Positions 1-64,000 of a stretch of DNA of 64,000 bases are shown in pieces. A program made the translations under genes and the position numbers. Source of the stretch: Viridibacillus arenosi (GTDB lineage: Bacteria > Bacillota > Bacilli > Bacillales_A > Planococcaceae); NCBI RefSeq assembly GCF_001955655.1, contig NZ_MSPW01000014.1, positions 1 through 64,000 on the forward strand, written 5' to 3'. Every line of letters starts with the position of its first letter. The stretch's first letter is position 1. The notes below the pieces were generated by a model. The model saw nothing but the letters and a program-made list of their open reading frames with translations, ran no database searches and was not told where the DNA came from.

Positions 1-21
1 ATTAAAAGGAGGTGAAAACAA

Positions 22-99
22 ATGAAAATTAAAGCGAAACCAATGCAAATTAAGAATCTTAAAAATGTAGCACGTTACGGCGGTTCATGTAAATGCTAA
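22..99 (+). CDS. RiPP-like precursor peptide 1, 25 aa
   Basis: An ATG preceded by a very strong AAAGGAGGTG site encodes a 25-residue peptide. Residues 1-15 (MKIKAKPMQIKNLKN) are lysine-rich and have no acidic residue. The tail is VARYGGSCKC, with a Gly-Gly pair and two cysteines, the last one C-terminal. The next gene repeats the leader exactly and varies the tail, which is the classic pattern of ribosomal peptide precursors with a conserved leader and variable core. It lies directly upstream of a codirectional locus with an ATP-grasp ligase, acyl-transfer enzymes, M16 peptidases and an exporter, which supports a substrate role. The modification and the cleavage site are unknown. Being a precursor is inference; the ORF and its RBS are seen directly. 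Confidence 0.8.
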   Translation: MKIKAKPMQIKNLKNVARYGGSCKC

Positions 100-111
100 A
101 TCGATTGGTAG

Positions 112-152
112 TTAACATGTCGAAAACTAATGAATAGTTTTCGACATGTTAA
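112..152 (+). promoter_or_regulatory. 17-bp perfect hairpin between the two precursor genes
   Basis: Bases 112-128 and 136-152 are exact reverse complements around a 7-nt loop (129-135). No T-tract follows; the second RBS begins just after the stem. It may be an RNA processing or stability element, or a way to tune the dose of the second peptide. Confidence 0.7.
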
Positions 153-168
153 AAGGAGGTGAAAACAA

Positions 169-249
169 ATGAAAATTAAAGCGAAACCAATGCAAATTAA
201 GAATCTTAAAAATATAGTTCGTTACGGCGGTGCATGCGGTAAATGCTAA
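169..249 (+). CDS. RiPP-like precursor peptide 2, 26 aa
   Basis: This is the second copy of the short peptide gene, with the same AAAGGAGGTG site and an identical leader through residue 15. The tail is IVRYGGACGKC: against copy 1 it has V-A changed to I-V, S to A, and one extra Gly between the cysteines. RYGG, the Cys and the Lys-Cys end are kept. Selective conservation of Arg-Tyr-Gly-Gly and both cysteines suggests that these are the processed or modified residues. No double-glycine (C39) peptidase is seen nearby, so the M16 pair at 10421-13948 is the best candidate for maturation. Confidence 0.82.
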   Translation: MKIKAKPMQIKNLKNIVRYGGACGKC

Positions 250-256
250 AAGTGGA

Positions 257-298
257 TATAAAAGAAATTCCCCTTCCCTAGATGGGGTTTCTTTTATA
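257..298 (+). terminator. Terminator-like hairpin after the precursor genes
   Basis: Arms 257-273 and 284-298 pair over about 15 bp with a 2-nt bulge. The GC pairs (CCCC/GGGG) sit near the apex and the descending arm is T-rich (TTTCTTTTATA). A leaky terminator between short precursor genes and modifying enzymes would keep the peptide in excess over the enzymes, as in many RiPP loci. Confidence 0.65.
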
Positions 299-325
299 AC
301 TTAAAATAAAAGGGTGACCAATACA

Positions 326-1258
326 TTGATATACATTGATTATATTGAAAACTATATTCCTGAAAAAGTAATAGACATATCAGAATTACAGGATTACTTA
401 AATTTAAAAAATTATCAAATTAAAGTTTTTAAAAAAATCCACGGATTAAAAGAAATCAGGAAAGAAGAAGGTTCATTAACAAAATTATTAAGTACGCCAA
501 TATTAAATATATTTGAGCGAAACAGTAGTTTTAGACAGGAAATTAAATACATTATTTATTGTCATACTATTCAGAATGTTCACCCATTTCCGTTGGATAT
601 GTTTAAAGAAATAAGTGAAATTTGCAATATACATAATACGATAAATTTTTCAATAAATCAACAAAATTGCGCTTCAAGTCTAGTCGCATTAGAAATTGCA
701 GACAGCTTATTAAATAGTACAGATAAAAATGATAAGGTGCTCTTGTTAATGGGGGAAAAGGTTTTCAATCCAATTATGCAATTAATTAATAATACCACTA
801 TTTTAGGAGAGGCATCAACAGCAGTCATCTTATCTAGAAATAGTAATAAAAATATTAAGTTTATTAAAACAAAAACTAAAATATTAGGGAAATATGCTGA
901 AGGAATCGGCATTAGTCAGGAAGAACAAAAACAATTCGAAAAAAATTATGTACCAACCTTGTCAGCATTAATAATAGAAACGGTTAATGATCTTGATTTA
1001 GAATTGTCAAAAATATCTCTAATCTTACCGCATAATGTGAATGTATCTTCTTGGAAACAGATATCTAAATCCTTAGAGTTTCCTATCCAAAAAATATATT
1101 TAAAAAATGTGGAGAAATATGGACATTGCTTTTGCTCTGATCCATTTTTAAATTTAGATTGTGCAATCAGTGATGGCCTGTTAAAAAAAGGTGATTATTT
1201 CTTGATGGTTTCAGTTGGCTTAGGTGCAACGTTTGCTGTGAGCCTATTTCAATTTTAA
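326..1258 (+). CDS. KAS III (FabH)-like condensing/acyl-transfer enzyme A
   Basis: A thiolase-fold KAS III-like protein of about 310 aa. The nucleophile region reads NQQNCASSLVALEIA, with Cys near residue 115. A His follows in LPHNVN (the FabH HxxN region). The FabH Asn motif is replaced by GHCFCSD, with an Asp in the position seen in Cys-His-Asp acyltransferases of the CerJ type. It is the only one of the four KAS III-like proteins here that keeps both Cys and His, so it is the likeliest catalytic member, as a condensing enzyme or an acyltransferase. The TTG at 326 is preferred because AAAAGGG sits 11 nt upstream and the start then aligns with the paralogue at 5065. A GTG at 314 is the alternative. 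Confidence 0.85.
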   Translation: MIYIDYIENYIPEKVIDISELQDYLNLKNYQIKVFKKIHGLKEIRKEEGSLTKLLSTPILNIFERNSSFRQEIKYIIYCHTIQNVHPFPLDMFKEISEICNIHNTINFSINQQNCASSLVALEIADSLLNSTDKNDKVLLLMGEKVFNPIMQLINNTTILGEASTAVILSRNSNKNIKFIKTKTKILGKYAEGIGISQEEQKQFEKNYVPTLSALIIETVNDLDLELSKISLILPHNVNVSSWKQISKSLEFPIQKIYLKNVEKYGHCFCSDPFLNLDCAISDGLLKKGDYFLMVSVGLGATFAVSLFQF

Positions 1259-1270
1259 TGGAGGTGTGAG

Positions 1271-2647
1271 ATGGAAAATATAGGTTGTAATTTAAGTGCT
1301 CATCTAAAAAAAGCACTAGTAGACGACGAAAAAGCAAAATTTATATATATTAATAACTTTGAAGTTGAACAGTATTGGAAACCGCCAGAAACGGTAGGTA
1401 TTCCTTCGGTTTCCATTGGTAATGCAAGGTTGATGGTCAATAGATTGGAAGAACAAGGTGTATTACTTGCCAGCCCAACAGATATTGTAATTCTAAAACG
1501 ACCTGTCAGTACTCACTTCTTGCAGTATTTACAAAGTTTACTAGAGTGTCCGGGTATTATCTATGTTGAGAACAGTAATCCAAACTTAAATATTACGAAG
1601 GACATTCTAAATTGCCAAAAAACAATTCAACATCTAAAAGAACTGAAAAATACGAATAATAACATTTACTTTATGCCTTATGGATGTTCTGAGTACGAAG
1701 AACAGCTCTCAGAATTAACAGGTATTCCTCTTGCAGTGCCAAGTAGTCATGTTTTTAGCAAAGTAAACACTAAAGTATATAGTCGTGTTCTGAATCAAAA
1801 AGTAAATATCAGGCAGATTCCTGGAGGGGAGTGTGATTCCGTAGATAGTTTGTTAGAGACATATCAAAACTTGAAGCATTATCTAATAAGTGGAGAAAGA
1901 TTAGTCTTAAAGGAATCTCTGGGTGTGTCAGGAAAAGGATTAATTATTATTGATTCGGAAGAAAAATTTAATAAAGCAATTAAGATGATAGAAAAAGGGC
2001 TTAATAAAAAAAACAATGGAAAAGTGAGCTTTGTTTTAGAAAAATGGATTAGGAAAACAGCTGATATTAATTATCAAATACTAATTGAAAGAAACGGCAA
2101 AGTTATTTATTACGGTGCAAAGGAATGCATTGTAGAAGATGGAGTTCATCGTGGACATCTTTATCCAACTTACATCACAAGAAAGCTGGATGAAGAACTG
2201 CGTAAAGCTGGAGAAAAAATAGGTAGACAATTATATCAAGACGGTTATTACGGAATAGTTGGAATCGATGCGATATATGATCAGGAGGATATGCTTTGGC
2301 CAAACCTTGAAATCAATGCACGATTTAATATGGCCTCCTACCAAATGAGAATACAAGAAAATTTTTTACAAAATCAAGGGCACGCATTAGCAAAATATTA
2401 TGAATTAAAGTTGAGTCGTCAAATATCATTTAATGAAATATTTACTTTACTTGAAAACTTTATGATTACTACCAATGGACAAGAAGGTTTCTTAATTAAC
2501 AATTTTGCGACTGTTAACTCCGGTTTCAGTAAAGAAGGTAAGTTTTTCAAGGGGAGATTGTACGGAGTTTTAATGGCAAGTAATATGGGTTCACTGTTTG
2601 ATTTGGATCGTAGAATACAGATTCAATTAAATAAAATTCAAGAATGA
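1271..2647 (+). CDS. ATP-grasp amino acid ligase, BtrJ-like
   Basis: A 458-aa ATP-grasp protein. The nucleotide-binding lysine strand (RLVLKESLGVSGKG) lies near residues 210-225, a central FVLEKWIRK segment follows, and a metal-binding end reads NLEINARFNM. It is followed directly by a PLP decarboxylase and an ACP. That trio matches butirosin BtrJ (ATP-grasp, loads glutamate on the ACP), BtrK and BtrI. I infer that it activates an amino acid as an acyl phosphate and attaches it to the phosphopantetheine of the ACP at 3972. It could instead ligate an amino acid to the precursor peptide. It starts 12 nt after the previous gene, with a GGAGGTG site. Confidence 0.82.
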   Translation: MENIGCNLSAHLKKALVDDEKAKFIYINNFEVEQYWKPPETVGIPSVSIGNARLMVNRLEEQGVLLASPTDIVILKRPVSTHFLQYLQSLLECPGIIYVENSNPNLNITKDILNCQKTIQHLKELKNTNNNIYFMPYGCSEYEEQLSELTGIPLAVPSSHVFSKVNTKVYSRVLNQKVNIRQIPGGECDSVDSLLETYQNLKHYLISGERLVLKESLGVSGKGLIIIDSEEKFNKAIKMIEKGLNKKNNGKVSFVLEKWIRKTADINYQILIERNGKVIYYGAKECIVEDGVHRGHLYPTYITRKLDEELRKAGEKIGRQLYQDGYYGIVGIDAIYDQEDMLWPNLEINARFNMASYQMRIQENFLQNQGHALAKYYELKLSRQISFNEIFTLLENFMITTNGQEGFLINNFATVNSGFSKEGKFFKGRLYGVLMASNMGSLFDLDRRIQIQLNKIQE

Positions 2648-2665
2648 GGGGAGGAAACAAGATAA

Positions 2666-3943
2666 ATGGTATATGAAATACAAGGAATACCTATAAGTGA
2701 TTTAGCAGAAAAATATGGTACACCTCTTTATATATATGACGGGCAAGAAATTTCTAATATATTTTTAGAGTTGAAAAGCAATATTACAAAGCATCTTGAA
2801 GTATTTTTTTCTTTAAAATCGAACCCTAATATTTCTGTCTATAACTTGCTAAAATCATTGGGAGCAAAAGCTGAAGTTTCTTCATTGACAGAATTAAAAA
2901 CGGTCCTAATGGCAAATACAGATCCAGAAAATATTATTTTTTTAGGGCCGGGAAAAAGTGAAGAAGAAATTACAAGTTGTATCGATCATTCTATTTATGC
3001 AATCGTATGCGAATCTTTTCAAGAATTAGAATTAATCAATAAAATTGCTTCTATTCGCAAAAAGAGAGCACGTGTGGCAATTAGAGTGAATCCAACATTT
3101 TCAATTAAAGGTTCTAGGCTTGCAATGGGAGGAAAGCCTCGGCAATTCGGAATAGATGAAGAAATAGTATTTCAAAATTTAGCCTTGCTAAAGTCATATG
3201 AAAATGTGGATATTATTGGAATTCAAGTATACATGGGGACAAGAATTTTAGATGAGAATGTGATCTGCCAAAACACAATTAACATTTTAAAGTTGGCAGT
3301 ACGGTTTAGTGAACAAACGGGTCTAGCATTACAATTTGTCGATATTGGTGGAGGATTAGGCGTACCTTATTTTAGTAATGAAGAGGATCTTAATATACAA
3401 AAATTAGGTGAACAACTATCTCCTATTATTAATGATTTTAAAGACTCTTTTCCGAATACAAAGCTGGCGATGGAAGTAGGAAGATATCTCGTTGCTAAAT
3501 CTGGCATGTTTGTATCCAAAGTCAATTATATAAAAAAATCTAGAGAAGAAAATTTCATTATAACAGATGGTGGAACAAATTGTCATATGGCTGCAGTCGG
3601 AATAGGTAGTTTTGTTAAAAGAAATTTTCCTATGAAGAATTTAACGAATTTAGATGAGGCGGACATTGATACTTATAATGTAACGGGTCCACTATGTACT
3701 CCAAATGATGTGGTTGGAAAAAATGTTGAACTCTCAAAGGTCCAAAGAGGGGATCTTATTGGGATTTTACAATCAGGTGCATACGGTCCAAGTGCATCAC
3801 CTGGTCTGTTTTTAAGTCATGGTTTTCCTGCTGAAGTGTTGATTCATAGTGGGAAACACTATCTGGTTAGAAGACGTGATAATTCAGAGGATATTATAGG
3901 CAAACAAATACTAGTTAATGAAAAGATATTTCATTTAGTTTAA
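2666..3943 (+). CDS. Fold-type III PLP decarboxylase, BtrK-like
   Basis: A 425-aa member of the ornithine/diaminopimelate decarboxylase-2 family. The PLP lysine is in FFSLKSNPN near residue 50. The glycine-rich phosphate loop is DIGGGLGVPY, and the second-subunit cysteine motif is GPLCTPND rather than the CESGD typical of LysA. The length equals that of BtrK, which decarboxylates glutamyl-S-ACP to the gamma-aminobutyryl thioester. With the adjacent ligase and ACP, decarboxylation of an ACP-bound amino acid is the best reading; the substrate (Glu or another acid) cannot be told from sequence. A housekeeping LysA role is unlikely in this context. Confidence 0.85.
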   Translation: MVYEIQGIPISDLAEKYGTPLYIYDGQEISNIFLELKSNITKHLEVFFSLKSNPNISVYNLLKSLGAKAEVSSLTELKTVLMANTDPENIIFLGPGKSEEEITSCIDHSIYAIVCESFQELELINKIASIRKKRARVAIRVNPTFSIKGSRLAMGGKPRQFGIDEEIVFQNLALLKSYENVDIIGIQVYMGTRILDENVICQNTINILKLAVRFSEQTGLALQFVDIGGGLGVPYFSNEEDLNIQKLGEQLSPIINDFKDSFPNTKLAMEVGRYLVAKSGMFVSKVNYIKKSREENFIITDGGTNCHMAAVGIGSFVKRNFPMKNLTNLDEADIDTYNVTGPLCTPNDVVGKNVELSKVQRGDLIGILQSGAYGPSASPGLFLSHGFPAEVLIHSGKHYLVRRRDNSEDIIGKQILVNEKIFHLV

Positions 3944-3971
3944 TACAATAATAGAAAGGAATTGATAAATA

Positions 3972-4226
3972 ATGAGTAAGAATACTTTTGAGGTGGCTAT
4001 AGCAGCATTAAGAGAAGTGTTGGATATTGATGAGATGGAGGAAATACTACCTGAAACAACATTAGAATCATTAAGTCTTGATTCTACATCGATTTTTGAA
4101 CTTTTAATGGTTTTGGAAGACAATATTGAGGGATTATCTATAGATCCCGAAGACATTGAACCGGAATATTTTGAATCCGTAGAGACAATTGTTGATTATA
4201 TTGATAAATCTTTAGTAAATGCATGA
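3972..4226 (+). CDS. Acyl (aminoacyl) carrier protein
   Basis: An 84-aa acidic helical protein with the 4'-phosphopantetheine motif LDSTS; the modified serine is Ser38 after Asp37. It has the normal ACP length. It has a good AAAGGA site and follows the decarboxylase by 28 nt. It should carry the amino acid loaded by the ATP-grasp enzyme and present it to the decarboxylase, the KAS III-like proteins and the acyl-CoA dehydrogenase-like proteins. No phosphopantetheinyl transferase is encoded in the locus, so a cellular one (AcpS or Sfp type) must act on it. Confidence 0.9.
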   Translation: MSKNTFEVAIAALREVLDIDEMEEILPETTLESLSLDSTSIFELLMVLEDNIEGLSIDPEDIEPEYFESVETIVDYIDKSLVNA

Positions 4227-4238
4227 ATGAATGAATGA
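4223..4238 (+). repeat. (ATGA)4 tetranucleotide repeat at the ACP stop/next start
   Basis: Four perfect ATGA units span the ACP stop codon (TGA 4224-4226) and the ATG of the next gene (4235). Each unit is a start/stop overlap, so ribosomes ending on the ACP could restart without a separate RBS, which is otherwise weak here. Change in unit number would shift the coupling. Confidence 0.8.
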
Positions 4239-5062
4239 GTATGATAAAAATTAATTCGTATGTATGTAAACGGTTCTTGGAAAAGAGGTCATATACTCAT
4301 AGTATTGGGGAAATTCAATTTCAAACAGATTTAGCAGATATGTATGGACTTAAGGTGGATGAATCTCTATTGAATTCGGGGTTGAATAATTCATTTAGTT
4401 TTATGGGAACTAGCTTAATAGATCAATTATTAAAAACCGGGAATAAAATCGATGATGTAGATTTAGTCGTTTTAGTTTATTGTATCCCTGATATCAATCC
4501 GTCCATTTCAACTGTCAATTACTTAATTGAAAAATATAATCTAAATGCAAAAGGTTTTGCTGTTTCAGCAGTAGATACTTATGCTCCTTTTGCAGCAGTA
4601 AAAATCATCAAAGAGTTATTTTTTACAAAGAAGTGTAAAAAGGCACTTTTGTTAATGCTCGATCAATCTACATTATCATATTATGCTCCAGGTGTTAAAG
4701 ATATTGAAGATACAGCAATTGCTTGTCTATTTGAAAAAAATGGAACTGGTCCTTGTCTTGAACTGAATGAGTGGGGTTATGAATCCAATACTAATCTGCA
4801 TGAATGGATGAAAAAAATGAATCTAAATCAAAGTGATGATCAGTATATTATTTCGTCCAATCTAGAAGAGAAATATACAGAAATGCCATCCGAAATCACC
4901 TTTATTGCTTCCTCTAAGCAATTATGCACGTCCTTGTTTGCAAAGTTATTAAAATTAATACAAAAGGGCAAGATTCAGGGAGATTCATCTATTTATTTGT
5001 TAGATGGAAGCTTAAAGGAAAATGAACTGTATTATATGAAATTTAGCATACTTGGAGGTTGA
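4235..5062 (+). CDS. KAS III-like protein B lacking the catalytic cysteine
   Basis: A 275-aa KAS III-like protein, shorter than usual. The segment aligned with the nucleophile elbow reads FAVSAVDTYAPFAA, so the Cys is replaced by Val, and the His/Asn region is also missing near the shortened C-terminus. The fold signature GDSSIYLLDGS near the end is still visible. It is likely a non-catalytic partner (comparable in principle to a chain-length factor) of a Cys-bearing paralogue, possibly the one that follows with almost no gap. The start at 4235 is supported by the ATGA coupling repeat; a second in-frame ATG lies at 4241. Confidence 0.72.
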   Translation: MSMIKINSYVCKRFLEKRSYTHSIGEIQFQTDLADMYGLKVDESLLNSGLNNSFSFMGTSLIDQLLKTGNKIDDVDLVVLVYCIPDINPSISTVNYLIEKYNLNAKGFAVSAVDTYAPFAAVKIIKELFFTKKCKKALLLMLDQSTLSYYAPGVKDIEDTAIACLFEKNGTGPCLELNEWGYESNTNLHEWMKKMNLNQSDDQYIISSNLEEKYTEMPSEITFIASSKQLCTSLFAKLLKLIQKGKIQGDSSIYLLDGSLKENELYYMKFSILGG

Positions 5063-5064
5063 AT

Positions 5065-5991
5065 GTGAGTTTTGGAATTGCAAAAATTGGCACATATATC
5101 CCGAGCCTAAGGCAAAAGATTGATGAAGTATTAGAGTACTCTGGCTGCAATGAAAGAGAAATAAAATTAATGAAAAGATTACACAATATCCATCAAGTTC
5201 CCATTGTTGAAAATGGACAAAGATTGGAAGAGACCCTTCGTTATGCATTACTAGACCTTCATTTAGATATAAAAGTTGATTTAGTCTTGTATGCTCATTC
5301 GTTACTGGCGCAAGTTCCACATGATTATGGGTTGTTAAATAAAGTCTTAATGCCATTTGATTTATTAAGCACAAAAAAATTCGGGATTGCTCAAGAGGCA
5401 TGTGCTTCTTCCTTTTATGCAATGGAGCTCGCAGACTTGTATTTTGCAAAGAAAAAAAATGTAAATACGATTCTATTAATCTTGGGAGACCAATCCAATA
5501 TGACTACTAGATTAAGATATATAGAAAATTCTACCGTTATTGGAGATTCGGCAGTGGCAGTTCTGTTACAGAAAAAAAACGAAACAAATAAAGTACTGTC
5601 CATCGGTGTTTATAGGGATACTCGTTTTAATCAAGGGTTTTACGAAAATCCCCAAAAAACAGCTTTATTTAACGAAGAATACGTTTCCATTATTATTAAG
5701 GCGATACATGAAACATTGACAAAGGCGAATGTAGTTCTCGATGAAATTCAATATATTCTTCCCTACAATGTGAATAAAATGACTTGGAGAAAGTTTTCAA
5801 AACTTACCCATTTTCCTTTAGAAAACATCATTTTGGATTTACTTCCCGAGATTGGCCATACGTATACAACAGATTGCTTTATAAATTTAGATTATTTACA
5901 ATCTCAAAATAGATTAAAAAAGGGAGATAAGATTTTAATGGTAAGTGTAGGATTAGGTTGTTTTGTGGGATCTGCTGTCATTGAACATTAA
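5065..5991 (+). CDS. KAS III (FabH)-like protein C, Cys present
   Basis: A protein of about 308 aa, closely similar in layout to protein A. The nucleophile region is AQEACASSFYAMELA (Cys about residue 113). The usual His is Tyr (LPYNVN), while GHTYTTD, with its Asp, is kept. A Cys without the His suggests acyl transfer or acyl holding rather than decarboxylative condensation. The GTG at 5065 is preferred over the TTG at 5059 because GGAGG at 5054-5058 touches the TTG but leaves 6 nt to the GTG. The RBS lies inside the end of the preceding gene, consistent with coupled expression of B and C. Confidence 0.8.
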   Translation: MSFGIAKIGTYIPSLRQKIDEVLEYSGCNEREIKLMKRLHNIHQVPIVENGQRLEETLRYALLDLHLDIKVDLVLYAHSLLAQVPHDYGLLNKVLMPFDLLSTKKFGIAQEACASSFYAMELADLYFAKKKNVNTILLILGDQSNMTTRLRYIENSTVIGDSAVAVLLQKKNETNKVLSIGVYRDTRFNQGFYENPQKTALFNEEYVSIIIKAIHETLTKANVVLDEIQYILPYNVNKMTWRKFSKLTHFPLENIILDLLPEIGHTYTTDCFINLDYLQSQNRLKKGDKILMVSVGLGCFVGSAVIEH

Positions 5992-6017
5992 GAATTTATT
6001 ATAAAAGGAGATAAATA

Positions 6018-6713
6018 ATGTCAACACTTTTATCATCAAAAAATGAGAATTTATTGAACTATATAAATCGATTTTTAGAAGAGACCCGTGGTTTGAGCCT
6101 TTTTGAAGCTTTTGAATGGATTTTCAAAGCCTTTGAAAATCCAATTATTATATCATCCAATAATTATTTTCTTGCTCCTCACTCTGTTCTAGAGAATCCG
6201 AATACGCATATTCTTAGAGGTAATAATCTCTATCAATTGACCGAACTAAAATTTAATAAGGTTAATAATCATTTCATGGAACATGAAATGATTAGCTTAT
6301 TTAAAATGGATGACATACCTGAGAAGGGGTCCAACCAGATAGAAAATATTCCTTTAACAAAAAATGACTTTGCTTTATTCATACGGACGTGGATTGCATT
6401 GGAATGCCTTGCTTATGATAAAAAGCTTTTGAGCAACCGTTATTCAGGAAAATTACCGATTATTCAATACCAAATGGTGAAAGGGCAGTTTTCGGAGGCC
6501 ATTATTAAAATATATTCAATTATTAACAACTATATCAATGGAAATAGCACATTAGAGAATAAGTCTTTCAATGTATTTATTCACAATGAAATAGATGATT
6601 GTATGAATACTCTGATTAACCTAACTGGTGGTCATGGTGTCCTGACGGAAACAGTGAGCAGAAAAATTTATTTGTCTTTTGTCATCAAAAACCTGTTTGT
6701 AGAATCGGAGTGA
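6018..6713 (+). CDS. Acyl-CoA dehydrogenase-like C-terminal domain protein
   Basis: A 231-aa protein whose last 100 residues resemble the helical C-terminal domain of acyl-CoA dehydrogenases (IQYQMVKGQFSEAII and LTGGHGVLTETVSRKIYL). The N-terminal and middle beta domains seen in the next protein are absent or unrecognisable, and no catalytic Glu motif (EGT) is visible. It overlaps the next gene by 4 nt (GTGA), suggesting a heteromeric complex in which it complements the full-length dehydrogenase. A decayed paralogue is possible, but the intact frame, the AAAGGAG site and the coupling argue for function. Confidence 0.62.
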   Translation: MSTLLSSKNENLLNYINRFLEETRGLSLFEAFEWIFKAFENPIIISSNNYFLAPHSVLENPNTHILRGNNLYQLTELKFNKVNNHFMEHEMISLFKMDDIPEKGSNQIENIPLTKNDFALFIRTWIALECLAYDKKLLSNRYSGKLPIIQYQMVKGQFSEAIIKIYSIINNYINGNSTLENKSFNVFIHNEIDDCMNTLINLTGGHGVLTETVSRKIYLSFVIKNLFVESE

Positions 6714-7876
6714 ATATTTTGAATATAGAAAAATTAAATGCTTTTGAAGAAGCTATTAAATCGTACTCGCAAGAATTTCGGGATATTGGACTAATCATAG
6801 ATGAACAGCCTGATCGGCTACATGAATTTACGGATTTGGCCAGTGTTCAATTGTTATCACGAATGATGATTCCTTCTGAATATAATGATCATCCATTTAT
6901 CATTAATAATACAAAATTTTATGGTTTAACTTGCATTGAGAGAGTCATTGGGACTGAATGGCTTTCCTATGGGGATGCGGGAGTCGTTGTGGGGTGTCCA
7001 GGGCCTTCATTATCTGGAATCATTATTCAAGATTTTGCCGATGGGCAGCAAAAGGAACAGTATTACAGCAAATTGCTATCCAAACCTTGTTGGACTTTTT
7101 TTGCCTTAACTGAGCCTAATAAGGGATCGGATGCCATGCATATTGAAACAAATATGAAGAAAGTAAATGCATGCGATGGGCAAAGGTTATTAAACGGTGA
7201 GAAATATTTCATTGGGAACGGTACTCGGGCGGAAATCGGAGTTGTCTTTGCGCGTACCACAACCGGTCCAATAGGAATTGAAATGTGCTTGATTGAAAAG
7301 GACTCAGATGGTTTTTCTGCCGAAGCACTTGATACATTAGGTCTTCGCGCTCCGAAACTTAGTAGATTAACGTTCCAAAATGTTCGCATAAATGAAGAAC
7401 AGATTATTGGAAGGCATTTAAGCCCTTTAAAAAGAGGAATGCATGGAGCCATTACTGTTTTTAATAAAATGCGTCCTACAGTAGCTGCTATGGCACTGGG
7501 TGTTTCACAAGCAACTTATGATTACATGATTACCAATAAGAAGAATTTATCCTTAGATCAACAACAGAAACTGGAGAATTTTCAAAATGAGCTAATAACT
7601 ACTAGGAATCTCATTCGTCAAGCTGCATTGGAAGTGGATATTAATCCGCGGAATGGTTATGTCGGATCAATTGCAAAAGTGAGAGCTACCTCATTAGTGA
7701 AGCAGATCACTCAATATGCGCTAGATTTATTTGGTGAAGGAGCCTTTTTTGAACATCCATATTTAAACAAATGGTTCAGAGATGCATTTGCGTTTGAAAA
7801 CATGGAAGGTACTTCAAATATATTAAAATTAAATATTTTTCAAAGCTACATGAATGGAAAGATTTCGTATGTATAA
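6710..7876 (+). CDS. Acyl-CoA dehydrogenase family flavoprotein
   Basis: A 388-aa full-length acyl-CoA dehydrogenase fold. The family signature ALTEPNKGSDA lies near residue 135 and the flavin-loop region NGEKYFIGNG near 165. The C-terminal EGTSNILKL contains the Glu in the position of the catalytic base of the SCAD/MCAD class. Relatives in natural-product clusters oxidise ACP-bound aminoacyl groups, for example prolyl-S-carrier to pyrrole or pyrroline. Here it probably introduces a double bond or imine into the chain held on the ACP at 3972. The GTG start overlaps the previous stop; a TTG at 6719 is an alternative. Confidence 0.88.
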   Translation: MNILNIEKLNAFEEAIKSYSQEFRDIGLIIDEQPDRLHEFTDLASVQLLSRMMIPSEYNDHPFIINNTKFYGLTCIERVIGTEWLSYGDAGVVVGCPGPSLSGIIIQDFADGQQKEQYYSKLLSKPCWTFFALTEPNKGSDAMHIETNMKKVNACDGQRLLNGEKYFIGNGTRAEIGVVFARTTTGPIGIEMCLIEKDSDGFSAEALDTLGLRAPKLSRLTFQNVRINEEQIIGRHLSPLKRGMHGAITVFNKMRPTVAAMALGVSQATYDYMITNKKNLSLDQQQKLENFQNELITTRNLIRQAALEVDINPRNGYVGSIAKVRATSLVKQITQYALDLFGEGAFFEHPYLNKWFRDAFAFENMEGTSNILKLNIFQSYMNGKISYV

Positions 7877-8804
7877 CCTATGTGATTTAAATGTATCATT
7901 ATCATCTTTGGCAATTCTACATATGGATCGAAAAAATTATTATTTAGATGGAAAAGAGCCTTCTGATTTTTTTAGGTTAGAACCACATTTGGAAATAGAT
8001 GCATATTATCATAACATTCCAATAGAAACGGTCGAGTCCTATTCTATCAAAATTGACAATCAGCAAGTGACCTTGTCGGAAATGTTACACAAATGCCATA
8101 CGGAACTATTACCAGTAGTGAACAACTATCAGTGTTTATTAATTTCAAATTCGTTTTCAGATCGCCAGCCGGAAATACAGCCGCTGCCAAGAATTTTAGA
8201 ATGGTCCGATAAGAAACCAAAAAATTATTTTGGTGTTTCTCATTTAGGCTCATTAGCTTCTATAGATTGTCTAGAAATTCTGGAACTTTGTTTAAATGAA
8301 GGAGAAGAAGGAATTCTTCTATTAGGAGAACAATTATTTATTGAGCAAAACCGGTACAGGACAGGCTATCTTCCCTTATCAGATTTTGCAATGGGCATGC
8401 ATTTTTCTAAAGGACACGGATCGATTCAAATTCTTCAAATTGGAAATTATCCCTTAGCTGAATATCAATCAAATATAGAAAGTAGTAAAATTCACTTTTC
8501 TAATATCATTAAGCAAATCTATGAATTGGTGTCACATCAACATCAACCGAAGTGGGTTATTGTCCAAAATTTATTTGGTCGAATGGATTTCCTGGAATCC
8601 GATTTGTTTTTTATCCGAAAGACAAATGTTGCTCAGAATTATCAAAGTAGTGATGTCTGGTACACGTTTACCGAATTACTGTTATCAGGAAAATTGAAAA
8701 AAGAAGAGAAGATACTTATAATATCGGCAAACCGGGATTTGAGTACTTCATTTGCAGTTCTTCAGTTTAATGGGATGCCTCTAGTTTCCAGTTTTAAGTG
8801 GTAA
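7854..8804 (+). CDS. KAS III-like protein D lacking Cys and His
   Basis: A 316-aa protein that can be laid on proteins A and C over its length: VSHLGSLASIDCLEILEL matches the nucleophile elbow with Ser in place of Cys, and VQNLFGRMDF matches the His region with Gln. The late KKEEKILIISANRDLSTSFAV strand corresponds to the C-terminal FabH strand. Catalysis by the usual mechanism is therefore unlikely; a structural partner or substrate-binding role is inferred. The gene overlaps the dehydrogenase by 23 nt. An in-frame ATG at 7869, with GGAAAG upstream, is an alternative start. Confidence 0.65.
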   Translation: MERFRMYNLCDLNVSLSSLAILHMDRKNYYLDGKEPSDFFRLEPHLEIDAYYHNIPIETVESYSIKIDNQQVTLSEMLHKCHTELLPVVNNYQCLLISNSFSDRQPEIQPLPRILEWSDKKPKNYFGVSHLGSLASIDCLEILELCLNEGEEGILLLGEQLFIEQNRYRTGYLPLSDFAMGMHFSKGHGSIQILQIGNYPLAEYQSNIESSKIHFSNIIKQIYELVSHQHQPKWVIVQNLFGRMDFLESDLFFIRKTNVAQNYQSSDVWYTFTELLLSGKLKKEEKILIISANRDLSTSFAVLQFNGMPLVSSFKW

Positions 8805-8816
8805 GGAGGAGAAATT

Positions 8817-10208
8817 TTGCCAAGAAATATAGATTATTTAAATGATCGAATTATTCCGTTGATTTATAAAACCTTTATTCCAATGGTATTGGCTTCTTCA
8901 GTTTCGATTGTTACGCAACTGGCCAATACTTTTTTTATGGGGCATGAGCATAAGGAAGCTCTGTATATTGTTGGTTTATATATTCCGTTTTCTTTTTTTA
9001 TGACTGCATTGATTGAAGGTTTTCAAATTTCGAATGCCTCTTCCGTTGCATTTGAAAAAGGAAGGGAAAATACCGAGCAAATACCTAAGTTGATTAATAA
9101 TTACCTTCTATATGGAATCTTAACCAGTTTAATTATTGCGATTTTCATTAGTTTATTAACACCGATGTTCGCCGATTATTTTAACGTTCGTAATGAATCA
9201 ATCAATTTATTTAGGAAGTATACTCGGTTAATGGTCTTTCTTACAATATTCTCAGTAGTAAATGCCATACTGTTATCCAGTATAAGGGGATATGGCCTTG
9301 TAAAGATTTCTTCAGGAATAAGTACGTTTACCTCAGTGTCCAATATCTTATTAGTTTATATTTTTGTAGAATATTACCTTCTTGGCGTTTATAGTATTGT
9401 CCTTGCTAATTTTATTGTAAGTAGTATCTCAATAATCATCAGTCTATTTTTCCTATTAAAATATAAAATTGTAAAATTTCAAATTTTACCTTTTTCATTG
9501 AAAAGATTTAAATTAGAGGAAATTGCCAAACGTAAAATCTTGAATATTGGTATTCCAGTGGCTATTTCGTATATTTTAATCTTTATTAGTACATTTTTCT
9601 TCAATAAAATCCTAATGCCATTTGGAAATGAGGTGGTAGCGGGTTTTGGAGCTGCATATCGATTACAAACAATAGTCCTTCTAATCGCGATATCTTCTGG
9701 TAATACATTAGGTCTTCTTATGAATCAGAATATGGGTGGCAATAATTTAGAACGTTCCTTTGAAATCTATAAGAAAGGAATGATCAATATAGTAGGAATC
9801 TACATTATCATTGGCACGGCCATTTTTTTAGGTAAAGACCTAATCGCTTCTTTTTTAATTGCTGACGGGGAAGTGAGCGTACATACAGCAAATTATTTAA
9901 AGATTGTTGCTTTATCCTATATTATCATGGGACCCATGATGTCATCATTATTGGTGCTTGAACAAATTGGCAAAGGATTTCAGGCGTTCTTTTTAAACTT
10001 TTTATATTTCTTTTTTATCGTTGTAATCGGATGGTTTTTAACAAACCATTACCAGGAAGAGAGTTTATTCTACTGGACAATCAGCTTATTGAATGTTTTC
10101 GCCATAACCGGTATTTTATATAGTTATTTTGTCATCAGGAATAGTTTTCAATTGAAACAAACACAATTGAATAAAGAAATAAAAAGGGCAGTTGAAATGA
10201 ATGGATAA
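8817..10208 (+). CDS. MATE family efflux transporter
   Basis: A 463-aa integral membrane protein with about 12 hydrophobic helices in two halves, typical of MATE/DinF multidrug and natural-product exporters. The TTG start follows a strong AAGGAGGAG site. It sits inside the biosynthetic operon between the modifying enzymes and the peptidases, so export of the mature product, or self-protection, is the likely job. MATE proteins are driven by Na+ or H+ gradients. Confidence 0.9.
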   Translation: MPRNIDYLNDRIIPLIYKTFIPMVLASSVSIVTQLANTFFMGHEHKEALYIVGLYIPFSFFMTALIEGFQISNASSVAFEKGRENTEQIPKLINNYLLYGILTSLIIAIFISLLTPMFADYFNVRNESINLFRKYTRLMVFLTIFSVVNAILLSSIRGYGLVKISSGISTFTSVSNILLVYIFVEYYLLGVYSIVLANFIVSSISIIISLFFLLKYKIVKFQILPFSLKRFKLEEIAKRKILNIGIPVAISYILIFISTFFFNKILMPFGNEVVAGFGAAYRLQTIVLLIAISSGNTLGLLMNQNMGGNNLERSFEIYKKGMINIVGIYIIIGTAIFLGKDLIASFLIADGEVSVHTANYLKIVALSYIIMGPMMSSLLVLEQIGKGFQAFFLNFLYFFFIVVIGWFLTNHYQEESLFYWTISLLNVFAITGILYSYFVIRNSFQLKQTQLNKEIKRAVEMNG

Positions 10209-10293
10209 AAACCAATCTTTTTATATCGTTGAACCGTATTTTGACGAGTATTTAGAGACAGACTTGTATTTCCCCAGTTTTATTAAATTTTAA
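10201..10293 (+). CDS. Possible 30-aa small ORF overlapping the MATE stop
   Basis: An ATG overlapping the end of the MATE gene (ATGAATGGATAA context) opens a 30-codon frame rich in aromatic and acidic residues (FYIVEPYFDEYLETD). It has no strong RBS of its own but could be read by coupling. It is followed by about 125 non-coding bases before the next gene. It may be a real small protein or the 5' remnant of a deleted gene. I do not recognise a family. Confidence 0.35.
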   Translation: MDKNQSFYIVEPYFDEYLETDLYFPSFIKF

Positions 10294-10420
10294 ATAATGA
10301 GTATTTAGCGCCGAGGTATCTAATTTTACTGTTATTAATAATTTGTTTAGCTAAATGTATAGTCGATTTAGATGGCAGTAATTTTTTAAGATTTCTATTT
10401 ATGAAAGCGAGGAAAAATGA

Positions 10421-12646
10421 TTGAATAATTTTTCAAAACAATACGAGGAATTTATATCGGAAGAAGAAATGCTAAGAAGCTACTATAAGGAGCATGGCCT
10501 AACAACGGACCAGTTTTTTCCGTTAATGAATATGGTTATGGAACTATCTCCTCTTAAAATAAATGAATCATACGAGAAAATATGGATGAAGTATTTGGCT
10601 CATAACAGAATGATTAATCGAGAAAGGGTAAATCCAAATTTTGAAATCGACAACTACGATGAAATCATCGGCGAAGAATACATGATGGAAACACTCAATG
10701 AAGGAGGCGCTTTTCTCTCCTGGCATTTTGGTGATTATCGGCATAATGTTGACCAAATCATCAAAGCTTTAAGATTTAAATTTCAAAATAAGAATCGGAA
10801 ATTTTATGTTGTCGTAGACCAAGAATCCTTTGAATCAGAAGGGAAACTGGATTCTTGGGAAAAAATTAGGGAAGAAGCGGGAGTAAAGCTATTAGTCGCA
10901 GAATCAAATCTAATAGCTATCAAATTATTTTATATTTTAAAAGAAAATGACTCCTTCCTATTGTTTCTGGATGGACAAGCAGGATTTAATGAAGATAATA
11001 CAGATATACGGACGAACTTTTTGTCTTCAGAAATAAAAGTGAGAAGCGGTATCTTTAGGATTCTTGAAAGGGCAAAGAAAAAAATATGTATTCTGCTTAC
11101 GACTCTGTCCGAAGATGGAAAAAAGCAAATTATCTTTCATAAGCCTTTTGCAGTAGAACCCAACAAGATAGATGAAGCAGTTAACAAAGCTTTCTCCATT
11201 TTCACATCAGAACTGATGAAAAAGCCTGAATTATGGAGATTGTGGTATAGGCACGATGAACAAGTTGTAGAATGGCATCCATCTGTAAATATTCAAGATG
11301 GGAAGCCAATTCAAATTGATTGGAAAACAAAAAGTCAAAATAGTAGTCAAATATTAGGTCTGGATACCAATCATGCTCGGTTATATGAGCTTGAAACTGA
11401 AGCATTATCATTTGATATTCAGCGAAATTCTGGCATCAATTTTTTTGTTCATACTAATGATAAATACATGAATACAAGTATTAGATTAACCTTTTTATAT
11501 CCATTAAGAAAAGAAATGGCATGTTCTATTGCTATCTTTTCAGAATTATTAATACCCGTCAATATACAGACGAAGTTAGATCATTTGTATGGGGCAATTT
11601 TAAAAAGCAACGTATCGAGAAAAGGGGATTATCATGTCTTAGAATTTGAAATGTCGATTATGCAAAATAATCAACTTGATTCGGATATGATTTCAAAATC
11701 TTTAAAACTATTATCAGAAATCATTAATAGTCCACTGGAAAAAGGATTTGAGTATGAGCGGATAGAAAAAGAATTTACCAGTCACTATTATCGCATTAAA
11801 GAAATGAATGAAAATGTGGAATATGCCGCCCAAGAAATTTGCTTGGCTACTATGACGGAAGGGGAACCATTCAGTATTCCGATTTATGGTGATTTGGACA
11901 CTCTGGAGGAATTAAACGAAGAAATATTGTTACAACATTATCAAGAATTCATATCATCCTCTAAAAAATACATTCATGTAATTGGTCCAAACATTGATGA
12001 AGATAAGATACAAAATGATGCTTGTAGTTATTTTCAACAGGAAGAAGAAAATAATCTTTGTCCACATGGCGACATGCTTTCTCCAGTTCATCAAGAGATT
12101 AAGTATATCGAGCAAGATTTACATGCCAATCAAGGAAGATTGTTGATAGGATTTAAAACAGGTATCAACTTCTCATCATTGGAATATATTCCTTTACTTG
12201 TCTTCAATACTATATTCGGAAATTTACCCGAATCAAAATTACAAACTGAAATCAGACATAATAGAGGAATGGCCTATTATCTAAGTTCTGAAATAGATGA
12301 TTTAAAGGGAATATTATTAGTTCATGTTGCTTTACAAGAAGAAAATTATGAAACAGTGACTGAGATTATCTTAAATGAACTAAACAAAATTCAAGATGGG
12401 CAAGTGAGCGAAGAAGAAATTCAAACCGGTATAAATGCAGTGAAACATTATGTGAAAACTGGCTTAGAAACTCCAGCTATCTTAATAGATATTAGCTTAA
12501 CAGGGGATTTATTGGGTTTTCAAGATGATGAAGAGAAGGTTTTTTCTGTGCTGGAAAATATTTCGAAACGTGATATCGTCGATATTGCAAAAAAGATAAC
12601 GTTAGATACGGTATTCAAATCGGTTAAAAAGGTGGCGAAAATATAA
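10421..12646 (+). CDS. Fusion: acyltransferase-like (LPLAT) domain + non-catalytic M16 peptidase subunit
   Basis: A 741-aa two-part protein. Residues about 80-290 look like the lysophospholipid/lipid A acyltransferase fold (AFLSWHFGDYRHN, then FLLFLDGQAG and an IKVRSGIFRILERAKK basic stretch). The usual HFGNWE motif is altered: His102 is kept, but the acid is at +3 (Asp105) and Arg stands at +5. Residues about 320-741 match the M16B peptidase fold. No HxxEH zinc site is seen, but an R/Y segment (RHNRGMAYYLSS) typical of the partner half is. With the next gene it should form a heteromeric M16 protease. The TTG start follows a GCGAGGAAA site. An acyltransferase joined to a leader peptidase suggests coupled trimming and acyl capping; this is inference. 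Confidence 0.75.
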   Translation: MNNFSKQYEEFISEEEMLRSYYKEHGLTTDQFFPLMNMVMELSPLKINESYEKIWMKYLAHNRMINRERVNPNFEIDNYDEIIGEEYMMETLNEGGAFLSWHFGDYRHNVDQIIKALRFKFQNKNRKFYVVVDQESFESEGKLDSWEKIREEAGVKLLVAESNLIAIKLFYILKENDSFLLFLDGQAGFNEDNTDIRTNFLSSEIKVRSGIFRILERAKKKICILLTTLSEDGKKQIIFHKPFAVEPNKIDEAVNKAFSIFTSELMKKPELWRLWYRHDEQVVEWHPSVNIQDGKPIQIDWKTKSQNSSQILGLDTNHARLYELETEALSFDIQRNSGINFFVHTNDKYMNTSIRLTFLYPLRKEMACSIAIFSELLIPVNIQTKLDHLYGAILKSNVSRKGDYHVLEFEMSIMQNNQLDSDMISKSLKLLSEIINSPLEKGFEYERIEKEFTSHYYRIKEMNENVEYAAQEICLATMTEGEPFSIPIYGDLDTLEELNEEILLQHYQEFISSSKKYIHVIGPNIDEDKIQNDACSYFQQEEENNLCPHGDMLSPVHQEIKYIEQDLHANQGRLLIGFKTGINFSSLEYIPLLVFNTIFGNLPESKLQTEIRHNRGMAYYLSSEIDDLKGILLVHVALQEENYETVTEIILNELNKIQDGQVSEEEIQTGINAVKHYVKTGLETPAILIDISLTGDLLGFQDDEEKVFSVLENISKRDIVDIAKKITLDTVFKSVKKVAKI

Positions 12647-13948
12647 ATGGAATGTCTTCAAAATGAAAAATTAGGCCACTCCGTTTTTTGTGAAACCTTT
12701 AGTAATGGGATGGAAGTACATATGATTCCTCTCAAAGGAATGTCGCAAACATTTGCTGTGTTAAATGTGGATTTTGGTGCTAATGATACAGCTTTTATCA
12801 GTACTACTACAAAGGAAAAGATGGAATTGCCGTATGGGACAGCTCACTTTATGGAACATTTAATTTTCAATCAGAGAAATATGCATGACATGAAAAAAGT
12901 CTTTTCTGAAAACGGGGCATCTATTTCTGCCAAAACTGGCTATAATAATACGGATTTTCTAGTTTCTAGTTCTGGTAATATGGCAGAACTTATTTCCAAA
13001 TTGCTTGCCTCCATTTTAAGTCAAGAATTTACAACAATTGAAATTGAAAATGAAAAAAAAGTGATTAGAGAAGAAATATTAATGTATCAAGATAAACCAA
13101 ACTGGGTAGTTTACAGAAACCTATTAATGCAAATGTATCCTGATCTGCCAATTTGTACAGATGTGGCCGGTACGATAGAAAGTATTAACAGGATAGACAA
13201 AGGATTATTGGTGCAGGCTCATGACATTTATTATAGACCTAACAATATGAAATTGGTGGTTGTAGGTGATGTTCATCCAATTGAACTGTGTGAAAGTATC
13301 TATCATACAGTAGTCCGTGATGAAAATTATGCTGAAAAGAAAAGACATGAATTTGAACTATTTTATCCCAATGCTAAAAATCAATCCTATAAAAATATAT
13401 CAATTATGAAAAATTGCTCCCATGATTTATTTTCGATTGGTTTAAGGCATGAAAAACAAGATGGGAATTATTATGAAAATCATTTAGCAAAACTCGCAAT
13501 TACTGAGGCCCTTTTTGGGTTGGGATCTACATTAACAATGGATTTGTATAGGGAGAACTTAATCAATAATCAATGGGGTTATTCTAATTACAATGGTCCA
13601 AATTATGACTTTACTGTTGTCAGTGGTTCAACGGTGAATATACTTCCGGTAAAAGAAAAGCTATATGAAAAACTTCAAGAGGTAAGAAGGAGCGGTTTGA
13701 ACCCATTTGAAATTGAACGTGTAACAAAAAAAATGATTGGTCAGAAAATGATGCAGATGGAAAATATGAAGGAATTCGCTTTAGCTTATTCCGAAGACTT
13801 ATCCAATGGCTTGAATTACTTTAAAACCTTTGAACATTTATTAAAGATGGACGCCCATCTCGTAAATAGCAGATTAGAATCTATTATTAATTTTGATAAC
13901 TTCTTAAAAACTGATCTTTCTTCGCTACCAATGATTGTGAAGAGATGA
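12647..13948 (+). CDS. M16 zinc metallopeptidase, catalytic subunit
   Basis: A 433-aa M16B peptidase with the inverted zinc motif HFMEH (His67, Glu70, His71). The third ligand is a Glu in IREEILMYQDKP, about 72 residues downstream. A C-terminal half with a partial RY-like region follows. It starts one base after the preceding stop, so the two M16 genes are expressed together. M16 pairs mature ribosomal peptides in other systems (AlbE/AlbF for subtilosin, PqqF). Cutting the 15-residue lysine-rich leader of the peptides at 22-249 is the likely function; the cut site cannot be predicted. Confidence 0.88.
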   Translation: MECLQNEKLGHSVFCETFSNGMEVHMIPLKGMSQTFAVLNVDFGANDTAFISTTTKEKMELPYGTAHFMEHLIFNQRNMHDMKKVFSENGASISAKTGYNNTDFLVSSSGNMAELISKLLASILSQEFTTIEIENEKKVIREEILMYQDKPNWVVYRNLLMQMYPDLPICTDVAGTIESINRIDKGLLVQAHDIYYRPNNMKLVVVGDVHPIELCESIYHTVVRDENYAEKKRHEFELFYPNAKNQSYKNISIMKNCSHDLFSIGLRHEKQDGNYYENHLAKLAITEALFGLGSTLTMDLYRENLINNQWGYSNYNGPNYDFTVVSGSTVNILPVKEKLYEKLQEVRRSGLNPFEIERVTKKMIGQKMMQMENMKEFALAYSEDLSNGLNYFKTFEHLLKMDAHLVNSRLESIINFDNFLKTDLSSLPMIVKR

Positions 13949-14066
13949 GTTTATCGTAGAATTTAGACAGTGAGTTTATAGGTATAGAAAAAGTTGCAAT
14001 CATCTCATTAATTTGATTTTTATATAAATATGTATTTATCACTACATATGTATTAATTATGGAATG

Positions 14067-14213
14067 GTGACTTTTTTGAGTCATAGGCAACATTTCAATC
14101 CATTTTTTCAGACCTATGATTTTGAAATGGGCAGTATTGTTTTGATGATTGTTGGAGTAGTCTTATCTTTTGATTCAATGAACATTTTAAACAGAATTTC
14201 AATACCCTTTTGA
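14067..14213 (+). pseudogene. Possible CcdA-like C-terminal fragment
   Basis: A 48-codon frame (GTG start, weak RBS) whose second half is one hydrophobic helix (GSIVLMIVGVVLSF followed by DSMNILNRIS). It resembles the last helix of CcdA, the thiol-disulfide transporter that supplies electrons to TlpA/ResA proteins. A TlpA-like gene follows, so a truncated ccdA is plausible. The match is too short for certainty. Confidence 0.3.
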
Positions 14214-14244
14214 GGATATCATTGGATTTAAAGGAGGACAATAG

Positions 14245-14766
14245 ATGAAAAAAAGAATGATTGTGCGAACTTTATTTTTAGTAATTATCTTTAGTGCCAT
14301 TACTTACACCGTCTATAGTAACTTCATAAAAGAAACATATGAAATGGTGAAAATAGGAGATGTTGCACCTGATTTTATTCTTGAGGATTTAAATGGGGAG
14401 AAGCATAAATTATCAGACTATAAAGGTAAAGGAGTTGTACTAAATTTTTGGGCAACTTATTGTGATCCATGTAAAGAAGAAATGCCTGATTTAGAAGAAA
14501 ACTATATTAAATATAAATCTAAGGGAGTGGAAATCCTTGCAATTAATAATGCACAAACAACTTTTGAAGTTAAAAAGTTCACTAAAAACATTAGTTTTCC
14601 GATATTGATAGATCACTCAATAGTTGTTTTTAAAAGTTATAATATAGATGCTATACCAACATCGATATTCATCGACTCCGAGGGCACAGTAAAAAAAATA
14701 TCAGTGGGTGGTTTGACCAATAAAGCAATTCAGGAAGATATAGAATTGATTATACCTAATATATAA
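14245..14766 (+). CDS. TlpA/ResA-like membrane-anchored thioredoxin
   Basis: A 173-aa protein with an N-terminal membrane anchor (about residues 7-27) and an extracytoplasmic thioredoxin fold of the AhpC-TSA/Redoxin type. The active site is WATYCDPCKEEMP (Cys73, Cys76), and IPTS gives the cis-proline. Such proteins reduce disulfides outside the cell, classically on apocytochrome c. A strong AAAGGAGG site precedes it. It lies 300 nt after the peptide locus on the same strand. A part in keeping the Cys-containing peptide reduced is possible, but nothing in the sequence proves it. Confidence 0.85.
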   Translation: MKKRMIVRTLFLVIIFSAITYTVYSNFIKETYEMVKIGDVAPDFILEDLNGEKHKLSDYKGKGVVLNFWATYCDPCKEEMPDLEENYIKYKSKGVEILAINNAQTTFEVKKFTKNISFPILIDHSIVVFKSYNIDAIPTSIFIDSEGTVKKISVGGLTNKAIQEDIELIIPNI

Positions 14767-14857
14767 TCATAAGGCTGAATTTTATGAATCAAGATTAACC
14801 TAGTTAAAATCACATTTTTAAAAAGTAATAGTGCATCTATTATACTGAAGAACAGAT

Positions 14858-14905
14858 AGCCCATTCCCCCAAAAATAGAATGGGCTAATTTATTAATTTT
14901 TATGG
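14858..14905 (+). terminator. Hairpin terminator after the thioredoxin gene
   Basis: A 10-bp stem (14858-14867 with 14879-14888, sequence TAGCCCATTC) is followed by ATTTATTAATTTTTA. It lies between converging genes and could serve both. Confidence 0.75.
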
Positions 14906-14944
14906 ACTTTCAATGGCCATCTTAAAGAACGGTCTGTTAGGTAT

Positions 14945-15418
14945 CTATGGATCAATGACTATTTCATTTTCACGATCTTTTATTAAACTATCTAATAATA
15001 CGTAGCCGAAAATAATTCCACCAATTGTTATCAATAATGTACTTTGTGAAACAATTAATTCATTTGCAAAGTAAAAATACTGGCCTATAAATGTGTAAGT
15101 CAAGAATGGGGACACAGCTATAAATAATGCTGGTAAAGCAATTACTACAATCTTAATCCAATCAAAAGTCCATTGTTTCTTTTCTTTAATTTCAATAATT
15201 AATTTAGGTAAACGAAGTAATATGCCTATAATAATAGGGAATGCGAAAGAAAACCTTATCAAGGGAAGAATAATATATGTTGTGGAAGCTTCCTTTTCTA
15301 AATGTAATTTATAACTAAGTCCAAGGTAAATCATCACACCTATAATTATTAACGAAATGAAATAACGTGAAAAGCGTTTCACCCTCAACTCCTCCTTAGA
15401 AATTTTGATATTCTCCAA
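14945..15418 (-). CDS. Hypothetical four-helix membrane protein
   Basis: A 157-aa protein with about four hydrophobic segments (near residues 20-35, 48-66, 88-108 and 122-142) and short charged loops. It has a GGAGGA-type site before the ATG. I do not recognise a family. It is convergent with the thioredoxin gene and has no operon partner, so the context gives no hint of function. Confidence 0.6.
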   Translation of the reverse strand: MENIKISKEELRVKRFSRYFISLIIIGVMIYLGLSYKLHLEKEASTTYIILPLIRFSFAFPIIIGILLRLPKLIIEIKEKKQWTFDWIKIVVIALPALFIAVSPFLTYTFIGQYFYFANELIVSQSTLLITIGGIIFGYVLLDSLIKDRENEIVIDP

Positions 15419-15771
15419 TTGTCTAATTATACACTTTTATAACAATATATCCCTTTTAATTGTAGTGGAAAGAAAATATATCTTTCATTACATACGGTTA
15501 AAGTGGATAACCCATTATGGACAGTATATTAACATATGCTCCGAGTTGTTATTCATGACCAAGAATACACTTGAAACAATTAATTTATTAATTAAATGAA
15601 ATTCTTGTAGAGACTCGTTTATCTCAGAACAAGAAAAGGATGGTTGTTAGAACAATGAGCTTGGAAGATAATACTTAATCAACTTTAACGTGGTTCAAAT
15701 CTTCTATAGGAATGGTTATAATAATTGCATAGAGTGGATAAAAATCAATTAATTGGTAGGAGTAATGAAAG
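15419..15771. other. Intergenic stretch, no gene recognised
   Basis: AT-rich spacer with stop codons in all useful frames; a 64-codon frame at 15405-15599 has no RBS and no familiar sequence. The end must hold the promoter of the response regulator gene, with GGTAGGAG just before its ATG. Confidence 0.5.
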
Positions 15772-16455
15772 ATGGATGACAAATTTAACATTATGATTGT
15801 CGAAGATGAACAAAAGATTGCTCAAATGATTGAAGAAAACTTAATCAAATGGGGATATGATGTATTTTCGATAAAGGATTTTCAAAAAGTAGAAGAAGAA
15901 TTCTTGTCAGTAAAACCTCATTTAGTGTTGTTAGATATTAATTTACCTTATTATGATGGATTTTATTGGTGCGAGAAAATTAGGAAGTACTCTAATGTGC
16001 CCATTGTATTTGTGTCGTCTCGTAATGAGAAGATGGATGTTATGATGGCCATAAATATGGGCGGGGATGATTTTATCCAGAAGCCATTCTCAATGGATAT
16101 ACTCGTGACGAAGATTAATGCGATAGTGCGTAGAACGTATACATATCTTTCACCTAGTTTAGATGTTCTCAAACATAATGATTTGACTTTAAACTTAAAG
16201 AATTCAACAGTTAAGTTTGGCGAGCAAGAAAGTGAGCTCACTAAAAATGAATTTAAAATATTGACTGTTCTTTTTGAAAATAAGAATGAAATTATTAGTC
16301 GTGATGAGCTAATGCGTGCATTATGGGAGGATGAGAGTTTTATTGATGATAATACATTGACGGTTAATATAAATCGATTACGTCGTAAACTAACAGATAT
16401 GGGTGTGGAAGATTATATCCAAACGAAGAAAGGGCAAGGGTATATGCTAATATGA
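15772..16455 (+). CDS. OmpR/BceR-type response regulator
   Basis: A 227-aa response regulator. The receiver domain has acidic residues EDE at 11-13, the phospho-acceptor Asp55 in VLLDINLP, and the switch lysine in IQKPFS. A winged-helix DNA-binding domain (about residues 130-226) ends NRLRRKLTDMG...TKKGQGY. It is next to a Bce-type ATPase/permease pair, so it probably controls peptide-antibiotic resistance genes. Its cognate kinase is missing: the overlapping kinase start at 16452 is cut after about 16 codons. Confidence 0.9.
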   Translation: MDDKFNIMIVEDEQKIAQMIEENLIKWGYDVFSIKDFQKVEEEFLSVKPHLVLLDINLPYYDGFYWCEKIRKYSNVPIVFVSSRNEKMDVMMAINMGGDDFIQKPFSMDILVTKINAIVRRTYTYLSPSLDVLKHNDLTLNLKNSTVKFGEQESELTKNEFKILTVLFENKNEIISRDELMRALWEDESFIDDNTLTVNINRLRRKLTDMGVEDYIQTKKGQGYMLI

Positions 16456-16500
16456 GTATTTGGAAGCATTTGTTCTTTCAGAGGCGACTAATCTTAACCT
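16452..16500 (+). pseudogene. Remnant of the sensor kinase gene (first ~16 codons)
   Basis: An ATG overlapping the end of the response regulator (ATATGAG) starts MSIWKHLFFQRRLIL, typical of the N-terminus of a BceS-type kinase. The frame then runs into sequence that is antisense to the permease gene and stops at 16628. No HisKA or ATPase part exists. It looks like the left edge of a deletion. Confidence 0.6.
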
Positions 16501-17800
16501 ATAACGAAACCGATTTGTTTATATTTGATTGCTGGTCTTGTGATCCAATGAAATTGTTGATAATTGTTAGACCTTCTGTTTTCTTTAAAGGTGCAATTGT
16601 ATCTAAATCTAATTTATCAGCTAGCTGATTGAAAGTTGTATTGGATATAACAGCAAATGATTCGTCAAAGTATAAGTACCCCCCAGGAACTTTCTTAAGC
16701 TCTGAAGCATCGCCTTTTACCATTGTGTACTCCCAGTCATGTTCAAAGATAAGGGAATGATCATTGTCCGTGGCAATTAATTCACGAATTTTTGCATCTA
16801 CTTCAGAAGAAGTACTTTCATATTGATAACTATATGGAACAAAACTTTTCACCTGATCCAGAGTATTGTAATAAATACTATAACCAAATCCAAAAGCGAT
16901 AAGTGTTACTGCGTTCAGTATAGAAATAATAGTGAACATAAAGGCGTTGCTCTTTAATCGATTTGTTAATTGCGTAAAAGTTAAAAGATTAGACCACTTA
17001 AAATAGAATGACTTATTCTTCTGTAATAATACAAAGATAAAGGCACTTAAGGAGTGGAATAACAAAAACGAACCAACAAGCATGGAGATAATTATAATAA
17101 TGATAGTACGGTTAAAGTTCTGATCCCAATTTCTCGATTCTGGAGACAGTTGTAATAACCAGTAGCTACCTCCAATCATTGCAATGGCAAGAAGTGCTAA
17201 CAACAAAGAAGGTTTATTTATTTTCTCGCCTTTTTTAGTGGCTTGGAATAGCTCGATTAATTTAAAACGATAAATAATAAAGTAACCTTGTAATGATGTA
17301 AGAAAAATTATTACACTGAATACAAGTAAAGTCTGTATGATTGCTCTTGAATTAAACGTAAATGTAATAGCAATAGAAAAGCCCATTAATTTCACCAAAA
17401 TCATACTGAAGAAAACAGAGAATAATTCCCCGATTCCAAGCCCTATTAAGAGTGCAAGTATGCCCATAATAAAGTTCTCATAAAATAGCATTCTGCCAAT
17501 TTGTTTTTTCTCGACGCCTAGTAACGAATATAAACCAATATCTTTTTTACGTCTTTTAACAAAGAAGTTATTCGAATACCAGATGAAGATGGATACAAAT
17601 AGTAGTAAAAGAATAGAAGAAGCACCAAAAGCTGATGCGAGTTTTTCTGTATCCGTTAGAGCTTGGCTAATTTGTTTATTGTACTGTAGTGATGAAAAAG
17701 TAAAGTAAATCGTAATACTGAGTGTCATTGATGCAATATAAAGAAAGTACTGATAGAAATTGTGTTTGATATTTTTCCTTACAATATTAAACATGTTCAT
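16499..17800 (-). CDS. Bce-type ABC permease, C-terminally truncated
   Basis: An FtsX/BceB-like permease of about 433 aa; full members are about 620-660 aa with ten helices. The N-terminal helices and most of the large extracellular domain are present, but the frame ends in that domain, so the last helices are missing. The lost end coincides with the lost kinase, which points to one deletion joining two convergent genes. It is probably non-functional. The ATG at 17800 has AGGGGGTGG at the right distance; a GTG at 17809 is the alternative. It overlaps the ATPase gene. Confidence 0.8.
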   Translation of the reverse strand: MNMFNIVRKNIKHNFYQYFLYIASMTLSITIYFTFSSLQYNKQISQALTDTEKLASAFGASSILLLLFVSIFIWYSNNFFVKRRKKDIGLYSLLGVEKKQIGRMLFYENFIMGILALLIGLGIGELFSVFFSMILVKLMGFSIAITFTFNSRAIIQTLLVFSVIIFLTSLQGYFIIYRFKLIELFQATKKGEKINKPSLLLALLAIAMIGGSYWLLQLSPESRNWDQNFNRTIIIIIISMLVGSFLLFHSLSAFIFVLLQKNKSFYFKWSNLLTFTQLTNRLKSNAFMFTIISILNAVTLIAFGFGYSIYYNTLDQVKSFVPYSYQYESTSSEVDAKIRELIATDNDHSLIFEHDWEYTMVKGDASELKKVPGGYLYFDESFAVISNTTFNQLADKLDLDTIAPLKKTEGLTIINNFIGSQDQQSNINKSVSL

Positions 17801-18554
17801 AGGTTCCACCCCCTATAGTAGAAAGCGTGTTTAATAATAGGTTAAGGAATTCTTTTCTGTCTTTGTCTCCCCGTACAATTTCTGTGAAAAGGCGTCCATC
17901 TTTCATAAATAATACTCGGTTACAATAACTAGCCGCGAAAGCATCATGTGTGACCATTAAGATAGTCGAACCGTAGTCCTTGTTCAATACATTGAATGTA
18001 TTTAGAAGATCTGTCGATGATTTAGAATCTAATGCCCCAGTTGGCTCGTCTGCTAACACTAAACTTGGATTTGTAATAATTGCTCTTGCAACAGCAGCAC
18101 GTTGCTTTTGTCCTCCAGAAACTTGGTAAGGGTAAGAGTTTAAGATTGTTTCAATTCCAAGAATGTTAGCAATTTCTAGAACTTTAACTTCCATCTTCTG
18201 AGCTGGCCAATTGGCTAGTGAGAGTGGTAGTAGAATATTTTCTTGTATTGTTAAGGAATCAAGCAAATTATAGTCTTGAAAGATAAAGCCCAAATGCTTT
18301 CTGCGGAATTTAGCTAAATCCTTCTCCTTCATTGAGTCTACTGATTCACCCCCAATGACAATACTGCCTGATGTTGGTTTATCAATTGTTGAAAGGATAT
18401 TCAGTAATGTAGTTTTACCAGCTCCAGATGGTCCCATAATGCCAACGAATTCCCCTTTATTAATCGTTACATCTACATGTTGTAGAGCAGTATATATATT
18501 ATTTTTTGCTCCAAAAACTTTATGTATCGAATTTCCTTTTAAAATTGCTTCCAT
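17787..18554 (-). CDS. Bce-type ABC transporter ATP-binding protein
   Basis: A 255-aa ATPase with Walker [10 protein letters not shown], signature VSGGQKQR, Walker [10 protein letters not shown] and the MacB/BceA-like linker features. It partners the truncated permease encoded just downstream and would energise removal of cell-wall-active peptide antibiotics. The ATG at 18554 (MEAILKG) with AAAGGAG 7 nt upstream is preferred over a longer frame to 18593. With the permease broken, the ATPase may be an orphan. Confidence 0.9.
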
Positions 18555-18684
18555 GTTAAAACTCCTTTCAAGAGTTAGTTTGTACTTTAACAATACGTTG
18601 AAATCTAAGGCTACTCCATCGATTTTTCAAACAAATAGTTCCTATAACTTACATTTTTGTCACAATAGCAGCATTTAATATAGA

Positions 18685-18713
18685 TTGACTTTGCGAGACT
18701 ACATATTTATATA
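18685..18713 (+). promoter_or_regulatory. Possible sigma-A promoter upstream of a GNAT gene
   Basis: TTGACT (18685-18690), 17 nt, TATATA (18708-18713). It lies about 130 nt before the GNAT gene at 18843, and nothing else competes for it on this strand. Confidence 0.4.
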
Positions 18714-18842
18714 ATAATTAGAAAGTGGAGTTAAAAATAGGTGTATGTTGAAATTAATGGTGTTATTTGAAGAATTAATACATCTACAATCCTATAGAAT
18801 AGATTATAAATAATTCAAATTACAAATAAAGGCGGGGGAAAT

Positions 18843-19289
18843 ATGAAACTAATAGAAATAGATAAATCAAATTGGCTGAAAGTTATTTATTTAACAACAA
18901 ATAAAGAGAGTATGCCAACAATATGCGAAGAATTCGTCGCATCAAATGCATTATCAATTGTGCAAGCGCTATTCGAGAAAACATGGATTACAAAGGCAAT
19001 TGAAGTGGAAGACCAATTAATTGGTTTTACTATGTATGGTTTCTCTGAAGAGCAGAACTTTTTTGAATTATGCAGAATAATGATTGATCGAAAGTTTCAA
19101 GGAAGCGGCTATGGTCCTAAAGCAATTTTACTTGTAATAGAAGAGATGAAGAAACTAGAAGGATGCAACGAAATCTACTTATCAACTGAACCCAACAATA
19201 AGCGCGGGAAGAAAATATATGAGAAATTAGGCTTTAAGAATACGGGGCGCATTGTTGATGGTGAGGAATTGTATTGTTTGAAGCTTTGA
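18843..19289 (+). CDS. GNAT acetyltransferase, PaiA/BltD-like
   Basis: A 148-aa GNAT protein. The acetyl-CoA loop RKFQGSGYGPKAI is near residues 83-95, and the C-terminal NNKRGKKIYEKLGFKNTG signature is intact. The size and sequence style resemble the polyamine acetyltransferases BltD/PaiA/SpeG, but the substrate is not certain. A GGCGGGGG site precedes the ATG. It is monocistronic. Confidence 0.85.
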   Translation: MKLIEIDKSNWLKVIYLTTNKESMPTICEEFVASNALSIVQALFEKTWITKAIEVEDQLIGFTMYGFSEEQNFFELCRIMIDRKFQGSGYGPKAILLVIEEMKKLEGCNEIYLSTEPNNKRGKKIYEKLGFKNTGRIVDGEELYCLKL

Positions 19290-19351
19290 TTAAATAGTTC
19301 TAAGTTGTACTTAAAGAGAGTGTGTTACTATCAAAAAGTGAGGGGAATTGA

Positions 19352-20344
19352 ATGAATCAATTTACACCAGTTTGGGAAAACGTTTTGAATACTTTTCAAC
19401 AAGTAGATGCTTCGGGTGCTGCCTTAATAGTTATGAAAGAAGGCCAAGTTGTTGCAGAATCTTACACTGGTTTTCAAAGTAAAACCTTTGGAGCAAGAAC
19501 TATGCAAAAGGATACATTCTTTCATCTAGCTTCAGTTCGAAAGACATTTATCGGTTTTTCCGCAGCTTACTTAATCCAGGAGGGGGCAATTAAATCACTT
19601 GAGCAACAGATTGCACCGATATTCCCTGAAATAGATAGTGGTATATTAAAGGGTGTAAGCATTCGCCATTTAATCACTCATACGCATGGGTTAAGACTAG
19701 TAAATGGAGAACTTGAAAAAGAGTTTCAAGCAGGGACAAGTTGGGCTTATCGAAATATTGGTGTAGAATTATTGTCTGAAATCATTAAGAAGGTTTCAGG
19801 TAGAACGATTGCTAATATTGTTGAAACTGAAGTGTTAGTTCCTTGTGGTCTGACAGAGATTGGTTGGTATGGTGAACTGGATTCTAGACATGTTGAAGTG
19901 ATTCGAAAAGAAAACGATCCACATTGGTATACAAGTAACAATGTAGATGGCAGTCAAATGAATATGTATGCTTCTGTTAGAGATTTAGTTAGATGGGGAG
20001 CACTACATTTATCTAAAGGAAAAGTAGACGGTAAACAATTAATACCTCAAGAGATATTTGAGTACTGTACTTCTGTTCAAAGCCCAAATACTCTACCTTT
20101 GGACTATCCAAGGAACGGTTTCTTTTGGTTTGTCCAAGGAGCCTCTTGTGGTCGAACAGAAATAGGTGAAGTCGTATCTAATGATGCTTATCAAATTCTC
20201 GGCTATACAAATGTTACTTTGTTAGTCATTCCAGAGCATGAGATAGTTGCGGTACGTGCTTTTAATAACTTCGGTTCACCAGTTGGATATGATTACTTAA
20301 AAGACGTTCGTGGTTTTGGAAATTGTGTGATGGAATGTTTGTAA
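19352..20344 (+). CDS. Beta-lactamase-family serine hydrolase
   Basis: A 330-aa class C beta-lactamase/penicillin-binding-like hydrolase. The catalytic SxxK is Ser61-Val-Arg-Lys64 (LASVRKTF) and the Tyr motif is Tyr133-Arg-Asn135. There is no signal peptide, so it is cytoplasmic, which suggests an esterase or peptide hydrolase rather than a resistance enzyme. A GAGGGGAA site precedes the ATG. Confidence 0.88.
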   Translation: MNQFTPVWENVLNTFQQVDASGAALIVMKEGQVVAESYTGFQSKTFGARTMQKDTFFHLASVRKTFIGFSAAYLIQEGAIKSLEQQIAPIFPEIDSGILKGVSIRHLITHTHGLRLVNGELEKEFQAGTSWAYRNIGVELLSEIIKKVSGRTIANIVETEVLVPCGLTEIGWYGELDSRHVEVIRKENDPHWYTSNNVDGSQMNMYASVRDLVRWGALHLSKGKVDGKQLIPQEIFEYCTSVQSPNTLPLDYPRNGFFWFVQGASCGRTEIGEVVSNDAYQILGYTNVTLLVIPEHEIVAVRAFNNFGSPVGYDYLKDVRGFGNCVMECL

Positions 20345-20446
20345 TAGTGACATGATGACTAAATAGCTACTATCAAGAAAAGCAGTAATTTCTTGATAGT
20401 GACTATTTTATTCCAGAAAATCTCGAATCTATAATTAAGATTTTTC

Positions 20447-20551
20447 TGATTTGATCTATTCAGCTCTTTATTTGACGCACTCAGAGAATGATTTAACCTA
20501 CTGAGGGGAGCATTTAACTTACTCGAGTAATGATTTAACCGATTCAAATAG
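20447..20551 (+). repeat. Array of five 21-bp imperfect direct repeats
   Basis: Units at 20447, 20468, 20489, 20510 and 20531 are each exactly 21 nt and follow a TGATTTaACctAcTCagagaA pattern; two more degenerate units follow to about 20610. The minus strand reads as heptads (RLNHSLS-like) in an open frame 20359-20547. The same unit recurs at 34683-34746. Confidence 0.8.
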
Positions 20552-20783
20552 TATAGGAATTTAATCTGATCAATTCATAACCGAATTTGACTCACTTAGT
20601 ACGTGATTGTATTCTTATTTAGTGATAAAATAACTATTTTTAAAATTAAAGTTCTAATAAGTAAGAGCTAGCCGTCGATTTCGTATATAATGGTAAGATA
20701 GAGAAGAATTGATATTCCACAGACCAATTGTCGAAGAAAGCTTGAATCATCTCAATTATAATTTTAAAGGAGTTTGACATAAC

Positions 20784-21221
20784 TTGAGTAAAAAGTTTGA
20801 AACAGAATTACCAGAAGACTATGCAGAACTAAAAAAAGAAGCGAATTACACGTCTAGCTGGAGAGATCGTCTTTCAGCGGTAAATGAGTTAAGCACTTGT
20901 AAACACCCTAAAGTAATCGATCTTCTTAAAAACCGTATGGAAAATGATACAGTATACAAAGTACAAGAGGCTGCTTACAAAGCACTAATTGCATTTGGTG
21001 AAAATATAGAGCCACCTAAAGTACAAAAATTTGATATTATCAAAGGTACTGATAAAATCCTAATCCGTGTGAAGAAAAGCTTACCAGCTGATCACACATT
21101 TGAAGACTTCGCTGGAAAACTTGAACGTATGCGCTTAGATGTATACGATGCATACGAAGGTCATAAAGGTAAAGAATTCAAAACATGGCTTGAACAAAAA
21201 TGGACAAGCTTAAATAAATAA
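20784..21221 (+). CDS. HEAT-repeat domain protein
   Basis: A 145-aa protein. Residues about 20-75 form a HEAT-like helical repeat (SWRDRLSAVNELSTCKHPKVIDLLKNRM, then a second helix pair with VQEAAYKALIAFG); the rest is a lysine-rich region. It is probably a protein-interaction module; the partner is unknown. The TTG start follows AAAGGAG. It is followed by a strong terminator, so it is expressed alone. Confidence 0.75.
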   Translation: MSKKFETELPEDYAELKKEANYTSSWRDRLSAVNELSTCKHPKVIDLLKNRMENDTVYKVQEAAYKALIAFGENIEPPKVQKFDIIKGTDKILIRVKKSLPADHTFEDFAGKLERMRLDVYDAYEGHKGKEFKTWLEQKWTSLNK

Positions 21222-21285
21222 TTTATTTAAAACCAACTAGTTGCGTAGTACATGGAAAAACTAACGCAACGAAAATTTCATACAA

Positions 21286-21332
21286 AAAGGCGACATGGCG
21301 TTCATTTCTAGCCATGTCGCTTTTATTGTTTT
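21286..21332 (+). terminator. Strong intrinsic terminator
   Basis: A 10-bp perfect GC-rich stem (21290-21299 with 21311-21320, GCGACATGGC) is followed by TTTTATTGTTTT. It ends the HEAT-repeat gene. Confidence 0.9.
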
Positions 21333-21409
21333 ACTGCAAATTCACCATCAGCCTATAGCTCCTTCATCTTTTTGCAAAATCATAATAAAGCATAAGGTTT
21401 TTCTGTAAA

Positions 21410-21712
21410 ATGATGATTTCCTCCCTACAAAAAACCTATAATACGGTAAATAGTTTGACTGATGCAACAACAATTGCCTCTAACATTTCTGCGGGTATTC
21501 AAACATATGTTGATAACGTTTTTCCAAGTAGCGCTATTCTTGTATATTACTACTTTATTGAAGCTACAAACGGTACCCAAATTGTCTCTTCGAATAGTAT
21601 TGAGGTAAAAACTGTACCTGATATAAAGAATGCTTTTAGTGAGAATTACCGCACAGATAATACAAATAGTTTCTTGTACAATGTTGTCACGGATTCATAT
21701 GAATTGGTTTGA
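21410..21712 (+). CDS. Hypothetical protein, 100 aa
   Basis: An open frame of 100 codons with balanced composition and Ser/Thr/Asn-rich sequence. It has no clear RBS, no signal peptide and no family that I recognise. It may be a fragment of a longer protein. It is kept because the frame is intact and the codon use resembles that of its neighbours. Confidence 0.4.
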   Translation: MMISSLQKTYNTVNSLTDATTIASNISAGIQTYVDNVFPSSAILVYYYFIEATNGTQIVSSNSIEVKTVPDIKNAFSENYRTDNTNSFLYNVVTDSYELV

Positions 21713-21769
21713 AATTAATCCGTGAAAAGTCTAATTAATTTTGGGTTTATTAGTTGAAGAGGTGAAGAT

Positions 21770-22147
21770 ATGTTTGAAGTTTTGGAAGTAAATCATTTTA
21801 ATTTTTATAGTTTTAATAAGCTTTTACTACCAGCATATTTTAAACAACTAGAAAAATTCGGAAATGATATTATGGGTGTAGGGGCCATTTCTCATACTGA
21901 ACCAGTTGGTTTATTATTGGTGAATTTAGATACTAGCTCAAAAATTGCAAGCATCATTCACTTTGTAGTAAATGCGGAAAACAATGAAATAGATATTATA
22001 GAATTGTTACTGGACAAAGTAGAAGAGCTTTTAGAAGTAGGGGGTTTTTATACAACTGATTTGACGATATCCATTAATCAATCAGTAGAAGGGGTTCAAA
22101 AAATACTTTTACAAAGAGCAGAATACAAGTTCGGCAATTACCCATAA
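21770..22147 (+). CDS. GNAT-like protein, possibly truncated
   Basis: A 125-aa protein with a GAGGTG site. The strand pattern PVGLLLVNLD...ASIIHFVVNA followed by an amphipathic helix (DIIELLLDKVEELL) resembles a GNAT core, and ILLQRAEYKFG looks like the C-terminal GNAT signature region. Downstream (about 22180-22247) a different frame reads DWTTLFNRQDNLKVVHYRKD before a stop, as if the original protein continued after a frameshift. Confidence 0.45.
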   Translation: MFEVLEVNHFNFYSFNKLLLPAYFKQLEKFGNDIMGVGAISHTEPVGLLLVNLDTSSKIASIIHFVVNAENNEIDIIELLLDKVEELLEVGGFYTTDLTISINQSVEGVQKILLQRAEYKFGNYP

Positions 22148-22438
22148 ATATGTTGCTAAAACACAACGGGTACAACACAAAGATTGGACAACTCTCTTTA
22201 ATAGGCAAGATAATCTAAAAGTTGTACATTATAGAAAAGATTAATTATACAATATATTAGAACCTTGTGCTAGCGGGCTGCGTTACTTCAATAATGTATA
22301 GAGCATATTTCCGCTCCAAGAAACGTGGCAGAATAGTCAATTGAAAATATTAATATGTCGGAAAATATGAAAGTGATTTAAAAAATTTAAGAATGTTATT
22401 GATTGATAGAATTAAAAATGAACTGGGAGTGTAGGGGT

Positions 22439-23059
22439 TTGAATAATTCTTGGAACAAATTTATTTATAAAATCGGATCGCCAATTTATGATAAGATTTT
22501 TAATTCGGGTATATTCTTAAATGCTCGAAAACAAATATTCCAATCGATACCATTCGATAGCAAACACAAAATTTTGTTTGTTGGTGTAGGGACGGGTGCT
22601 GATTTAGAGTTAATCAATTGCTCTGACGTAGATATCACTGCAATTGATTATTCACCTTATATGCTTGGAAAGGCAAAAACAAAATTCAAGGATACTAGGA
22701 TTAGATTTTTAGAAATGGATGCTCAAAATATGGTTTTTGAGGATGAAACTTTCGACTATGTAGTAGCAAGTCTAATACTTTCAGTTGTACCAGATGCCAA
22801 TAAATGTTTTCAAGAAATATCGAGAGTTTTAAAGCACGAAGGAAAAGTAATTATTTTTGATAAATTTGCTCCTAAAAATAAAAAGCTCTCGTTACCAAAA
22901 TTACTATTAAGACCAATTATTAGCGCATTAGGAACTGATATTGGCAGAAGTTTTGAAGAATTAATTCCAAAAAATAATAAACATTTAAAAATAGAAGAAG
23001 ATACACCAATTATGATGAATGGAATGTATAGGAAGATAATAATTGCTAAAATTCATTAA
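22439..23059 (+). CDS. Class I SAM-dependent methyltransferase
   Basis: A protein of about 206 aa of the UbiE/type 11 methyltransferase class. Motif I is ILFVGVGTGADLELI, an acidic residue follows in TAIDYSPYML, and the post-motif DETFDYVVASLILSVV is typical. An N-terminal KFIYKIGSPIYD resembles small-molecule methyltransferases. The TTG at 22439 is preferred (GGGAG/AGGGG upstream); a TTG at 22403 and an ATG at 22418 are alternatives. The substrate is unknown. Confidence 0.82.
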   Translation: MNNSWNKFIYKIGSPIYDKIFNSGIFLNARKQIFQSIPFDSKHKILFVGVGTGADLELINCSDVDITAIDYSPYMLGKAKTKFKDTRIRFLEMDAQNMVFEDETFDYVVASLILSVVPDANKCFQEISRVLKHEGKVIIFDKFAPKNKKLSLPKLLLRPIISALGTDIGRSFEELIPKNNKHLKIEEDTPIMMNGMYRKIIIAKIH

Positions 23060-23063
23060 TGTT

Positions 23064-23090
23064 CATCAACTAGGGGGACATTAGTTGATG
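23064..23090 (+). terminator. Hairpin with GGGGG loop after the methyltransferase gene
   Basis: A 9-bp perfect stem (CATCAACTA, 23064-23072 with 23082-23090) closes a loop starting GGGGG, right after the stop codon. It has no T-tract, so termination is uncertain. Confidence 0.45.
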
Positions 23091-23237
23091 ATAGAATGTA
23101 GAGAACTTTATCAAAATAAATTTCTCTCTATTTATTCGCAAAAATCTTTGAGTTAATAGCTTTTAAAACAAAAAACCTTCTTGAGCATCCATTAAAAACA
23201 GGTAGAAAGAAAATAAGATAGTACATAATAAAAAGCC

Positions 23238-23264
23238 CATAAACGTTATTAGATAACATTTATG
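23238..23264 (-). terminator. Terminator of the RNase J gene (minus strand)
   Basis: A 12-bp stem with one mismatch (23238-23249 with 23253-23264) is bordered on the minus-strand exit side by AATAAAAAG, which reads as a U-tract. Confidence 0.65.
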
Positions 23265-23345
23265 AGCGATGATTCCTTTAATTTTCGAATCCGCGGACTC
23301 TAACTCTATCTTGTCGAGATAAATCATATTGAAAAATTCTTTTGC

Positions 23346-25010
23346 TTAAACCTCAATAATAACAGGCAAAATCATCGGCTTTCTTTTTGTCTCAGTATTT
23401 ATATACTGTCCTACAGATTTTTTTATCTTTTTCTTCATTTTATTAATGCTACCATCTAAAGATTCATTTACTGTTGTTTTAACAATGTCATTTACGTTTC
23501 TAATAAGCTCTGCGGAATCTTTTGCATAAACGAATCCGCGGGAAATGGTGTTAGGTTCATAAACAAGTGTACCTTCTGTTTTAATAATTGTTACAACAAT
23601 GACAAGCATACCGTCTTCAGATAGTTGTTTTCGATCTCGTAATACAATGTCCTCTACTTCGCCAATACCGATTCCATCAACGTAAGTATCGCCAGCAGGG
23701 ACTTTTCTAGTTTGACGTGCTAGTGCGTTTTCAATATCGACCACATCTCCGTTTTTAATGATGAAGGTATTGTCTTTTTCAATGCCAACGGATTCAGCTA
23801 ACAAGCGATGTAGGTATAACATCCTATATTCACCGTGAATAGGAATAAAATATTTTGGTTTCATTAATGTTAACATAAGTTTTAGGTCCTCTTGATAGCC
23901 GTGTCCCGATACGTGCATTCCCGTTTTGCTAGCGGATCCATAAATAACTTTGGCTCCCATTTGAAAGAAGCTATCTACTATCCGCGATACATCTTTTTCA
24001 TTCCCAGGAATAGGGGATGCTGCAAAAATAACCGTGTCATCAGGTAACACTTTTACTTCCCGGTGATTCGAAGTCGATAAGCGAGAAAGGACCGCTAGTG
24101 GTTCTCCTTGACTGCCTGTACATAAAATCACGACATCTTCAGGAGGTAAATACTTTACGTCTCGTGACTCAATTAGCAAGCCATCTGGTAAATCTAAATA
24201 TCCGCGTTCTACAGCAACTGATACGACATTCACCATGCTACGACCAAGCAATGCAAGCTTTCGATTGGTTTTTAAGGTTGCATGGACTATTTGCTGAATA
24301 CGATTTACATTTGAAGCAAAGGTCGAAATAATAATCTTACGCTTAGCTTTCATAAAGGCGGCTTCAATATGTTCACCTACCAATTGCTCAGAAGGAGTAG
24401 AGCCAGGGCGTTCTGCATTTGTACTTTCGGATATGAGGAGTAATACCCCCTGTGTACCAATCTCACTCATTTTATGAATATCAGAATATTGATCATTCAT
24501 TGGTGTTAGATCGAATTTAAAGTCTCCTGTATGAACGACCTTTCCTTCAGGTGTGTCAAAGACAATGCCTAAACAATCGGGTATACTGTGGCTTGTTCTA
24601 AAAAAACTTACAGCGATTTCACCAAAATCTAAATTTGAATCCGAGTTGATTTGTACCAATTCTGTAGTCCTAAATAGTTTATGTTCTTTTAATTTTAGTT
24701 CAATTAATCCGAGTGTAAAACGAGTAGCATATATCGGAACATTTAATTTCTTCAAAAAGTATGGAATTCCACCAATATGGTCTTCATGGCCATGTGTTAC
24801 CACTAAAGCCCTGATTTTTTCCTTGTTTTCTTGTAAATAATCGATATCAGGGATGATAAGATCAATCCCTAATAAACTTTCATCCGGAAATTTAGCTCCA
24901 CAATCGACGATTATAATATCATCTGCGTATTGTATAACATACATATTTTTACCTATTTCATTGATACCACCTAAGGCGAAAATAGATAATGTTTTATTAC
25001 TTAGAGTCAA
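23346..25010 (-). CDS. Ribonuclease J family protein
   Basis: A 554-aa RNase J: metallo-beta-lactamase domain with HGHEDHIGG (zinc ligands His73, His75, Asp77, His78), a beta-CASP domain containing TGSQGEP and SGHG motifs, and a C-terminal domain ending KRKPMILPVIIEV. The length matches RnjA/RnjB (555 aa). It shows mixed resemblance to both B. subtilis forms, so it could be a third paralogue; I leave the symbol blank. It would act as a 5' exonuclease/endonuclease in RNA decay. The TTG start follows AGGAGGA. Confidence 0.93.
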   Translation of the reverse strand: MTLSNKTLSIFALGGINEIGKNMYVIQYADDIIIVDCGAKFPDESLLGIDLIIPDIDYLQENKEKIRALVVTHGHEDHIGGIPYFLKKLNVPIYATRFTLGLIELKLKEHKLFRTTELVQINSDSNLDFGEIAVSFFRTSHSIPDCLGIVFDTPEGKVVHTGDFKFDLTPMNDQYSDIHKMSEIGTQGVLLLISESTNAERPGSTPSEQLVGEHIEAAFMKAKRKIIISTFASNVNRIQQIVHATLKTNRKLALLGRSMVNVVSVAVERGYLDLPDGLLIESRDVKYLPPEDVVILCTGSQGEPLAVLSRLSTSNHREVKVLPDDTVIFAASPIPGNEKDVSRIVDSFFQMGAKVIYGSASKTGMHVSGHGYQEDLKLMLTLMKPKYFIPIHGEYRMLYLHRLLAESVGIEKDNTFIIKNGDVVDIENALARQTRKVPAGDTYVDGIGIGEVEDIVLRDRKQLSEDGMLVIVVTIIKTEGTLVYEPNTISRGFVYAKDSAELIRNVNDIVKTTVNESLDGSINKMKKKIKKSVGQYINTETKRKPMILPVIIEV

Positions 25011-25196
25011 AATAATGTCCTCCTACTCGACTATTCTTTTTTATTATTGCAATGCAATTTAGGCTGTTTTGAATTCATTCTTCAGTATTGCTTTTGAGTC
25101 ATCGTTCTATACGAAATCACTGAATATTGAAGGTTCTAGTAGTAGCATTAAGAAATTTACATCTGAAAGAGCAGTTTAAATAGTGGGGAGAATACT

Positions 25197-25535
25197 ATGA
25201 AACGATTAGTACTATTGATAGTTGCTCTTGCTCTCTTAGTAGGAGTAGGTAGCTTTTATTATGCAAATGTAGATAAAAATTATTTTGAGTTACAAAAATT
25301 CTATGATTTCCCTGTTCCTAATAGTGCTACATTAGAAAGTGAAAATCAGAATGCTAAAAATTATATATGGGAACCATCGACAGGTACTGATGTTCCACTT
25401 ACTTATCAGTTAATGATTAAAAAGAGTGGGTGGAAACAAGTGGAAATTGATGGGCATAGTGTTATTTACAAAAAAGGTGACGAGTTTATACAACTCGTTC
25501 TTGCACCAGATTATATTGGTATCTTAAAAGAATAG
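25197..25535 (+). CDS. Membrane-anchored or secreted hypothetical protein
   Basis: A 112-aa protein with an N-terminal hydrophobic helix (residues 4-22, signal or anchor, no lipobox Cys) and an 80-residue extracytoplasmic domain rich in aromatic residues (GWKQVEIDGHSVIYKKGDEF). A GGGGAGAA site precedes the ATG. No family recognised. It is divergent from the RNase J gene. Confidence 0.6.
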   Translation: MKRLVLLIVALALLVGVGSFYYANVDKNYFELQKFYDFPVPNSATLESENQNAKNYIWEPSTGTDVPLTYQLMIKKSGWKQVEIDGHSVIYKKGDEFIQLVLAPDYIGILKE

Positions 25536-25720
25536 AAATAAACTTACTTAGTATTAATTAATGTAAATATAAAGTGACAAGAGATTTGTTCAATTTACAA
25601 TAAAGTTGTTTAAAAAGGGTAATATAACTGGGATTAATTTCAATTTCTTTATATAATAAAAAATGAATATTTCCATATTCGATTCGTTAGAAAAAAAGCA
25701 GTTAGTTAGGATGTGAAAAA

Positions 25721-25975
25721 ATGAAATTAAAACTGAAAGGCTTTTTTGTGGGGGTTATGAGTTTTATAGTTTTAACTATTGCTTTAGTTTTTATTGGGCA
25801 TGAGTTTTCGATTTCGTGGCTAACTTTAGCTTATACTCATCAAAATAGCGAAAGTGGAATTTATGTATCTATTGAACCGCTGATGCCCGTTATGATTGCT
25901 TTGTTAGCATCTTTAATTTTGGAATACGTGTATGTTAGACATAATTCTAAAAAGATAAGTAATAAAGGATTTTAG
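25721..25975 (+). CDS. Small two-helix membrane protein
   Basis: An 84-aa protein with two hydrophobic helices (about residues 8-27 and 50-68) and a basic C-terminal tail. There is only a weak AGGATG-type site before the ATG. Function unknown. Confidence 0.5.
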   Translation: MKLKLKGFFVGVMSFIVLTIALVFIGHEFSISWLTLAYTHQNSESGIYVSIEPLMPVMIALLASLILEYVYVRHNSKKISNKGF

Positions 25976-26402
25976 GCTTAAGGGAGGAAACACTGCATAT
26001 TTCATGAGTATAAGTGGTGCAAACTTATTGGTTTTTGAAAAAGATAATTTGCAATATAGGGTTGGTGTAGATAGTTGAAGAAGAAAAATTTTTGATTCGA
26101 TGCAATAATCAATAGAATTAGCTATTTGAACTAAAATTTCTGAAGTAATCTTTTCGAATGTAATACTAATGAACAGCAAATTTCTAAATCTATTCGGTGT
26201 GTTCATTGAAACAGAAGTCGGCTTTTTACTAAAAAAATTAATGAGCAAGTAGTGAATAAGATAATCGAAAAATAATGAAGGGATAGAATTTCCATATTCT
26301 CATGTACAGCTGCTGGATGGGAATGATCCAGGGTGTAATCATTGTGAAAGAAGCATAGGAGGAAGTAAAAGCAATGGTTATAGAAATATTTAGAAAATCC
26401 AG
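25976..26402. other. Gene-free stretch with decayed coding fragments
   Basis: Short frames without full genes. One, at about 26265-26389 on the plus strand, reads like protein (GIEFPYSHVQLLDGNDPG) without a proper start. A GGAGG followed 11 nt later by ATG (26374) opens only ten codons. This looks like debris at the edge of the GC-rich module. Confidence 0.4.
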
Positions 26403-26431
26403 TTGAAATTCCCTCTGCTAGGTATTACGAT
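26403..26431 (+). promoter_or_regulatory. Promoter copy 1 of the PadR/ABC module
   Basis: TTGAAA (26403-26408), exactly 17 nt, TACGAT (26426-26431). It is followed by ATACCTGTAATAAGTAA, shared almost exactly with copy 2. Confidence 0.6.
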
Positions 26432-26505
26432 ATACCTGTAATAAGTAACACTGGATACCAACACCATAGAATAGTGAGGTCACAAAAATAATTTAAGAAA
26501 AACAG

Positions 26506-26534
26506 TTGACAGCCTCGCTACTCGGTGTTACGAT
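26506..26534 (+). promoter_or_regulatory. Promoter copy 2 of the PadR/ABC module
   Basis: TTGACA (26506-26511), exactly 17 nt, TACGAT (26529-26534), 103 nt after copy 1. Downstream is the palindrome AAGTAATACTT (26546-26556), a possible PadR site that recurs before the ABC ATPase gene. Confidence 0.65.
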
Positions 26535-26551
26535 GTACCTGTAATAAGTAA

Positions 26552-26587
26552 TACTTAATAGCTCGATTTCCTAAAAGCTATTAAGTA
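26552..26587 (+). promoter_or_regulatory. Leader hairpin upstream of padR
   Basis: A 12-bp perfect stem (26552-26563 with 26576-26587) in the leader between promoter copy 2 and the padR gene; no T-tract. Confidence 0.5.
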
Positions 26588-26596
26588 AAAAATTTT

Positions 26597-26610
26597 ACTT
26601 AGTACTAAGT
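26597..26610 (+). promoter_or_regulatory. 14-bp perfect palindrome, possible PadR operator
   Basis: ACTTAGTACTAAGT lies about 50 nt before the padR start, just upstream of TATACT. The position and symmetry suit autoregulation by the dimeric PadR protein. Confidence 0.5.
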
Positions 26611-26661
26611 TATACTGAATATAAGTCAGACAAAATAGAGGAGGTAAAGGAGGCTTTGAAC

Positions 26662-26982
26662 ATGGAAAATTTAACTGAAATGCTTAAGGGTTCGCTGGAA
26701 GGCTGCGTGTTGGAAATCATCAGCCGCCATGAAACCTATGGATACGAGATTACCCGCCGCCTGAACGAGCTTGGGTTTACCGAAGTCGTAGAAGGGACGG
26801 TCTACACCATCCTAGTGCGATTAGAAAAGAAAAAACTGGTGAACATAGAAAAGAAACCGTCAGATATGGGACCGCCCCGCAAGTTTTACTCACTTAATGA
26901 GGCTGGTCGCCAGGAACTTGAATTGTTTTGGGAAAAATGGGATTTTGTATCATCAAAAATCAATGTCTTGAAGTCAACTTAG
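26662..26982 (+). CDS. PadR-family transcriptional regulator
   Basis: A 106-aa winged-helix PadR protein: LEIISRHETYGYEITRRL, then the VEGTVYTILVRLEKKKLV recognition region and GPPRKFYSLNEAGR wing. It usually represses a nearby exporter until a ligand binds. The ATG at 26662 (not the TTG at 26656) has AAAGGAGG 8 nt upstream. Its G+C content rises sharply compared with neighbours to the left, marking the start of an acquired module with DUF1048 and ABC genes. Confidence 0.92.
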   Translation: MENLTEMLKGSLEGCVLEIISRHETYGYEITRRLNELGFTEVVEGTVYTILVRLEKKKLVNIEKKPSDMGPPRKFYSLNEAGRQELELFWEKWDFVSSKINVLKST

Positions 26983-27053
26983 CATCATAAGATATTCTAT
27001 CCGATATTTTTGGAGTGCCTTGTTCAGCTTTATAAAAAAGGAGGAAAAATAAC

Positions 27054-27398
27054 ATGATGGAAATGTTCAAAAAAATGATTGGTGATAAAAAAGAATACAA
27101 GATGATGATGGCACGGGTTGAAGCCCTGCCAGAGGACTACCAGTTTGTATTTAAGAAAATTCAAAACTACATGTGGAATTTCTCAGCGGGAGGCAGCGGG
27201 ATGGATATGCTGCACATACAGTATGAATTAATCGAGTTGTTCGAATCTAGTGCGGCGGAAGGCAGACAAGTGCTGGAAATCACTGGGGACGACGTGGCGT
27301 CATTTGCTGACGAACTAGTGGCAAACGCTAAAACCTATGTCGCCAAGTATCGTGAAGATTTGAATCAGAGTATCTTGAATCGATTAGGAAAAAAATAA
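27054..27398 (+). CDS. DUF1048 family protein
   Basis: A 114-aa helical protein of the DUF1048 type (MEMFKKMIGDKKEYKMMMAR, then LPEDYQFVFKKIQNYMW, and a C-terminal helix with DDVASFADELVAN). Members commonly accompany PadR regulators and ABC-2 exporters, as here; their biochemical role is unknown. An AAGGAGG site precedes the ATG. Confidence 0.85.
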   Translation: MMEMFKKMIGDKKEYKMMMARVEALPEDYQFVFKKIQNYMWNFSAGGSGMDMLHIQYELIELFESSAAEGRQVLEITGDDVASFADELVANAKTYVAKYREDLNQSILNRLGKK

Positions 27399-27483
27399 AT
27401 TCAATAGATAATACCGACTGAATAGCTGATTACAAATGTGAAATTCCACCTTCGTTATTCAGTTTTATTTTATACCCGGTAGT

Positions 27484-27494
27484 AAGTAATACTT
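27484..27494 (+). promoter_or_regulatory. Operator-like palindrome before the ABC genes
   Basis: AAGTAATACTT, identical to 26546-26556 and in similar context (GTAgTAAGTAATACTTA), lies 76 nt before the ABC ATPase start. This suggests shared PadR control of both transcription units. Confidence 0.5.
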
Positions 27495-27569
27495 ATTATC
27501 AGTCATACTATATAGAAGGGTATATGCAATCTAGCTCCGCAAGACGCTTATTAAAAGGAGGATAAAAGT

Positions 27570-28331
27570 ATGAGCAATGCAACGATATCTGTAAAAGGGT
27601 TAAAAAAATCCTTTAAAGACAAGGAAGTCTTAATGGGGGTGGATTTTGAGGTGCGTCGTGGCGAAATTTTCGCACTGCTTGGTTCAAATGGAGCGGGCAA
27701 GACGACGACGGTCAACATCCTCTCGACACTGATGAAGGCCGATGGCGGTGAAGTAGGTATTTGCGGCTTTGACGTCAAGCGACAACCGGATCATGTTCGC
27801 CAGAGCATCAGCCTGACAGGGCAGTTCTCAGCTTTAGATGGCATGCTCACCGGGCGGGAAAACCTGATGATGATCGCCAAGTTGCGGGGAGTTCCCAATC
27901 CTGCTCAAGTCGCCGACAATCTGCTTGCAAGATTCAGCCTGACCGATGCGGCCAACCGCCGGGCCGACAAATATTCCGGCGGGATGAAGCGCCGGCTTGA
28001 CATCGCCATGAGCCTGATCGGTACGCCAGCAGTTATTTTTCTCGACGAACCGACGACAGGGCTTGACCCCGAAGCGCGGATTGAAGTCTGGGATACTGTC
28101 AAGGAGCTTGCCGGCGGCGGCACGACCATCTTGCTGACGACACAGTACCTGGAGGAAGCCGAACAACTGGCGGATCGTATCGCCATCCTGCATGGTGGAA
28201 AAATCATCACGACCGGTACCCTTACCGAACTTAAAGAGATGTTCCCGCCAGCGAAAGTGGAATACTTCGAGAAGCAACCGACATTGGAGGAAGTTTTCCT
28301 CGCGATCATTGGCAAAAAGGAGGAGATGTAA
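27570..28331 (+). CDS. ABC-2 exporter ATP-binding protein, DrrA-like
   Basis: A 253-aa ATPase with Walker A GSNGAGKTTT, signature YSGGMKRRLDIAMSL, Walker B VIFLDEPTTGLDP and the C-terminal PTLEEVFLAI tail typical of DrrA/daunorubicin-type exporters. It pairs with the permease that starts at the base after its stop codon. Base composition is about half G+C by eye, unlike most of the window. Confidence 0.92.
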   Translation: MSNATISVKGLKKSFKDKEVLMGVDFEVRRGEIFALLGSNGAGKTTTVNILSTLMKADGGEVGICGFDVKRQPDHVRQSISLTGQFSALDGMLTGRENLMMIAKLRGVPNPAQVADNLLARFSLTDAANRRADKYSGGMKRRLDIAMSLIGTPAVIFLDEPTTGLDPEARIEVWDTVKELAGGGTTILLTTQYLEEAEQLADRIAILHGGKIITTGTLTELKEMFPPAKVEYFEKQPTLEEVFLAIIGKKEEM

Positions 28332-29081
28332 ATGAAAAGCAAAACAGGGGTATTACTAGGGCGTTTAATGCGCAACATCATGCGCAGCCCGGATACGATT
28401 ATCACGGTGGCGATTACGCCGATTATGATGATGCTGCTGTTTGTCTACGTATTTGGAGGTGCAATAGAGACAGGTACGGACAACTACGTCAATTATTTAT
28501 TGCCGGGAATCTTGCTGATGGCTATCGCATCCGGCGTTGCTTACACTTCCGTGCGGCTGTTTACGGATGTAAAGAGCGGGCTGATGGCGCGTTTCATTAC
28601 CATGCCCATCAAGCGCTCGTCTGTATTATGGGCTCACGTTTTGACCTCGCTTGTTTCCAATGCGCTTACTGTCGTGGTGGTTATCCTCTTCGCGATCTTG
28701 ATGGGCTTTCGGTCCAGCGCTGATATCCTGGATTGGCTCGCCGTAGCTGGGATCCTCGCGATGTTTACGCTAGCGCTGACATGGCTGGCTGTCATTCCAG
28801 GATTGACAGCGAAATCTATGGAAGGGGCAACAGCCTACTCGTACCCGTTGATTTTCTTACCGTTTATTAGTTCGGCCTTTGTTCCCACAGAAACCATGCC
28901 TAAAATTGTCCGTGCGTTCGCTGAGAACCAGCCCGTGACTTCAATTGTGAATGCGATTCGTGCCCTTTTGTATGAAGGGTCTGTTGGCAACGGAATCTGG
29001 ATCGCGCTTGCCTGGTGCGTCGGCATCACGGTTATCTCTTACTTCTTCGCCAGTAATGCATTTAAACGTCAGTTAGGATAA
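28332..29081 (+). CDS. ABC-2 type exporter permease, DrrB-like
   Basis: A 249-aa membrane protein with six hydrophobic helices, of the ABC2_membrane/DrrB type (YLLPGILLMAIASGV, then a C-terminal FVPTETMPKIVRAFAENQPVT loop typical of the family). It forms the transporter with the preceding ATPase, probably for a hydrophobic drug. The RBS AAAGGAGGAG is inside the end of the ATPase gene, so translation is coupled. Confidence 0.9.
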   Translation: MKSKTGVLLGRLMRNIMRSPDTIITVAITPIMMMLLFVYVFGGAIETGTDNYVNYLLPGILLMAIASGVAYTSVRLFTDVKSGLMARFITMPIKRSSVLWAHVLTSLVSNALTVVVVILFAILMGFRSSADILDWLAVAGILAMFTLALTWLAVIPGLTAKSMEGATAYSYPLIFLPFISSAFVPTETMPKIVRAFAENQPVTSIVNAIRALLYEGSVGNGIWIALAWCVGITVISYFFASNAFKRQLG

Positions 29082-29237
29082 GTACACCATCGGTTCGGTG
29101 TCTCGTAGCAACTAAATCTTCCGAATTAAAATATATGTTTGGAAAATGCAAGGAAAAATTTTCCATTATTTAATTATTTGTCATGTTCTCATGGTAACTA
29201 TTGTCTATAAAACACCTTCATGTTATTCAACAATCGG
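29082..29237. other. Non-coding end of the GC-rich module
   Basis: A small hairpin (ACACC/GGTGT near 29085-29102) follows the permease gene; base composition falls back to AT-rich at about 29110. No gene seen. Confidence 0.4.
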
Positions 29238-29277
29238 GCGCAATTCTGGAATAAGAATTGTGCTTTTATTTTTATAT
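29238..29277 (+). terminator. Intrinsic terminator downstream of the ABC module
   Basis: A 10-bp stem with one G-U pair (29238-29247 with 29254-29263) is followed by TTTTATTTTTATA. Confidence 0.75.
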
Positions 29278-29482
29278 TTGACCATTTCATGAAATAGGAC
29301 TTTAAAAAAAGGACTTAAAAAGGTTTATTAGTGTGAGATTGTGAAGAAATGTACTTAAACTAACGGGGGCTTTAGTTGAACAAGGAACTGACAGAGGTAG
29401 GTACTTTTTGTTGGTTGAAACTTCCTTATTAATGTAAATCCGCATTTTCATGACGCTATGCCTAAAAAAAATGGTATAAAAC

Positions 29483-29516
29483 AAAAGGCTTCTTCTTATC
29501 GATGAAGCCTTTTTAG
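29483..29516. terminator. Bidirectional terminator downstream of the DegV gene
   Basis: A 10-bp perfect stem (AAAAGGCTTC, 29483-29492 with 29504-29513) with T-rich sequence on both exits; it lies 29 nt from the end of the minus-strand degV-type gene. Confidence 0.8.
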
Positions 29517-29541
29517 ATTTTCAATATACTGTATACAAGAT

Positions 29542-30393
29542 TTAAACTTCTAATCCTGCAATCCCAAATCCTCCAGGACCAGAATGAGTAGAAATCATAG
29601 CACCGGCTTGAATCCAAGTTGTATTTTTGAATCCAGTTTCATTTGCAATTTCATTTATCCGTTGCTTGATATTTCCACTGAGTCCGATTGAGTATATAAA
29701 ATAAATTTGTTGTCTATCAATGTCATATTGATTTAAATAATCACGCATTAATTTTTCAGCAACATTGCTCATATTTCCACGATATTTTTTAGTTGAAACA
29801 AGCTTTCCTTCTACTAATTCAATGCATGGTTTTATTTTCAACAAAGCACCTCCGAGATAAGCTAAATTACTTACTCGTCCACCTGCTCTTAAAAAATCTA
29901 AGCTACCAGGAATGAAAGCAAGCCTTGATTTAGGAACCTTTGATTCAATTTTTTCTATTAAGTGAACAGGATCAATCCTAGGTTCTTTCTCTAGCAAAGT
30001 AACAGCATACATCACAACTGCAGTTAATCCACCTGTAACGTTCAAAGCATCAATTAAAAAAAGATCCTTTAAATCTTCCGCTGCTATTAACGCATTTTGA
30101 AAGGAAGCAGATGCCTTTGACGTATAACCAATATGAATAATGACACTATCAGGAAAATCCTTTCTAATTTTCTTGAAAAACTCATGATACTCATGGACAT
30201 TAGTGGCAGATGTAGATGGTATCTTTTTTGTGCGATCATAAAAATCATAAATTTCATTTACGGATAGATGACCGTCTAAATAATCCTGACCATCCATGAT
30301 TACATGCATCGGTATCACTTGTACATCATGTTTGTCCGCTAAAACTTCCGGTAAATCGGCCCCGCTCTCAGTCGATAAAATAATTCTTCTCAC
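29542..30393 (-). CDS. DegV family fatty-acid-binding protein
   Basis: A 283-aa DegV protein. It begins STESGADLPEVLADKHD and has the IPMHVIMDGQDYLDG segment, the TSATNVHEY loop and an AGGRVSN motif that is highly conserved in the family. DegV/FakB proteins bind a fatty acid and present it to a kinase such as FakA; no kinase gene is near. The GTG start follows GGAGGA. Confidence 0.92.
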   Translation of the reverse strand: MRRIILSTESGADLPEVLADKHDVQVIPMHVIMDGQDYLDGHLSVNEIYDFYDRTKKIPSTSATNVHEYHEFFKKIRKDFPDSVIIHIGYTSKASASFQNALIAAEDLKDLFLIDALNVTGGLTAVVMYAVTLLEKEPRIDPVHLIEKIESKVPKSRLAFIPGSLDFLRAGGRVSNLAYLGGALLKIKPCIELVEGKLVSTKKYRGNMSNVAEKLMRDYLNQYDIDRQQIYFIYSIGLSGNIKQRINEIANETGFKNTTWIQAGAMISTHSGPGGFGIAGLEV

Positions 30394-30747
30394 TGTACAT
30401 CTCCTCCAACTTATATTCTATTAGTGCTTAGCTTTTAAAATTCACTCTAACTATACATTAAAAATGTAGGATATATGTTGAAATGATTTAAACTTGTAAA
30501 GTAATTGTAGATTTGAAATAATGATGCGATGGTTTTAAATAATGATTGATAATTTATATTAAAGTTTGAGTAAAACTTAAGGTTGAAATTGGCGAATACA
30601 GTATTATCAGTGGTTTGATTCGCCTTTTTAATCAATCTTTTTTATAAAGGTAAAATTTAGGTGAGTTATTAAATCAAGCTTTGCAGAATACTTTTGATCA
30701 ATCTTTATTTCAAACCAACAGATAAAATTAGTAAGTGAATTAGAACG
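30394..30747. other. AT-rich spacer, nothing recognised
   Basis: No RBS-backed frame on either strand. It contains the promoter side of the minus-strand degV-type gene. Confidence 0.4.
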
Positions 30748-30790
30748 ATAAAAGCCTACATCCCGATTAAGGATGTAGGCTTTTATTGAA
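30748..30790. terminator. 16-bp perfect bidirectional terminator
   Basis: Arms 30748-30763 and 30771-30786 are exact complements (core AAGCCTACATCC) with A-rich and T-rich ends. It most likely ends the minus-strand gene at 30863. Confidence 0.9.
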
Positions 30791-30862
30791 ATAAATATTA
30801 TTGAATTACTTTAAATGTATAAGTTATTTTTTATCACTCGATTGAGTGGTTTAAAACATCTA

Positions 30863-31315
30863 TTATTTATATCCCCATGGTGCCCATGACAAATCATAGG
30901 TAATTTTCTTTTTTGTTCCTTGATTCACCAGGTGAAATCTATATCCATCATTATCCGAGAATTTTGGAGACTCAAACTTGGTAGTTCCGTTTTTCTTAGC
31001 GTTAATAGTTTTGATTGTCTTCCAACTTCCCTTATTATTTTTCTTAATTTGTATGTATACTTTGTAAGTTCCACTTGCGGAGCTACTAGATTTAATAGAA
31101 CCATTAAGTAAAGCAATTTTTGAAGTGCTACTCCACTTCTCGTAGTAATTTTTTGAATCTACATAGTTAGTAAAATAGCCACTTTTATATTTAAATACCT
31201 CAAAGCCAGCAGCTTCCGTTTGTTTTGGCGCTACACTTGCAGTAGTGACCCCACCTACAAGTAATACTGAAGCCATTCCCAATGACACTAGTACTTTTTT
31301 GATTCTTTTTTTCAT
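30863..31315 (-). CDS. Secreted hypothetical protein
   Basis: A 150-aa protein with a clear signal peptide (MKKRIKK, hydrophobic core to about residue 27, probable cleavage near TEAAG) and a mature domain of about 115 residues. That domain is rich in Lys, Ser, Gly and Tyr and has a beta-strand pattern. It ends SWAPWGYK. No family recognised; small secreted proteins of this kind can be bacteriocin-like or envelope-stress proteins, but nothing shows this here. It is flanked by its own terminator. Confidence 0.65.
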   Translation of the reverse strand: MKKRIKKVLVSLGMASVLLVGGVTTASVAPKQTEAAGFEVFKYKSGYFTNYVDSKNYYEKWSSTSKIALLNGSIKSSSSASGTYKVYIQIKKNNKGSWKTIKTINAKKNGTTKFESPKFSDNDGYRFHLVNQGTKKKITYDLSWAPWGYK

Positions 31316-31772
31316 ATGTATTCCCTACCTTTCTAATTTTAGACATTATTATTCTAACACAACTGCACAATATAATATATATTTCATATCTATTATAATT
31401 ATTTGATGGATACGAATATTTATAAATAGTTTTTTATTGTTTTTCATAGATTTTCACAAAGTAAAAAAAGCCTCTATATAGGACGACCTTTTTGACTCCA
31501 TTCGATGAGTTTCTTCAATTTCATTTGTGTAATTTAGTTTAATAAACTCTTTTACATCTTAAATAATCCATCACACGGCCTTAGTTAGCTATTGATATAG
31601 GAAAAAACTTAAGCTTCACTTCTCCCTTCACTGCATTTTTGAAATAAAGCCAAACCGCTTGTTTAAAAAAGATAGTTTGAATTGGATTTTCATACCATCT
31701 TTTCTTTGTATCCTATATAATATATGTAAGAATATACCAATGTCCGTATAGTTAAGAAAGGGTGAAAGTTAA
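31316..31772. other. Intergenic stretch, no gene recognised
   Basis: AT-rich. A weak A-rich/T-rich hairpin lies near 31465-31492. It carries the promoter of the secreted-protein gene on the minus strand. Confidence 0.4.
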
Positions 31773-31943
31773 ATAGTATTTTTCAAAAAAATTTATATAT
31801 ATATACTGTCAACAATTATTGCTTTGTTTGGAATTTTAGTGAATTACGAAACAACATGGGCTGTTGCTCTCTTAGGAATTAGTTTCGTAGGCTACTTATT
31901 TTTAATCTATGTGGATAGAGGGAAAGCTAAACATAATAATTAA
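31773..31943 (+). pseudogene. Small two-helix membrane protein frame without a normal start
   Basis: The frame encodes about 50 residues with two hydrophobic segments and a basic tail (DRGKAKHNN). AAAGGGTGA is placed as an RBS, but the expected start region carries ATA; an in-frame stop lies just before it, and the first TTG is at 31824. It could be a real protein with a rare start or a gene that lost its start. Confidence 0.35.
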
Positions 31944-32105
31944 AAGGGGGCGAATCTTCATTATTCGCTAACCGAATTAAACAACATTATTATTTGTTAA
32001 AGTAACAATTCTAAAGCAACTAACCGATTTTTCATAAACTATAATATCCTCCTAGCGTTTAAGAACACCGAATAATCAAATGGAAATTATTTAAGGGGAA
32101 GATAA

Positions 32106-32154
32106 TGTTTTTATCGAATTTAGGTGTAACGGAATAATAAATTCGATAAAAACA
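32106..32154 (+). repeat. 17-bp perfect inverted repeat, 15-nt loop
   Basis: Arms 32106-32122 and 32138-32154 are exact complements (core TTTTTATCGAATTTA). No T-tract. It lies about 130 nt upstream of the AraC-type gene. Confidence 0.75.
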
Positions 32155-32166
32155 GTCTTAATGATT

Positions 32167-32205
32167 TTTAAATACTGTACAATTTTTTGCTGAACAGTAT
32201 TTAAA
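32167..32205 (+). repeat. 12-bp perfect inverted repeat, 15-nt loop
   Basis: Arms TTTAAATACTGT (32167-32178) and its complement (32194-32205), with the same loop length as the neighbouring inverted repeat. It is about 80 nt before the AraC-type gene and could be an operator. Confidence 0.7.
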
Positions 32206-32284
32206 CAAACGGGCAGTAAACTTTAGCAAGATTTATCAAAAAAATATTCTCTATATTCGGTATGATAATTTTGAGGTGAGCAAG

Positions 32285-33163
32285 ATGTATTACAGCGAAG
32301 TAACGCAAAAAACAATTTCTTATATTGAAAGCAATCTGACGGAAGAGATTCAACTTGATACTTTCCCATCAGTTATCGGATATTCGAAGTATCATTTACT
32401 TCGGATTTTTAAACAAGAAACAGGGAAATCAATTGGCGAATATATCCGTTTACGTAGGACTGCGATGGCTGCATTGATACTATTGCACTCAGATGAATCA
32501 ATTTTAACGATTGCTTTCCTATTTCAATTTCAATCTCAAGAGGCGTTTACAAGAGCATTTAAAGATGTTTACTCCTTGCCACCAGGGAAATATCGAAAGC
32601 TTATGCAGGCTGTACGAATGATGGAGGAGGAGAAAAAAATGAATAAAAGTGAACAAATTACAGGCTGGAGCTTAAGCGGATCTAATCCAGAGTTGTATGA
32701 TTTCGTAGTGGACGGAGATGTATTTCACACAGGAACAAAATCAGGTTTACTCTTTGCAATAGGGGAAGCAAACGCTCAGCAGTTTGCCACAATTATGCAA
32801 GGTTTCCAAGCAAATAATTATAAAGGGAAACGTCTAAAGCTTTCATGTTATTTAAAAACAGAAAGCGTTTTAAAATGCGGTGCATGGCTTCGGATTGATA
32901 ACACTACTGGCGATACTATTCAATTTGATAATATGGATAACCGCTCCATTCAAGGCACAACAGATTGGAATCACTATTCAATTATTCTAGATGTTCCAGA
33001 AGAAAGTGCTTCTATTCACTTTGGTGTATTACTTATTGGAACGGGGAAAGTATGGGCTGATGGATTTTGTTTTGAAGAAGTGAATGAAAAAGTAGCTACG
33101 ACAAATATGCTTACACAGGAGCATTTGCCAAAACAACCGAGTAATTTGGATTTTAGTGAGTAG
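32285..33163 (+). CDS. AraC-family regulator with C-terminal sensor-like domain
   Basis: A 292-aa protein. The AraC helix-turn-helix pair is N-terminal (about residues 5-105: GYSKYHLLRIFKQETGKSIGEYIR, then QSQEAFTRAFKDVYSLPPGKYR). This is followed by a domain of about 150 residues with jelly-roll-like strands (GWSLSGSNPELYDF, KLSCYLKTE, WADGFCFEEV) of the type found in carbohydrate-binding modules. The DNA-binding-first order is the reverse of classic AraC. The ATG at 32285 has GAGGTGAG upstream; a GTG at 32276 is the alternative. Confidence 0.87.
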   Translation: MYYSEVTQKTISYIESNLTEEIQLDTFPSVIGYSKYHLLRIFKQETGKSIGEYIRLRRTAMAALILLHSDESILTIAFLFQFQSQEAFTRAFKDVYSLPPGKYRKLMQAVRMMEEEKKMNKSEQITGWSLSGSNPELYDFVVDGDVFHTGTKSGLLFAIGEANAQQFATIMQGFQANNYKGKRLKLSCYLKTESVLKCGAWLRIDNTTGDTIQFDNMDNRSIQGTTDWNHYSIILDVPEESASIHFGVLLIGTGKVWADGFCFEEVNEKVATTNMLTQEHLPKQPSNLDFSE

Positions 33164-33258
33164 TTCATGTTCAGCTTTTTCACTGTAAAATGTGGTATGA
33201 TATGACATATACTTGAAACAGTAATGTAAGCAATACAACATAAGGAGGGATGCAGTTT

Positions 33259-33288
33259 ATGAGAAGAGGTACTATTAATTTTGCATAG
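33259..33288 (+). CDS. Nine-codon leader peptide
   Basis: A perfect AAGGAGGG site, 9-nt spacing, then ATG and the peptide MRRGTINFA with a stop. A hairpin starting 1 nt after the stop codon suggests translation-dependent control of the next gene. Confidence 0.5.
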   Translation: MRRGTINFA

Positions 33289-33289
33289 T

Positions 33290-33330
33290 AAAGGCTATTG
33301 CAAAATATTATAAACAAAATAATAGCCTTT
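33290..33330 (+). terminator. Attenuator-like hairpin after the leader peptide
   Basis: A 10-bp perfect stem (AAAGGCTATT, 33290-33299 with 33321-33330) with a T-rich descending arm lies between the leader and the CD3324-like gene. A loop of 21 nt leaves room for alternative pairing. Confidence 0.55.
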
Positions 33331-33370
33331 GCTATTCCTAAAAGAACTATTAAAATTTAGGAGTGCAAAA

Positions 33371-33664
33371 ATGAGCTATAAAAGAGCAAATAATCTTCTG
33401 CCAGCAGAGCTAGTAGAGTTAATACAGAAATATGTCGATGGTGAATATATTTATATCCCAAGAAGAGAAGAAAATAAAAAGTCTTGGGGATCAGGTACTG
33501 CTACAAGGAGAGAATTGGATTTAAGGAATTCTAATATTTACAACGATTTCTTATCGGGAATAGATACAACTACTTTAGCAGAAAAATATTATTTATCTTC
33601 AAAAAGTATCCAAAGAATCATACTAAAAGAAAAGAAAGCAAATAATAAGTCAATGTGGTTATAA
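33371..33664 (+). CDS. CD3324-like / Mor-like HTH protein
   Basis: A 97-aa protein starting MSYKRANNLLPAELVELIQ and continuing YVDGEYIYIPRREENKKSWG, a signature of the CD3324 family. A C-terminal helix-turn-helix (TTTLAEKYYLSSKSIQRII) indicates DNA binding. The ATG at 33371 with AGGAGTG is preferred over a longer frame from 33329. Targets unknown; the attenuator arrangement upstream suggests that it is conditionally expressed. Confidence 0.82.
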   Translation: MSYKRANNLLPAELVELIQKYVDGEYIYIPRREENKKSWGSGTATRRELDLRNSNIYNDFLSGIDTTTLAEKYYLSSKSIQRIILKEKKANNKSMWL

Positions 33665-33765
33665 ACTACATTGGCTTATTTTCATTTATGAAAAAAGGAT
33701 GAGGTATTTTCCAGTTATGTAGTTAAGTTATACTTTACTTAGATAGAAATCAGGAGGAAATTCAA

Positions 33766-34677
33766 ATGAAGAACGTAATGATTAACGGCAAAAACTATAA
33801 ATTGATTTCCCGCTACCAGGATGATAATGAACTACGAAACAGTTTTAATTTGCTAACTAAACAAACTTATAATTTCGATTTTGAAAAGTGGTATAAAAGT
33901 GGTTATTGGAAAGAGAATTGTATTTTGTATTCACTGTTAGACAACGATAAAATGGTTTCTCATATTACAGTCAGTGTCATTGATTTTATCGTCTTAGGGG
34001 AGAAAAAACGATTTGTTCAGTTGGGTACAGTAATGACAGATGAACAATACCGCAACCAAGGCCTAAGCCGAGTGCTAATGGATACGGTTATAGAGGAGTG
34101 GGAAAATAAATGTGATATGTTCTATCTTTTCGCTAATGACAGTGTTCTTGATTTTTATCCTAAGTTCGGATTTATATCTGTTGATGAATATCAAGCTTCA
34201 AAACAAATTTCAATAATTGAAAGTCCTTATTCTGTCCGAAAAATGGACATCGATAATGTTATCGATCTTAATCTGCTTTATGAAACAGCAAAGAATGCTG
34301 CAGCACAATTTGCACTTTCAATGGTGGATAACGCTGGGCTAGTCATGTTCTATTGTAACTATTTTGAATTGTTCAGTTTTAAGTATAATCTTTTCTATAT
34401 ACAAGACTTAAATGCAATTGCTGTAGCAGATTATGAAGAAGATACATTGATTCTATATGATATTTTGGCAACCAAGAAAATAGAAATTGAAAATGTACTA
34501 AATGCCTTGGCAACAGAACAGACAAAGAGAGCTATACTGAATTTTATGCCTATCAACAGTGAAAACTATGAAGTAAGTCTTTATAAAGAAGAGGATTCTA
34601 CACTTATGGTAATGGGGGATAAAGAAAAACTATTTAAAAATAACAAGTTGATGTTTCCAATGTTATCACATACATGA
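33766..34677 (+). CDS. GNAT acetyltransferase, Eis-like two-domain
   Basis: A 303-aa protein with an N-terminal GNAT domain (RFVQLGTVMTDEQYRNQGLSR acetyl-CoA loop near residues 84-104, then FYPKFGFISVDEYQ) and a second, less clear domain. The layout resembles Eis/SCP2-type N-acetyltransferases. A CAGGAGGA site precedes the ATG. Substrate unknown. Confidence 0.83.
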   Translation: MKNVMINGKNYKLISRYQDDNELRNSFNLLTKQTYNFDFEKWYKSGYWKENCILYSLLDNDKMVSHITVSVIDFIVLGEKKRFVQLGTVMTDEQYRNQGLSRVLMDTVIEEWENKCDMFYLFANDSVLDFYPKFGFISVDEYQASKQISIIESPYSVRKMDIDNVIDLNLLYETAKNAAAQFALSMVDNAGLVMFYCNYFELFSFKYNLFYIQDLNAIAVADYEEDTLILYDILATKKIEIENVLNALATEQTKRAILNFMPINSENYEVSLYKEEDSTLMVMGDKEKLFKNNKLMFPMLSHT

Positions 34678-34682
34678 AAAAA

Positions 34683-34746
34683 TGATTTGATCTACTCGGC
34701 CCTTGATTTAACGCATTCAGAAGATGATTTAACCTATTCGAACATA
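34683..34746 (+). repeat. Second array of the 21-bp repeat (three units)
   Basis: Units at 34683, 34704 and 34725 are exactly 21 nt apart and begin TGATTTgAtc or TGATTTAACg/c, as in the array at 20447-20551. Both arrays lie directly after a plus-strand gene and have the same orientation. Confidence 0.8.
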
Positions 34747-34790
34747 TAGCACAAAGTTTTAACCAATTAGCATTTTATGGGGGAATAAAA

Positions 34791-35354
34791 ATGGATTTTG
34801 CAAAAATATTAAAAGAGTTTCCAGTAATAGAAACTCAAAAAATTCGTTTAAGGAAATTAAGATTGGAAGATGCTCCTGCATTATTAAAATATTATTCAAA
34901 TGAAAATGTATATCGAAATCTTGATTGGAATGGACCAGAAACAATAGAAAGAAGTTATGAAGTTATCAAACTATGGAACAAAGGTTATGATGCAGGTTGG
35001 ATTATTCGTTTTGCAATTGCAGACAAAGTCACAGATGAAATTATAGGAACAATATTTTTAAGTGAATTTGAAGGGAAAAGGGCTGAAATTGGTTATGAAC
35101 TATCAGAGCAATATTGGCGTCGTGGAATAATGGCCGAAGCAGTACATGAGGTTTTATCAATAGGATTTGACCATTTAGGCTTAGTAAGAATTCAAGCCTT
35201 TGTTAGTGATGAAAATATAGCATCAAAGGTGTTATTAAAAAAATTCAACTTCAAAGAAGAAGGTTACTTAAGGAAGTTTGAATGCCATAGTGTTACTGGA
35301 GAATGTAAAAACATGTGGTTATATAGTTTGTTAAATACAGAGTTTCAGAACTGA
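34791..35354 (+). CDS. GNAT acetyltransferase, RimJ/RimL-like
   Basis: A 187-aa GNAT of the RimJ/RimL class: IETQKIRLRKLRLEDAPALLKYYS at the N-terminus, AEIGYELSEQYWRRGIMAEAV around the acetyl-CoA loop, and NIASKVLLKKFNFKEEGYLR at the C-terminus. It may acetylate protein N-termini or small amines. GGGGGAA precedes the ATG. Confidence 0.88.
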   Translation: MDFAKILKEFPVIETQKIRLRKLRLEDAPALLKYYSNENVYRNLDWNGPETIERSYEVIKLWNKGYDAGWIIRFAIADKVTDEIIGTIFLSEFEGKRAEIGYELSEQYWRRGIMAEAVHEVLSIGFDHLGLVRIQAFVSDENIASKVLLKKFNFKEEGYLRKFECHSVTGECKNMWLYSLLNTEFQN

Positions 35355-35439
35355 GAGGTGATTGTATATACATCTCAGCATATTTCGACTGAATTTGTTA
35401 CGCAAAGACTTCAATAAAAAATTAGGAGTAGTGATAATA

Positions 35440-36273
35440 ATGTTAGAAAAAATAACTGATAGAATCTATTATATGAAAAATAGTGATGAAACGGATAGAC
35501 CCGTGTTAGGACTTGTGATAGGTGACGACTTTTGTTTAATTGTTGATGCAGGAAATTCTCCCAAACATGCAAATGAATTTAAAATAGAAATAGATAAAAT
35601 GGGCCTGCCATCGGTGAAGTTTTTGGTGTTAACACATCATCACTGGGATCATACTTTTGGTTTAAAAGAATGGGATTTGATTTCAATTGCAAATATCAAA
35701 ACAAGTAATTATTTGAAAATGTATCAAGGTATTAAATATGATGAAAAATCATTAGAATTAGCAAAAGCTAAAGGTGTTTTTAATGATTTTTCAATAGAAT
35801 GTATTAAGGCAGAAATTACGGATAGAGAGAATTTTTCACCTAAAAATGTGAATCTATCTTTTGATGGTGAAATGAAAATTGACTTAGGTGGGGTTACATG
35901 TGAGATACGCCAAATTGTAAGTCCACATACTGATGATTCAACAATTTTATATATACCTGAAGAGAAGACTTTATTTTTAGGTGACTGTATTTATGGGCGA
36001 ACAATACAGGGAAGCAACCATTTTGATGCTAAACAACTATTTCCGATGATACAAATAATCGAAGAGTATGACGCTGACTACTATATATGTTCTCATGAGT
36101 CAGTTTGCAGTAGAGAAGAAATAGTATCCTATTGGGAGCAATTAAATATTAGTTTTGCTATTTCTGAAAAATGTTCAAGCTTAGAAGAGGGAGTAGTAGC
36201 ATACAAAAAGCAGTTTGATATAGAACCTTCAAATGATATGGTCTTTTTCATGAAAAGCTTCGGACTTAGATAA
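35440..36273 (+). CDS. Metallo-beta-lactamase-fold hydrolase
   Basis: A 277-aa MBL-fold protein with the zinc motif THHHWDHTFG (His66, His68, Asp70, His71) and a later GD in LFLGDCIYG plus SPHTDDS. It has no signal peptide, so glyoxalase II-like or other cytoplasmic hydrolysis is more likely than drug resistance. The ATG at 35440, with AGGAG 11 nt upstream, is chosen over a longer frame from 35362. Confidence 0.85.
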   Translation: MLEKITDRIYYMKNSDETDRPVLGLVIGDDFCLIVDAGNSPKHANEFKIEIDKMGLPSVKFLVLTHHHWDHTFGLKEWDLISIANIKTSNYLKMYQGIKYDEKSLELAKAKGVFNDFSIECIKAEITDRENFSPKNVNLSFDGEMKIDLGGVTCEIRQIVSPHTDDSTILYIPEEKTLFLGDCIYGRTIQGSNHFDAKQLFPMIQIIEEYDADYYICSHESVCSREEIVSYWEQLNISFAISEKCSSLEEGVVAYKKQFDIEPSNDMVFFMKSFGLR

Positions 36274-36517
36274 ATCCATGTTTTCATTTACCTTTTTCCA
36301 AAACGCTTTTTTACTAACGTTTATATAGATAATTTAATCATGTTTTAAAATTTTGAATCTCTCATTATATTTCTGTATTTGACATAGAAGGATTTTATTA
36401 GCAATAATTAACTGTGTATTTCAACTGATGAAACATTCAATTAACTCATTGAAAAACTGCAATTACTAGAATAGAATATTTCCGATTATTAAAATATAGA
36501 AAGGTAGTGTATTCTCA

Positions 36518-37081
36518 TTGGTTTTACATAATGAACTTGGTCTTATAGAAGCGATAAAAAAAGATAAATGGATGATGGAGATTTTACAAGCTGTAGAACA
36601 GTTGAATTTGCCAGACTGTTGGGTTTGTGCTGGCTTTGTTCGGAGTAAGGCTTGGGATCTACTGCATAACTATGGTGAAAGAACGCCATTAGCAGATATT
36701 GATGTCATTTACTTCAATGCTGAAGAGGTAGATGAACAAATAGAAAAAAGTCTCGAGCAGCAATTATTAAGTATGAAGCCTGACGAGCCTTGGTCGGTGA
36801 AAAATCAAGCAAGAATGCATGTGATAAATGGAGTTGCACCTTACATTTCTTCTAAAGATGGAATCGCTCACTTTTCAGAAATTCCAACTGCTATTGGTAT
36901 ACGCTTAAATAATTCTAAAGTTGAGTTATGTGCTCCATACGGAGTAGAGGATTTGTTATCTTGTGTAGTAAAACCAACTCCAGAATTCAAGAAAGGCATG
37001 CCTATGCATGATATTTATGTAAGAAGAATTGAGACAAAGAACTGGGATAAGATTTGGCCTAAATTGAAGTTGAAATTCTGA
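36518..37081 (+). CDS. Nucleotidyltransferase-family protein
   Basis: A 187-aa protein with an N-terminal NTase-like core (CWVCAGFVRSKAWDLLHNYG, then LADIDVIYFNAEE supplying the acidic pair) and a GVEDLLSCVVKPTPEF tail. It fits the YkoF/DUF925-style nucleotidyltransferase group. The TTG start follows AAAGGTAG. Substrate unknown. Confidence 0.75.
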   Translation: MVLHNELGLIEAIKKDKWMMEILQAVEQLNLPDCWVCAGFVRSKAWDLLHNYGERTPLADIDVIYFNAEEVDEQIEKSLEQQLLSMKPDEPWSVKNQARMHVINGVAPYISSKDGIAHFSEIPTAIGIRLNNSKVELCAPYGVEDLLSCVVKPTPEFKKGMPMHDIYVRRIETKNWDKIWPKLKLKF

Positions 37082-37216
37082 ATCCAACTACTTTATGAAG
37101 AATAAATATTTTATTAACGATTCCCATATTATACTGCTTCGAGCATAAGTAAAGAGTCTTCACACTATAGATGAAAATAAAATCAGATCAATAAAGAAGG
37201 TATAGGAGGTTCTAAA

Positions 37217-37663
37217 ATGAATAAAGAAGCACAAACATATTGGAACGAATATTGGGGAGAACAGAATAAGCCAACATCAGTAAGTACTTGGAAGTTCGGT
37301 GACACGGCTGATAGGCTAGCCGAACAAGTAGTTAGTGGAGAGAAAACAGCAACATGTTCTGGTCATGCTTTCTATGAGTTGAAAAATATGCCGTTACCTA
37401 TGATTAATGACTACGGGGTTATTTTGAATAGCGAAGAGCAACCTGTTGCAATTGTCAAAACAGTTGAAGTTTCATTAGTACCTATGAATGAGGTAACTGA
37501 AGAATTTGCAATTGCTGAAGGTGATGGTACATATGAGAAATGGAAAGATATACATGTAAATTTCTTCAGTTCAGAATTACAAAAATACGGTTTAACATTT
37601 ACAGAGGATATGCTTCTTGTATGTGAGAGATTTAAACTCATCGATATAAAAAATAGATTATGA
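37217..37663 (+). CDS. ASCH domain protein
   Basis: A 148-aa ASCH (PUA-like) protein: STWKFGDTADRLAEQVVSGEKTATCS, then the RNA/nucleotide-binding beta barrel with AIVKTVEVSLVPMNEV and AEGDGTYEKWKDIHVNFF. Relatives are amidohydrolases of modified nucleosides or RNA-binding modules. A TAGGAGG site precedes the ATG. Confidence 0.88.
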   Translation: MNKEAQTYWNEYWGEQNKPTSVSTWKFGDTADRLAEQVVSGEKTATCSGHAFYELKNMPLPMINDYGVILNSEEQPVAIVKTVEVSLVPMNEVTEEFAIAEGDGTYEKWKDIHVNFFSSELQKYGLTFTEDMLLVCERFKLIDIKNRL

Positions 37664-37798
37664 TGCTTCGATTTATTAGAATTTTAGATTTCGAATAAGA
37701 TGTTTGGAATAGAAATTATGGTGATTCATTATTACTTTCATAATTCTTTCTATCTTTCTAAAATAAAAATGGTTATTTTCAAAAAGGAGCACATTTAT

Positions 37799-38728
37799 AT
37801 GTCCACATTAACGATAGAAAAAGCAACAATGAATGATGCAAAGATTTTAACTGAAATTATGAAGAAAACTTTTGACAGAGAAGCGAAAAAGTGGTTGTCA
37901 GAAGAGGAAGCCTATGCAGATTATAATATTCAACCTCCAGGATATGCATCTATAGAAATGAACAAATATATGATTAAAGAGTTGAATTATTATAAGGTTA
38001 TTATAGATGAAATCATTGTTGGAGGTATTATTGTTACAGTATCGGGGAGATCTTTTGGGAGAATTGACCGTATATTCATAGACCCTATTTATCAAGGTAA
38101 AGGATTTGGTTCAAGAGCGATAAGTTTAGTGGAAAAAGAGTTTTATGATGTAAGGAAATGGGAATTTGAAACGTCTAGCCGGCAAATCAATAATCATTAC
38201 TTTTACAAAAAGAAGGGGTATGAAAAAACCTTCGAAACGAAAGATGAATACTATTATACAAAGCAAATAAAAATACCTGTTGAAGAAGAAAATATAGTTG
38301 AAAATAAAGAACTTTCAAGAATACAGTACGACAATTGTGATATGTCTAAAGCCGAATATTATCAAGTAAATTTAAAAGGCAGTTCATTTAGTAATAGTAA
38401 TTTGATGAATAGCTATATTAGCAATTGCAATCTTAGCCATTCAAAATTTCAAAATATAAATTTTAGAAATTCACTTATTGCGGATTTAAATCTTGCAAAC
38501 AGCGAAATCCTTTTGGCTTCTTTAGGAGGAGTTCATTTTAAAGACACAGATCTTGGAAAAGAAAATAATCCTATATTATTTGAGAGATGTGATTTGAAAG
38601 GAAGCAAATTGAGTCATTGCAATCTCAAAGATGTAGAAATACAGAATAGCGAAATCACAGGTATGAAAATAGATAACATCCTAGTCGAAGAACTGCTCGA
38701 AGCTTACTATCAAGTGATTAAAGGGTAA
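37799..38728 (+). CDS. GNAT acetyltransferase fused to pentapeptide repeats
   Basis: A 309-aa two-domain protein. Residues about 1-160 are a GNAT domain (IDPIYQGKGFGSRAISLVEKEF loop, then NHYFYKKKGYEKT). Residues about 180-295 are pentapeptide repeats with the A/C-N/D-L-x-x pattern (YDNCDMSKAEYYQVNLKGSS, SNCNLSHSKFQN, ERCDLKGSKLSHCNLKD). Pentapeptide repeats form a square beta-helix and in some proteins mimic DNA to protect gyrase. The join is in one frame without a stop. The ATG at 37799 with AAAGGAG is chosen over 37700. Confidence 0.85.
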   Translation: MSTLTIEKATMNDAKILTEIMKKTFDREAKKWLSEEEAYADYNIQPPGYASIEMNKYMIKELNYYKVIIDEIIVGGIIVTVSGRSFGRIDRIFIDPIYQGKGFGSRAISLVEKEFYDVRKWEFETSSRQINNHYFYKKKGYEKTFETKDEYYYTKQIKIPVEEENIVENKELSRIQYDNCDMSKAEYYQVNLKGSSFSNSNLMNSYISNCNLSHSKFQNINFRNSLIADLNLANSEILLASLGGVHFKDTDLGKENNPILFERCDLKGSKLSHCNLKDVEIQNSEITGMKIDNILVEELLEAYYQVIKG

Positions 38729-39029
38729 TTATCAAATGGTATTGATGAAATTAAAACGAACATTTTTTAACTAATTCACATATAATGCAAAATGTGTTTT
38801 TTATAGCTGATTAAAGTGTTTTGAATTTAATACCCTTTTGTATATACACTATGTTGTAAAAAAATGAAGTTAGGCAAATAAATACTAAATTTCCAGAAGA
38901 ATTTCTTTCGGTGTATGATAAACTTAATCTAACTAATGTAGAAAATTAGGCAAAATCACTCTAGAGTATGTGCCGTTTCATTAGACATTGTATTGAGTTA
39001 TTTGAATATATGTCTGAAAGGAATTGATC
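38729..39029. other. Intergenic stretch, no gene recognised
   Basis: AT-rich; no RBS-backed frame. A GAAAGGA site at its end serves the next gene. Confidence 0.4.
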
Positions 39030-39434
39030 ATGATGTTGTCACAAAAACTATTCGTAGCGACTTTAACTGCCTTGTTCACTTTTTTTATTCTTCCATTATT
39101 TTTTATTGAAGTAAATGCTAATGACTATTTCATCATTGGATTTGTTGTCAGTTCAGTAACAATTCCATTCATTTTCACATTTGGATTACTTTCCTCAATG
39201 TTTATTGAAAATTTTTGTTACAAATATCATCTAAAGAAAATCATAAGTTTTCTGCTTCACATCGTTAGTGGCGTAATATGTTTAATGATTTTCGCAGTCT
39301 ATAATTTCATTGCAGGTGGTTCACCTGAAGGATATATTCAAACGGGATTAATGATTGCATTGTTATGTGTAACAGTTTTCTTTTGTATTGATATTGTCAT
39401 GAAGAAAATATCAAAAAGAGCGGATTCACTATAA
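39030..39434 (+). CDS. Hypothetical four-helix membrane protein
   Basis: A 134-aa protein with four hydrophobic helices (about residues 5-25, 33-55, 70-90 and 100-120) and a basic tail. The ATG at 39030 has GAAAGGA 7 nt upstream; a TTG at 39024 is an alternative. No family recognised. Confidence 0.6.
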   Translation: MMLSQKLFVATLTALFTFFILPLFFIEVNANDYFIIGFVVSSVTIPFIFTFGLLSSMFIENFCYKYHLKKIISFLLHIVSGVICLMIFAVYNFIAGGSPEGYIQTGLMIALLCVTVFFCIDIVMKKISKRADSL

Positions 39435-39587
39435 TTATACTAAAATATTCTTATATACATAAAATAGTAAAATATGAAACTTTTTATTCTTAGATTCGTA
39501 CTATACTATTAATAGATAAATTTAACAAAATTTCCTTTAAGGATTAAAGTTAATATCTATTTAAAAGTTAAAAGGTGGGGTTTATTA

Positions 39588-40424
39588 ATGAAAAAATGGT
39601 TTTTGCCATTCGTCATGCTTCTAGTAGTGGGCGTACTTGGCGCATGTAATGCAAATGAAAAGGTCGGAGATTCAGATGTAACTGCGAAAGAACTTTATGA
39701 GAAAACTTTAAAACAGCAAGAATCTCTAAAAAGCTATTCTGCAAATGGTGATATCAAGCAAAGCATGGTATTTAAAGACGGTGAAGAAGAAATGTCGATT
39801 GATCTGGTTAGTGATATGAAAATGGATATCATTGCTGATCCACTAAGTTCATATTTTACTTCAACAACTAAGATGCAAGATGTTGGTGCGGAAGAAGCAA
39901 TGGATATTAAAATGGAAGGGTATATGACAGATAAAGGCTTCTATATGAAAGAATCAACAGTGAATCAATGGATGAAGATGCCAAAAGAGCAATATGATCT
40001 AGTTTTAGGTTCTTATAAAGAGCAATCTGATCCTTCAGAACAACTGAAAAAACTTAGTGAATTTGTAGAGGACTTTAAAGTTGATACGGAAGGTGACAAA
40101 TACGTGTTAACTTTAAAAGCTGAAGGTGAGAAATTTACAAAGTTCATTAAAACTGAAGTAGAAGCTCAACTTGAGCAAATGGCACAAGGTGCTGAAAAAC
40201 CAGCAATTGATGACATGAAATTTGATGATGTTGAGTATGTAATCTACATTAACAAAGATGACTACAATATCGAGCATATGAAAACAATTATGAATATGAC
40301 GATGAAAGTAGAAGGCAATGAAATGAAGATGAAAACAGACACTGACTTAAAACTGAGCAACTTCAATAGTGTTAAACCGATTACAGTACCAAAAGAAGTA
40401 ACTGAAAAAGCACAAGAAATGTAA
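39588..40424 (+). CDS. Lipoprotein, DUF6612-like
   Basis: A 278-aa lipoprotein: a signal peptide with lipobox LGAC (lipidated Cys20) and an acidic/lysine-rich beta-rich domain with many Met residues (DVTAKELYEKTLKQQESLKSY, then repeated M-K-M-D strands). It resembles LolA/LppX-fold lipoproteins of the DUF6612 type common in Bacillales, which are thought to bind lipids. An AGGTGGGG site precedes the ATG; a strong terminator follows. Confidence 0.8.
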   Translation: MKKWFLPFVMLLVVGVLGACNANEKVGDSDVTAKELYEKTLKQQESLKSYSANGDIKQSMVFKDGEEEMSIDLVSDMKMDIIADPLSSYFTSTTKMQDVGAEEAMDIKMEGYMTDKGFYMKESTVNQWMKMPKEQYDLVLGSYKEQSDPSEQLKKLSEFVEDFKVDTEGDKYVLTLKAEGEKFTKFIKTEVEAQLEQMAQGAEKPAIDDMKFDDVEYVIYINKDDYNIEHMKTIMNMTMKVEGNEMKMKTDTDLKLSNFNSVKPITVPKEVTEKAQEM

Positions 40425-40427
40425 TAG

Positions 40428-40465
40428 AAACCGGTTGTAGCTGAAAAGCTATGACCGGTTTTTTT
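40428..40465 (+). terminator. Terminator of the lipoprotein gene
   Basis: A stem of about 14 bp (AAACCGGT...GTAGCT with AGCTAT...ACCGGTTT) with a GAAA loop and a run of T. Confidence 0.9.
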
Positions 40466-40494
40466 GTCCATAGTGTCTCAATGTTAAGAATGAT

Positions 40495-40872
40495 TTAGAC
40501 AGTTCTGTTCAATTTGATTTCAAACTCAGGATCTGTGATATATTCCATATATTTAATATTTCCATCGAAATTCAAATAAGCTTCATAACGAGTTCGAAAA
40601 GCAGTTTTCGTAAAATACTCCAGTACTGTATCCTTAGCAACCCAGCAGCTTTCTGATGTTTCTTCTGAAATAGCTAACTCCCCACCAACTGGTTTGCACC
40701 TATAATCTAGCATTAATTTTGTAGGAACGTCAGTGATACCGTCGTACCATTTATGAGTGCTTGTATTTGAATAAACACCGATTAAGTTTGATACAGTAAT
40801 GTCAATTCCACTTTCTTCTTTTACTACTCTAATTAATGCATCCACAGCAACAATATGAGTTGGCATTTCCAT
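40495..40872 (-). pseudogene. Nudix hydrolase with internal deletion
   Basis: The N-terminus MEMPTHIVAV, typical of small Nudix enzymes, jumps directly to DALIRVVKEESGID, the end of the Nudix box. About 35-40 residues, including the box's leading Gly and first Glu, are missing. The REXXEE core is also altered to RVVKEE. The C-terminal part (SCWVAKDTVLEYF) looks normal. The frame is open (126 aa) with GGAGG upstream of ATG 40872, but hydrolase activity is unlikely. Confidence 0.7.
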
Positions 40873-41109
40873 TTTTTTCGCCTCCATATGTAATAAATAT
40901 AATACTTATAAATTCTACATTTTGAGTATATATGAACGTTTACATATGTGTAAAATTTTATAAAAAGTTATAAATTAGATAATATGATAAAATTATGTAT
41001 AAAGCTTAAGTAATACTTCTGTTATTCTCCTTTTATATTAGTAATATCATTTAGTGAAAAACAAGATTTTAGAACTTTTAGAGAAACTTGAAAAAGAGGT
41101 GAATATTCT

Positions 41110-41652
41110 ATGAAAAAAACGGCGGTTTTATTATATCCACAATTTAGCGAGTATGAATTGACGACTGCTTTATCCATTCTAATGCAAGGTGGAAAATCAA
41201 TTTCTGTAATTGCACTAACAAAGGAAGGAGTAAAAGGGGAGGCAGGTCTAACTTGTGTTGCTGATGAAACAATAGATCAAGTAAACTACCAAGAATTTGA
41301 TAGTCTATTACTTACTGGATGTATGGACATTGCAAGTGTTGTTGAAAATGAAAAATATATAGAGTTTGTTCAAAAGATTGCTAACCAAGCAAACTTTGTT
41401 ATTGCAAGTATTTCAAGTTCCCCGATGTTACTAGCAAAAGCAGGATTATTAAAAGGAAAAAAATACACAGTTGGATTGTTGGCAGAACATAGAGAACAAT
41501 GCGGATTATTTGATGATGCGAACTATGTAGAAGATCTAGTGGTTCAAGATGGAAATGTAATAACAGCTTGGGGTTCTGGATTTATTCAGTGGGGAGCACT
41601 ATTTGGTAAGGTGGTTAAAGTTGAATTTGAAGAGGCATGGTATAGAGATTAA
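41110..41652 (+). CDS. DJ-1/PfpI family protein without the usual Cys
   Basis: A 180-aa DJ-1/PfpI (ThiJ) fold: KTAVLLYPQFSEYELTTAL at the start and the LLTGCMD loop. The nucleophile elbow reads ASISSSPMLLAKAGLLKGK, where most members have A-x-C-x-x-P. The Cys is replaced by Ser, so peptidase, deglycase or hydratase chemistry is doubtful. GAGGTG precedes the ATG. Confidence 0.85.
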   Translation: MKKTAVLLYPQFSEYELTTALSILMQGGKSISVIALTKEGVKGEAGLTCVADETIDQVNYQEFDSLLLTGCMDIASVVENEKYIEFVQKIANQANFVIASISSSPMLLAKAGLLKGKKYTVGLLAEHREQCGLFDDANYVEDLVVQDGNVITAWGSGFIQWGALFGKVVKVEFEEAWYRD

Positions 41653-41709
41653 AATATTTTTTCAGAATATTAATTTCACATCCAATTCAAATACTATGGG
41701 GGCTAATTT

Positions 41710-42744
41710 ATGACAACAAAAATTCTTTTCGCTTCAAATAAATTAGGTGTTATTACGAATGAGCAATTACAACAAATGCTTAATCAACACAATTTAGGTA
41801 AACTTATTTCCTCTAAAAAAACTGATAATGGTGCAATGGGTCAGACAATGTTTGTTCATTCCTCTAAAGGTGAGTTTGTTTTAAAAGGGAATCCACTATT
41901 TCCTGGGCAATTTGAGGAGGAACATTTTTTTGTGAATAACATTTCGGGAATTAGTGATGTACCTGTTCCCACGCCGTATTTCATTGGTGCAACTAATTCG
42001 TATTTTAGTTGGAGTTATGCTATTATGCCACGACTAAAAGGTAAGCATTTGAACGATATAGAAGTAGCGGATAAGTTAATGAGTGAAGATAAAATACAGA
42101 TTGCAGAAAGTATGGCGAACACGCTATTGCAATTACATAGTTGGAAAGTAGATGTATGCGGAGAATTTAATCCTAACACGAAGAACTTAAGTGAATTTAA
42201 AGAGGGTTTTACAATTTGGCTTTTTAATAGAATTCGTTATTGGGTGGAGGATGCAAAAAAATATTCTAAAATAACACTAGGTGATGTGAACTGGGTAGAA
42301 AACGTCCTACAAGAATCTCTTGATGCTTTTGATCAATTTGATACACCAACATTTGTTATGGGTGATTTTAAGCCTGGTAATTTTTTGATTCTGTATGAAG
42401 GGCACGAGTGGAAAATAAGTGGAGTATTTGATTTTACCAATGCCTATTTTGGTGACCCTTTAGCTGATTTGATAAAAATGTTAACAATGTATATAGATCA
42501 TAACGAATTAGATGTGGCGAAGCATTTTTTTAAGATATATATGACTAGAACTGATGAAAAAGAGCAAATCATACAACGTTTAAAAGTACATATGCTTATG
42601 CAAAGAACATTAGATTGGGGCTGTGCAAAAGCTATCGGTGCAGTTACTTGGGATGAGGATATGTCATTTTCTGTTTGGGTAGAACATTATTTGAAAACGA
42701 TGGAGGAGCTTATTAGAGAGATTGAACAATGGGAGTTTATATAA
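41710..42744 (+). CDS. Aminoglycoside phosphotransferase (APH)-family kinase
   Basis: A 344-aa APH/choline-kinase fold: the Brenner motif VMGDFKPGNFLI (Asp present, the usual His replaced by Met) and the metal-binding GVFDFTNAYFGDPLADL. An N-terminal KGEFVLKGNP carries the ATP lysine. It may phosphorylate a sugar, amine or antibiotic; substrate unknown. A GGGGGC-type site precedes the ATG. Confidence 0.85.
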   Translation: MTTKILFASNKLGVITNEQLQQMLNQHNLGKLISSKKTDNGAMGQTMFVHSSKGEFVLKGNPLFPGQFEEEHFFVNNISGISDVPVPTPYFIGATNSYFSWSYAIMPRLKGKHLNDIEVADKLMSEDKIQIAESMANTLLQLHSWKVDVCGEFNPNTKNLSEFKEGFTIWLFNRIRYWVEDAKKYSKITLGDVNWVENVLQESLDAFDQFDTPTFVMGDFKPGNFLILYEGHEWKISGVFDFTNAYFGDPLADLIKMLTMYIDHNELDVAKHFFKIYMTRTDEKEQIIQRLKVHMLMQRTLDWGCAKAIGAVTWDEDMSFSVWVEHYLKTMEELIREIEQWEFI

Positions 42745-42807
42745 TCAGTATTACCAGTTACTTTTCATTGTTAGGAAGTATGATGAAAAAATTAAGAACG
42801 ACGCCAA

Positions 42808-42845
42808 ATAGCAGCAATAGTCCAATTAATAAAGTCTGCTGCTAT
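42808..42845 (+). repeat. 9-bp inverted repeat in the APH-ynfA spacer
   Basis: ATAGCAGCA (42808-42816) and its complement (42837-42845) are separated by 20 nt. The surrounding 250-bp spacer holds no gene. Confidence 0.45.
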
Positions 42846-43001
42846 GACAGCTTTTCTTGTTCAATTGCCGAAGGCTTTTTAGGAAAAGATCTTTAAGCTG
42901 TTCAGACGGCCCCTTTTTTTTCTACAACAAATGGGACAGGCAATTGAATAAGTATAAGTTATAATTTGTTTTATAGAATACTTTTTTAGGAAGTGGTCTA
43001 A

Positions 43002-43328
43002 ATTTTTTATGCAATTGTTTTGTTTATACTTGCAGGTATAGCTGAAATTGGCGGAGGATATTTGATATGGCTATGGTTAAGAGAAGGTAAACCATATTAT
43101 TGGGGTATAGGTGGAGGAATAGCCTTAGCCTTATACGGTGTTATTGCTACATTTCAATCGTTTCCATCGTTCGGTAGAGTATATGCTGCATACGGAGGAG
43201 TATTTATCGTTCTTTCTGTCCTGTGGGGATGGGGGATTGATAAAAAAGCACCCGATTTGTACGATTGGGTAGGTGCAGGAATTTGCTTAGTTGGTGTAGC
43301 CGTAATGTTATTAGCACCGCGTCAATAG
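43002..43328 (+). CDS. ynfA: YnfA family membrane protein, apparent ATT start
   Basis: A YnfA-type four-helix protein ([20 protein letters not shown] and [16 protein letters not shown] are diagnostic). No ATG/GTG/TTG gives the full N-terminus in frame: the expected first codon is ATT at 43002, which yields 108 aa, exactly the usual family length, with AGGAAGTGG about 9 nt upstream. The first standard start, TTG 43020, would remove half of helix 1. It is either a rare ATT start or a start mutation. The ATG at 43009 is out of frame. Confidence 0.85.
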
Positions 43329-43385
43329 TAATAGTAACTGTACATGGCATATTCAAGTATTGGAGGCTTTAGTTTAATAAAAAGG

Positions 43386-43429
43386 AAAGGGCATTACATA
43401 TTAGGTAGATATAATATGTAATGCCCTTT
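43386..43429. terminator. 17-bp perfect hairpin terminator
   Basis: AAAGGGCATTACATATT (43386-43402) pairs with 43413-43429, followed by TTATTTATCCTTTTT. It ends ynfA and may also serve the opposite gene. Confidence 0.9.
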
Positions 43430-43497
43430 TATTTATCCTTTTTAAATTTAAGTCTGGATAATTTAAAGGTTTAAATTTCTTTTAAATAGCTTTTTTA

Positions 43498-44133
43498 TCA
43501 AAAATAAATTCTAAACTTTTTAGCGTTAGCAACCTTTGCTTCATTTCCATCAAATACATCACTTGTTGTAATTTCAATCCATTCAAGGTTCGTTTTTGTA
43601 TCAACGATGAATCCCAAATTGCCTTTCTTAGATGCACTACCTTCAATTTCTTCGTTTAAGTTTTCTAAGTAAATGTCTTGATCCCAAGTGATTTTCTGAC
43701 CAGTATTTGTTTCAATCATAGCGATTGGTGCGAAGTTTACTTTTTGGGTGGAACTGTTTTTGATTTCCACAAAGAGTTTCACATAATCAAATTCTTCGTC
43801 ATGGGTGAGGCTGTGGAAATAGTCGGTTAGACTGTAATCGGGGAACAGGTGAATTAGCTTTGTATCTTTCACTGTTAATTTAATATCCCCGACTTTAACT
43901 GTTTGTTCTTTTAAGTTTATTTTCTGTAATGTTGCTTCGCCTTTCGCATCTTTGATGGATTGTCCGACAGTGAGTAATGTGCGGTCATCAGGTACTTGTG
44001 GATTTGCTCCATACCCATCGAGGTAATTGCTTTCTATTTCTTGAGCCAAAGCAGGGGAGCTAGTACTGAAATCTTTGTCGGAGCAGCCAAATAATAAGGA
44101 TGGTAAAAGTAAAAAGCCGAGTGATTTTTTCAT
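43498..44133 (-). CDS. Lipoprotein with DUF4352-like domain
   Basis: A 211-aa lipoprotein with lipobox LLFGC (Cys17). The later part (DDEEFDYVKLFVEIKNSSTQKVNFAP-like region split by loops, then GNLGFIVDTKTNLEWIEI) is the immunoglobulin-like fold of the DUF4352/TRF2-type extracytoplasmic domain. It lies downstream of the alkaline phosphatase gene on the same strand but is separated by a terminator. Function unknown. Confidence 0.75.
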   Translation of the reverse strand: MKKSLGFLLLPSLLFGCSDKDFSTSSPALAQEIESNYLDGYGANPQVPDDRTLLTVGQSIKDAKGEATLQKINLKEQTVKVGDIKLTVKDTKLIHLFPDYSLTDYFHSLTHDEEFDYVKLFVEIKNSSTQKVNFAPIAMIETNTGQKITWDQDIYLENLNEEIEGSASKKGNLGFIVDTKTNLEWIEITTSDVFDGNEAKVANAKKFRIYF

Positions 44134-44154
44134 TTATTAACCTCCATTTAATAG

Positions 44155-44191
44155 AATAAAGGGCTAACGGTAGGAGTGTCAGCCCTTTATT
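44155..44191 (-). terminator. Terminator between alkaline phosphatase and lipoprotein genes
   Basis: An 11-bp perfect stem (AATAAAGGGCT, 44155-44165 with 44181-44191). The plus-strand A-rich left flank gives the U-run for minus-strand transcripts. Confidence 0.75.
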
Positions 44192-44200
44192 AAAATTATG

Positions 44201-45589
44201 TTATTTATCTTTGATGACTGTTTTGTTTTTCTTTTTATTTTGCTCTAAAATTTTGAAGATGATTTTAGCGTTGTCAGTGTTGTCAATTTGGCCAGCAAAT
44301 TTGCTTGATGACGGACCGTAAGCGTATACAGGAACATCTTCTCCAGTATGACCACCTGTTGTCCAACCTGTGTTTGAACGCGTATCGAAGATTTTCTCGA
44401 TTGCATTGTCGATATCAATTTCTTTTTTAGCTGTTGCATCTTTTACCGATTGAATTTCTTCAGCTGTTAAATCAAGATTAATATATTGTTTTAAAGTTTG
44501 TTCAACATCGGCACCATTCGCAATTTTGTTTGCCATGAAATCGGGTGTGCGTTTAGCAGCTTTGATTGGAGTGGCAAACCAGTTGTAATCGCCATTTGCA
44601 CCAATTGTGAAACCGCCAGTAGAGTGGTCAGCTGTTGCAACGACTAATGTATGCTTGTCTTTTTTAGCAAAGTCGATGGCTGCTTTGAATGCCTTTTCGA
44701 AATCTTCCATTTCACTCATTGCTCCAACGATGTCGTTGTCATGACCTGCCCAATCGATTTGGCTACCTTCAACCATTAAGAAAAATCCGTTTTTATTTTG
44801 TTTTAAGCTAGAGATGGCAGAGTTCGTCATATCTGCTAGGGAAGGTGTCTCAGCTTTGCGGTCAATCATTTTATCCATACCACCAGTTGCGAATAAGCCA
44901 AGAACCTGTTTATTTTTATTTTTATGTAACTCTTTTTTTGTTGTCACATAGTTAAAGCCATCTTTTTTAAATTCTTTCACAAGGTCTCGGTCCTCGCGGA
45001 TAAATAGTGATGAACCGCCACCAAGCAGAACATCGACTTTGTGCTTGCCGTTAATGAGTTCATCGTAATAGTCATCTGCAATGCCGTTCATGTTTTTTCG
45101 ACTTGGATCGTGAGCGCCAAATGCAGCTGGCGTTGCATGTGTAATCTCAGATGTTGCTACAAGTCCTGTAGCTTTGCCCATTTCTTTTGCAGATTCTAGG
45201 ACAGTCTTCACTTCTGATTCATCATTATCTACTGCTATAGCATTGTTATATGTTTTAATACCTGCTGACATTGCTGTTGCAGCAGATGCAGAGTCTGTTA
45301 CGTTTTCTTTTGTGTCTTCTGGATACGTCATTTGTTGCCCAACTAGATATTTATCAAACACTGTAGGACTGACAAATTTTGAGTTAGGGCTGCTTTTTAA
45401 GTAGCGATAGGCTGAAGTGTAAGAAACACCCATGCCATCTCCAATAAGGAAGATAATATTTTTAATTTCGGGTTCTTTTGGTGCTGTTGATTTTGCTTGC
45501 GCCTCAGAAAAAGGTACTCCTAGGCTACTAATCGCCAGAGTAGATACAGCTGCAAACGCAAGTAATTTCTTCTTGAAATTCTTGTTCAT
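44201..45589 (-). CDS. Secreted alkaline phosphatase (PhoA/PhoB family)
   Basis: A 462-aa alkaline phosphatase. The signal peptide ends near SEAQAK; NIIFLIGDGMG holds the first metal Asp; TDSASAATAMSAG holds the nucleophile Ser; TADHSTGG and GWTTGGHTGEDVP give the metal His/Asp residues. It releases phosphate from organic esters outside the cell under phosphate starvation. The ATG at 45589 follows TAGGAGG; a TTG at 45592 is also possible. Upstream Pho boxes fit PhoPR control. Confidence 0.95.
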   Translation of the reverse strand: MNKNFKKKLLAFAAVSTLAISSLGVPFSEAQAKSTAPKEPEIKNIIFLIGDGMGVSYTSAYRYLKSSPNSKFVSPTVFDKYLVGQQMTYPEDTKENVTDSASAATAMSAGIKTYNNAIAVDNDESEVKTVLESAKEMGKATGLVATSEITHATPAAFGAHDPSRKNMNGIADDYYDELINGKHKVDVLLGGGSSLFIREDRDLVKEFKKDGFNYVTTKKELHKNKNKQVLGLFATGGMDKMIDRKAETPSLADMTNSAISSLKQNKNGFFLMVEGSQIDWAGHDNDIVGAMSEMEDFEKAFKAAIDFAKKDKHTLVVATADHSTGGFTIGANGDYNWFATPIKAAKRTPDFMANKIANGADVEQTLKQYINLDLTAEEIQSVKDATAKKEIDIDNAIEKIFDTRSNTGWTTGGHTGEDVPVYAYGPSSSKFAGQIDNTDNAKIIFKILEQNKKKNKTVIKDK

Positions 45590-45660
45590 CAATATAATTC
45601 CTCCTAAACTTTGGTATATCTAAAATATACAGAAACAGTTTTATGGAAGTGTTATCGCCA

Positions 45661-45687
45661 TGTAAGAGATATGTAAATCATTGTAAA
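45661..45687 (-). promoter_or_regulatory. PhoP box upstream of the alkaline phosphatase gene
   Basis: On the gene's strand three TT(T)ACA-type hexamers begin at 45687, 45677 and 45666, spaced by 10 and 11 bp: TTTACA, TTTACA, CTTACA. Direct hexamers at one-turn spacing are the PhoP-P binding pattern of Bacillus. Confidence 0.65.
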
Positions 45688-45829
45688 GAAAAGATTAACT
45701 ATCATCGCAAAACTGTTAATTTTTTTTATAGTATGTTCAAAATCGGGTTATTTATTTTTAGAAATTCAATTGTAATATCAGTGCCACATCTATTTTTAGC
45801 GTTTTTATTTTGAGAATCAACGCATAATA

Positions 45830-45984
45830 AAGAAATTAAATGTTAGTTTTGTAGTTGGTGCGGCAATAGCTGGCGGATTAGCGTTATACTTTGGCTGTGA
45901 ATCACAAGCTCCTCATGGTGGAATGTAGTTTCACTTCTAATTGGTTGTATTGTAACAGCGTTAATGGTTGGATTCTGGAAATAA
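45830..45984 (+). pseudogene. Decayed C-terminus of fructose PTS EIIC (FruA-like)
   Basis: One frame reads VGAAIAGGLALYFGCESQAPHGG and stops; the next frame continues VSLLIGCIVTALMVGFWK to a stop at 45984. The order and the APHGG motif match the last helices of fructose-specific EIIC, joined by a frameshift. No 5' part of the gene is present. Confidence 0.6.
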
Positions 45985-46166
45985 CCAATTGAAGAAAAAA
46001 TGTAAAGTATTACAGGGCTGCCTTATTTTGTTGAACGGTCAATCGGTCAATTTAAAAGAATTAAACAACTGGTAATTACAAATTAGAGTTATGTTGTATA
46101 ATTAAGGAAGTTAGTGTGGTCTGAAGGAAGATATTTGATGCAATTTAGAATTGGAGGATGATGACA

Positions 46167-46688
46167 ATGGAAGTGTTGATAAATACTGAAAGACTACTAA
46201 TCAGAAATTTTAAAGAAGATGATTGGTTAAATTTATATGCATATACATCTAACCCAAACGTAATGGAGTATATGCCATCAGGAGTGTTAAATGAAGATGA
46301 AGCAAAGCAGTTAGTGAATAATAATTTGCACGATAAAGCTGAGAAATTCGCAATTATACTAAAAGAAGAAAATCTCCTGATAGGTCATATTGAATTTTTT
46401 AAATACTTTGGTGAACATACTTATGAAATAGGTTGGGTGTTTAATCCGGACTATTGTAATAAGGGTTTTGCTACTGAAGCGGCCAAAGCATTTGTAGACT
46501 ATGGATTTATAGATTTAAAGTTACATAGAATAATTGCCACTTGTCAGCCCGAGAATATTCCATCCTATCGAGTTATGGAGAAAATAGGTATGAGAAGAGA
46601 AGGATACTTCAAAAAATGTATACCTCATGGAGATACATGGTGGGATGAATATTACTATGCAGTGTTAAGAGAAGAATATTTAAAATGA
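46167..46688 (+). CDS. GNAT acetyltransferase, RimJ/RimL-like
   Basis: A 173-aa GNAT: LINTERLLIRNFKEDDWLNLYAY start, GWVFNPDYCNKGFATEAAKAF acetyl-CoA loop, and NIPSYRVMEKIGMRREG end. The ATG at 46167 has GGAGG 9 nt upstream; two earlier ATGs (46158, 46161) touch the RBS. Substrate unknown. Confidence 0.88.
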   Translation: MEVLINTERLLIRNFKEDDWLNLYAYTSNPNVMEYMPSGVLNEDEAKQLVNNNLHDKAEKFAIILKEENLLIGHIEFFKYFGEHTYEIGWVFNPDYCNKGFATEAAKAFVDYGFIDLKLHRIIATCQPENIPSYRVMEKIGMRREGYFKKCIPHGDTWWDEYYYAVLREEYLK

Positions 46689-46754
46689 AAAATAATAGAT
46701 AATTTATATGTAAATTACTTCTCAAATTTAATGTACTAATGGAGGAAGTTTAAA

Positions 46755-47180
46755 ATGGACTGTTTAGGATGTAGTCTAGCTAATAAAAATGATCAAGTTC
46801 ATGTTGTTTTCGAGGATGATTACGTATGTTGTTTCTTGGACCATGATCCATACAACGAAGGCCACGTTTTAATATTGCCTAAAAAGCACATTTATGATGT
46901 TGAAGATCTTGATGAAAATACTGCTAATGCAATAATGAAGGCATCTATGCTTTTATCTAAAGCAATAAAAAGACTGTTTAACCCTGATGGTATTACCATT
47001 TGCCAAAACGGTGGCATTTTCAATGAATTAACTCATTATCATATGCATGTTGTACCTAGATACAAAGATCAATCATTCGCCACTTTCTATTCAGGTGAGG
47101 ATAATTATATAGAAGAAGATATTAATTTAGTGGAGACAAAAAGAAAACTTATCGATGTAGTTAATGAAATAATTAACTAA
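46755..47180 (+). CDS. HIT family protein
   Basis: A 141-aa histidine-triad hydrolase/transferase: THYHMHVVPRY contains His94, His96, His98, and the N-terminal CLGCSLANK and DPYNEGHVLILPKKH are typical. Such proteins cleave nucleoside phosphoramidates or dinucleoside polyphosphates. A GGAGGAAG site precedes the ATG. Confidence 0.93.
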   Translation: MDCLGCSLANKNDQVHVVFEDDYVCCFLDHDPYNEGHVLILPKKHIYDVEDLDENTANAIMKASMLLSKAIKRLFNPDGITICQNGGIFNELTHYHMHVVPRYKDQSFATFYSGEDNYIEEDINLVETKRKLIDVVNEIIN

Positions 47181-47195
47181 ATAATAGTGAATGTA

Positions 47196-47237
47196 AAAGG
47201 AACTTCCGGTCACGTGGAGTTCCTTTATTTTTTTAAA
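47196..47237 (+). terminator. Terminator of the HIT gene
   Basis: A 9-bp perfect stem (AAAGGAACT, 47196-47204 with 47218-47226) followed by a run of T. Confidence 0.85.
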
Positions 47238-47575
47238 AAACATTTTGAAAGCTTGATTAAAAAGTAAATGACTCATTTGGCACAAAAATGCTACTCAGGC
47301 ATAGACTAGTGTACGGTGTAGAAAGCGTGTATGAATTAACAATGCTACATACTAAAATTCTGATTAGCAGCATTTTTTCACAATTCTAATATCAAACAAG
47401 TATTGAATGTAATATTGGGCATTTGTGAAAGGAGTAGTTCTGCAATTGCCGTTTTTTACACTGTTATTTAAGTTAATAGAAAAAGGTAAAGTACAGTTTC
47501 AAAGAAGATGATATATGCTCAATTTTTGTGAAGGCGCCGTAATATAATAATAAATTTTCTGGAAAGGATGAAAAG
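47238..47575. other. Non-coding stretch with possible structured RNA or fragments
   Basis: AAAATGCTACTCAG near 47285 can pair imperfectly with CTGATTAGCAGCATTTT near 47365-47382, followed by T, leaving about 70 nt between. A TTG frame near 47443 with GGAG upstream gives only about 20 codons. No gene is supported. Confidence 0.35.
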
Positions 47576-47962
47576 ATGAATTTCGTAAAGCAAATTGTGA
47601 GTTCAGCGTTTATAGGATTCGTCTTATTTTATTTAGCGTATGTTATAGATATGGGCAGCTTTAAAATGGAAAGTGAATTTGTCATGGTAGCTGCTATTAT
47701 AAGTATTGTATTTTTAATCTTATTTATATTAGATGGAATAGTGTTCACCGATGAGACTAGTAGAATCATTCCGTATCAAACTGTATTTGGAAGCGTTTTA
47801 TTTTTCCCGATTTATATAAATATCATGGATAATTTAGCGGATTCTGAAGCAAATTATGCTGTTCGTTTTATTATCAGTATGAGTGCTGTTTTTTTCATCC
47901 TCATTGTAGCTGTCTCATGCTCAATTCGCCATCATTATAATAAGAAGAAACTTATTGGTTAG
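47576..47962 (+). CDS. Hypothetical four-helix membrane protein
   Basis: A 128-aa protein with four hydrophobic segments (about residues 4-22, 35-55, 65-83 and 98-117) and a basic end RHHYNKKKLIG. A GGAAAGGATG site precedes the ATG. No family recognised; it has its own terminator. Confidence 0.65.
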   Translation: MNFVKQIVSSAFIGFVLFYLAYVIDMGSFKMESEFVMVAAIISIVFLILFILDGIVFTDETSRIIPYQTVFGSVLFFPIYINIMDNLADSEANYAVRFIISMSAVFFILIVAVSCSIRHHYNKKKLIG

Positions 47963-47999
47963 AAAAAATATAGTAGCTTTGAAAAATTATATTTCATTT

Positions 48000-48045
48000 A
48001 AAAGAACTACCACTTCAAATGTGAAGCAGCAGTTCTTTTTTTGTT
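48000..48045 (+). terminator. Hairpin terminator
   Basis: AAAAGAACT pairs with AGTTCTTTT (48031-48039 region) around an inner CTTCA/TGAAG hairpin; T-rich after. Confidence 0.75.
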
Positions 48046-48205
48046 TGCTTATTATCTATCATTAATTTTAGTAATAAAAAAGTTCATAGTTGTTGAGCTT
48101 TTCTATATCAATCAGTAATATCTACAAATCTGGTGAATATTAATGGAAAGAGGTAGTAGACAAGTTTAAGGAATTTGAAACTTAATCTAGAAGGAGATGA
48201 ACAGG

Positions 48206-48625
48206 ATGAAATATATACTAGGCTTAATTTTGATCGTTTTTCCAGGCATCTATGGATACTTAGCTCATCAATCAATGATTCCATTTTATCCTCTGATCGC
48301 GCAAATTGTTTTTTTAGTATATTGGTTATGGGTTGGTTACATAATCGGGCGATTTAGTAAGAGCTCTATGAAAGGATTGATTTTAGGGAATAGTGTATGG
48401 CTGATTTCGTTGGTATTATTCATCTGGCAATTTGTCCTAACAGATGAAGTGGGAAGATTTGGAAACGTCGCTGCCATCCCACAGTACTATATTCTTCCGT
48501 TTGTATGGTTAGCGAGTAAATTAGCAGGACTATTAACTATGATTGATGGTTCAACAATTATCATTCTTACTTTTATTTGTATGTTAGTTGTATTTGTTTC
48601 CGGATTTAGACTAGGGAAAAAGTGA
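48206..48625 (+). CDS. Hypothetical membrane protein
   Basis: A 139-aa protein with four hydrophobic helices and small Gly-rich turns (LILIVFPGIYGYLAH, VYWLWVGYIIGRF). The ATG at 48206 is 9 nt after AAGGAG; the ATG at 48197 touches the RBS. No family recognised. Confidence 0.62.
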   Translation: MKYILGLILIVFPGIYGYLAHQSMIPFYPLIAQIVFLVYWLWVGYIIGRFSKSSMKGLILGNSVWLISLVLFIWQFVLTDEVGRFGNVAAIPQYYILPFVWLASKLAGLLTMIDGSTIIILTFICMLVVFVSGFRLGKK

Positions 48626-48837
48626 TGTACGGTTTTCTTAGATATTATATACAATATATAGCCATTTGCTAATTGGATTTGCCACATCTACCATTCTCCT
48701 GAAAATTTACTTTATTATTAGAGTATTAAATATGATCCATTGAATATGTATTACTTTTTTCGGATAATAATAAATATTGTATCTTCCGTTTATAAGTATT
48801 AAACAACTTCCAAATGGATCATCAGAAGGAGAGACAA

Positions 48838-49821
48838 ATGAAAAAAATTAAGAGGCTATTTAAACGTAAATCAATTTGGTTCCTTCTTGTCCTTTTTGTA
48901 TTTATATATGTAAACAATAGTTCTTTGTTTGCAAAACGGGGAGAGGGAGCTCCACTACTTCTCGCGCATAGAGGACTTGCCCAAACGTTTTCGATGGAAG
49001 GTATAGAAAACGATACTTGTACAGCAGAGCGTATTAACCAACCAGAATATCCTTATTTGGAAAATACGATTCCTTCTATGGAAGCGGCAATTAAAGCTGG
49101 AGCAGATTTGGTGGAGATTGATGTGCAACCTACGAAAGATCATAATTTTGTGATTTTCCATGATTGGACACTAGATTGTCGGACAAATGGACAAGGTGTG
49201 ACAAGAGATTATACAACTAGTGAATTACAGGCATTAGACATCGGATACGGTTATACGGCAGATGAAGGAAAAACATTTCCTTTCCGAGGTAAAGGAATAG
49301 ATCTAATGCCAACACTTGATGAAGTATTGAATTACTTTCCAAAGACTTCTTTCCTGATTCACATCAAAAGTGATGATGAAAATGAAGGAATACAAATGGC
49401 GAATTATCTAGAAAAGCTGCCAGCGAATCGCCTCGAACAATTAACTGTGTATGGCGGCGATCAACCAATAGCTACACTAAGAGAGCGTTTACCAAGTTTA
49501 CGTACAATGTCAAAAGCTACATTAAAAAAAGACCTTATAATATATATGGCTATAGGGTGGACAGGTTATTTGCCTACAAATCTTAAGCACGGTCAATTAC
49601 ATATTCCAGAAAAAGTAGCACCGTGGCTTTGGGGATGGCCAAACCGTTTTCTAAAACGAATGGATAATGCAGATACGAGGGTTATTGTTGTTGGAGGCAA
49701 TGGGTCCGGCTTTTCAAGTGGTTTTGATACGCCAGCAGATATCAAACGTCTTCCTGAAGATTATTCAGGGGGTATTTGGACGAATCGTATTGATAAAATT
49801 GCACCTTTATATAACAAGTAA
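48838..49821 (+). CDS. Glycerophosphodiester phosphodiesterase (GDPD)
   Basis: A 327-aa protein with an N-terminal membrane anchor (residues 13-28) and an extracytoplasmic GDPD TIM barrel: LLLAHRGLAQ (His44, Arg45), LVEIDVQPTKDHNFVIFHDWTLDCRTNG with the metal Glu/Asp and second His, and DLMPTLDEVL. It hydrolyses glycerophosphodiesters to glycerol-3-phosphate and may recover phosphate from teichoic acid or lipids. The ATG at 48838 follows AAGGAGAG. Confidence 0.92.
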   Translation: MKKIKRLFKRKSIWFLLVLFVFIYVNNSSLFAKRGEGAPLLLAHRGLAQTFSMEGIENDTCTAERINQPEYPYLENTIPSMEAAIKAGADLVEIDVQPTKDHNFVIFHDWTLDCRTNGQGVTRDYTTSELQALDIGYGYTADEGKTFPFRGKGIDLMPTLDEVLNYFPKTSFLIHIKSDDENEGIQMANYLEKLPANRLEQLTVYGGDQPIATLRERLPSLRTMSKATLKKDLIIYMAIGWTGYLPTNLKHGQLHIPEKVAPWLWGWPNRFLKRMDNADTRVIVVGGNGSGFSSGFDTPADIKRLPEDYSGGIWTNRIDKIAPLYNK

Positions 49822-49904
49822 AGCTTAGTAAGCAAAAAGACAAACCTGGTTCCATAGAAAAATAGGACACAGGGTTGTTTTTTAGTTTAGAATTACTATT
49901 TTTG

Positions 49905-49935
49905 AACACCATTTCATTAGCGAATGGTGTTTTTT
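49905..49935 (+). terminator. Hairpin terminator
   Basis: A 9-bp perfect stem (AACACCATT, 49905-49913 with 49923-49931) followed by TTTT. Confidence 0.82.
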
Positions 49936-50009
49936 GTCAGTGAATTTTTAAATTTAGAAGGAAAAGAATAGAAATTAATAGAATAGAGTTAGAGAGTGGA
50001 GAAAATGTG

Positions 50010-51020
50010 ATGAAAAAGCATAGTTTTTTCTTAATTATAGAAGATAAATATCAATTTGGACTGTATAGGACAGAGGTGAGCGAATTGAAAGTAACGGAAG
50101 AAATGAAGCAAAGAATACAAGAAGTATTAATTCATGATCCATTATTTACGGTCGTACGTGATACACCTATGGAAGAGATATTATACAGCGATTCTTATTT
50201 AGCAGAAATAATTGAAAAGAAGTTCTATTCAATTACGGAAGTCGCTGTGTGGTTTGGCATATCGGATGCGAAGCTAAGATACTATATCAAACCATTTAAG
50301 GAATATATTTTTCTCGACCAAGAATTGACCCCCTCCACGTCAACGGTAATACGTTTATCATTCTTAGCCATATTAAAGCTGAGAATGATTATGTTGTTAA
50401 AAGATGAGTATCGAGTGAAAGGTTTAAAAGAACTTTTAGGCATAGATGATGTAGGCCGTGTAAATCCACGACCACATTTTTCTGAAGAAACAGCAGTCAC
50501 AGTTCCAGACCATTTAGGTGAGAAAGTAGATATTCTTAGTAATGTACTAAATCAAATGCTTCAAACAGGCTTATTTGAATTTAAAAAGAAGGATGAATCA
50601 GAAACTCAAATAGTAGTGAATGAAGATTTCTTCAAGCAAAGATTGGTTGCTTTTCCTAATGATTCGAATGAACAGATGGAAGAGATAAAAGCACAAACAG
50701 AGAAGTTGATAAAGGACAATGAGATATTAAAAGATCAAATTCAAGACATTACGGCTCATAAAGTGAAGGATATTGCTGTGAAGTTGAGAGAACGCCACAT
50801 TGAGAATGTGGTTGTTTCTGAGTTACGAGCTGAAGCATTAAGTCAGTTTGAAAGTCAAAATAAAATTGGGCTTTTCAAAAAACTCTTTTATTCATCAACA
50901 ATTGAAAAAGAGAAAGAACAATTTGTATCTAATTATCTGAAAGTACATTTGTATGACAGATTAGAATTGGAGCTAGCCGATTATTATCAGGCCAATCAGC
51001 TGCAAAAAGTGCAAAAATAA
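50010..51020 (+). CDS. MerR-like HTH protein with coiled-coil region
   Basis: A 336-aa protein. Residues about 70-100 (YSITEVAVWFGISDAKLRYYI) form a MerR-like helix-turn-helix. A long charged, heptad-like segment lies at about 215-265 (EQMEEIKAQTEKLIKDNEILKD...), and the C-terminal domain is helical. It could be a DNA-binding regulator or a chromosome/plasmid-partition-like protein. The ATG at 50010 follows GTGGAGA. No clear partner nearby. Confidence 0.65.
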   Translation: MKKHSFFLIIEDKYQFGLYRTEVSELKVTEEMKQRIQEVLIHDPLFTVVRDTPMEEILYSDSYLAEIIEKKFYSITEVAVWFGISDAKLRYYIKPFKEYIFLDQELTPSTSTVIRLSFLAILKLRMIMLLKDEYRVKGLKELLGIDDVGRVNPRPHFSEETAVTVPDHLGEKVDILSNVLNQMLQTGLFEFKKKDESETQIVVNEDFFKQRLVAFPNDSNEQMEEIKAQTEKLIKDNEILKDQIQDITAHKVKDIAVKLRERHIENVVVSELRAEALSQFESQNKIGLFKKLFYSSTIEKEKEQFVSNYLKVHLYDRLELELADYYQANQLQKVQK

Positions 51021-51049
51021 CATCTTGAACTTTTTAAAAGTTATCTATT

Positions 51050-51145
51050 TTAGAATTGATTATACTAAAGAAAACCAAAACATAAGAGAAGTAATTAATG
51101 AATCTATAAGAAATTGGCACATTGATATGTATCAAACTTCATAGC
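51050..51145 (+). pseudogene. Protein fragment homologous to 52045-52110
   Basis: The frame reads IDYTKENQNIREVINESIRNWH then stops at a TAG near 51143. A very similar fragment (REKINETIKNWH) lies at about 52050-52095, so both are probably debris of duplicated genes flanking the GNAT gene between them. Confidence 0.35.
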
Positions 51146-51246
51146 CGACACTTTAGGTTTGGACTCTGTATTGCACAGGATTCAATCCTTTTGTTTGTGA
51201 CTGAATGTTTTCAATGGAGGGGGAGTTAGGGGAAGGTTTAAATAGG

Positions 51247-52032
51247 ATGATAACACTAAGTGTTAAAGATTTTGATAAAGCGATAAAAGTAATAGAAAGT
51301 AATTTGAAAACTGTACCAACTTTTGTCTATTCAATATTAAATAATTATATTAATGGAATTGTTTATGTAGACTCAAAAAATGTTGAGACATTGCTCATTG
51401 GAACAGAATCCGGTATTTATTTCATTGCTGGGGAAGAAGATAATCATCAGTTTAATGATTTTCTTTTTGAATTGTATTGTAATAGAAAAAGTGAGGGACT
51501 ACGATTTACTTTATTTTCTGCATCTGAAAACTGGGATTGTGTAATTAACGTACTTTTTAAAGACAAATTAAAGCAGAGAGGCTGGTATACTTTTACGTAT
51601 GACCATAAGAAACAGTTTCAAGATGAAAGTCCTCTTGCCAGTGAATATTCTATAAAAAGAATAGATGAAGAGTTAATTAATAGTAGCTCTGAATATAATG
51701 GAAATTACTATAAAGAATATTGGGGTTCTGTGTCAAACTTTATTGAAAAGGGTTTCGGTTATTGTATTCTACATAAAGGGAGAGTGGTTAGTGAATGTAC
51801 TTCGATTTTTTCCTCACTTCAATTCTCAGAAATGGATATTGAAACACACGAAGATTATAGGGGACAAGGATTAGCCGCTATTAATGCAAAAGCATTTATA
51901 AATCACTGTTTAGAAAATAATATAATGCCTCGCTGGGATTGTGACATATTAAATAATGCATCTATTAAATTAGCTGGAAAATTAGGATTTAGACAACCTA
52001 ATAAATATTCAATATTTATAAAAAATAGCTAA
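51247..52032 (+). CDS. GNAT_acetyltran-family acetyltransferase
   Basis: A 261-aa protein with the two-part layout of the GNAT_acetyltran family: an N-terminal alpha/beta region and a C-terminal GNAT core with SEMDIETHEDYRGQGLAAINAK as the acetyl-CoA loop, then ASIKLAGKLGFRQP. The ATG at 51247 is preferred (AGGGGAAGG upstream); in-frame ATGs at 51205 and 51214 would lengthen it. Substrate unknown. Confidence 0.82.
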   Translation: MITLSVKDFDKAIKVIESNLKTVPTFVYSILNNYINGIVYVDSKNVETLLIGTESGIYFIAGEEDNHQFNDFLFELYCNRKSEGLRFTLFSASENWDCVINVLFKDKLKQRGWYTFTYDHKKQFQDESPLASEYSIKRIDEELINSSSEYNGNYYKEYWGSVSNFIEKGFGYCILHKGRVVSECTSIFSSLQFSEMDIETHEDYRGQGLAAINAKAFINHCLENNIMPRWDCDILNNASIKLAGKLGFRQPNKYSIFIKNS

Positions 52033-52473
52033 ATGTTTATCAGAAAACACTAATTAAAGAGAAAAAATAAATGAAACTATAAAAAATTGGCACAAATTAT
52101 TATACCTAACCAACTATCTCTTGGAGAACCACCTCTATTAGGCTTTGATTTACAGTCCTAACAGTGAAGTTATTGAATTTATAGAAGATGTTAATTTTGA
52201 TTTAACTACTAAATCAGCAACTTAAGCAATAGGGGAGGATACTAAGTAAAAGAAGGAGCTGTGATTAGCTTCTTTTTTTATGCAATAAAAGTGACAGTAC
52301 TCATCATACCTTCAAAAAAGGGCACGATTGTAGACTAAAATAGATAGAGAATAATGTTAATAAATATCAAAGCATTATAAAAATAGTGATATGATGGGGG
52401 TTATACCATCTTTTTGAATTTCAAGTCTAATGCAAAGAAGGAGCATTATTTCATTAGTAATAGGGGGAGAATA
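52033..52473. other. Gene-poor stretch with decayed fragments and a hairpin
   Basis: It contains the second NWH fragment (about 52050-52095) and a frame reading NSEVIEFIEDVNFDLTT that ends near 52225; neither has a start. A bulged hairpin with a T-run lies at about 52248-52280. The RBS AGGGGGAG for the next gene is at its end. Confidence 0.4.
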
Positions 52474-53130
52474 ATGGATAAGATTTTACAAGAAATCATA
52501 AATTGGGCCAAAATGAGCGATAAACAAATTGTTATTGGTATTTCAGGACATGGTGCTGCTGGAAAAACAACATTTGCCAATAGATTTTTAAAGCTACTAG
52601 ATTCAGACGAAGTGAATTATATTAATACTGATCCATATATTGTTAGTTCGAACATACGGAAGCATGCAATTATCGATTATACATATCAAAATGAAAATCA
52701 TCGTTATAAAATGACTGCTTGCCATCCATCCGCGCATCATTTGTCTTCCTTAGAACGAGATGTTCAGATGGTTAGAAATGGTTTAGATTTGTATACGATA
52801 GATTCACACTATATGAAAAGTGAGTTAATTTCTTCGAAAAACAAAGTAACGATTGTAGAAGGAATGAGTGTCGCATTTATTAATGCAGATTTATTTGATT
52901 TAAAAATTTTCTTTTATACAGATAGTGAAACAGAATTAATGAGAAGATCAAGCCGTGATATTGTTGAAAGGGGAACAGATATCAATTATTTAAGGCAGTC
53001 TCATGATGAACGTCGGATTCAGTACGAAGTGTTTATGCATCCGTACAGTCAGCATTTTGATATTATTATCAAAACTTCTGATGAAACAATATGTCTAGAA
53101 AAAAATACATTTGAATTTAAAGTGAAATGA
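52474..53130 (+). CDS. Uridine kinase-like P-loop nucleoside kinase
   Basis: A 218-aa P-loop kinase: IVIGISGHGAAGKTTFANRF (Walker A), YINTDPYIV, a central IVEGMSVAFIN strand, and the RSSRDIVERGTDINY lid typical of uridine kinases and phosphoribulokinases. It probably phosphorylates a nucleoside or similar small molecule. The ATG at 52474 has AGGGGGAG; a longer frame from 52414 is less likely. Confidence 0.85.
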   Translation: MDKILQEIINWAKMSDKQIVIGISGHGAAGKTTFANRFLKLLDSDEVNYINTDPYIVSSNIRKHAIIDYTYQNENHRYKMTACHPSAHHLSSLERDVQMVRNGLDLYTIDSHYMKSELISSKNKVTIVEGMSVAFINADLFDLKIFFYTDSETELMRRSSRDIVERGTDINYLRQSHDERRIQYEVFMHPYSQHFDIIIKTSDETICLEKNTFEFKVK

Positions 53131-53133
53131 AGG

Positions 53134-53176
53134 GAATCCATTTTGAATAGGTATTTTTCAAAATGGATTCTTTTTT
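53134..53176. terminator. 13-bp perfect bidirectional terminator
   Basis: GAATCCATTTTGA (53134-53146) pairs with 53158-53170, followed by TTTTTT; it lies between convergent genes. Confidence 0.9.
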
Positions 53177-53216
53177 GTGTACAACCATATTCAAATAAGG
53201 TATTAAAAACTAGCAC

Positions 53217-54692
53217 TCAATCAACTACAGATTTCATTTGCTGGCGATATGATATAGGGCTAGTCGTAAATTTCGATTTAAATACTTTTGAAAAATAATT
53301 TGCATCATTAAAGCCAGTAGTTGTGGCGATCTCACTAATTGGCAAGTTTGTTTCTCTAAGCAGTTGAATAGCATGGGTAAGACGTTTTTCATTTAAGTAT
53401 TGTTTAAAAGTAACTCCTTTAGTTGTTGAAAATAACATGCTTAAGTAACTTGTGCTAATGCCTAAGAAGTCGGCGAGTATTTTAAGGTTCAACGTGTTAT
53501 CGGAGTAATAAAGGTCAATGTAATCTAGTGCTCCATTTACATAATCAAACTGGCCGTGTTCTTTTTGGTGTACTGCCTGATTCATTACATCTTGGCAAAA
53601 AAGGACGAATTCTTGGATGATGGTGTAGAGTACTGGATGATTCAAAATCATATCAAACAATAAGTCGTATTTTTTTTCCACTTCAATCATTTTATCCATT
53701 TGGTATTTCAGCATAAATCGTCTTACTTGAGCTAATATGCTTGTAAGATGAATGCGGATGGCATCTGGTTGATAGTAAATCTCCAAATTAGAAATGTTAT
53801 ACAAAAATATCTTAATAGTTTGGACATCATTTTGCTCTAAGCTTTTAATCCAAAGGCGCTGTTGTTCAATTGTTAAAAAGTGATCGAATTTTTTGTAGAC
53901 AGGCATTTGACTAACATGAAAAATTTGAGAAAACCCATTTTGAAAACGTAAACTCAATGCTTGTTTTAATGCATTATACATCGTTTTTATGGATTTATTA
54001 GGCAAATCATAAATAGCCATATTTAAATAAGCATTATTGGATTTAGTCCACTCTCGCATAATTGATTTTCCCTTTTTAATTAACTCTTCTAGATTTTTAT
54101 CATTTGAAAAGCAGATAATTCTTTTGGATAATGGATAAAAGGTAAAGTGCTGTGAAAATGGTAGGGATTGTAGCCAATGAAAGAGTAACTCATTTTGCTC
54201 TGAAAACTCAGTTTCTATCATAAAGCAAAAAACATTGTCTTCTATTGGAGTAGGAGAATCATCTATAAAGAACGCTGGATACATTGATTTCTCTTGTACA
54301 TAGGAAAGCGTATCGTTAAAAGTATTCAATACTTGCCTCGATGCAAGTGTTAAATACTGTTTTAACAAATTCAAATCGATTGGTTTTACTAGCAAAGTTA
54401 AAGCGCGTAAAGAAAGAGCTTCTTGTGCATTCTTAAATAAGGGTTCAGCAGTTATTGTGATTAAATGATGAGGTTGAATCGATAAAGCCCTCTTTAATCC
54501 ATTTTTTTTATCTTGCATTAATATTTCAAGTTCTAGCAAAATAATTTCGGGATTCTCCATTTCAAGATAATTTATAGCATCTTCAGCAGTTCCTGCTTCG
54601 TAAACAGTTGTAATATCCAACTGATAGTGTTTTATAAACCATTGAATGCCCGTTCTTTCGGTCAGATCTCTATCGATGATTAATAGTTTCAT
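53217..54692 (-). CDS. AraC-type response regulator (YesN-like) with altered receiver
   Basis: A 491-aa protein with a receiver-like domain (residues 1-115), a middle helical region and a C-terminal AraC helix-turn-helix pair (LNLKILADFLGISTSYLSMLFS, then ISEIATTTGFNDANYFSKVFKS). In the receiver the acidic pair is IIDRD, but the phospho-acceptor position reads LLELE, with Glu54 in place of Asp, so normal phosphorylation is unlikely. No sensor kinase is adjacent. The ATG at 54692 has GGTGAG upstream. Confidence 0.87.
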   Translation of the reverse strand: MKLLIIDRDLTERTGIQWFIKHYQLDITTVYEAGTAEDAINYLEMENPEIILLELEILMQDKKNGLKRALSIQPHHLITITAEPLFKNAQEALSLRALTLLVKPIDLNLLKQYLTLASRQVLNTFNDTLSYVQEKSMYPAFFIDDSPTPIEDNVFCFMIETEFSEQNELLFHWLQSLPFSQHFTFYPLSKRIICFSNDKNLEELIKKGKSIMREWTKSNNAYLNMAIYDLPNKSIKTMYNALKQALSLRFQNGFSQIFHVSQMPVYKKFDHFLTIEQQRLWIKSLEQNDVQTIKIFLYNISNLEIYYQPDAIRIHLTSILAQVRRFMLKYQMDKMIEVEKKYDLLFDMILNHPVLYTIIQEFVLFCQDVMNQAVHQKEHGQFDYVNGALDYIDLYYSDNTLNLKILADFLGISTSYLSMLFSTTKGVTFKQYLNEKRLTHAIQLLRETNLPISEIATTTGFNDANYFSKVFKSKFTTSPISYRQQMKSVVD

Positions 54693-55349
54693 CCTGCTCA
54701 CCACCACGCCATTATTTATGATTAATACGTTATTGATATAAAATCTAATAAAAGTCCCTGTTTAATCTAATATAATTCTATACAATCTAAAATAATTCCT
54801 CTTTTTGTTATATTACCTATTCAAAGCTATTGTCTAAATGATACCTAGATTGCCAACAGTTTATTGAAATGTTTTATATGATTTAAAGACAATTATTTAA
54901 ACAACTGCAAATGAATTCGTGGGATAAACTGTATTAGCATATGATGTTTTGAAACAATGATTTCTGGAAACGGCTATATGGAAATTAGTGAGATTGAAAA
55001 GACTTTAAAATTTCCATAGACCTAAGCCACCATATGGCTGAACGTTTAGAAGAAGTCATTGAACGAATCTGAGGATATTATGAGGTGATAATTGGAATTT
55101 CATAAAACATTGTCGATAAGTTTTAGAAATACAGATCACACAATAAGTGTTGAAGTAAACCATCCACTAAAAAATCAATCTAAAAGTAGGAAACCTAAAT
55201 AAATGAACTAATTACTAAGATTCGTTTATTTGATGAGGGACATTTTACCACTTGATTTTGATATAGGTAAAGAGAATTAAGACCGAGAGTCTGATTATGA
55301 AGTGAAGTTCCGTTAAGGGGTTTAAAATTTAAATTAGTGGAGGTTCCGA
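54693..55349. other. Gene-poor stretch before the phage genes
   Basis: Left part AT-rich, with the promoter of the minus-strand regulator. From about 54970 short plus-strand frames appear (MEISEIEKTLKFP, then MAERLEEVIERI), each ended by stops. They may be phage-derived remnants. Confidence 0.4.
55092..55202 (+). CDS. Possible 36-aa small protein
   Basis: A TTG after GAGGTGAT opens 36 codons (begins MEFHKTLSISFRNTDHT, ends basic SKSRKPK). The composition is protein-like, but no family is recognised. It lies just upstream of the tail-spike gene. Confidence 0.35.
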   Translation: MEFHKTLSISFRNTDHTISVEVNHPLKNQSKSRKPK

Positions 55350-56558
55350 ATGAGTGAATCCAAAACACAGGTGTTTGTCAGTGACTTTACAGGGGCGACG
55401 GATGCCATCAAAATTCAAGCGGCGTTAGATTTTGCGTTTGCTAATAAGCAAAAAGTCGTCATTGCAGAAGAACGTAAATACCAACTAAACGCAACAATTA
55501 AAATCCGTGAAGGTGTAGAGTTACGAGGAGAACGTGCAACTCATTACTCATTAGATGCAAATTTGAGAGGTTTTGAGTTGGAACAAGGAGCTTCTTTTTG
55601 TGGTGGTACGATTAGTATAGGAATTAATAATTACGCGAAGGAAGTTGTCTATTTAGACGGAAAATATAGGTATGATAGTACTAGTGTCAAAACAGTTATA
55701 CGTGATTTAGTCATGTGGAACTGGACGTCAACGACTAGCGGGATAGGTTTATCTTTATTCTCGGGTGGAGACACACATCAAATTCAATTTCTAAATATTG
55801 AACGACTGGTGATATGGAATTTTGACATAGGAATTCGATTAAACGCAACGGAACCAACTAAGGGCCAAACGTGGATCAATGCAAACCGATTCGATAAGAT
55901 CACATTGTCAGAGTGTAATCAAATGATCGTGATTGAATCAAATATTAGTGTTCCATTTGAATGTTCAGGTAACATCTTTACTAATCTGCAGATTCAACCA
56001 AGCACAACTACGAAGCAAATTCTGAAAATTTCGGGTATGGGAAATACATTCACGGGCGTTCTATGGGATACACATATGATTCAACATCAAGGACCCATTG
56101 CGGAATTTACCTCTACCAGCTCTATGAACAATATAAATATGATGTTCTTTCCTGAGGAACGTTATGTCAACAATGGTGAGCACACTAACAGAATCGGTGT
56201 AGGTGGATTGTCCTCAGAAGGTGAATTAGTGGGGCGTGACTGGAATACGGTTCAAAAAATGGGAACGTATCGTATCATTGAGCCATCTGGATTAACAGCA
56301 GCTCTTCATCAGCCAGTAGGTGCCTATGAATATGGAATTATGACCGTTTTCACAACGGGCGACAACGTAGCGCAATTTTATGTTCCACATCAAGGAACTG
56401 AGAATTTCTATATTAGATCAAAGTTCGGTTTAACCGACTGGACACCATGGAAATTGAGTGGAAAAGGTAGTGTTAATGGTCCTGCAATCATCGAAGTATT
56501 ATCAGCAGACCCAGTGAATCCTGCGATTGGTAAGGTATGGATTAGGAGTGATCTATAG
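55350..56558 (+). CDS. Phage tail spike-like protein (pectate-lyase beta-helix + knob)
   Basis: A 402-aa protein beginning with the pectate-lyase-3/tail-spike pattern (VSDFTGATDAIKIQAALDFAF, then YQLNATIKIREGVELRG). Beta-helix rungs continue to about residue 290. The C-terminal region GTYRIIEPSGLTAALHQPVG ... FYIRSKFGLTDWTPWKLSG is a pyocin-knob-like domain. It probably recognises or cleaves a cell-surface polysaccharide. A GGAGG site precedes the ATG. No capsid, tail-tube or lysis genes are near, so it is an orphan piece of prophage or a tailocin remnant. Confidence 0.82.
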   Translation: MSESKTQVFVSDFTGATDAIKIQAALDFAFANKQKVVIAEERKYQLNATIKIREGVELRGERATHYSLDANLRGFELEQGASFCGGTISIGINNYAKEVVYLDGKYRYDSTSVKTVIRDLVMWNWTSTTSGIGLSLFSGGDTHQIQFLNIERLVIWNFDIGIRLNATEPTKGQTWINANRFDKITLSECNQMIVIESNISVPFECSGNIFTNLQIQPSTTTKQILKISGMGNTFTGVLWDTHMIQHQGPIAEFTSTSSMNNINMMFFPEERYVNNGEHTNRIGVGGLSSEGELVGRDWNTVQKMGTYRIIEPSGLTAALHQPVGAYEYGIMTVFTTGDNVAQFYVPHQGTENFYIRSKFGLTDWTPWKLSGKGSVNGPAIIEVLSADPVNPAIGKVWIRSDL

Positions 56559-57236
56559 ATGGGTACGCCTATTGCCTATCAACGCATCCAAACAGCAAAA
56601 GGGACATTTGAAATTCCATTGTACTCAATGAAAGATGCGACTATCCTGGATAAATCTCTAAAGATGATGACGCATAAAGGTCTAGCTTGCTATGAACTAG
56701 TCGATGCGAAGGTGGGTGGGGTTGAAAATTCTTCCTTCCTTAGAATTCAAACCCACAAGGGACTGAAAGCCATTAAGGGTGTTGTGAACATCATCAAGCC
56801 GATTAACACGGCAAAAGCAAGGGCAAATGACAAGGCATCAATTATTATAGAAAATACACCAGATTATTTCCATGTTTCAACTCCTTGGGCGGGGACGGGG
56901 CTTGTTATACCGATTGGACTATTAGTTCCAAATCATTATTATGATTTTACAATGTCTATAGAAATTTCATATTCCTTAACCAAAGCAGACTTTGTACTAG
57001 TGAATGTATGGAACGCTACTCAAAAAAAGTATTTAGTTAATGGAATGGCTATTATGTTTAGCACTCCAAGCGTTGGAGTTAAACAGGATTTGAAAAGTAT
57101 TCGGTTAAACACGGATTCAATCTTGGCGACAGATCAGATTGAGTTAAAAATATTTGCTGCAAATGGTGACAAAAGCACGGATGATTCGTTAAACTTTAAA
57201 GTCTATAAAGCAGGTATGACGATTAAATTAGTGTAA
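56559..57236 (+). CDS. Phage tail-associated hypothetical protein
   Basis: A 225-aa beta-rich protein that starts at the base after the tail-spike stop codon. Strand-rich segments with repeated THKGL (MMTHKGLACYE and IQTHKGLKAI) and a later lectin-like sandwich (DFTMSIEIS, ADFVLVNVW) suggest a tail accessory or receptor-binding subunit. No specific family recognised. It is coupled to the spike gene. Confidence 0.6.
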   Translation: MGTPIAYQRIQTAKGTFEIPLYSMKDATILDKSLKMMTHKGLACYELVDAKVGGVENSSFLRIQTHKGLKAIKGVVNIIKPINTAKARANDKASIIIENTPDYFHVSTPWAGTGLVIPIGLLVPNHYYDFTMSIEISYSLTKADFVLVNVWNATQKKYLVNGMAIMFSTPSVGVKQDLKSIRLNTDSILATDQIELKIFAANGDKSTDDSLNFKVYKAGMTIKLV

Positions 57237-57242
57237 AAACAC

Positions 57243-57268
57243 AAGGGGGACATACAGTGCCCCTTTTT
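57243..57268 (+). terminator. Short terminator after the tail genes
   Basis: AAGGGG (57243-57248) pairs with CCCCTT (57260-57265), followed by TTT. Confidence 0.6.
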
Positions 57269-57375
57269 GTTCGTTTTGTTGATAAACGTGAAGTTATGTC
57301 CCTTATCCATAACAGATAGGAAAATATGTAGTGTAGGTGTAAAGTATCTTAGTACATAGTTGAAAAATATATAAT

Positions 57376-57426
57376 AAAAAACAAACCTAATCACCAATAT
57401 AAGTTGGTAGATAGGTTTGTTTTTTT
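57376..57426. terminator. Bidirectional terminator between tail genes and activator gene
   Basis: A 13-bp outer stem (AAAAAACAAACCT, 57376-57388 with 57413-57425) and an inner ACCAA/TTGGT stem, with A and T runs at the two ends. Confidence 0.85.
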
Positions 57427-57490
57427 AGTTACTATAACTAATTTTTTGATCTATATATCAATCGAGTATCTATATTTCTCACATCATACT

Positions 57491-59179
57491 CTAAAATACT
57501 TCTTCAGATTTAACCAGACCTAATTTTTTTATGTGGTATTGTAACGATTGTCTTGAAATATTTAATTGTTTTGCTGCAACTGTTATATTCCATTTATTGC
57601 GTACAAGTATGTTTTCTATATAATTAGCTTGATTAGATTCTAGGATGGACTTAAGTGGCCTTGCTATTTCTTCGACACGATCTGTAATTGAGAGTTTTTT
57701 TCTTAGATAATGAGGTAAAAAGGATTCGATAACAGTTTCATTAGACTTAGCTTGAATTACTAAATTCTCAATTAAGTGCTGTAACTCTCTTGTATTTCCT
57801 GGCCAGTCATACGAGAGTAAAGTTTTAAAAAGTGTAGGTGAGAGTACAATGTTTTGTTTTAAATACTTTTTTTGATAAGTTGATAGGAAGTGATTGATGA
57901 AAAATAATATATCTTCAGCTCTTTCTCTTAATGGGGGAATATAAATACTTGAATGTGCGATTCGATAGAACAAATCCAATCGCATTCTACCTTCAGAAGC
58001 AAGCAGTTCTGGATCCTCATTAGATGCACTAATAACACTACAAGTAATAGGAATTAATTTATTACTACCTACTCTTCTTACTGCCCTTTCTTGTAAAATA
58101 CGCATAAGTTTAGGTTGAAGAGTTATCGGCAATGAATTTATTTCATCTAAAAACAAAGTTCCATTCTTTGCATATTCAAATAATCCTTCTTGTTCAACCG
58201 CACCAGTAAAGGCTCCCTTAACTGAACCAAATAGAGTACTCTCTAGCAAATTTTCAGGAATTGCCGCACAGTTTACAGCTACAAATGGATTGTTCGCACG
58301 TGGACTGAAATTGTGCATACTTTGAGCAAATAACTCTTTTCCTGTTCCAGTTTCACCGACAATTAGAGCATCAGTATTGTAAAGTGAAATGTTTTGTGCC
58401 TCTTCAATTGCCTTCTTTAAAACATGACTCTCGCCCTTAATATTTTCAAATGTATATAGAGTTCCATTTGTATTTCCTATCACCTGAAAATCCTTTGAAA
58501 CGAGACTACGTTTTAATTCAATTGTTTCTAGAAGTTTGTTTTTTAAACTGGTTTCAGTATGGCTTATCGAAAATACTGCAATTGTTTGTCCGTCTTTTTG
58601 TATTGGAAAAGAACTATAGCCCACGTATTGTGGTCCATTATTTGTTTTAGAATGAGCTTTGTATTTTGCGTAAATGGGCTTACCCGTTTTGAAGATATGC
58701 GCATGTTCAGATTGTCTTCTATTGTACTTATAAACATCCCAAAGTTTGTTGTTTAAAACTACATTTTTTTTCATTTGTTCCATTTGTTCCTGAGCTTTAT
58801 TGTAGTAGATGATACACCCATCACGATCACTAATTATTACTCCTTCATTAAGGTTTTCTAAGACTTCTTCTAAACAAAAAAGGCGATTAGTTTGATTATT
58901 TGAAAGGTCACCAATATCTTCGAATGTTAGAAATATAAAATTATACTCAAATGAGTAAGAGTCTAACTTTATTTTATAATGACGTCCATCAATTGAAATG
59001 ATTGTATTATTCTCCAACTCGCTTTTATCTATCTGAAATACTTCACAAATAGAAATATTTTTTCGCAAATGTAATGAAATATTCGGATGGGTTTTCCACC
59101 ATAGAATTTCAAACTGTTCGTTCATCACAATGACATTCGTACAAAGGTTATCCACTAGTCTTTTTAATTCTTCGATCAA
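57491..59179 (-). CDS. Sigma-54-dependent activator (PAS-AAA+-Fis), probably of the hut operon
   Basis: A 562-aa enhancer-binding protein. A PAS-type sensor region lies at about residues 100-230 (VLENLNEGVIISDRDGCIIYYN). The AAA+ domain has Walker A GETGTGKE, the sigma-54-contact loop KGAFTGA and the NTLFLDEINSLP-like Walker B region. The C-terminal Fis-type helix-turn-helix is NITVAAKQLNISRQSLQYHI. The architecture is that of RocR. It is divergent from hutU, whose upstream region has a sigma-54 promoter and two identical candidate sites, so it should activate hut expression in response to a ligand such as histidine or urocanate (inferred). Confidence 0.93.
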   Translation of the reverse strand: MIEELKRLVDNLCTNVIVMNEQFEILWWKTHPNISLHLRKNISICEVFQIDKSELENNTIISIDGRHYKIKLDSYSFEYNFIFLTFEDIGDLSNNQTNRLFCLEEVLENLNEGVIISDRDGCIIYYNKAQEQMEQMKKNVVLNNKLWDVYKYNRRQSEHAHIFKTGKPIYAKYKAHSKTNNGPQYVGYSSFPIQKDGQTIAVFSISHTETSLKNKLLETIELKRSLVSKDFQVIGNTNGTLYTFENIKGESHVLKKAIEEAQNISLYNTDALIVGETGTGKELFAQSMHNFSPRANNPFVAVNCAAIPENLLESTLFGSVKGAFTGAVEQEGLFEYAKNGTLFLDEINSLPITLQPKLMRILQERAVRRVGSNKLIPITCSVISASNEDPELLASEGRMRLDLFYRIAHSSIYIPPLRERAEDILFFINHFLSTYQKKYLKQNIVLSPTLFKTLLSYDWPGNTRELQHLIENLVIQAKSNETVIESFLPHYLRKKLSITDRVEEIARPLKSILESNQANYIENILVRNKWNITVAAKQLNISRQSLQYHIKKLGLVKSEEVF

Positions 59180-59216
59180 TGAAAAAGTCCCCCTTTGAAA
59201 CTATTATGCTCATATA

Positions 59217-59232
59217 TGCAAAATTTATCTGC
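59217..59232. promoter_or_regulatory. Upstream activator site 1
   Basis: TGCAAAATTTATCTGC, with GCA/TGC half-sites; identical to the site at 59304. It lies in the intergenic region beside the activator's own start, so it may also mediate autoregulation. Confidence 0.7.
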
Positions 59233-59303
59233 TACATAGAATTGTAACATAAAACATTGATATTTCAGAAAAATAAGAATTTTATAGATTTATAGTTTTT
59301 TTT

Positions 59304-59319
59304 TGCAAAATTTATCTGC
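59304..59319. promoter_or_regulatory. Upstream activator site 2
   Basis: An exact 16-bp repeat of site 1, 87 bp further on and about 120 bp upstream of the -24/-12 promoter, a normal enhancer distance for sigma-54 activators. Confidence 0.75.
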
Positions 59320-59440
59320 AGTTTTTAAAGAGAAATGTAATGAAAAAATTTAATTTAACTCTTATGAAAATAATTAAATTCGTTGAAAGTCCCATATCTT
59401 ATTATTTAACCATTAGTGATTTGGTTTTATAAAAAAGAGT

Positions 59441-59456
59441 TGGCACACCTTTTGCT
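59441..59456 (+). promoter_or_regulatory. Sigma-54 (-24/-12) promoter of the hut operon
   Basis: TGGCAC-ACCTT-TTGCT matches the consensus TGGCAC-N5-TTGCw, with the invariant GG (59442-59443) and GC (59454-59455) separated by 10 bp. It lies 38 nt before the hutU start. Confidence 0.9.
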
Positions 59457-59493
59457 TATATTATTTGTATAACCTAAAAGGGGGCATTTATTT

Positions 59494-61215
59494 ATGAAAA
59501 CACCAGAAATTTTATACTCAGTAAAAGCACAAAGAGGAAATGTACTTCGTTGTAAAGGGTGGAGACAAGAAGTAATTTTAAGAATGCTTGAAAACAATAT
59601 GGAAAATGCAGAAAAACCTGAGGAGTTAGTAATCTATGGAGGGATTGGGAAAGCAGCTCGAAATTGGGAATCGTACCATGCGATTGTTGATTCTCTTAAA
59701 AACTTGGAAGATGATGAAACTTTAGTCGTTCAATCAGGTATGCCGGTTGCTATTTTCAAAACACACAAATATGCTCCAACTGTTGTTATGGCAACTACAA
59801 ATATCATGAAAGCTGATTGGCCAACGTTTTATGATTTACAAGATAAAAACCTGACGATGTATGCTAATTACACTGCAGCACCTTGGGAATATATCGGAAC
59901 ACAAGGTGTAATTCAAGGCACATTTGAAACACTTTCTGCAATTGCTCGTTTACACTACAACGATTCATTAGTAGGGAAAATTTTACTGACTGCAGGTGCA
60001 GGGGGCATGGGCGGAAATCAAACACGTGCTATGACGATGCACGGGGGTGTCGCGATTTTATGCGATTCAAATATTGAAATTATTAATCGCCGTATTGAAA
60101 AAGGATTTATAGATGTAGTTGTTGAATCGTTCGATAAAGCCGTCTCACTAGCAAAGGAGAAAGCAGAAAAGGGAGAAGCAATAGGTATTGCAGTAGTTGG
60201 AAACGCTGCAGATATTTTTGAAGAAGCTTTAGAGAAGAATTTCTTGCCAGACATTACTACTTCTATGACTCCTGCGCATGATCCATTTGCATATTTACCT
60301 GCGAATTATACAGTAGAAGAGGCTGAGGCATTACGTAAATCAGATCGCGATAAATACCTAGTAGAAGCTCGTAAAACTATGGTTCGTGAACTTAATGCAC
60401 TTATAAAGTTCTTAGATTTGGGCGTAAATTCATTTGAATATGGCACGAGCATTCGTAAAGAATGTATTGATGCGGGAATGGATGCAAAAGAAGCAAAACG
60501 TTTACCTGGATTTGTTGCAGAATACATCCGTCCATTATTCTGTGAAGGACGTGGGCCATTCCGATGGATTTGTATGTCAGGTGAAGCTGAAGATTTACGT
60601 AAAATTGATGATATGATTTTAGAAAAATTTAGTGATGATTTATTAGTCACACGTTGGATTAAGTTAGCAAAAGAACATATTCCAATTGAAGCATTACCAG
60701 CTCGTATTTGTTATATGGGATTTGGCCAACGCAAAAAATTTGCACTAGAAGTAAATGACATGATCCGTAAAGGGGAATTGAGCGGACCAGTTGCATTTTC
60801 TCGCGACAATTTAGACTCTGGATCAATTGTAAATCCAACATTTGAGTCTGAAAATATGAAAGATGGTGGAGATTTAATTTCGGACTGGCCAGTATTAAAT
60901 GGCTTATTGAATGCAGTTGGAATGTGTGACTTAATCGCCCTACAGGCTAATTATTCTATGGGTGAAGCTGTTCATACTGGAGTAACAATGATTGCTGATG
61001 GTACTGAAGAAGCGGATATGCGCCTTGAAGTTGCTATGACAGTCGATTCGGGTATTGGAGTAATACGCCATGCACAAGCAGGTTATGAAACTGCTAAAGA
61101 AGTAGCAAATGGGAAAGGTAAATTAACAAATGAAAGTATTCAAGTTCCATTATGGTGGGAGCCAACAGCTACATTTGGACCAAAAGATGTAAAAAAAACT
61201 AGTGTGCTGAAGTAA
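59494..61215 (+). CDS. hutU: Urocanate hydratase
   Basis: A 573-aa urocanase, second enzyme of histidine degradation (urocanate to imidazolonepropionate), with the NAD-binding AGAGGMGGNQ motif near residue 170 and VIYGGIGKAARNWESY near the N-terminus. The length is close to the family's 550-560. It is the first gene of the operon after the sigma-54 promoter, with an AAAGGGGG site. hutH (histidase) is not in the window and may lie further downstream or elsewhere. Confidence 0.93.
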   Translation: MKTPEILYSVKAQRGNVLRCKGWRQEVILRMLENNMENAEKPEELVIYGGIGKAARNWESYHAIVDSLKNLEDDETLVVQSGMPVAIFKTHKYAPTVVMATTNIMKADWPTFYDLQDKNLTMYANYTAAPWEYIGTQGVIQGTFETLSAIARLHYNDSLVGKILLTAGAGGMGGNQTRAMTMHGGVAILCDSNIEIINRRIEKGFIDVVVESFDKAVSLAKEKAEKGEAIGIAVVGNAADIFEEALEKNFLPDITTSMTPAHDPFAYLPANYTVEEAEALRKSDRDKYLVEARKTMVRELNALIKFLDLGVNSFEYGTSIRKECIDAGMDAKEAKRLPGFVAEYIRPLFCEGRGPFRWICMSGEAEDLRKIDDMILEKFSDDLLVTRWIKLAKEHIPIEALPARICYMGFGQRKKFALEVNDMIRKGELSGPVAFSRDNLDSGSIVNPTFESENMKDGGDLISDWPVLNGLLNAVGMCDLIALQANYSMGEAVHTGVTMIADGTEEADMRLEVAMTVDSGIGVIRHAQAGYETAKEVANGKGKLTNESIQVPLWWEPTATFGPKDVKKTSVLK

Positions 61216-61226
61216 TAAATTTTTGT

Positions 61227-61256
61227 GGGTCTAATCAAAAATGTTAGGCCCTTTTT
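61227..61256 (+). terminator. Intra-operon terminator/attenuator after hutU
   Basis: An 8-bp stem with one G-U pair (GGGTCTAA, 61227-61234, with 61244-61251) followed by TTTTT, between hutU and the transporter gene. It probably lowers downstream expression relative to hutU. Confidence 0.65.
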
Positions 61257-61276
61257 AAATGAATTGAGGTGGAAAA

Positions 61277-62614
61277 ATGCAAAAAATAGGGCAAATAGGA
61301 AATGACCAAGTTGAAAACAGGAAGTATTCAGCGACAACTATTTTAAAGTTCTTCTTATGCAGTATATTAGGCATATTTATGTTTTTCTTACCGCTTACGA
61401 TTAATGGAAAAAACTCTATCCCACTAGATCACTTAGTTGGGTGGATTCGAACAACTTTTAGTTCCATTATTGTTTACTACATTTTAGTAATAGTAATTCT
61501 GGGTGCTCTTTATCCATTTTATAAAAAAACATGGAATTCTTCATGGATTGAAGCTTCTATTTCTTTCTTAAAAGTATTTGGTGCGATTGCAGCAGTTCTA
61601 GTTGTTTTTAATATTGGGCCAGCTTGGTTGATGGCTGAGGATATGGGACCATATTGGTACAACGCACTACTTACTCCAATAGGTGTTCTTGTCCCGATAG
61701 GCGCTGTTTTTTTAGCACTTCTAGTAGGATATGGTCTATTAGAATTCATTGGTATTCTAATGCAGCCTATTATGCGACCATTTTGGAAAACCCCTGGACG
61801 ATCTGCTGTAGATGCTGTTGCTTCATTCGTTGGTAGTTATTCCATAGGTTTATTAATAACAAACCGTATCTTTAAGGAAGGAAAATATACGGCAAAGGAA
61901 GCAGCAATTATAGCTACAGGATTTTCAACGGTATCCGCAACTTTTATGATTGTTGTAGCTAATACACTGGATTTGATGTCTATATGGAATTTGTATTTTT
62001 GGACGACATTTTTTGTAACATTTCTTGTGACAGCAATTACAGTACGTATTTGGCCGATACGTAACATGAGTAATAACTATTATAAAAATAAGCCAGGTGA
62101 TCCTGAACAAATTGTTACAAAAAATAGATTGAAGCATGCTTGGAATGAAGGTTTAACTACCGCAGAGCATGCAAAAAGTATTTGGAAAAACATAATAGAG
62201 AACGTAAAGGATGGAATAGTAATGGCAATGGGGATACTGCCAACTATTATGTCTATTGGATTAATAGGCTTGCTTCTAGTGAATAATACGCCAATTTTTG
62301 ATTACCTAGCATATATCTTTTATCCACTAACTTATTTATTACAAATAGCAGAACCATTGTTAGCGGCAAAAGCTGCGGTTATTAATTTAATCGATATGTT
62401 TTTACCATCATTAGTTATTTTAGAAGCGCCATTAGAAACTAGGTTCATTATTGCAGTATTATCTATTTCGGCTATTTTGTTCTTTTCAGCGCTAATACCT
62501 TGTATTTTATCAACTGAGATTCCTATAAACGTTGGTCAAATGATAGTTATTTGGTTCATTAGAACAGTGTTGACGTTAATAATTGCAACGCCAATTGTAT
62601 ATTTGCTTTTGTAG
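61277..62614 (+). CDS. YjiH-type membrane transporter (nucleoside-recognition/gate fold)
   Basis: A 445-aa membrane protein with about ten helices and the gate-domain pattern of YjiH proteins (GLLEFIGILMQPIMRPFWKTPGRSAVDAVASFVGSYS-type region split by a short loop; IIATGFSTVSATFMIVVA; LIDMFLPSLVILEAP). YjiH genes often sit in hut loci. It is probably the uptake system for histidine or urocanate, by context. A GAGGTGG site precedes the ATG. Confidence 0.85.
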   Translation: MQKIGQIGNDQVENRKYSATTILKFFLCSILGIFMFFLPLTINGKNSIPLDHLVGWIRTTFSSIIVYYILVIVILGALYPFYKKTWNSSWIEASISFLKVFGAIAAVLVVFNIGPAWLMAEDMGPYWYNALLTPIGVLVPIGAVFLALLVGYGLLEFIGILMQPIMRPFWKTPGRSAVDAVASFVGSYSIGLLITNRIFKEGKYTAKEAAIIATGFSTVSATFMIVVANTLDLMSIWNLYFWTTFFVTFLVTAITVRIWPIRNMSNNYYKNKPGDPEQIVTKNRLKHAWNEGLTTAEHAKSIWKNIIENVKDGIVMAMGILPTIMSIGLIGLLLVNNTPIFDYLAYIFYPLTYLLQIAEPLLAAKAAVINLIDMFLPSLVILEAPLETRFIIAVLSISAILFFSALIPCILSTEIPINVGQMIVIWFIRTVLTLIIATPIVYLLL

Positions 62615-62629
62615 AAAGGAGTAATTGAT

Positions 62630-63898
62630 TTGACTAAGATTAGACCACAGTTAATTATTGAAAATCCTGCACAAGTAGTAAGCTGTGTAGGTGACAAAAT
62701 GTCAGATATTTGTCCGTTAACTAATGTTGCAATTGTCATAAAAGATGAAGTAATTATTGAAATATGCTCCCAAAAAGAAGTAAATAATCGCTATGTTCGA
62801 GACAATCGCAATGTTATTGATGCCACTGGAAAAGTTGTAGCACCAGGCTTTGTTGATTCACATACACATTTGGTTTTTTATGGTAGCAGGGTGGAAGAAT
62901 ATGCAGCTAAACTTTTTGGTAATGTTGAAGAAAATGTAAAGAAATTAGAAATGAAAACCGGCCCTAATCGAACAATTGAACTGACTCGTGATCAACCTGC
63001 AAGTGAATTGTTAAACCAATCCAAAAAAAGAATGTATTCAATGCTCAAGCATGGTACAACAACAGTTGAAAGTAAAAGTGGATATGGTTTAACGATTGAA
63101 AGCGAGTTAAAGATTCTTGAAGTGGGCCGTAAATTGCAAGATGAGACACCAATAGATGTAATAAATACATTTTTAGGTGCACATGGTTTCCCAGAGGGCA
63201 TGACAAAAGAACAATACTTAAAAGTTATTATTGAAGAAATGATTCCGCAAGTTGGAGAACAGAATCTAGCTGAATTTTGCGATGTATGGTGTGATGAAGG
63301 CTATTTTACTGCAGAAGAGTCTAGACAAATTTTAGAAGCGGGATTAGCAGCCGGAATGCTTCCTAAAATTCATGCTGATGCGTACTCCTATATCGGGGGT
63401 TCAGATTTAGCGGCTGATATGAAAATGGTATCAATTGATCACTTAAACTATACTCCAGATCATGTTATGAAAAGATTAGCAGATAGAAAAGTAGTGGGAG
63501 TCGTTATGCCTGCGCTTGATTTTGCAGTTGCTCACAAAAAGCCTTTTAATGCTAGACAGATGTTGGATTCTGGCATGATTGTAGCTCTTGCAACGGATAT
63601 GTGTCCTGCATGTTATACAACGTCAATGCAATTTGTTATGCAATTGGCCTGCAGGCTTTATCAATTTTCAGTTGAAGAAGCGATTAAAGCTGCTACTTGG
63701 GGCGGAGCAAAGGCATTAAATTTAGAAGATCGAGGAACAATAGCTGTTGGCAACCTTGCAGATCTTCAAATATGGGATGTACCAAATTATAAGCATGTTG
63801 CCTATGAACTTGGTTCGAATTTAGTAGATACAGTGATTAAACGTGGGGAAGTAGTTTATGAGGAAAAAGCCAAAATTTTAGAGAATGTTGAATTATAG
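62630..63898 (+). CDS. hutI: Imidazolonepropionase
   Basis: A 422-aa amidohydrolase with metal ligands in GFVDSHTHLVF (His78, His80), a late HADAYSYIGG His and ATDMCPACYTTSM near the C-terminus. It opens the imidazolone ring to N-formimino-glutamate, the third step of histidine degradation. The TTG start follows GAAAGGAG. It is 15 nt downstream of the transporter gene. Confidence 0.94.
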   Translation: MTKIRPQLIIENPAQVVSCVGDKMSDICPLTNVAIVIKDEVIIEICSQKEVNNRYVRDNRNVIDATGKVVAPGFVDSHTHLVFYGSRVEEYAAKLFGNVEENVKKLEMKTGPNRTIELTRDQPASELLNQSKKRMYSMLKHGTTTVESKSGYGLTIESELKILEVGRKLQDETPIDVINTFLGAHGFPEGMTKEQYLKVIIEEMIPQVGEQNLAEFCDVWCDEGYFTAEESRQILEAGLAAGMLPKIHADAYSYIGGSDLAADMKMVSIDHLNYTPDHVMKRLADRKVVGVVMPALDFAVAHKKPFNARQMLDSGMIVALATDMCPACYTTSMQFVMQLACRLYQFSVEEAIKAATWGGAKALNLEDRGTIAVGNLADLQIWDVPNYKHVAYELGSNLVDTVIKRGEVVYEEKAKILENVEL

Positions 63899-63911
63899 AG
63901 GAGGAATAAAA

Positions 63912-64000
63912 ATGAAAGTGGAATTGCATTCGAAAGCTGCTTCACAAGTAAATGAACAACGCTTACTAAAATTATTTTTAGATCTTGCAAAAATCAATGG
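63912..64000 (+). CDS. Start of a probable M20-family peptidase (partial)
   Basis: The ATG after GAGGAGGAA begins MKVELHSKAASQVNEQRLLKLF; the phrase NEQRLLKLFLDLAKING resembles the N-terminus of M20 peptidases of the PepT type. Only 29 codons are in the window. It is 13 nt after hutI, so it belongs to the operon. The family call rests on a short match. Confidence 0.5.
   Translation, partial: MKVELHSKAASQVNEQRLLKLFLDLAKIN

Follow-up and report, generated by a model that had tools for sequence, protein, structure and literature searches.

A candidate ribosomal peptide pathway with carrier-protein amino-acid chemistry in Viridibacillus arenosi and its relatives

Butirosin biosynthesis combines an ATP-grasp enzyme with a pre-ATP-grasp domain (BtrJ), the carrier protein BtrI and the L-glutamyl-[BtrI ACP] decarboxylase BtrK with oxidation by BtrO/BtrV and with transfer and deprotection by BtrH/BtrG. 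Selidamides are matured by a GNAT acyltransferase and have leaders of the NHLP/N11P type, and enteromycin contains 3-aminoacrylate. The N-acyl-dehydro-beta-alanyl thioesters of bolagladin are proposed to be made by BolO/C/N/M/P/Q, which include a BtrK-like protein, an acyl carrier protein (ACP), KASIII homologues and an acyl-CoA dehydrogenase (ACAD); deletion of bolN (BtrK-like) abolished bolagladin, and deletion of bolQ (dehydrogenase) gave beta-alanine analogues instead (PMC7756342).

The window, that is, the whole stretch of 64,000 nt analysed, covers positions 1 to 64,000 of the forward strand of NZ_MSPW01000014.1 (Viridibacillus arenosi, GCF_001955655.1). Reading of its open reading frames places 12 co-directional genes (A-L) at 314-13948, after two peptide genes (Table 1); the locus described in an earlier sequence-only reading is thus real, with 12 genes rather than 11, and its description as mostly overlapping was too strong, overlaps occurring at three of the 11 junctions (4, 4 and 23 nt). 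One further junction abuts and the remaining spacings are 8-28 nt, except for the 212 nt between the MATE and fusion genes. Family searches confirm A, B, C, D, F, H, J and L, plus the M16 part of K. Genes 5' of the peptides are out of view because base 1 of the window is the contig end. The Viridibacillus arvi locus is near-identical (enzymes 95-100% each), with two peptide copies as well, separated by a 735-N run, and, as judged by eye, an AcpS-like gene upstream. The same gene order, which had been proposed as a search, recurs outside the source genus, in other genera.

Table 1. Features of the V. arenosi locus (window positions).
Feature	Position	Strand	Basis or remarks
Precursor-like peptide 1	22..99	+	25 aa; leader MKIKAKPMQIKNLKN; core ending C-K-C
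Precursor-like peptide 2	169..249	+	26 aa; leader as peptide 1; core ending C-G-K-C
Hairpin	257..300	+	between last peptide and A; z -2.3 on folding
A, KASIII-like	314..1258	+	Cys119 and His240 kept; FabH Asn position is His (GHCF)
B, ATP-grasp ligase with pre-ATP-grasp domain	1271..2647	+	family search
C, BtrK-like PLP decarboxylase	2666..3943	+	family and solved-structure comparison
D, stand-alone acyl carrier protein	3972..4226	+	family search
E, degenerate KASIII-like partner	4235..5062	+	nucleophile loop without Cys in three copies aligned
F, KASIII-like	5059..5991	+	Cys115; catalytic His is Tyr in the window, His in two aligned relatives
G, short ACAD C-terminal-domain-like protein	6018..6713	+	homologues match PF00441 weakly
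H, acyl-CoA dehydrogenase	6710..7876	+	EGT motif, Glu366
I, KASIII-fold protein	7854..8804	+	without Pfam match; predicted model has KASIII fold
J, MATE exporter	8817..10208	+	family search
K, LPLAT-fold acyltransferase domain and YmfF-like M16 half without HxxEH	10421..12646	+	
L, YmfH-like M16 peptidase	12647..13948	+	HFMEH at residue 67

We are inclined, with modest confidence, to read the locus as a RiPP-like pathway in which Lys/Orn side chains receive a unit built on the ACP, with peptidase cutting and MATE export to follow. The gene set, its conservation and co-occurrence, the selection on the peptides and the folds of I and of K's LPLAT domain are observations; for substrate, acyl group, acceptor atom, single-enzyme roles, step order and product we propose the following. 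The precursor would consist of a short leader and a core with Lys (window), or with Arg made into Orn by a linked arginase (relatives). B, the probable loader, would attach an acidic amino acid to the ACP D, with Asp bound by its side-chain carboxyl as the likeliest choice, and C would decarboxylate the loaded residue to a beta-alanyl thioester. The KASIII-like pair A/E would acylate the amine of this thioester, and desaturation by G/H would give the N-acyl-dehydro-beta-alanyl form, an enamide. For its transfer to the side-chain amine of Lys/Orn, the candidates are the KASIII-like proteins F and I, which go with the peptide, and/or the LPLAT domain of K; in Lys-type relatives a GNAT or a free-standing condensation domain would serve. 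The M16 pair would then cut the modified peptide to small pieces, to be exported by the MATE protein. Two earlier proposals, that a decarboxylated, oxidised amino-acid unit is transferred to a ribosomal peptide and that the M16 pair matures this peptide, gain support, the former still as a conjecture.

The BtrK/BtrI-like aminoacyl-ACP logic of the earlier reading is borne out by C, for which BtrK is the closest solved structure (E 5.3e-88; best diaminopimelate decarboxylase, 6.6e-57). Locus and butirosin pathway have in common the ATP-grasp enzyme, the ACP and the BtrK-like decarboxylase (BtrJ and BtrI likened by family only), and differ in the KASIII-like and ACAD genes and the peptide found here and in the operon lacking a monooxygenase match. 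No BtrO/BtrV/BtrH/BtrG-type Pfam match appeared in the 12 operon proteins, G and I matching nothing and the upstream region lying outside the window. A more complete biochemical precedent than butirosin is the dehydro-beta-alanine of bolagladin (PMC7756342). As described there, Bol sequences aside, that module likewise has a BtrK-like decarboxylase, a stand-alone ACP, KASIII homologues and an ACAD; on the contrary, it uses the adenylation enzyme BolO, where the operon has an ATP-grasp loader and no AMP-binding match (beta-Asp adenylating enzyme), and delivers to an NRPS, where the present locus has four KASIII-like proteins and, apparently, a ribosomal peptide as acceptor. The same RiPP-like logic with a gamma-aminobutyryl or 4-aminocrotonyl unit from Glu, as in butirosin, is unlikely, although it is the most serious of the alternatives: C is closest to an L-glutamyl-ACP decarboxylase and the loader has the domain composition of BtrJ, but KASIII homologues and dehydrogenase fit the bolagladin route, whose BolN is BtrK-like too, and one non-peptide clade has the gene kinds named for enteromycin carboxamide. 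Next to the cassette, that clade has genes for an AurF-like oxygenase and for a methyltransferase, the feature in common with the enteromycin carboxamide pathway, which reportedly differs in its Gly-derived nitronate and in lacking a ribosomal peptide (He and Ryan 2021, cited in PMC9967187).

Among the remaining enzymes, G gave no match in the Pfam search, and PF00441 is matched, at scores under its cut-off, by the homologues from L048 (E 8.3e-4) and L072 (E 1.7e-3). The LPLAT assignment of K rests on fold, its predicted model (pLDDT 73) resembling LpxM (5kn7, E 1.4e-9) and also PatA; LpxM-type enzymes carry an HX4D/E motif, at the acid position of which K has Arg. In Paenibacillus the LPLAT is a stand-alone gene (L026:3321-4304). 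L, above the YfmH family cut-off, and K, below the YfmF one, recall the YmfF/YmfH proteins associated with EF-P 5-aminopentanol, whose target is Lys; the LPLAT fusion, the other enzymes and the short-peptide target distinguish the present system.

Relatives were collected by a genome scan with B as the query family, giving 81 entries among the matches listed. In 33 of them the cassette adjoins a short Lys/Arg-rich peptide gene, mostly a tandem array such as (xARAV)n in Paenibacillus, (KAVAT)n in Streptomyces or (VKQS)n in Kutzneria; among the matches listed, these are 18 entries of a 21-entry clade formed by Firmicutes and one Bdellovibrio MAG, and 15 of a 19-entry, mainly actinobacterial clade. 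The family is thus not limited to Bacillales, where relatives had been expected and do occur, and spans at least two bacterial phyla. Widespread enzymes without peptides, which the sequence-only reading had named as evidence against itself, are half of the picture: 48 of the 81 entries among the matches listed showed no such peptide, and these mostly lack F/I. Of the 48, 41 lie outside both peptide-bearing clades. The seven inside are L034, L052, L087, L049, L061, L063 and L070, and inspection of L070, L049 and L061 found no overlooked peptide.

A strict repeat scan of 80 loci gave matches in 41, of which 30 were accepted as precursors, V. arvi, Bacillus sp. RO2 and the window being added by inspection; codon-block shuffles gave 1, 2, 5, 0 and 3 matches of 80, and ~100 kb of control DNA none. 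Matches in 11 loci (L034, L071, L075, L081, L082, L090, L099, L103, L104, L107 and L109) were dropped as R-/S-rich and off the accepted-peptide position, as were two extra matches in L043 and MEDAKKNEQEE in L035, L036, L046 and L091, which is short and sits at the G/H gene junction. The strict scan replaced a loose periodic-Lys scan without ribosome-site filter, because the latter was unspecific (it matched 32 of 80 loci as well as both control sets). For selection, with 25 of 31 arrays examined, pooled pS was 0.43 and pN 0.16, against 0.52 and 0.18 for 12 leaders, and pN/pS was 0.77-1.0 in the arrays of L048, L050 and L056. This codon evidence (pS > pN) opposes the other doubt raised earlier, that the peptides are never translated, and agrees with what generally marks a RiPP, a short leader-plus-core precursor beside maturation enzymes, as found here.

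In the window, AAAAGGAGGTGAAAACAA precedes the ATG of both peptide genes, and their leader is similar to the pattern M-x-[IL]-K-A-T-P-I-x-x-x-x-L-K that Paenibacillus and Bacillus sp. RO2 have. The cores include one Arg and two Cys without a role in the proposed scheme. The Cys tail, emphasized earlier, is a local feature, Lys/Orn being what the family has in common, encoded as Lys/Arg in the core. The NHLP/N11P-type leader of selidamides is absent from the window peptides (leader of ~15 residues, no NCBIfam match at E 0.001), and family searches of the window operon found no GNAT maturase, with an LPLAT fold instead. The ACP-built amino-acid unit, the short leader and the tandem cores of relatives are further differences, while Orn of a ribosomal peptide as acylation site is common to both (PMC12703449). 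The peptide arginase of selidamides is PF12640 (PMC12703449), against PF00491 in Arg-type relatives only (L033 tested) and no arginase in the window operon. Enteropeptins compare with the Arg-type relatives in that the PF00491 arginase KgrD makes Orn in a RiPP, and differ in their thiomorpholine chemistry and methylation, with no ACP pathway mentioned (PMC12703449).

F, I, arginase, GNAT, tricorn and LPLAT were counted by six-frame searches. Among the matches listed, a linked PF00491 arginase was found in 14 of 14 Arg-core loci, in none of 66 other scanned loci and in none of 20 Lys-bearing loci, a correspondence that points to the acceptor residue; independent events are few, since 13 of the 14 Arg-core loci come from one genus. 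Modification of the core may find indirect support in this match. No linked arginase was found in the window, V. arvi and G075 stretches; the window genome has three PF00491 genes, all on other contigs, of which two match the linked arginase at no more than 23-25%, though one of the three could act in trans. The LPLAT-fold domain is a trait of Arg-core and window-type loci (15 scanned loci among the matches listed, namely the 14 Arg-core ones and V. arvi). A c26-type GNAT occurs in 15 of 17 Lys-core loci, without overlap with LPLAT loci, and a tricorn protease in 13 of 17 (among the matches listed); the GNAT count is limited to the c26 type because two of two further GNAT-looking ORFs (by eye) tested in L048 had no Pfam match.

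Among the matches listed, F is present in 32 of 33 peptide entries versus 4 of 48 others and I in 32 of 33 versus 2 of 48, ten peptide-bearing Firmicutes entries matching by construction because both profiles were built from them. I, with low scores (23-46 bits) outside near relatives, is probably not catalytic, and the sole family match of E is RppA, below cut-off. A occurs in 18 of 18 Firmicutes peptide entries and E in 17 of 18 (among the matches listed), both being found in 8 of 15 actinobacterial-clade peptide entries and 40 of 41 non-peptide-group entries. Another enzyme must therefore replace A and E in part of the actinobacterial clade, perhaps the condensation domain present there. 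Viral contigs searched for relatives of A gave none.

That the peptide is a disposable scaffold, its full proteolysis freeing modified Lys/Orn monomers as a non-peptide product, is rather improbable: most cores are repetitive and simple, and M16, tricorn and S9 peptidases accompany a MATE exporter, but residues flanking Lys/Arg are conserved within lineages and the window core is short, Cys-bearing and non-repetitive. We give still less credence to an unmodified cationic peptide beside a cassette that makes a separate small molecule, presumably as in the non-peptide clades, where 41 entries have the cassette without peptide (40 of the 41 with A, 40 with E and 30 with H, among the matches listed); against it, the occurrence of F/I, arginase and GNAT or LPLAT follows the type of peptide, and an M16 pair or tricorn with MATE suits processed small peptides. 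Leader peptides of a Lys/Arg-responsive attenuator, rather than substrates, are very improbable: Lys/Arg codons abound in the ORFs and a hairpin follows the peptide in six of six loci folded (z -1.6 to -5.8 in the other five), but some loci, L048 and L050 among them, have peptide gene and cassette in divergent orientation, peptide length reaches 124 aa, arginase accompanies Arg-cores only, no Rfam match at gathering scores was obtained in 1-15000 and no terminator was called by consensus scan of 1-1400, though the hairpin folds. Readings with EF-P-like aminoalkylation or with the Cys tail as acceptor were also weighed and placed lower.

Returning to the RiPP-like pathway, a bolder form of it is offered tentatively: a RiPP class of at least Bacillota and Actinomycetota in which tandem Lys/Orn residues would each be capped with carrier-protein-built N-acyl-dehydro-beta-alanyl by dedicated KASIII-like pairs (one active, one degenerate). 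Cutting would then yield many short, almost identical products resembling lipopeptides, so that enamide lipopeptides would have a ribosomal route. Searches of open-licence PMC papers showed none that describes this gene set together with Lys/Arg-repeat peptides, and the locus seems to belong to an undescribed family in at least two phyla. If the proposal is true, it would bring together ribosomal peptides, amino-acid chemistry on carrier proteins and ornithine made by arginase, so far seen separately, and would give a job to KASIII-like proteins without catalytic cysteine and to LPLAT/GNAT enzymes on peptides. The match of core residue and arginase is a natural experiment that makes the acceptor idea directly testable, and genome miners could search for precursors by the signature of tandem Lys/Arg arrays next to KASIII genes of the F/I type.

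Position 1 of the window coincides with one end of contig C5 in the assembly, and it is followed by two short ORFs that have good ribosome sites and a common 15-residue leader (MKIKAKPMQIKNLKN), followed by the cores VARYGGSCKC (peptide 1) and IVRYGGACGKC (peptide 2). Downstream of both lie 12 co-directional ORFs (A to L), for which Pfam and NCBIfam matches identify A and F as KASIII-like, B as an ATP-grasp enzyme, C as a PLP decarboxylase, D as an ACP, H as an acyl-CoA dehydrogenase (ACAD), J as a MATE protein, and K and L as an M16 pair of the YmfF/YmfH type. E aligns to A and F, the nucleophile Cys being absent from it (three copies aligned), and I, with no match in the Pfam search, is modelled with a KASIII fold (pLDDT 83, best Foldseek E 6.7e-12). 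Residues 1-331 of K display an LpxM- and PatA-like fold in the predicted model, and in this LPLAT domain Arg replaces the acid of HX4D/E, the motif of LpxM-type enzymes, in 7/7 aligned copies. Since the contig starts at the array and a run of Ns interrupts that of V. arvi, tandem peptide copies may exist beyond those visible in both.

Coordinates of features in the window and in extracted relative loci
Record	Position	Strand	Feature	Remarks
Window	1-13948		Locus	Both peptides and the ORFs A to L
Window	15772-18593		Response regulator, FtsX-type permease, ABC ATPase	Downstream of the locus; look like a peptide-antibiotic resistance module
L023 (V. arvi)	15203-15937		735-N run	Separates two near-identical peptide copies; either masking or a scaffold gap
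L025	8742-9992	-	HTH-TPR regulator	
L033	6983-8215	-	HTH-TPR regulator	
L084 (Paenibacillus MAG)	2679-2831		Two short Lys-rich ORFs, MAKVTQENKIKVA and MTKVGTKVGTKVETKAA	Cassette order differs
L084 (Paenibacillus MAG)	3455		738-aa gene	Clusters with ORFs taken by eye as aaRS-like ligases

Strong matches to B were found in five of 201 genomes (E 4.5e-75 or better, next best 8.7e-20), namely the window's own, one congeneric and three others. Scanning one genome per species (84,980 species) gave 105 relatives of B, and all row counts here refer to the 80 listed among them plus the window (81 rows). Bacillus sp. RO2, Rossellomorea and Paenibacillus share the gene order A-B-C-D-E-F-G-H-I-J, which some of the Actinobacteria preserve for the most part. 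Relatives of A occur in 21 plasmid records and relatives of C in 63 (E 1e-60); viral contigs searched with A gave none. Related cassettes accompanied by a P450 and several adenylating enzymes are carried by large plasmids of plant-associated strains of Rahnella (L112) and Agrobacterium vitis (VAR03-1, L113), and a divergent cluster (L029, genome G175) combines B, C, ACPs and KASIII-like genes with, by eye, a glycosyltransferase.

A short peptide adjoins the cassette in 33/81 listed rows, distributed over two clades of the B tree (18/21 rows in one, comprising Firmicutes and a Bdellovibrio MAG, and 15/19 in the other, mainly actinobacterial), and none was accepted in the 41 listed rows outside them. 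The peptide-bearing family is present in at least two phyla. Upstream of A, Paenibacillus peptides read M[VE][IL]KATPITLEQLK followed by (xARAV)n, L041 shows (ATRADV)n, and Bacillus sp. RO2 encodes VVRCVNATIRCSNITIRC; the C-terminal Cys is preceded by Lys in the window type and by Arg in the Bacillus sp. RO2 Arg-core. Lys-type peptides adjoin the cassette in Rossellomorea, Streptomyces, Amycolatopsis, Kutzneria, one Paenibacillus MAG and Actinophytocola (MAKSAAKAAAK...), as well as in L067, a short contig whose Melainabacteria label may reflect mis-binning, because its B protein groups among Actinobacteria. Genome G075 encodes MKKAKVVAAKVVA.

A strict repeat scan matched 41/80 listed loci, 30 being accepted as precursors, compared with 1, 2, 5, 0 and 3 of 80 on shuffles, and gave nothing in the remaining 50 kb of the window nor in 14 unrelated loci. 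Comparison of neighbouring units in 25/31 extracted precursors yielded pooled pS 0.43 and pN 0.16, three arrays being exceptional (pN/pS 0.77-1.0), and 12 leaders gave pS 0.52 and pN 0.18. A hairpin lies 3' of the last peptide in 6/6 folded loci (z -1.6 to -5.8; 4/6 first spotted by eye), that of the window drawing no call in the terminator scan.

Searches with profiles derived from ten Firmicutes rows that bear the peptide found F in 17/18 peptide rows of the Firmicutes-type clade and 15/15 of the mainly actinobacterial one, and, among rows lacking the peptide, in 2/7 inside these two clades and 2/41 elsewhere. Corresponding values for I are 18/18, 14/15, 1/7 and 1/41, the scores being low (23-46 bits) for Actinobacteria and L084. 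Considering that A and E each occur in 40/41 rows outside the clades, and that F and I concentrate in peptide rows, A and E look generic to the cassette and F and I linked to the peptide. Firmicutes peptide rows contain A in 18/18 and E in 17/18; in the mainly actinobacterial peptide rows each reaches just 8/15, which counts against the overall reading of the locus as a peptide-modifying pathway.

A linked arginase (PF00491, one copy tested) accompanies all 14 Arg-core loci and no others among the 80 scanned (0/66), and the LPLAT domain is found in these 14 and V. arvi. Because 13/14 Arg-core loci belong to Paenibacillus, these counts are not independent events; the second lineage is that of Bacillus sp. 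RO2, placed together with the window on the B tree (support 99/87). Locus stretches of the window and V. arvi contain no arginase, and that of G075 neither arginase nor M16; the three PF00491 genes on other contigs of the window genome count against the overall reading. G075 shows a MATE with a GNAT-like tail and one GNAT, plus, by eye, two further GNATs and AcpS. The 17 Lys-core loci carry a GNAT of cluster c26 (15/17), a tricorn gene (13/17) and a stand-alone condensation domain (14/17), the latter also found in L070. M16 genes are visible in the window, V. arvi, genome G145 and, within a cut-off K fusion, Bacillus sp. RO2, the remaining Arg-core stretches ending before that position.

Regarding the unit built on the ACP, BtrK is the nearest to C among solved structures. 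For bolagladins, PMC7756342 proposes that a BtrK-like enzyme, an ACP, KASIII homologues and an acyl-CoA dehydrogenase convert Asp into an N-acyl-dehydro-beta-alanyl thioester; the product disappeared when the decarboxylase gene was deleted, beta-alanine analogues formed when the dehydrogenase gene was, and enamidonins were named in 2020 as the sole other products with a dehydro-beta-alanine residue. All these components have counterparts in the cassette. A separate 33-row cassette clade contains an AurF-like oxygenase in 10/33 rows (by clustering, Pfam-checked in L072). In L072 one gene weakly matches class-II aaRS, a methyltransferase is present as well, and visual inspection suggests a carrier protein. 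Oxygenase and methyltransferase genes adjoin the cassette in L072, L101 and others of this clade, and also in the alphaproteobacterium Telmatospirillum. The AurF-flanked cassettes are probably enteromycin-type clusters, enteromycin containing 3-aminoacrylate. The BtrK-like C, the bolagladin precedent and the enteromycin-like clade together make an Asp-derived dehydro-beta-alanyl unit the likelier, though not certain, product by analogy.

In the proposed pathway, arginase would convert Arg into Orn in Arg-type relatives only, the window type having no linked arginase. B, C and D would build beta-alanyl-ACP, A/E would N-acylate this unit and G/H, the ACAD-like pair, would desaturate it; F/I and/or the LPLAT, GNAT or condensation domain might then transfer it to Lys/Orn. 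The modified peptide would be cut by M16 (tricorn or S9 in relatives) and exported by MATE.

Peptide arginases and acylated ornithines are already known in RiPPs, according to PMC12703449, in whose main text a word search returned no Paenibacillus, repeat, KAS, acyl carrier or ATP-grasp. Full-text searches of open-licence PMC papers showed no work that combines these genes with peptides of this kind. The locus is filed as a RiPP variant not described in the literature searched, and there is a chance that its family is a class of its own. Loci of Paenibacillus and Bacillus sp. RO2 have, on their upstream side, HTH-TPR regulators similar to peptide-sensing ones, and the pathway product might be a signal.
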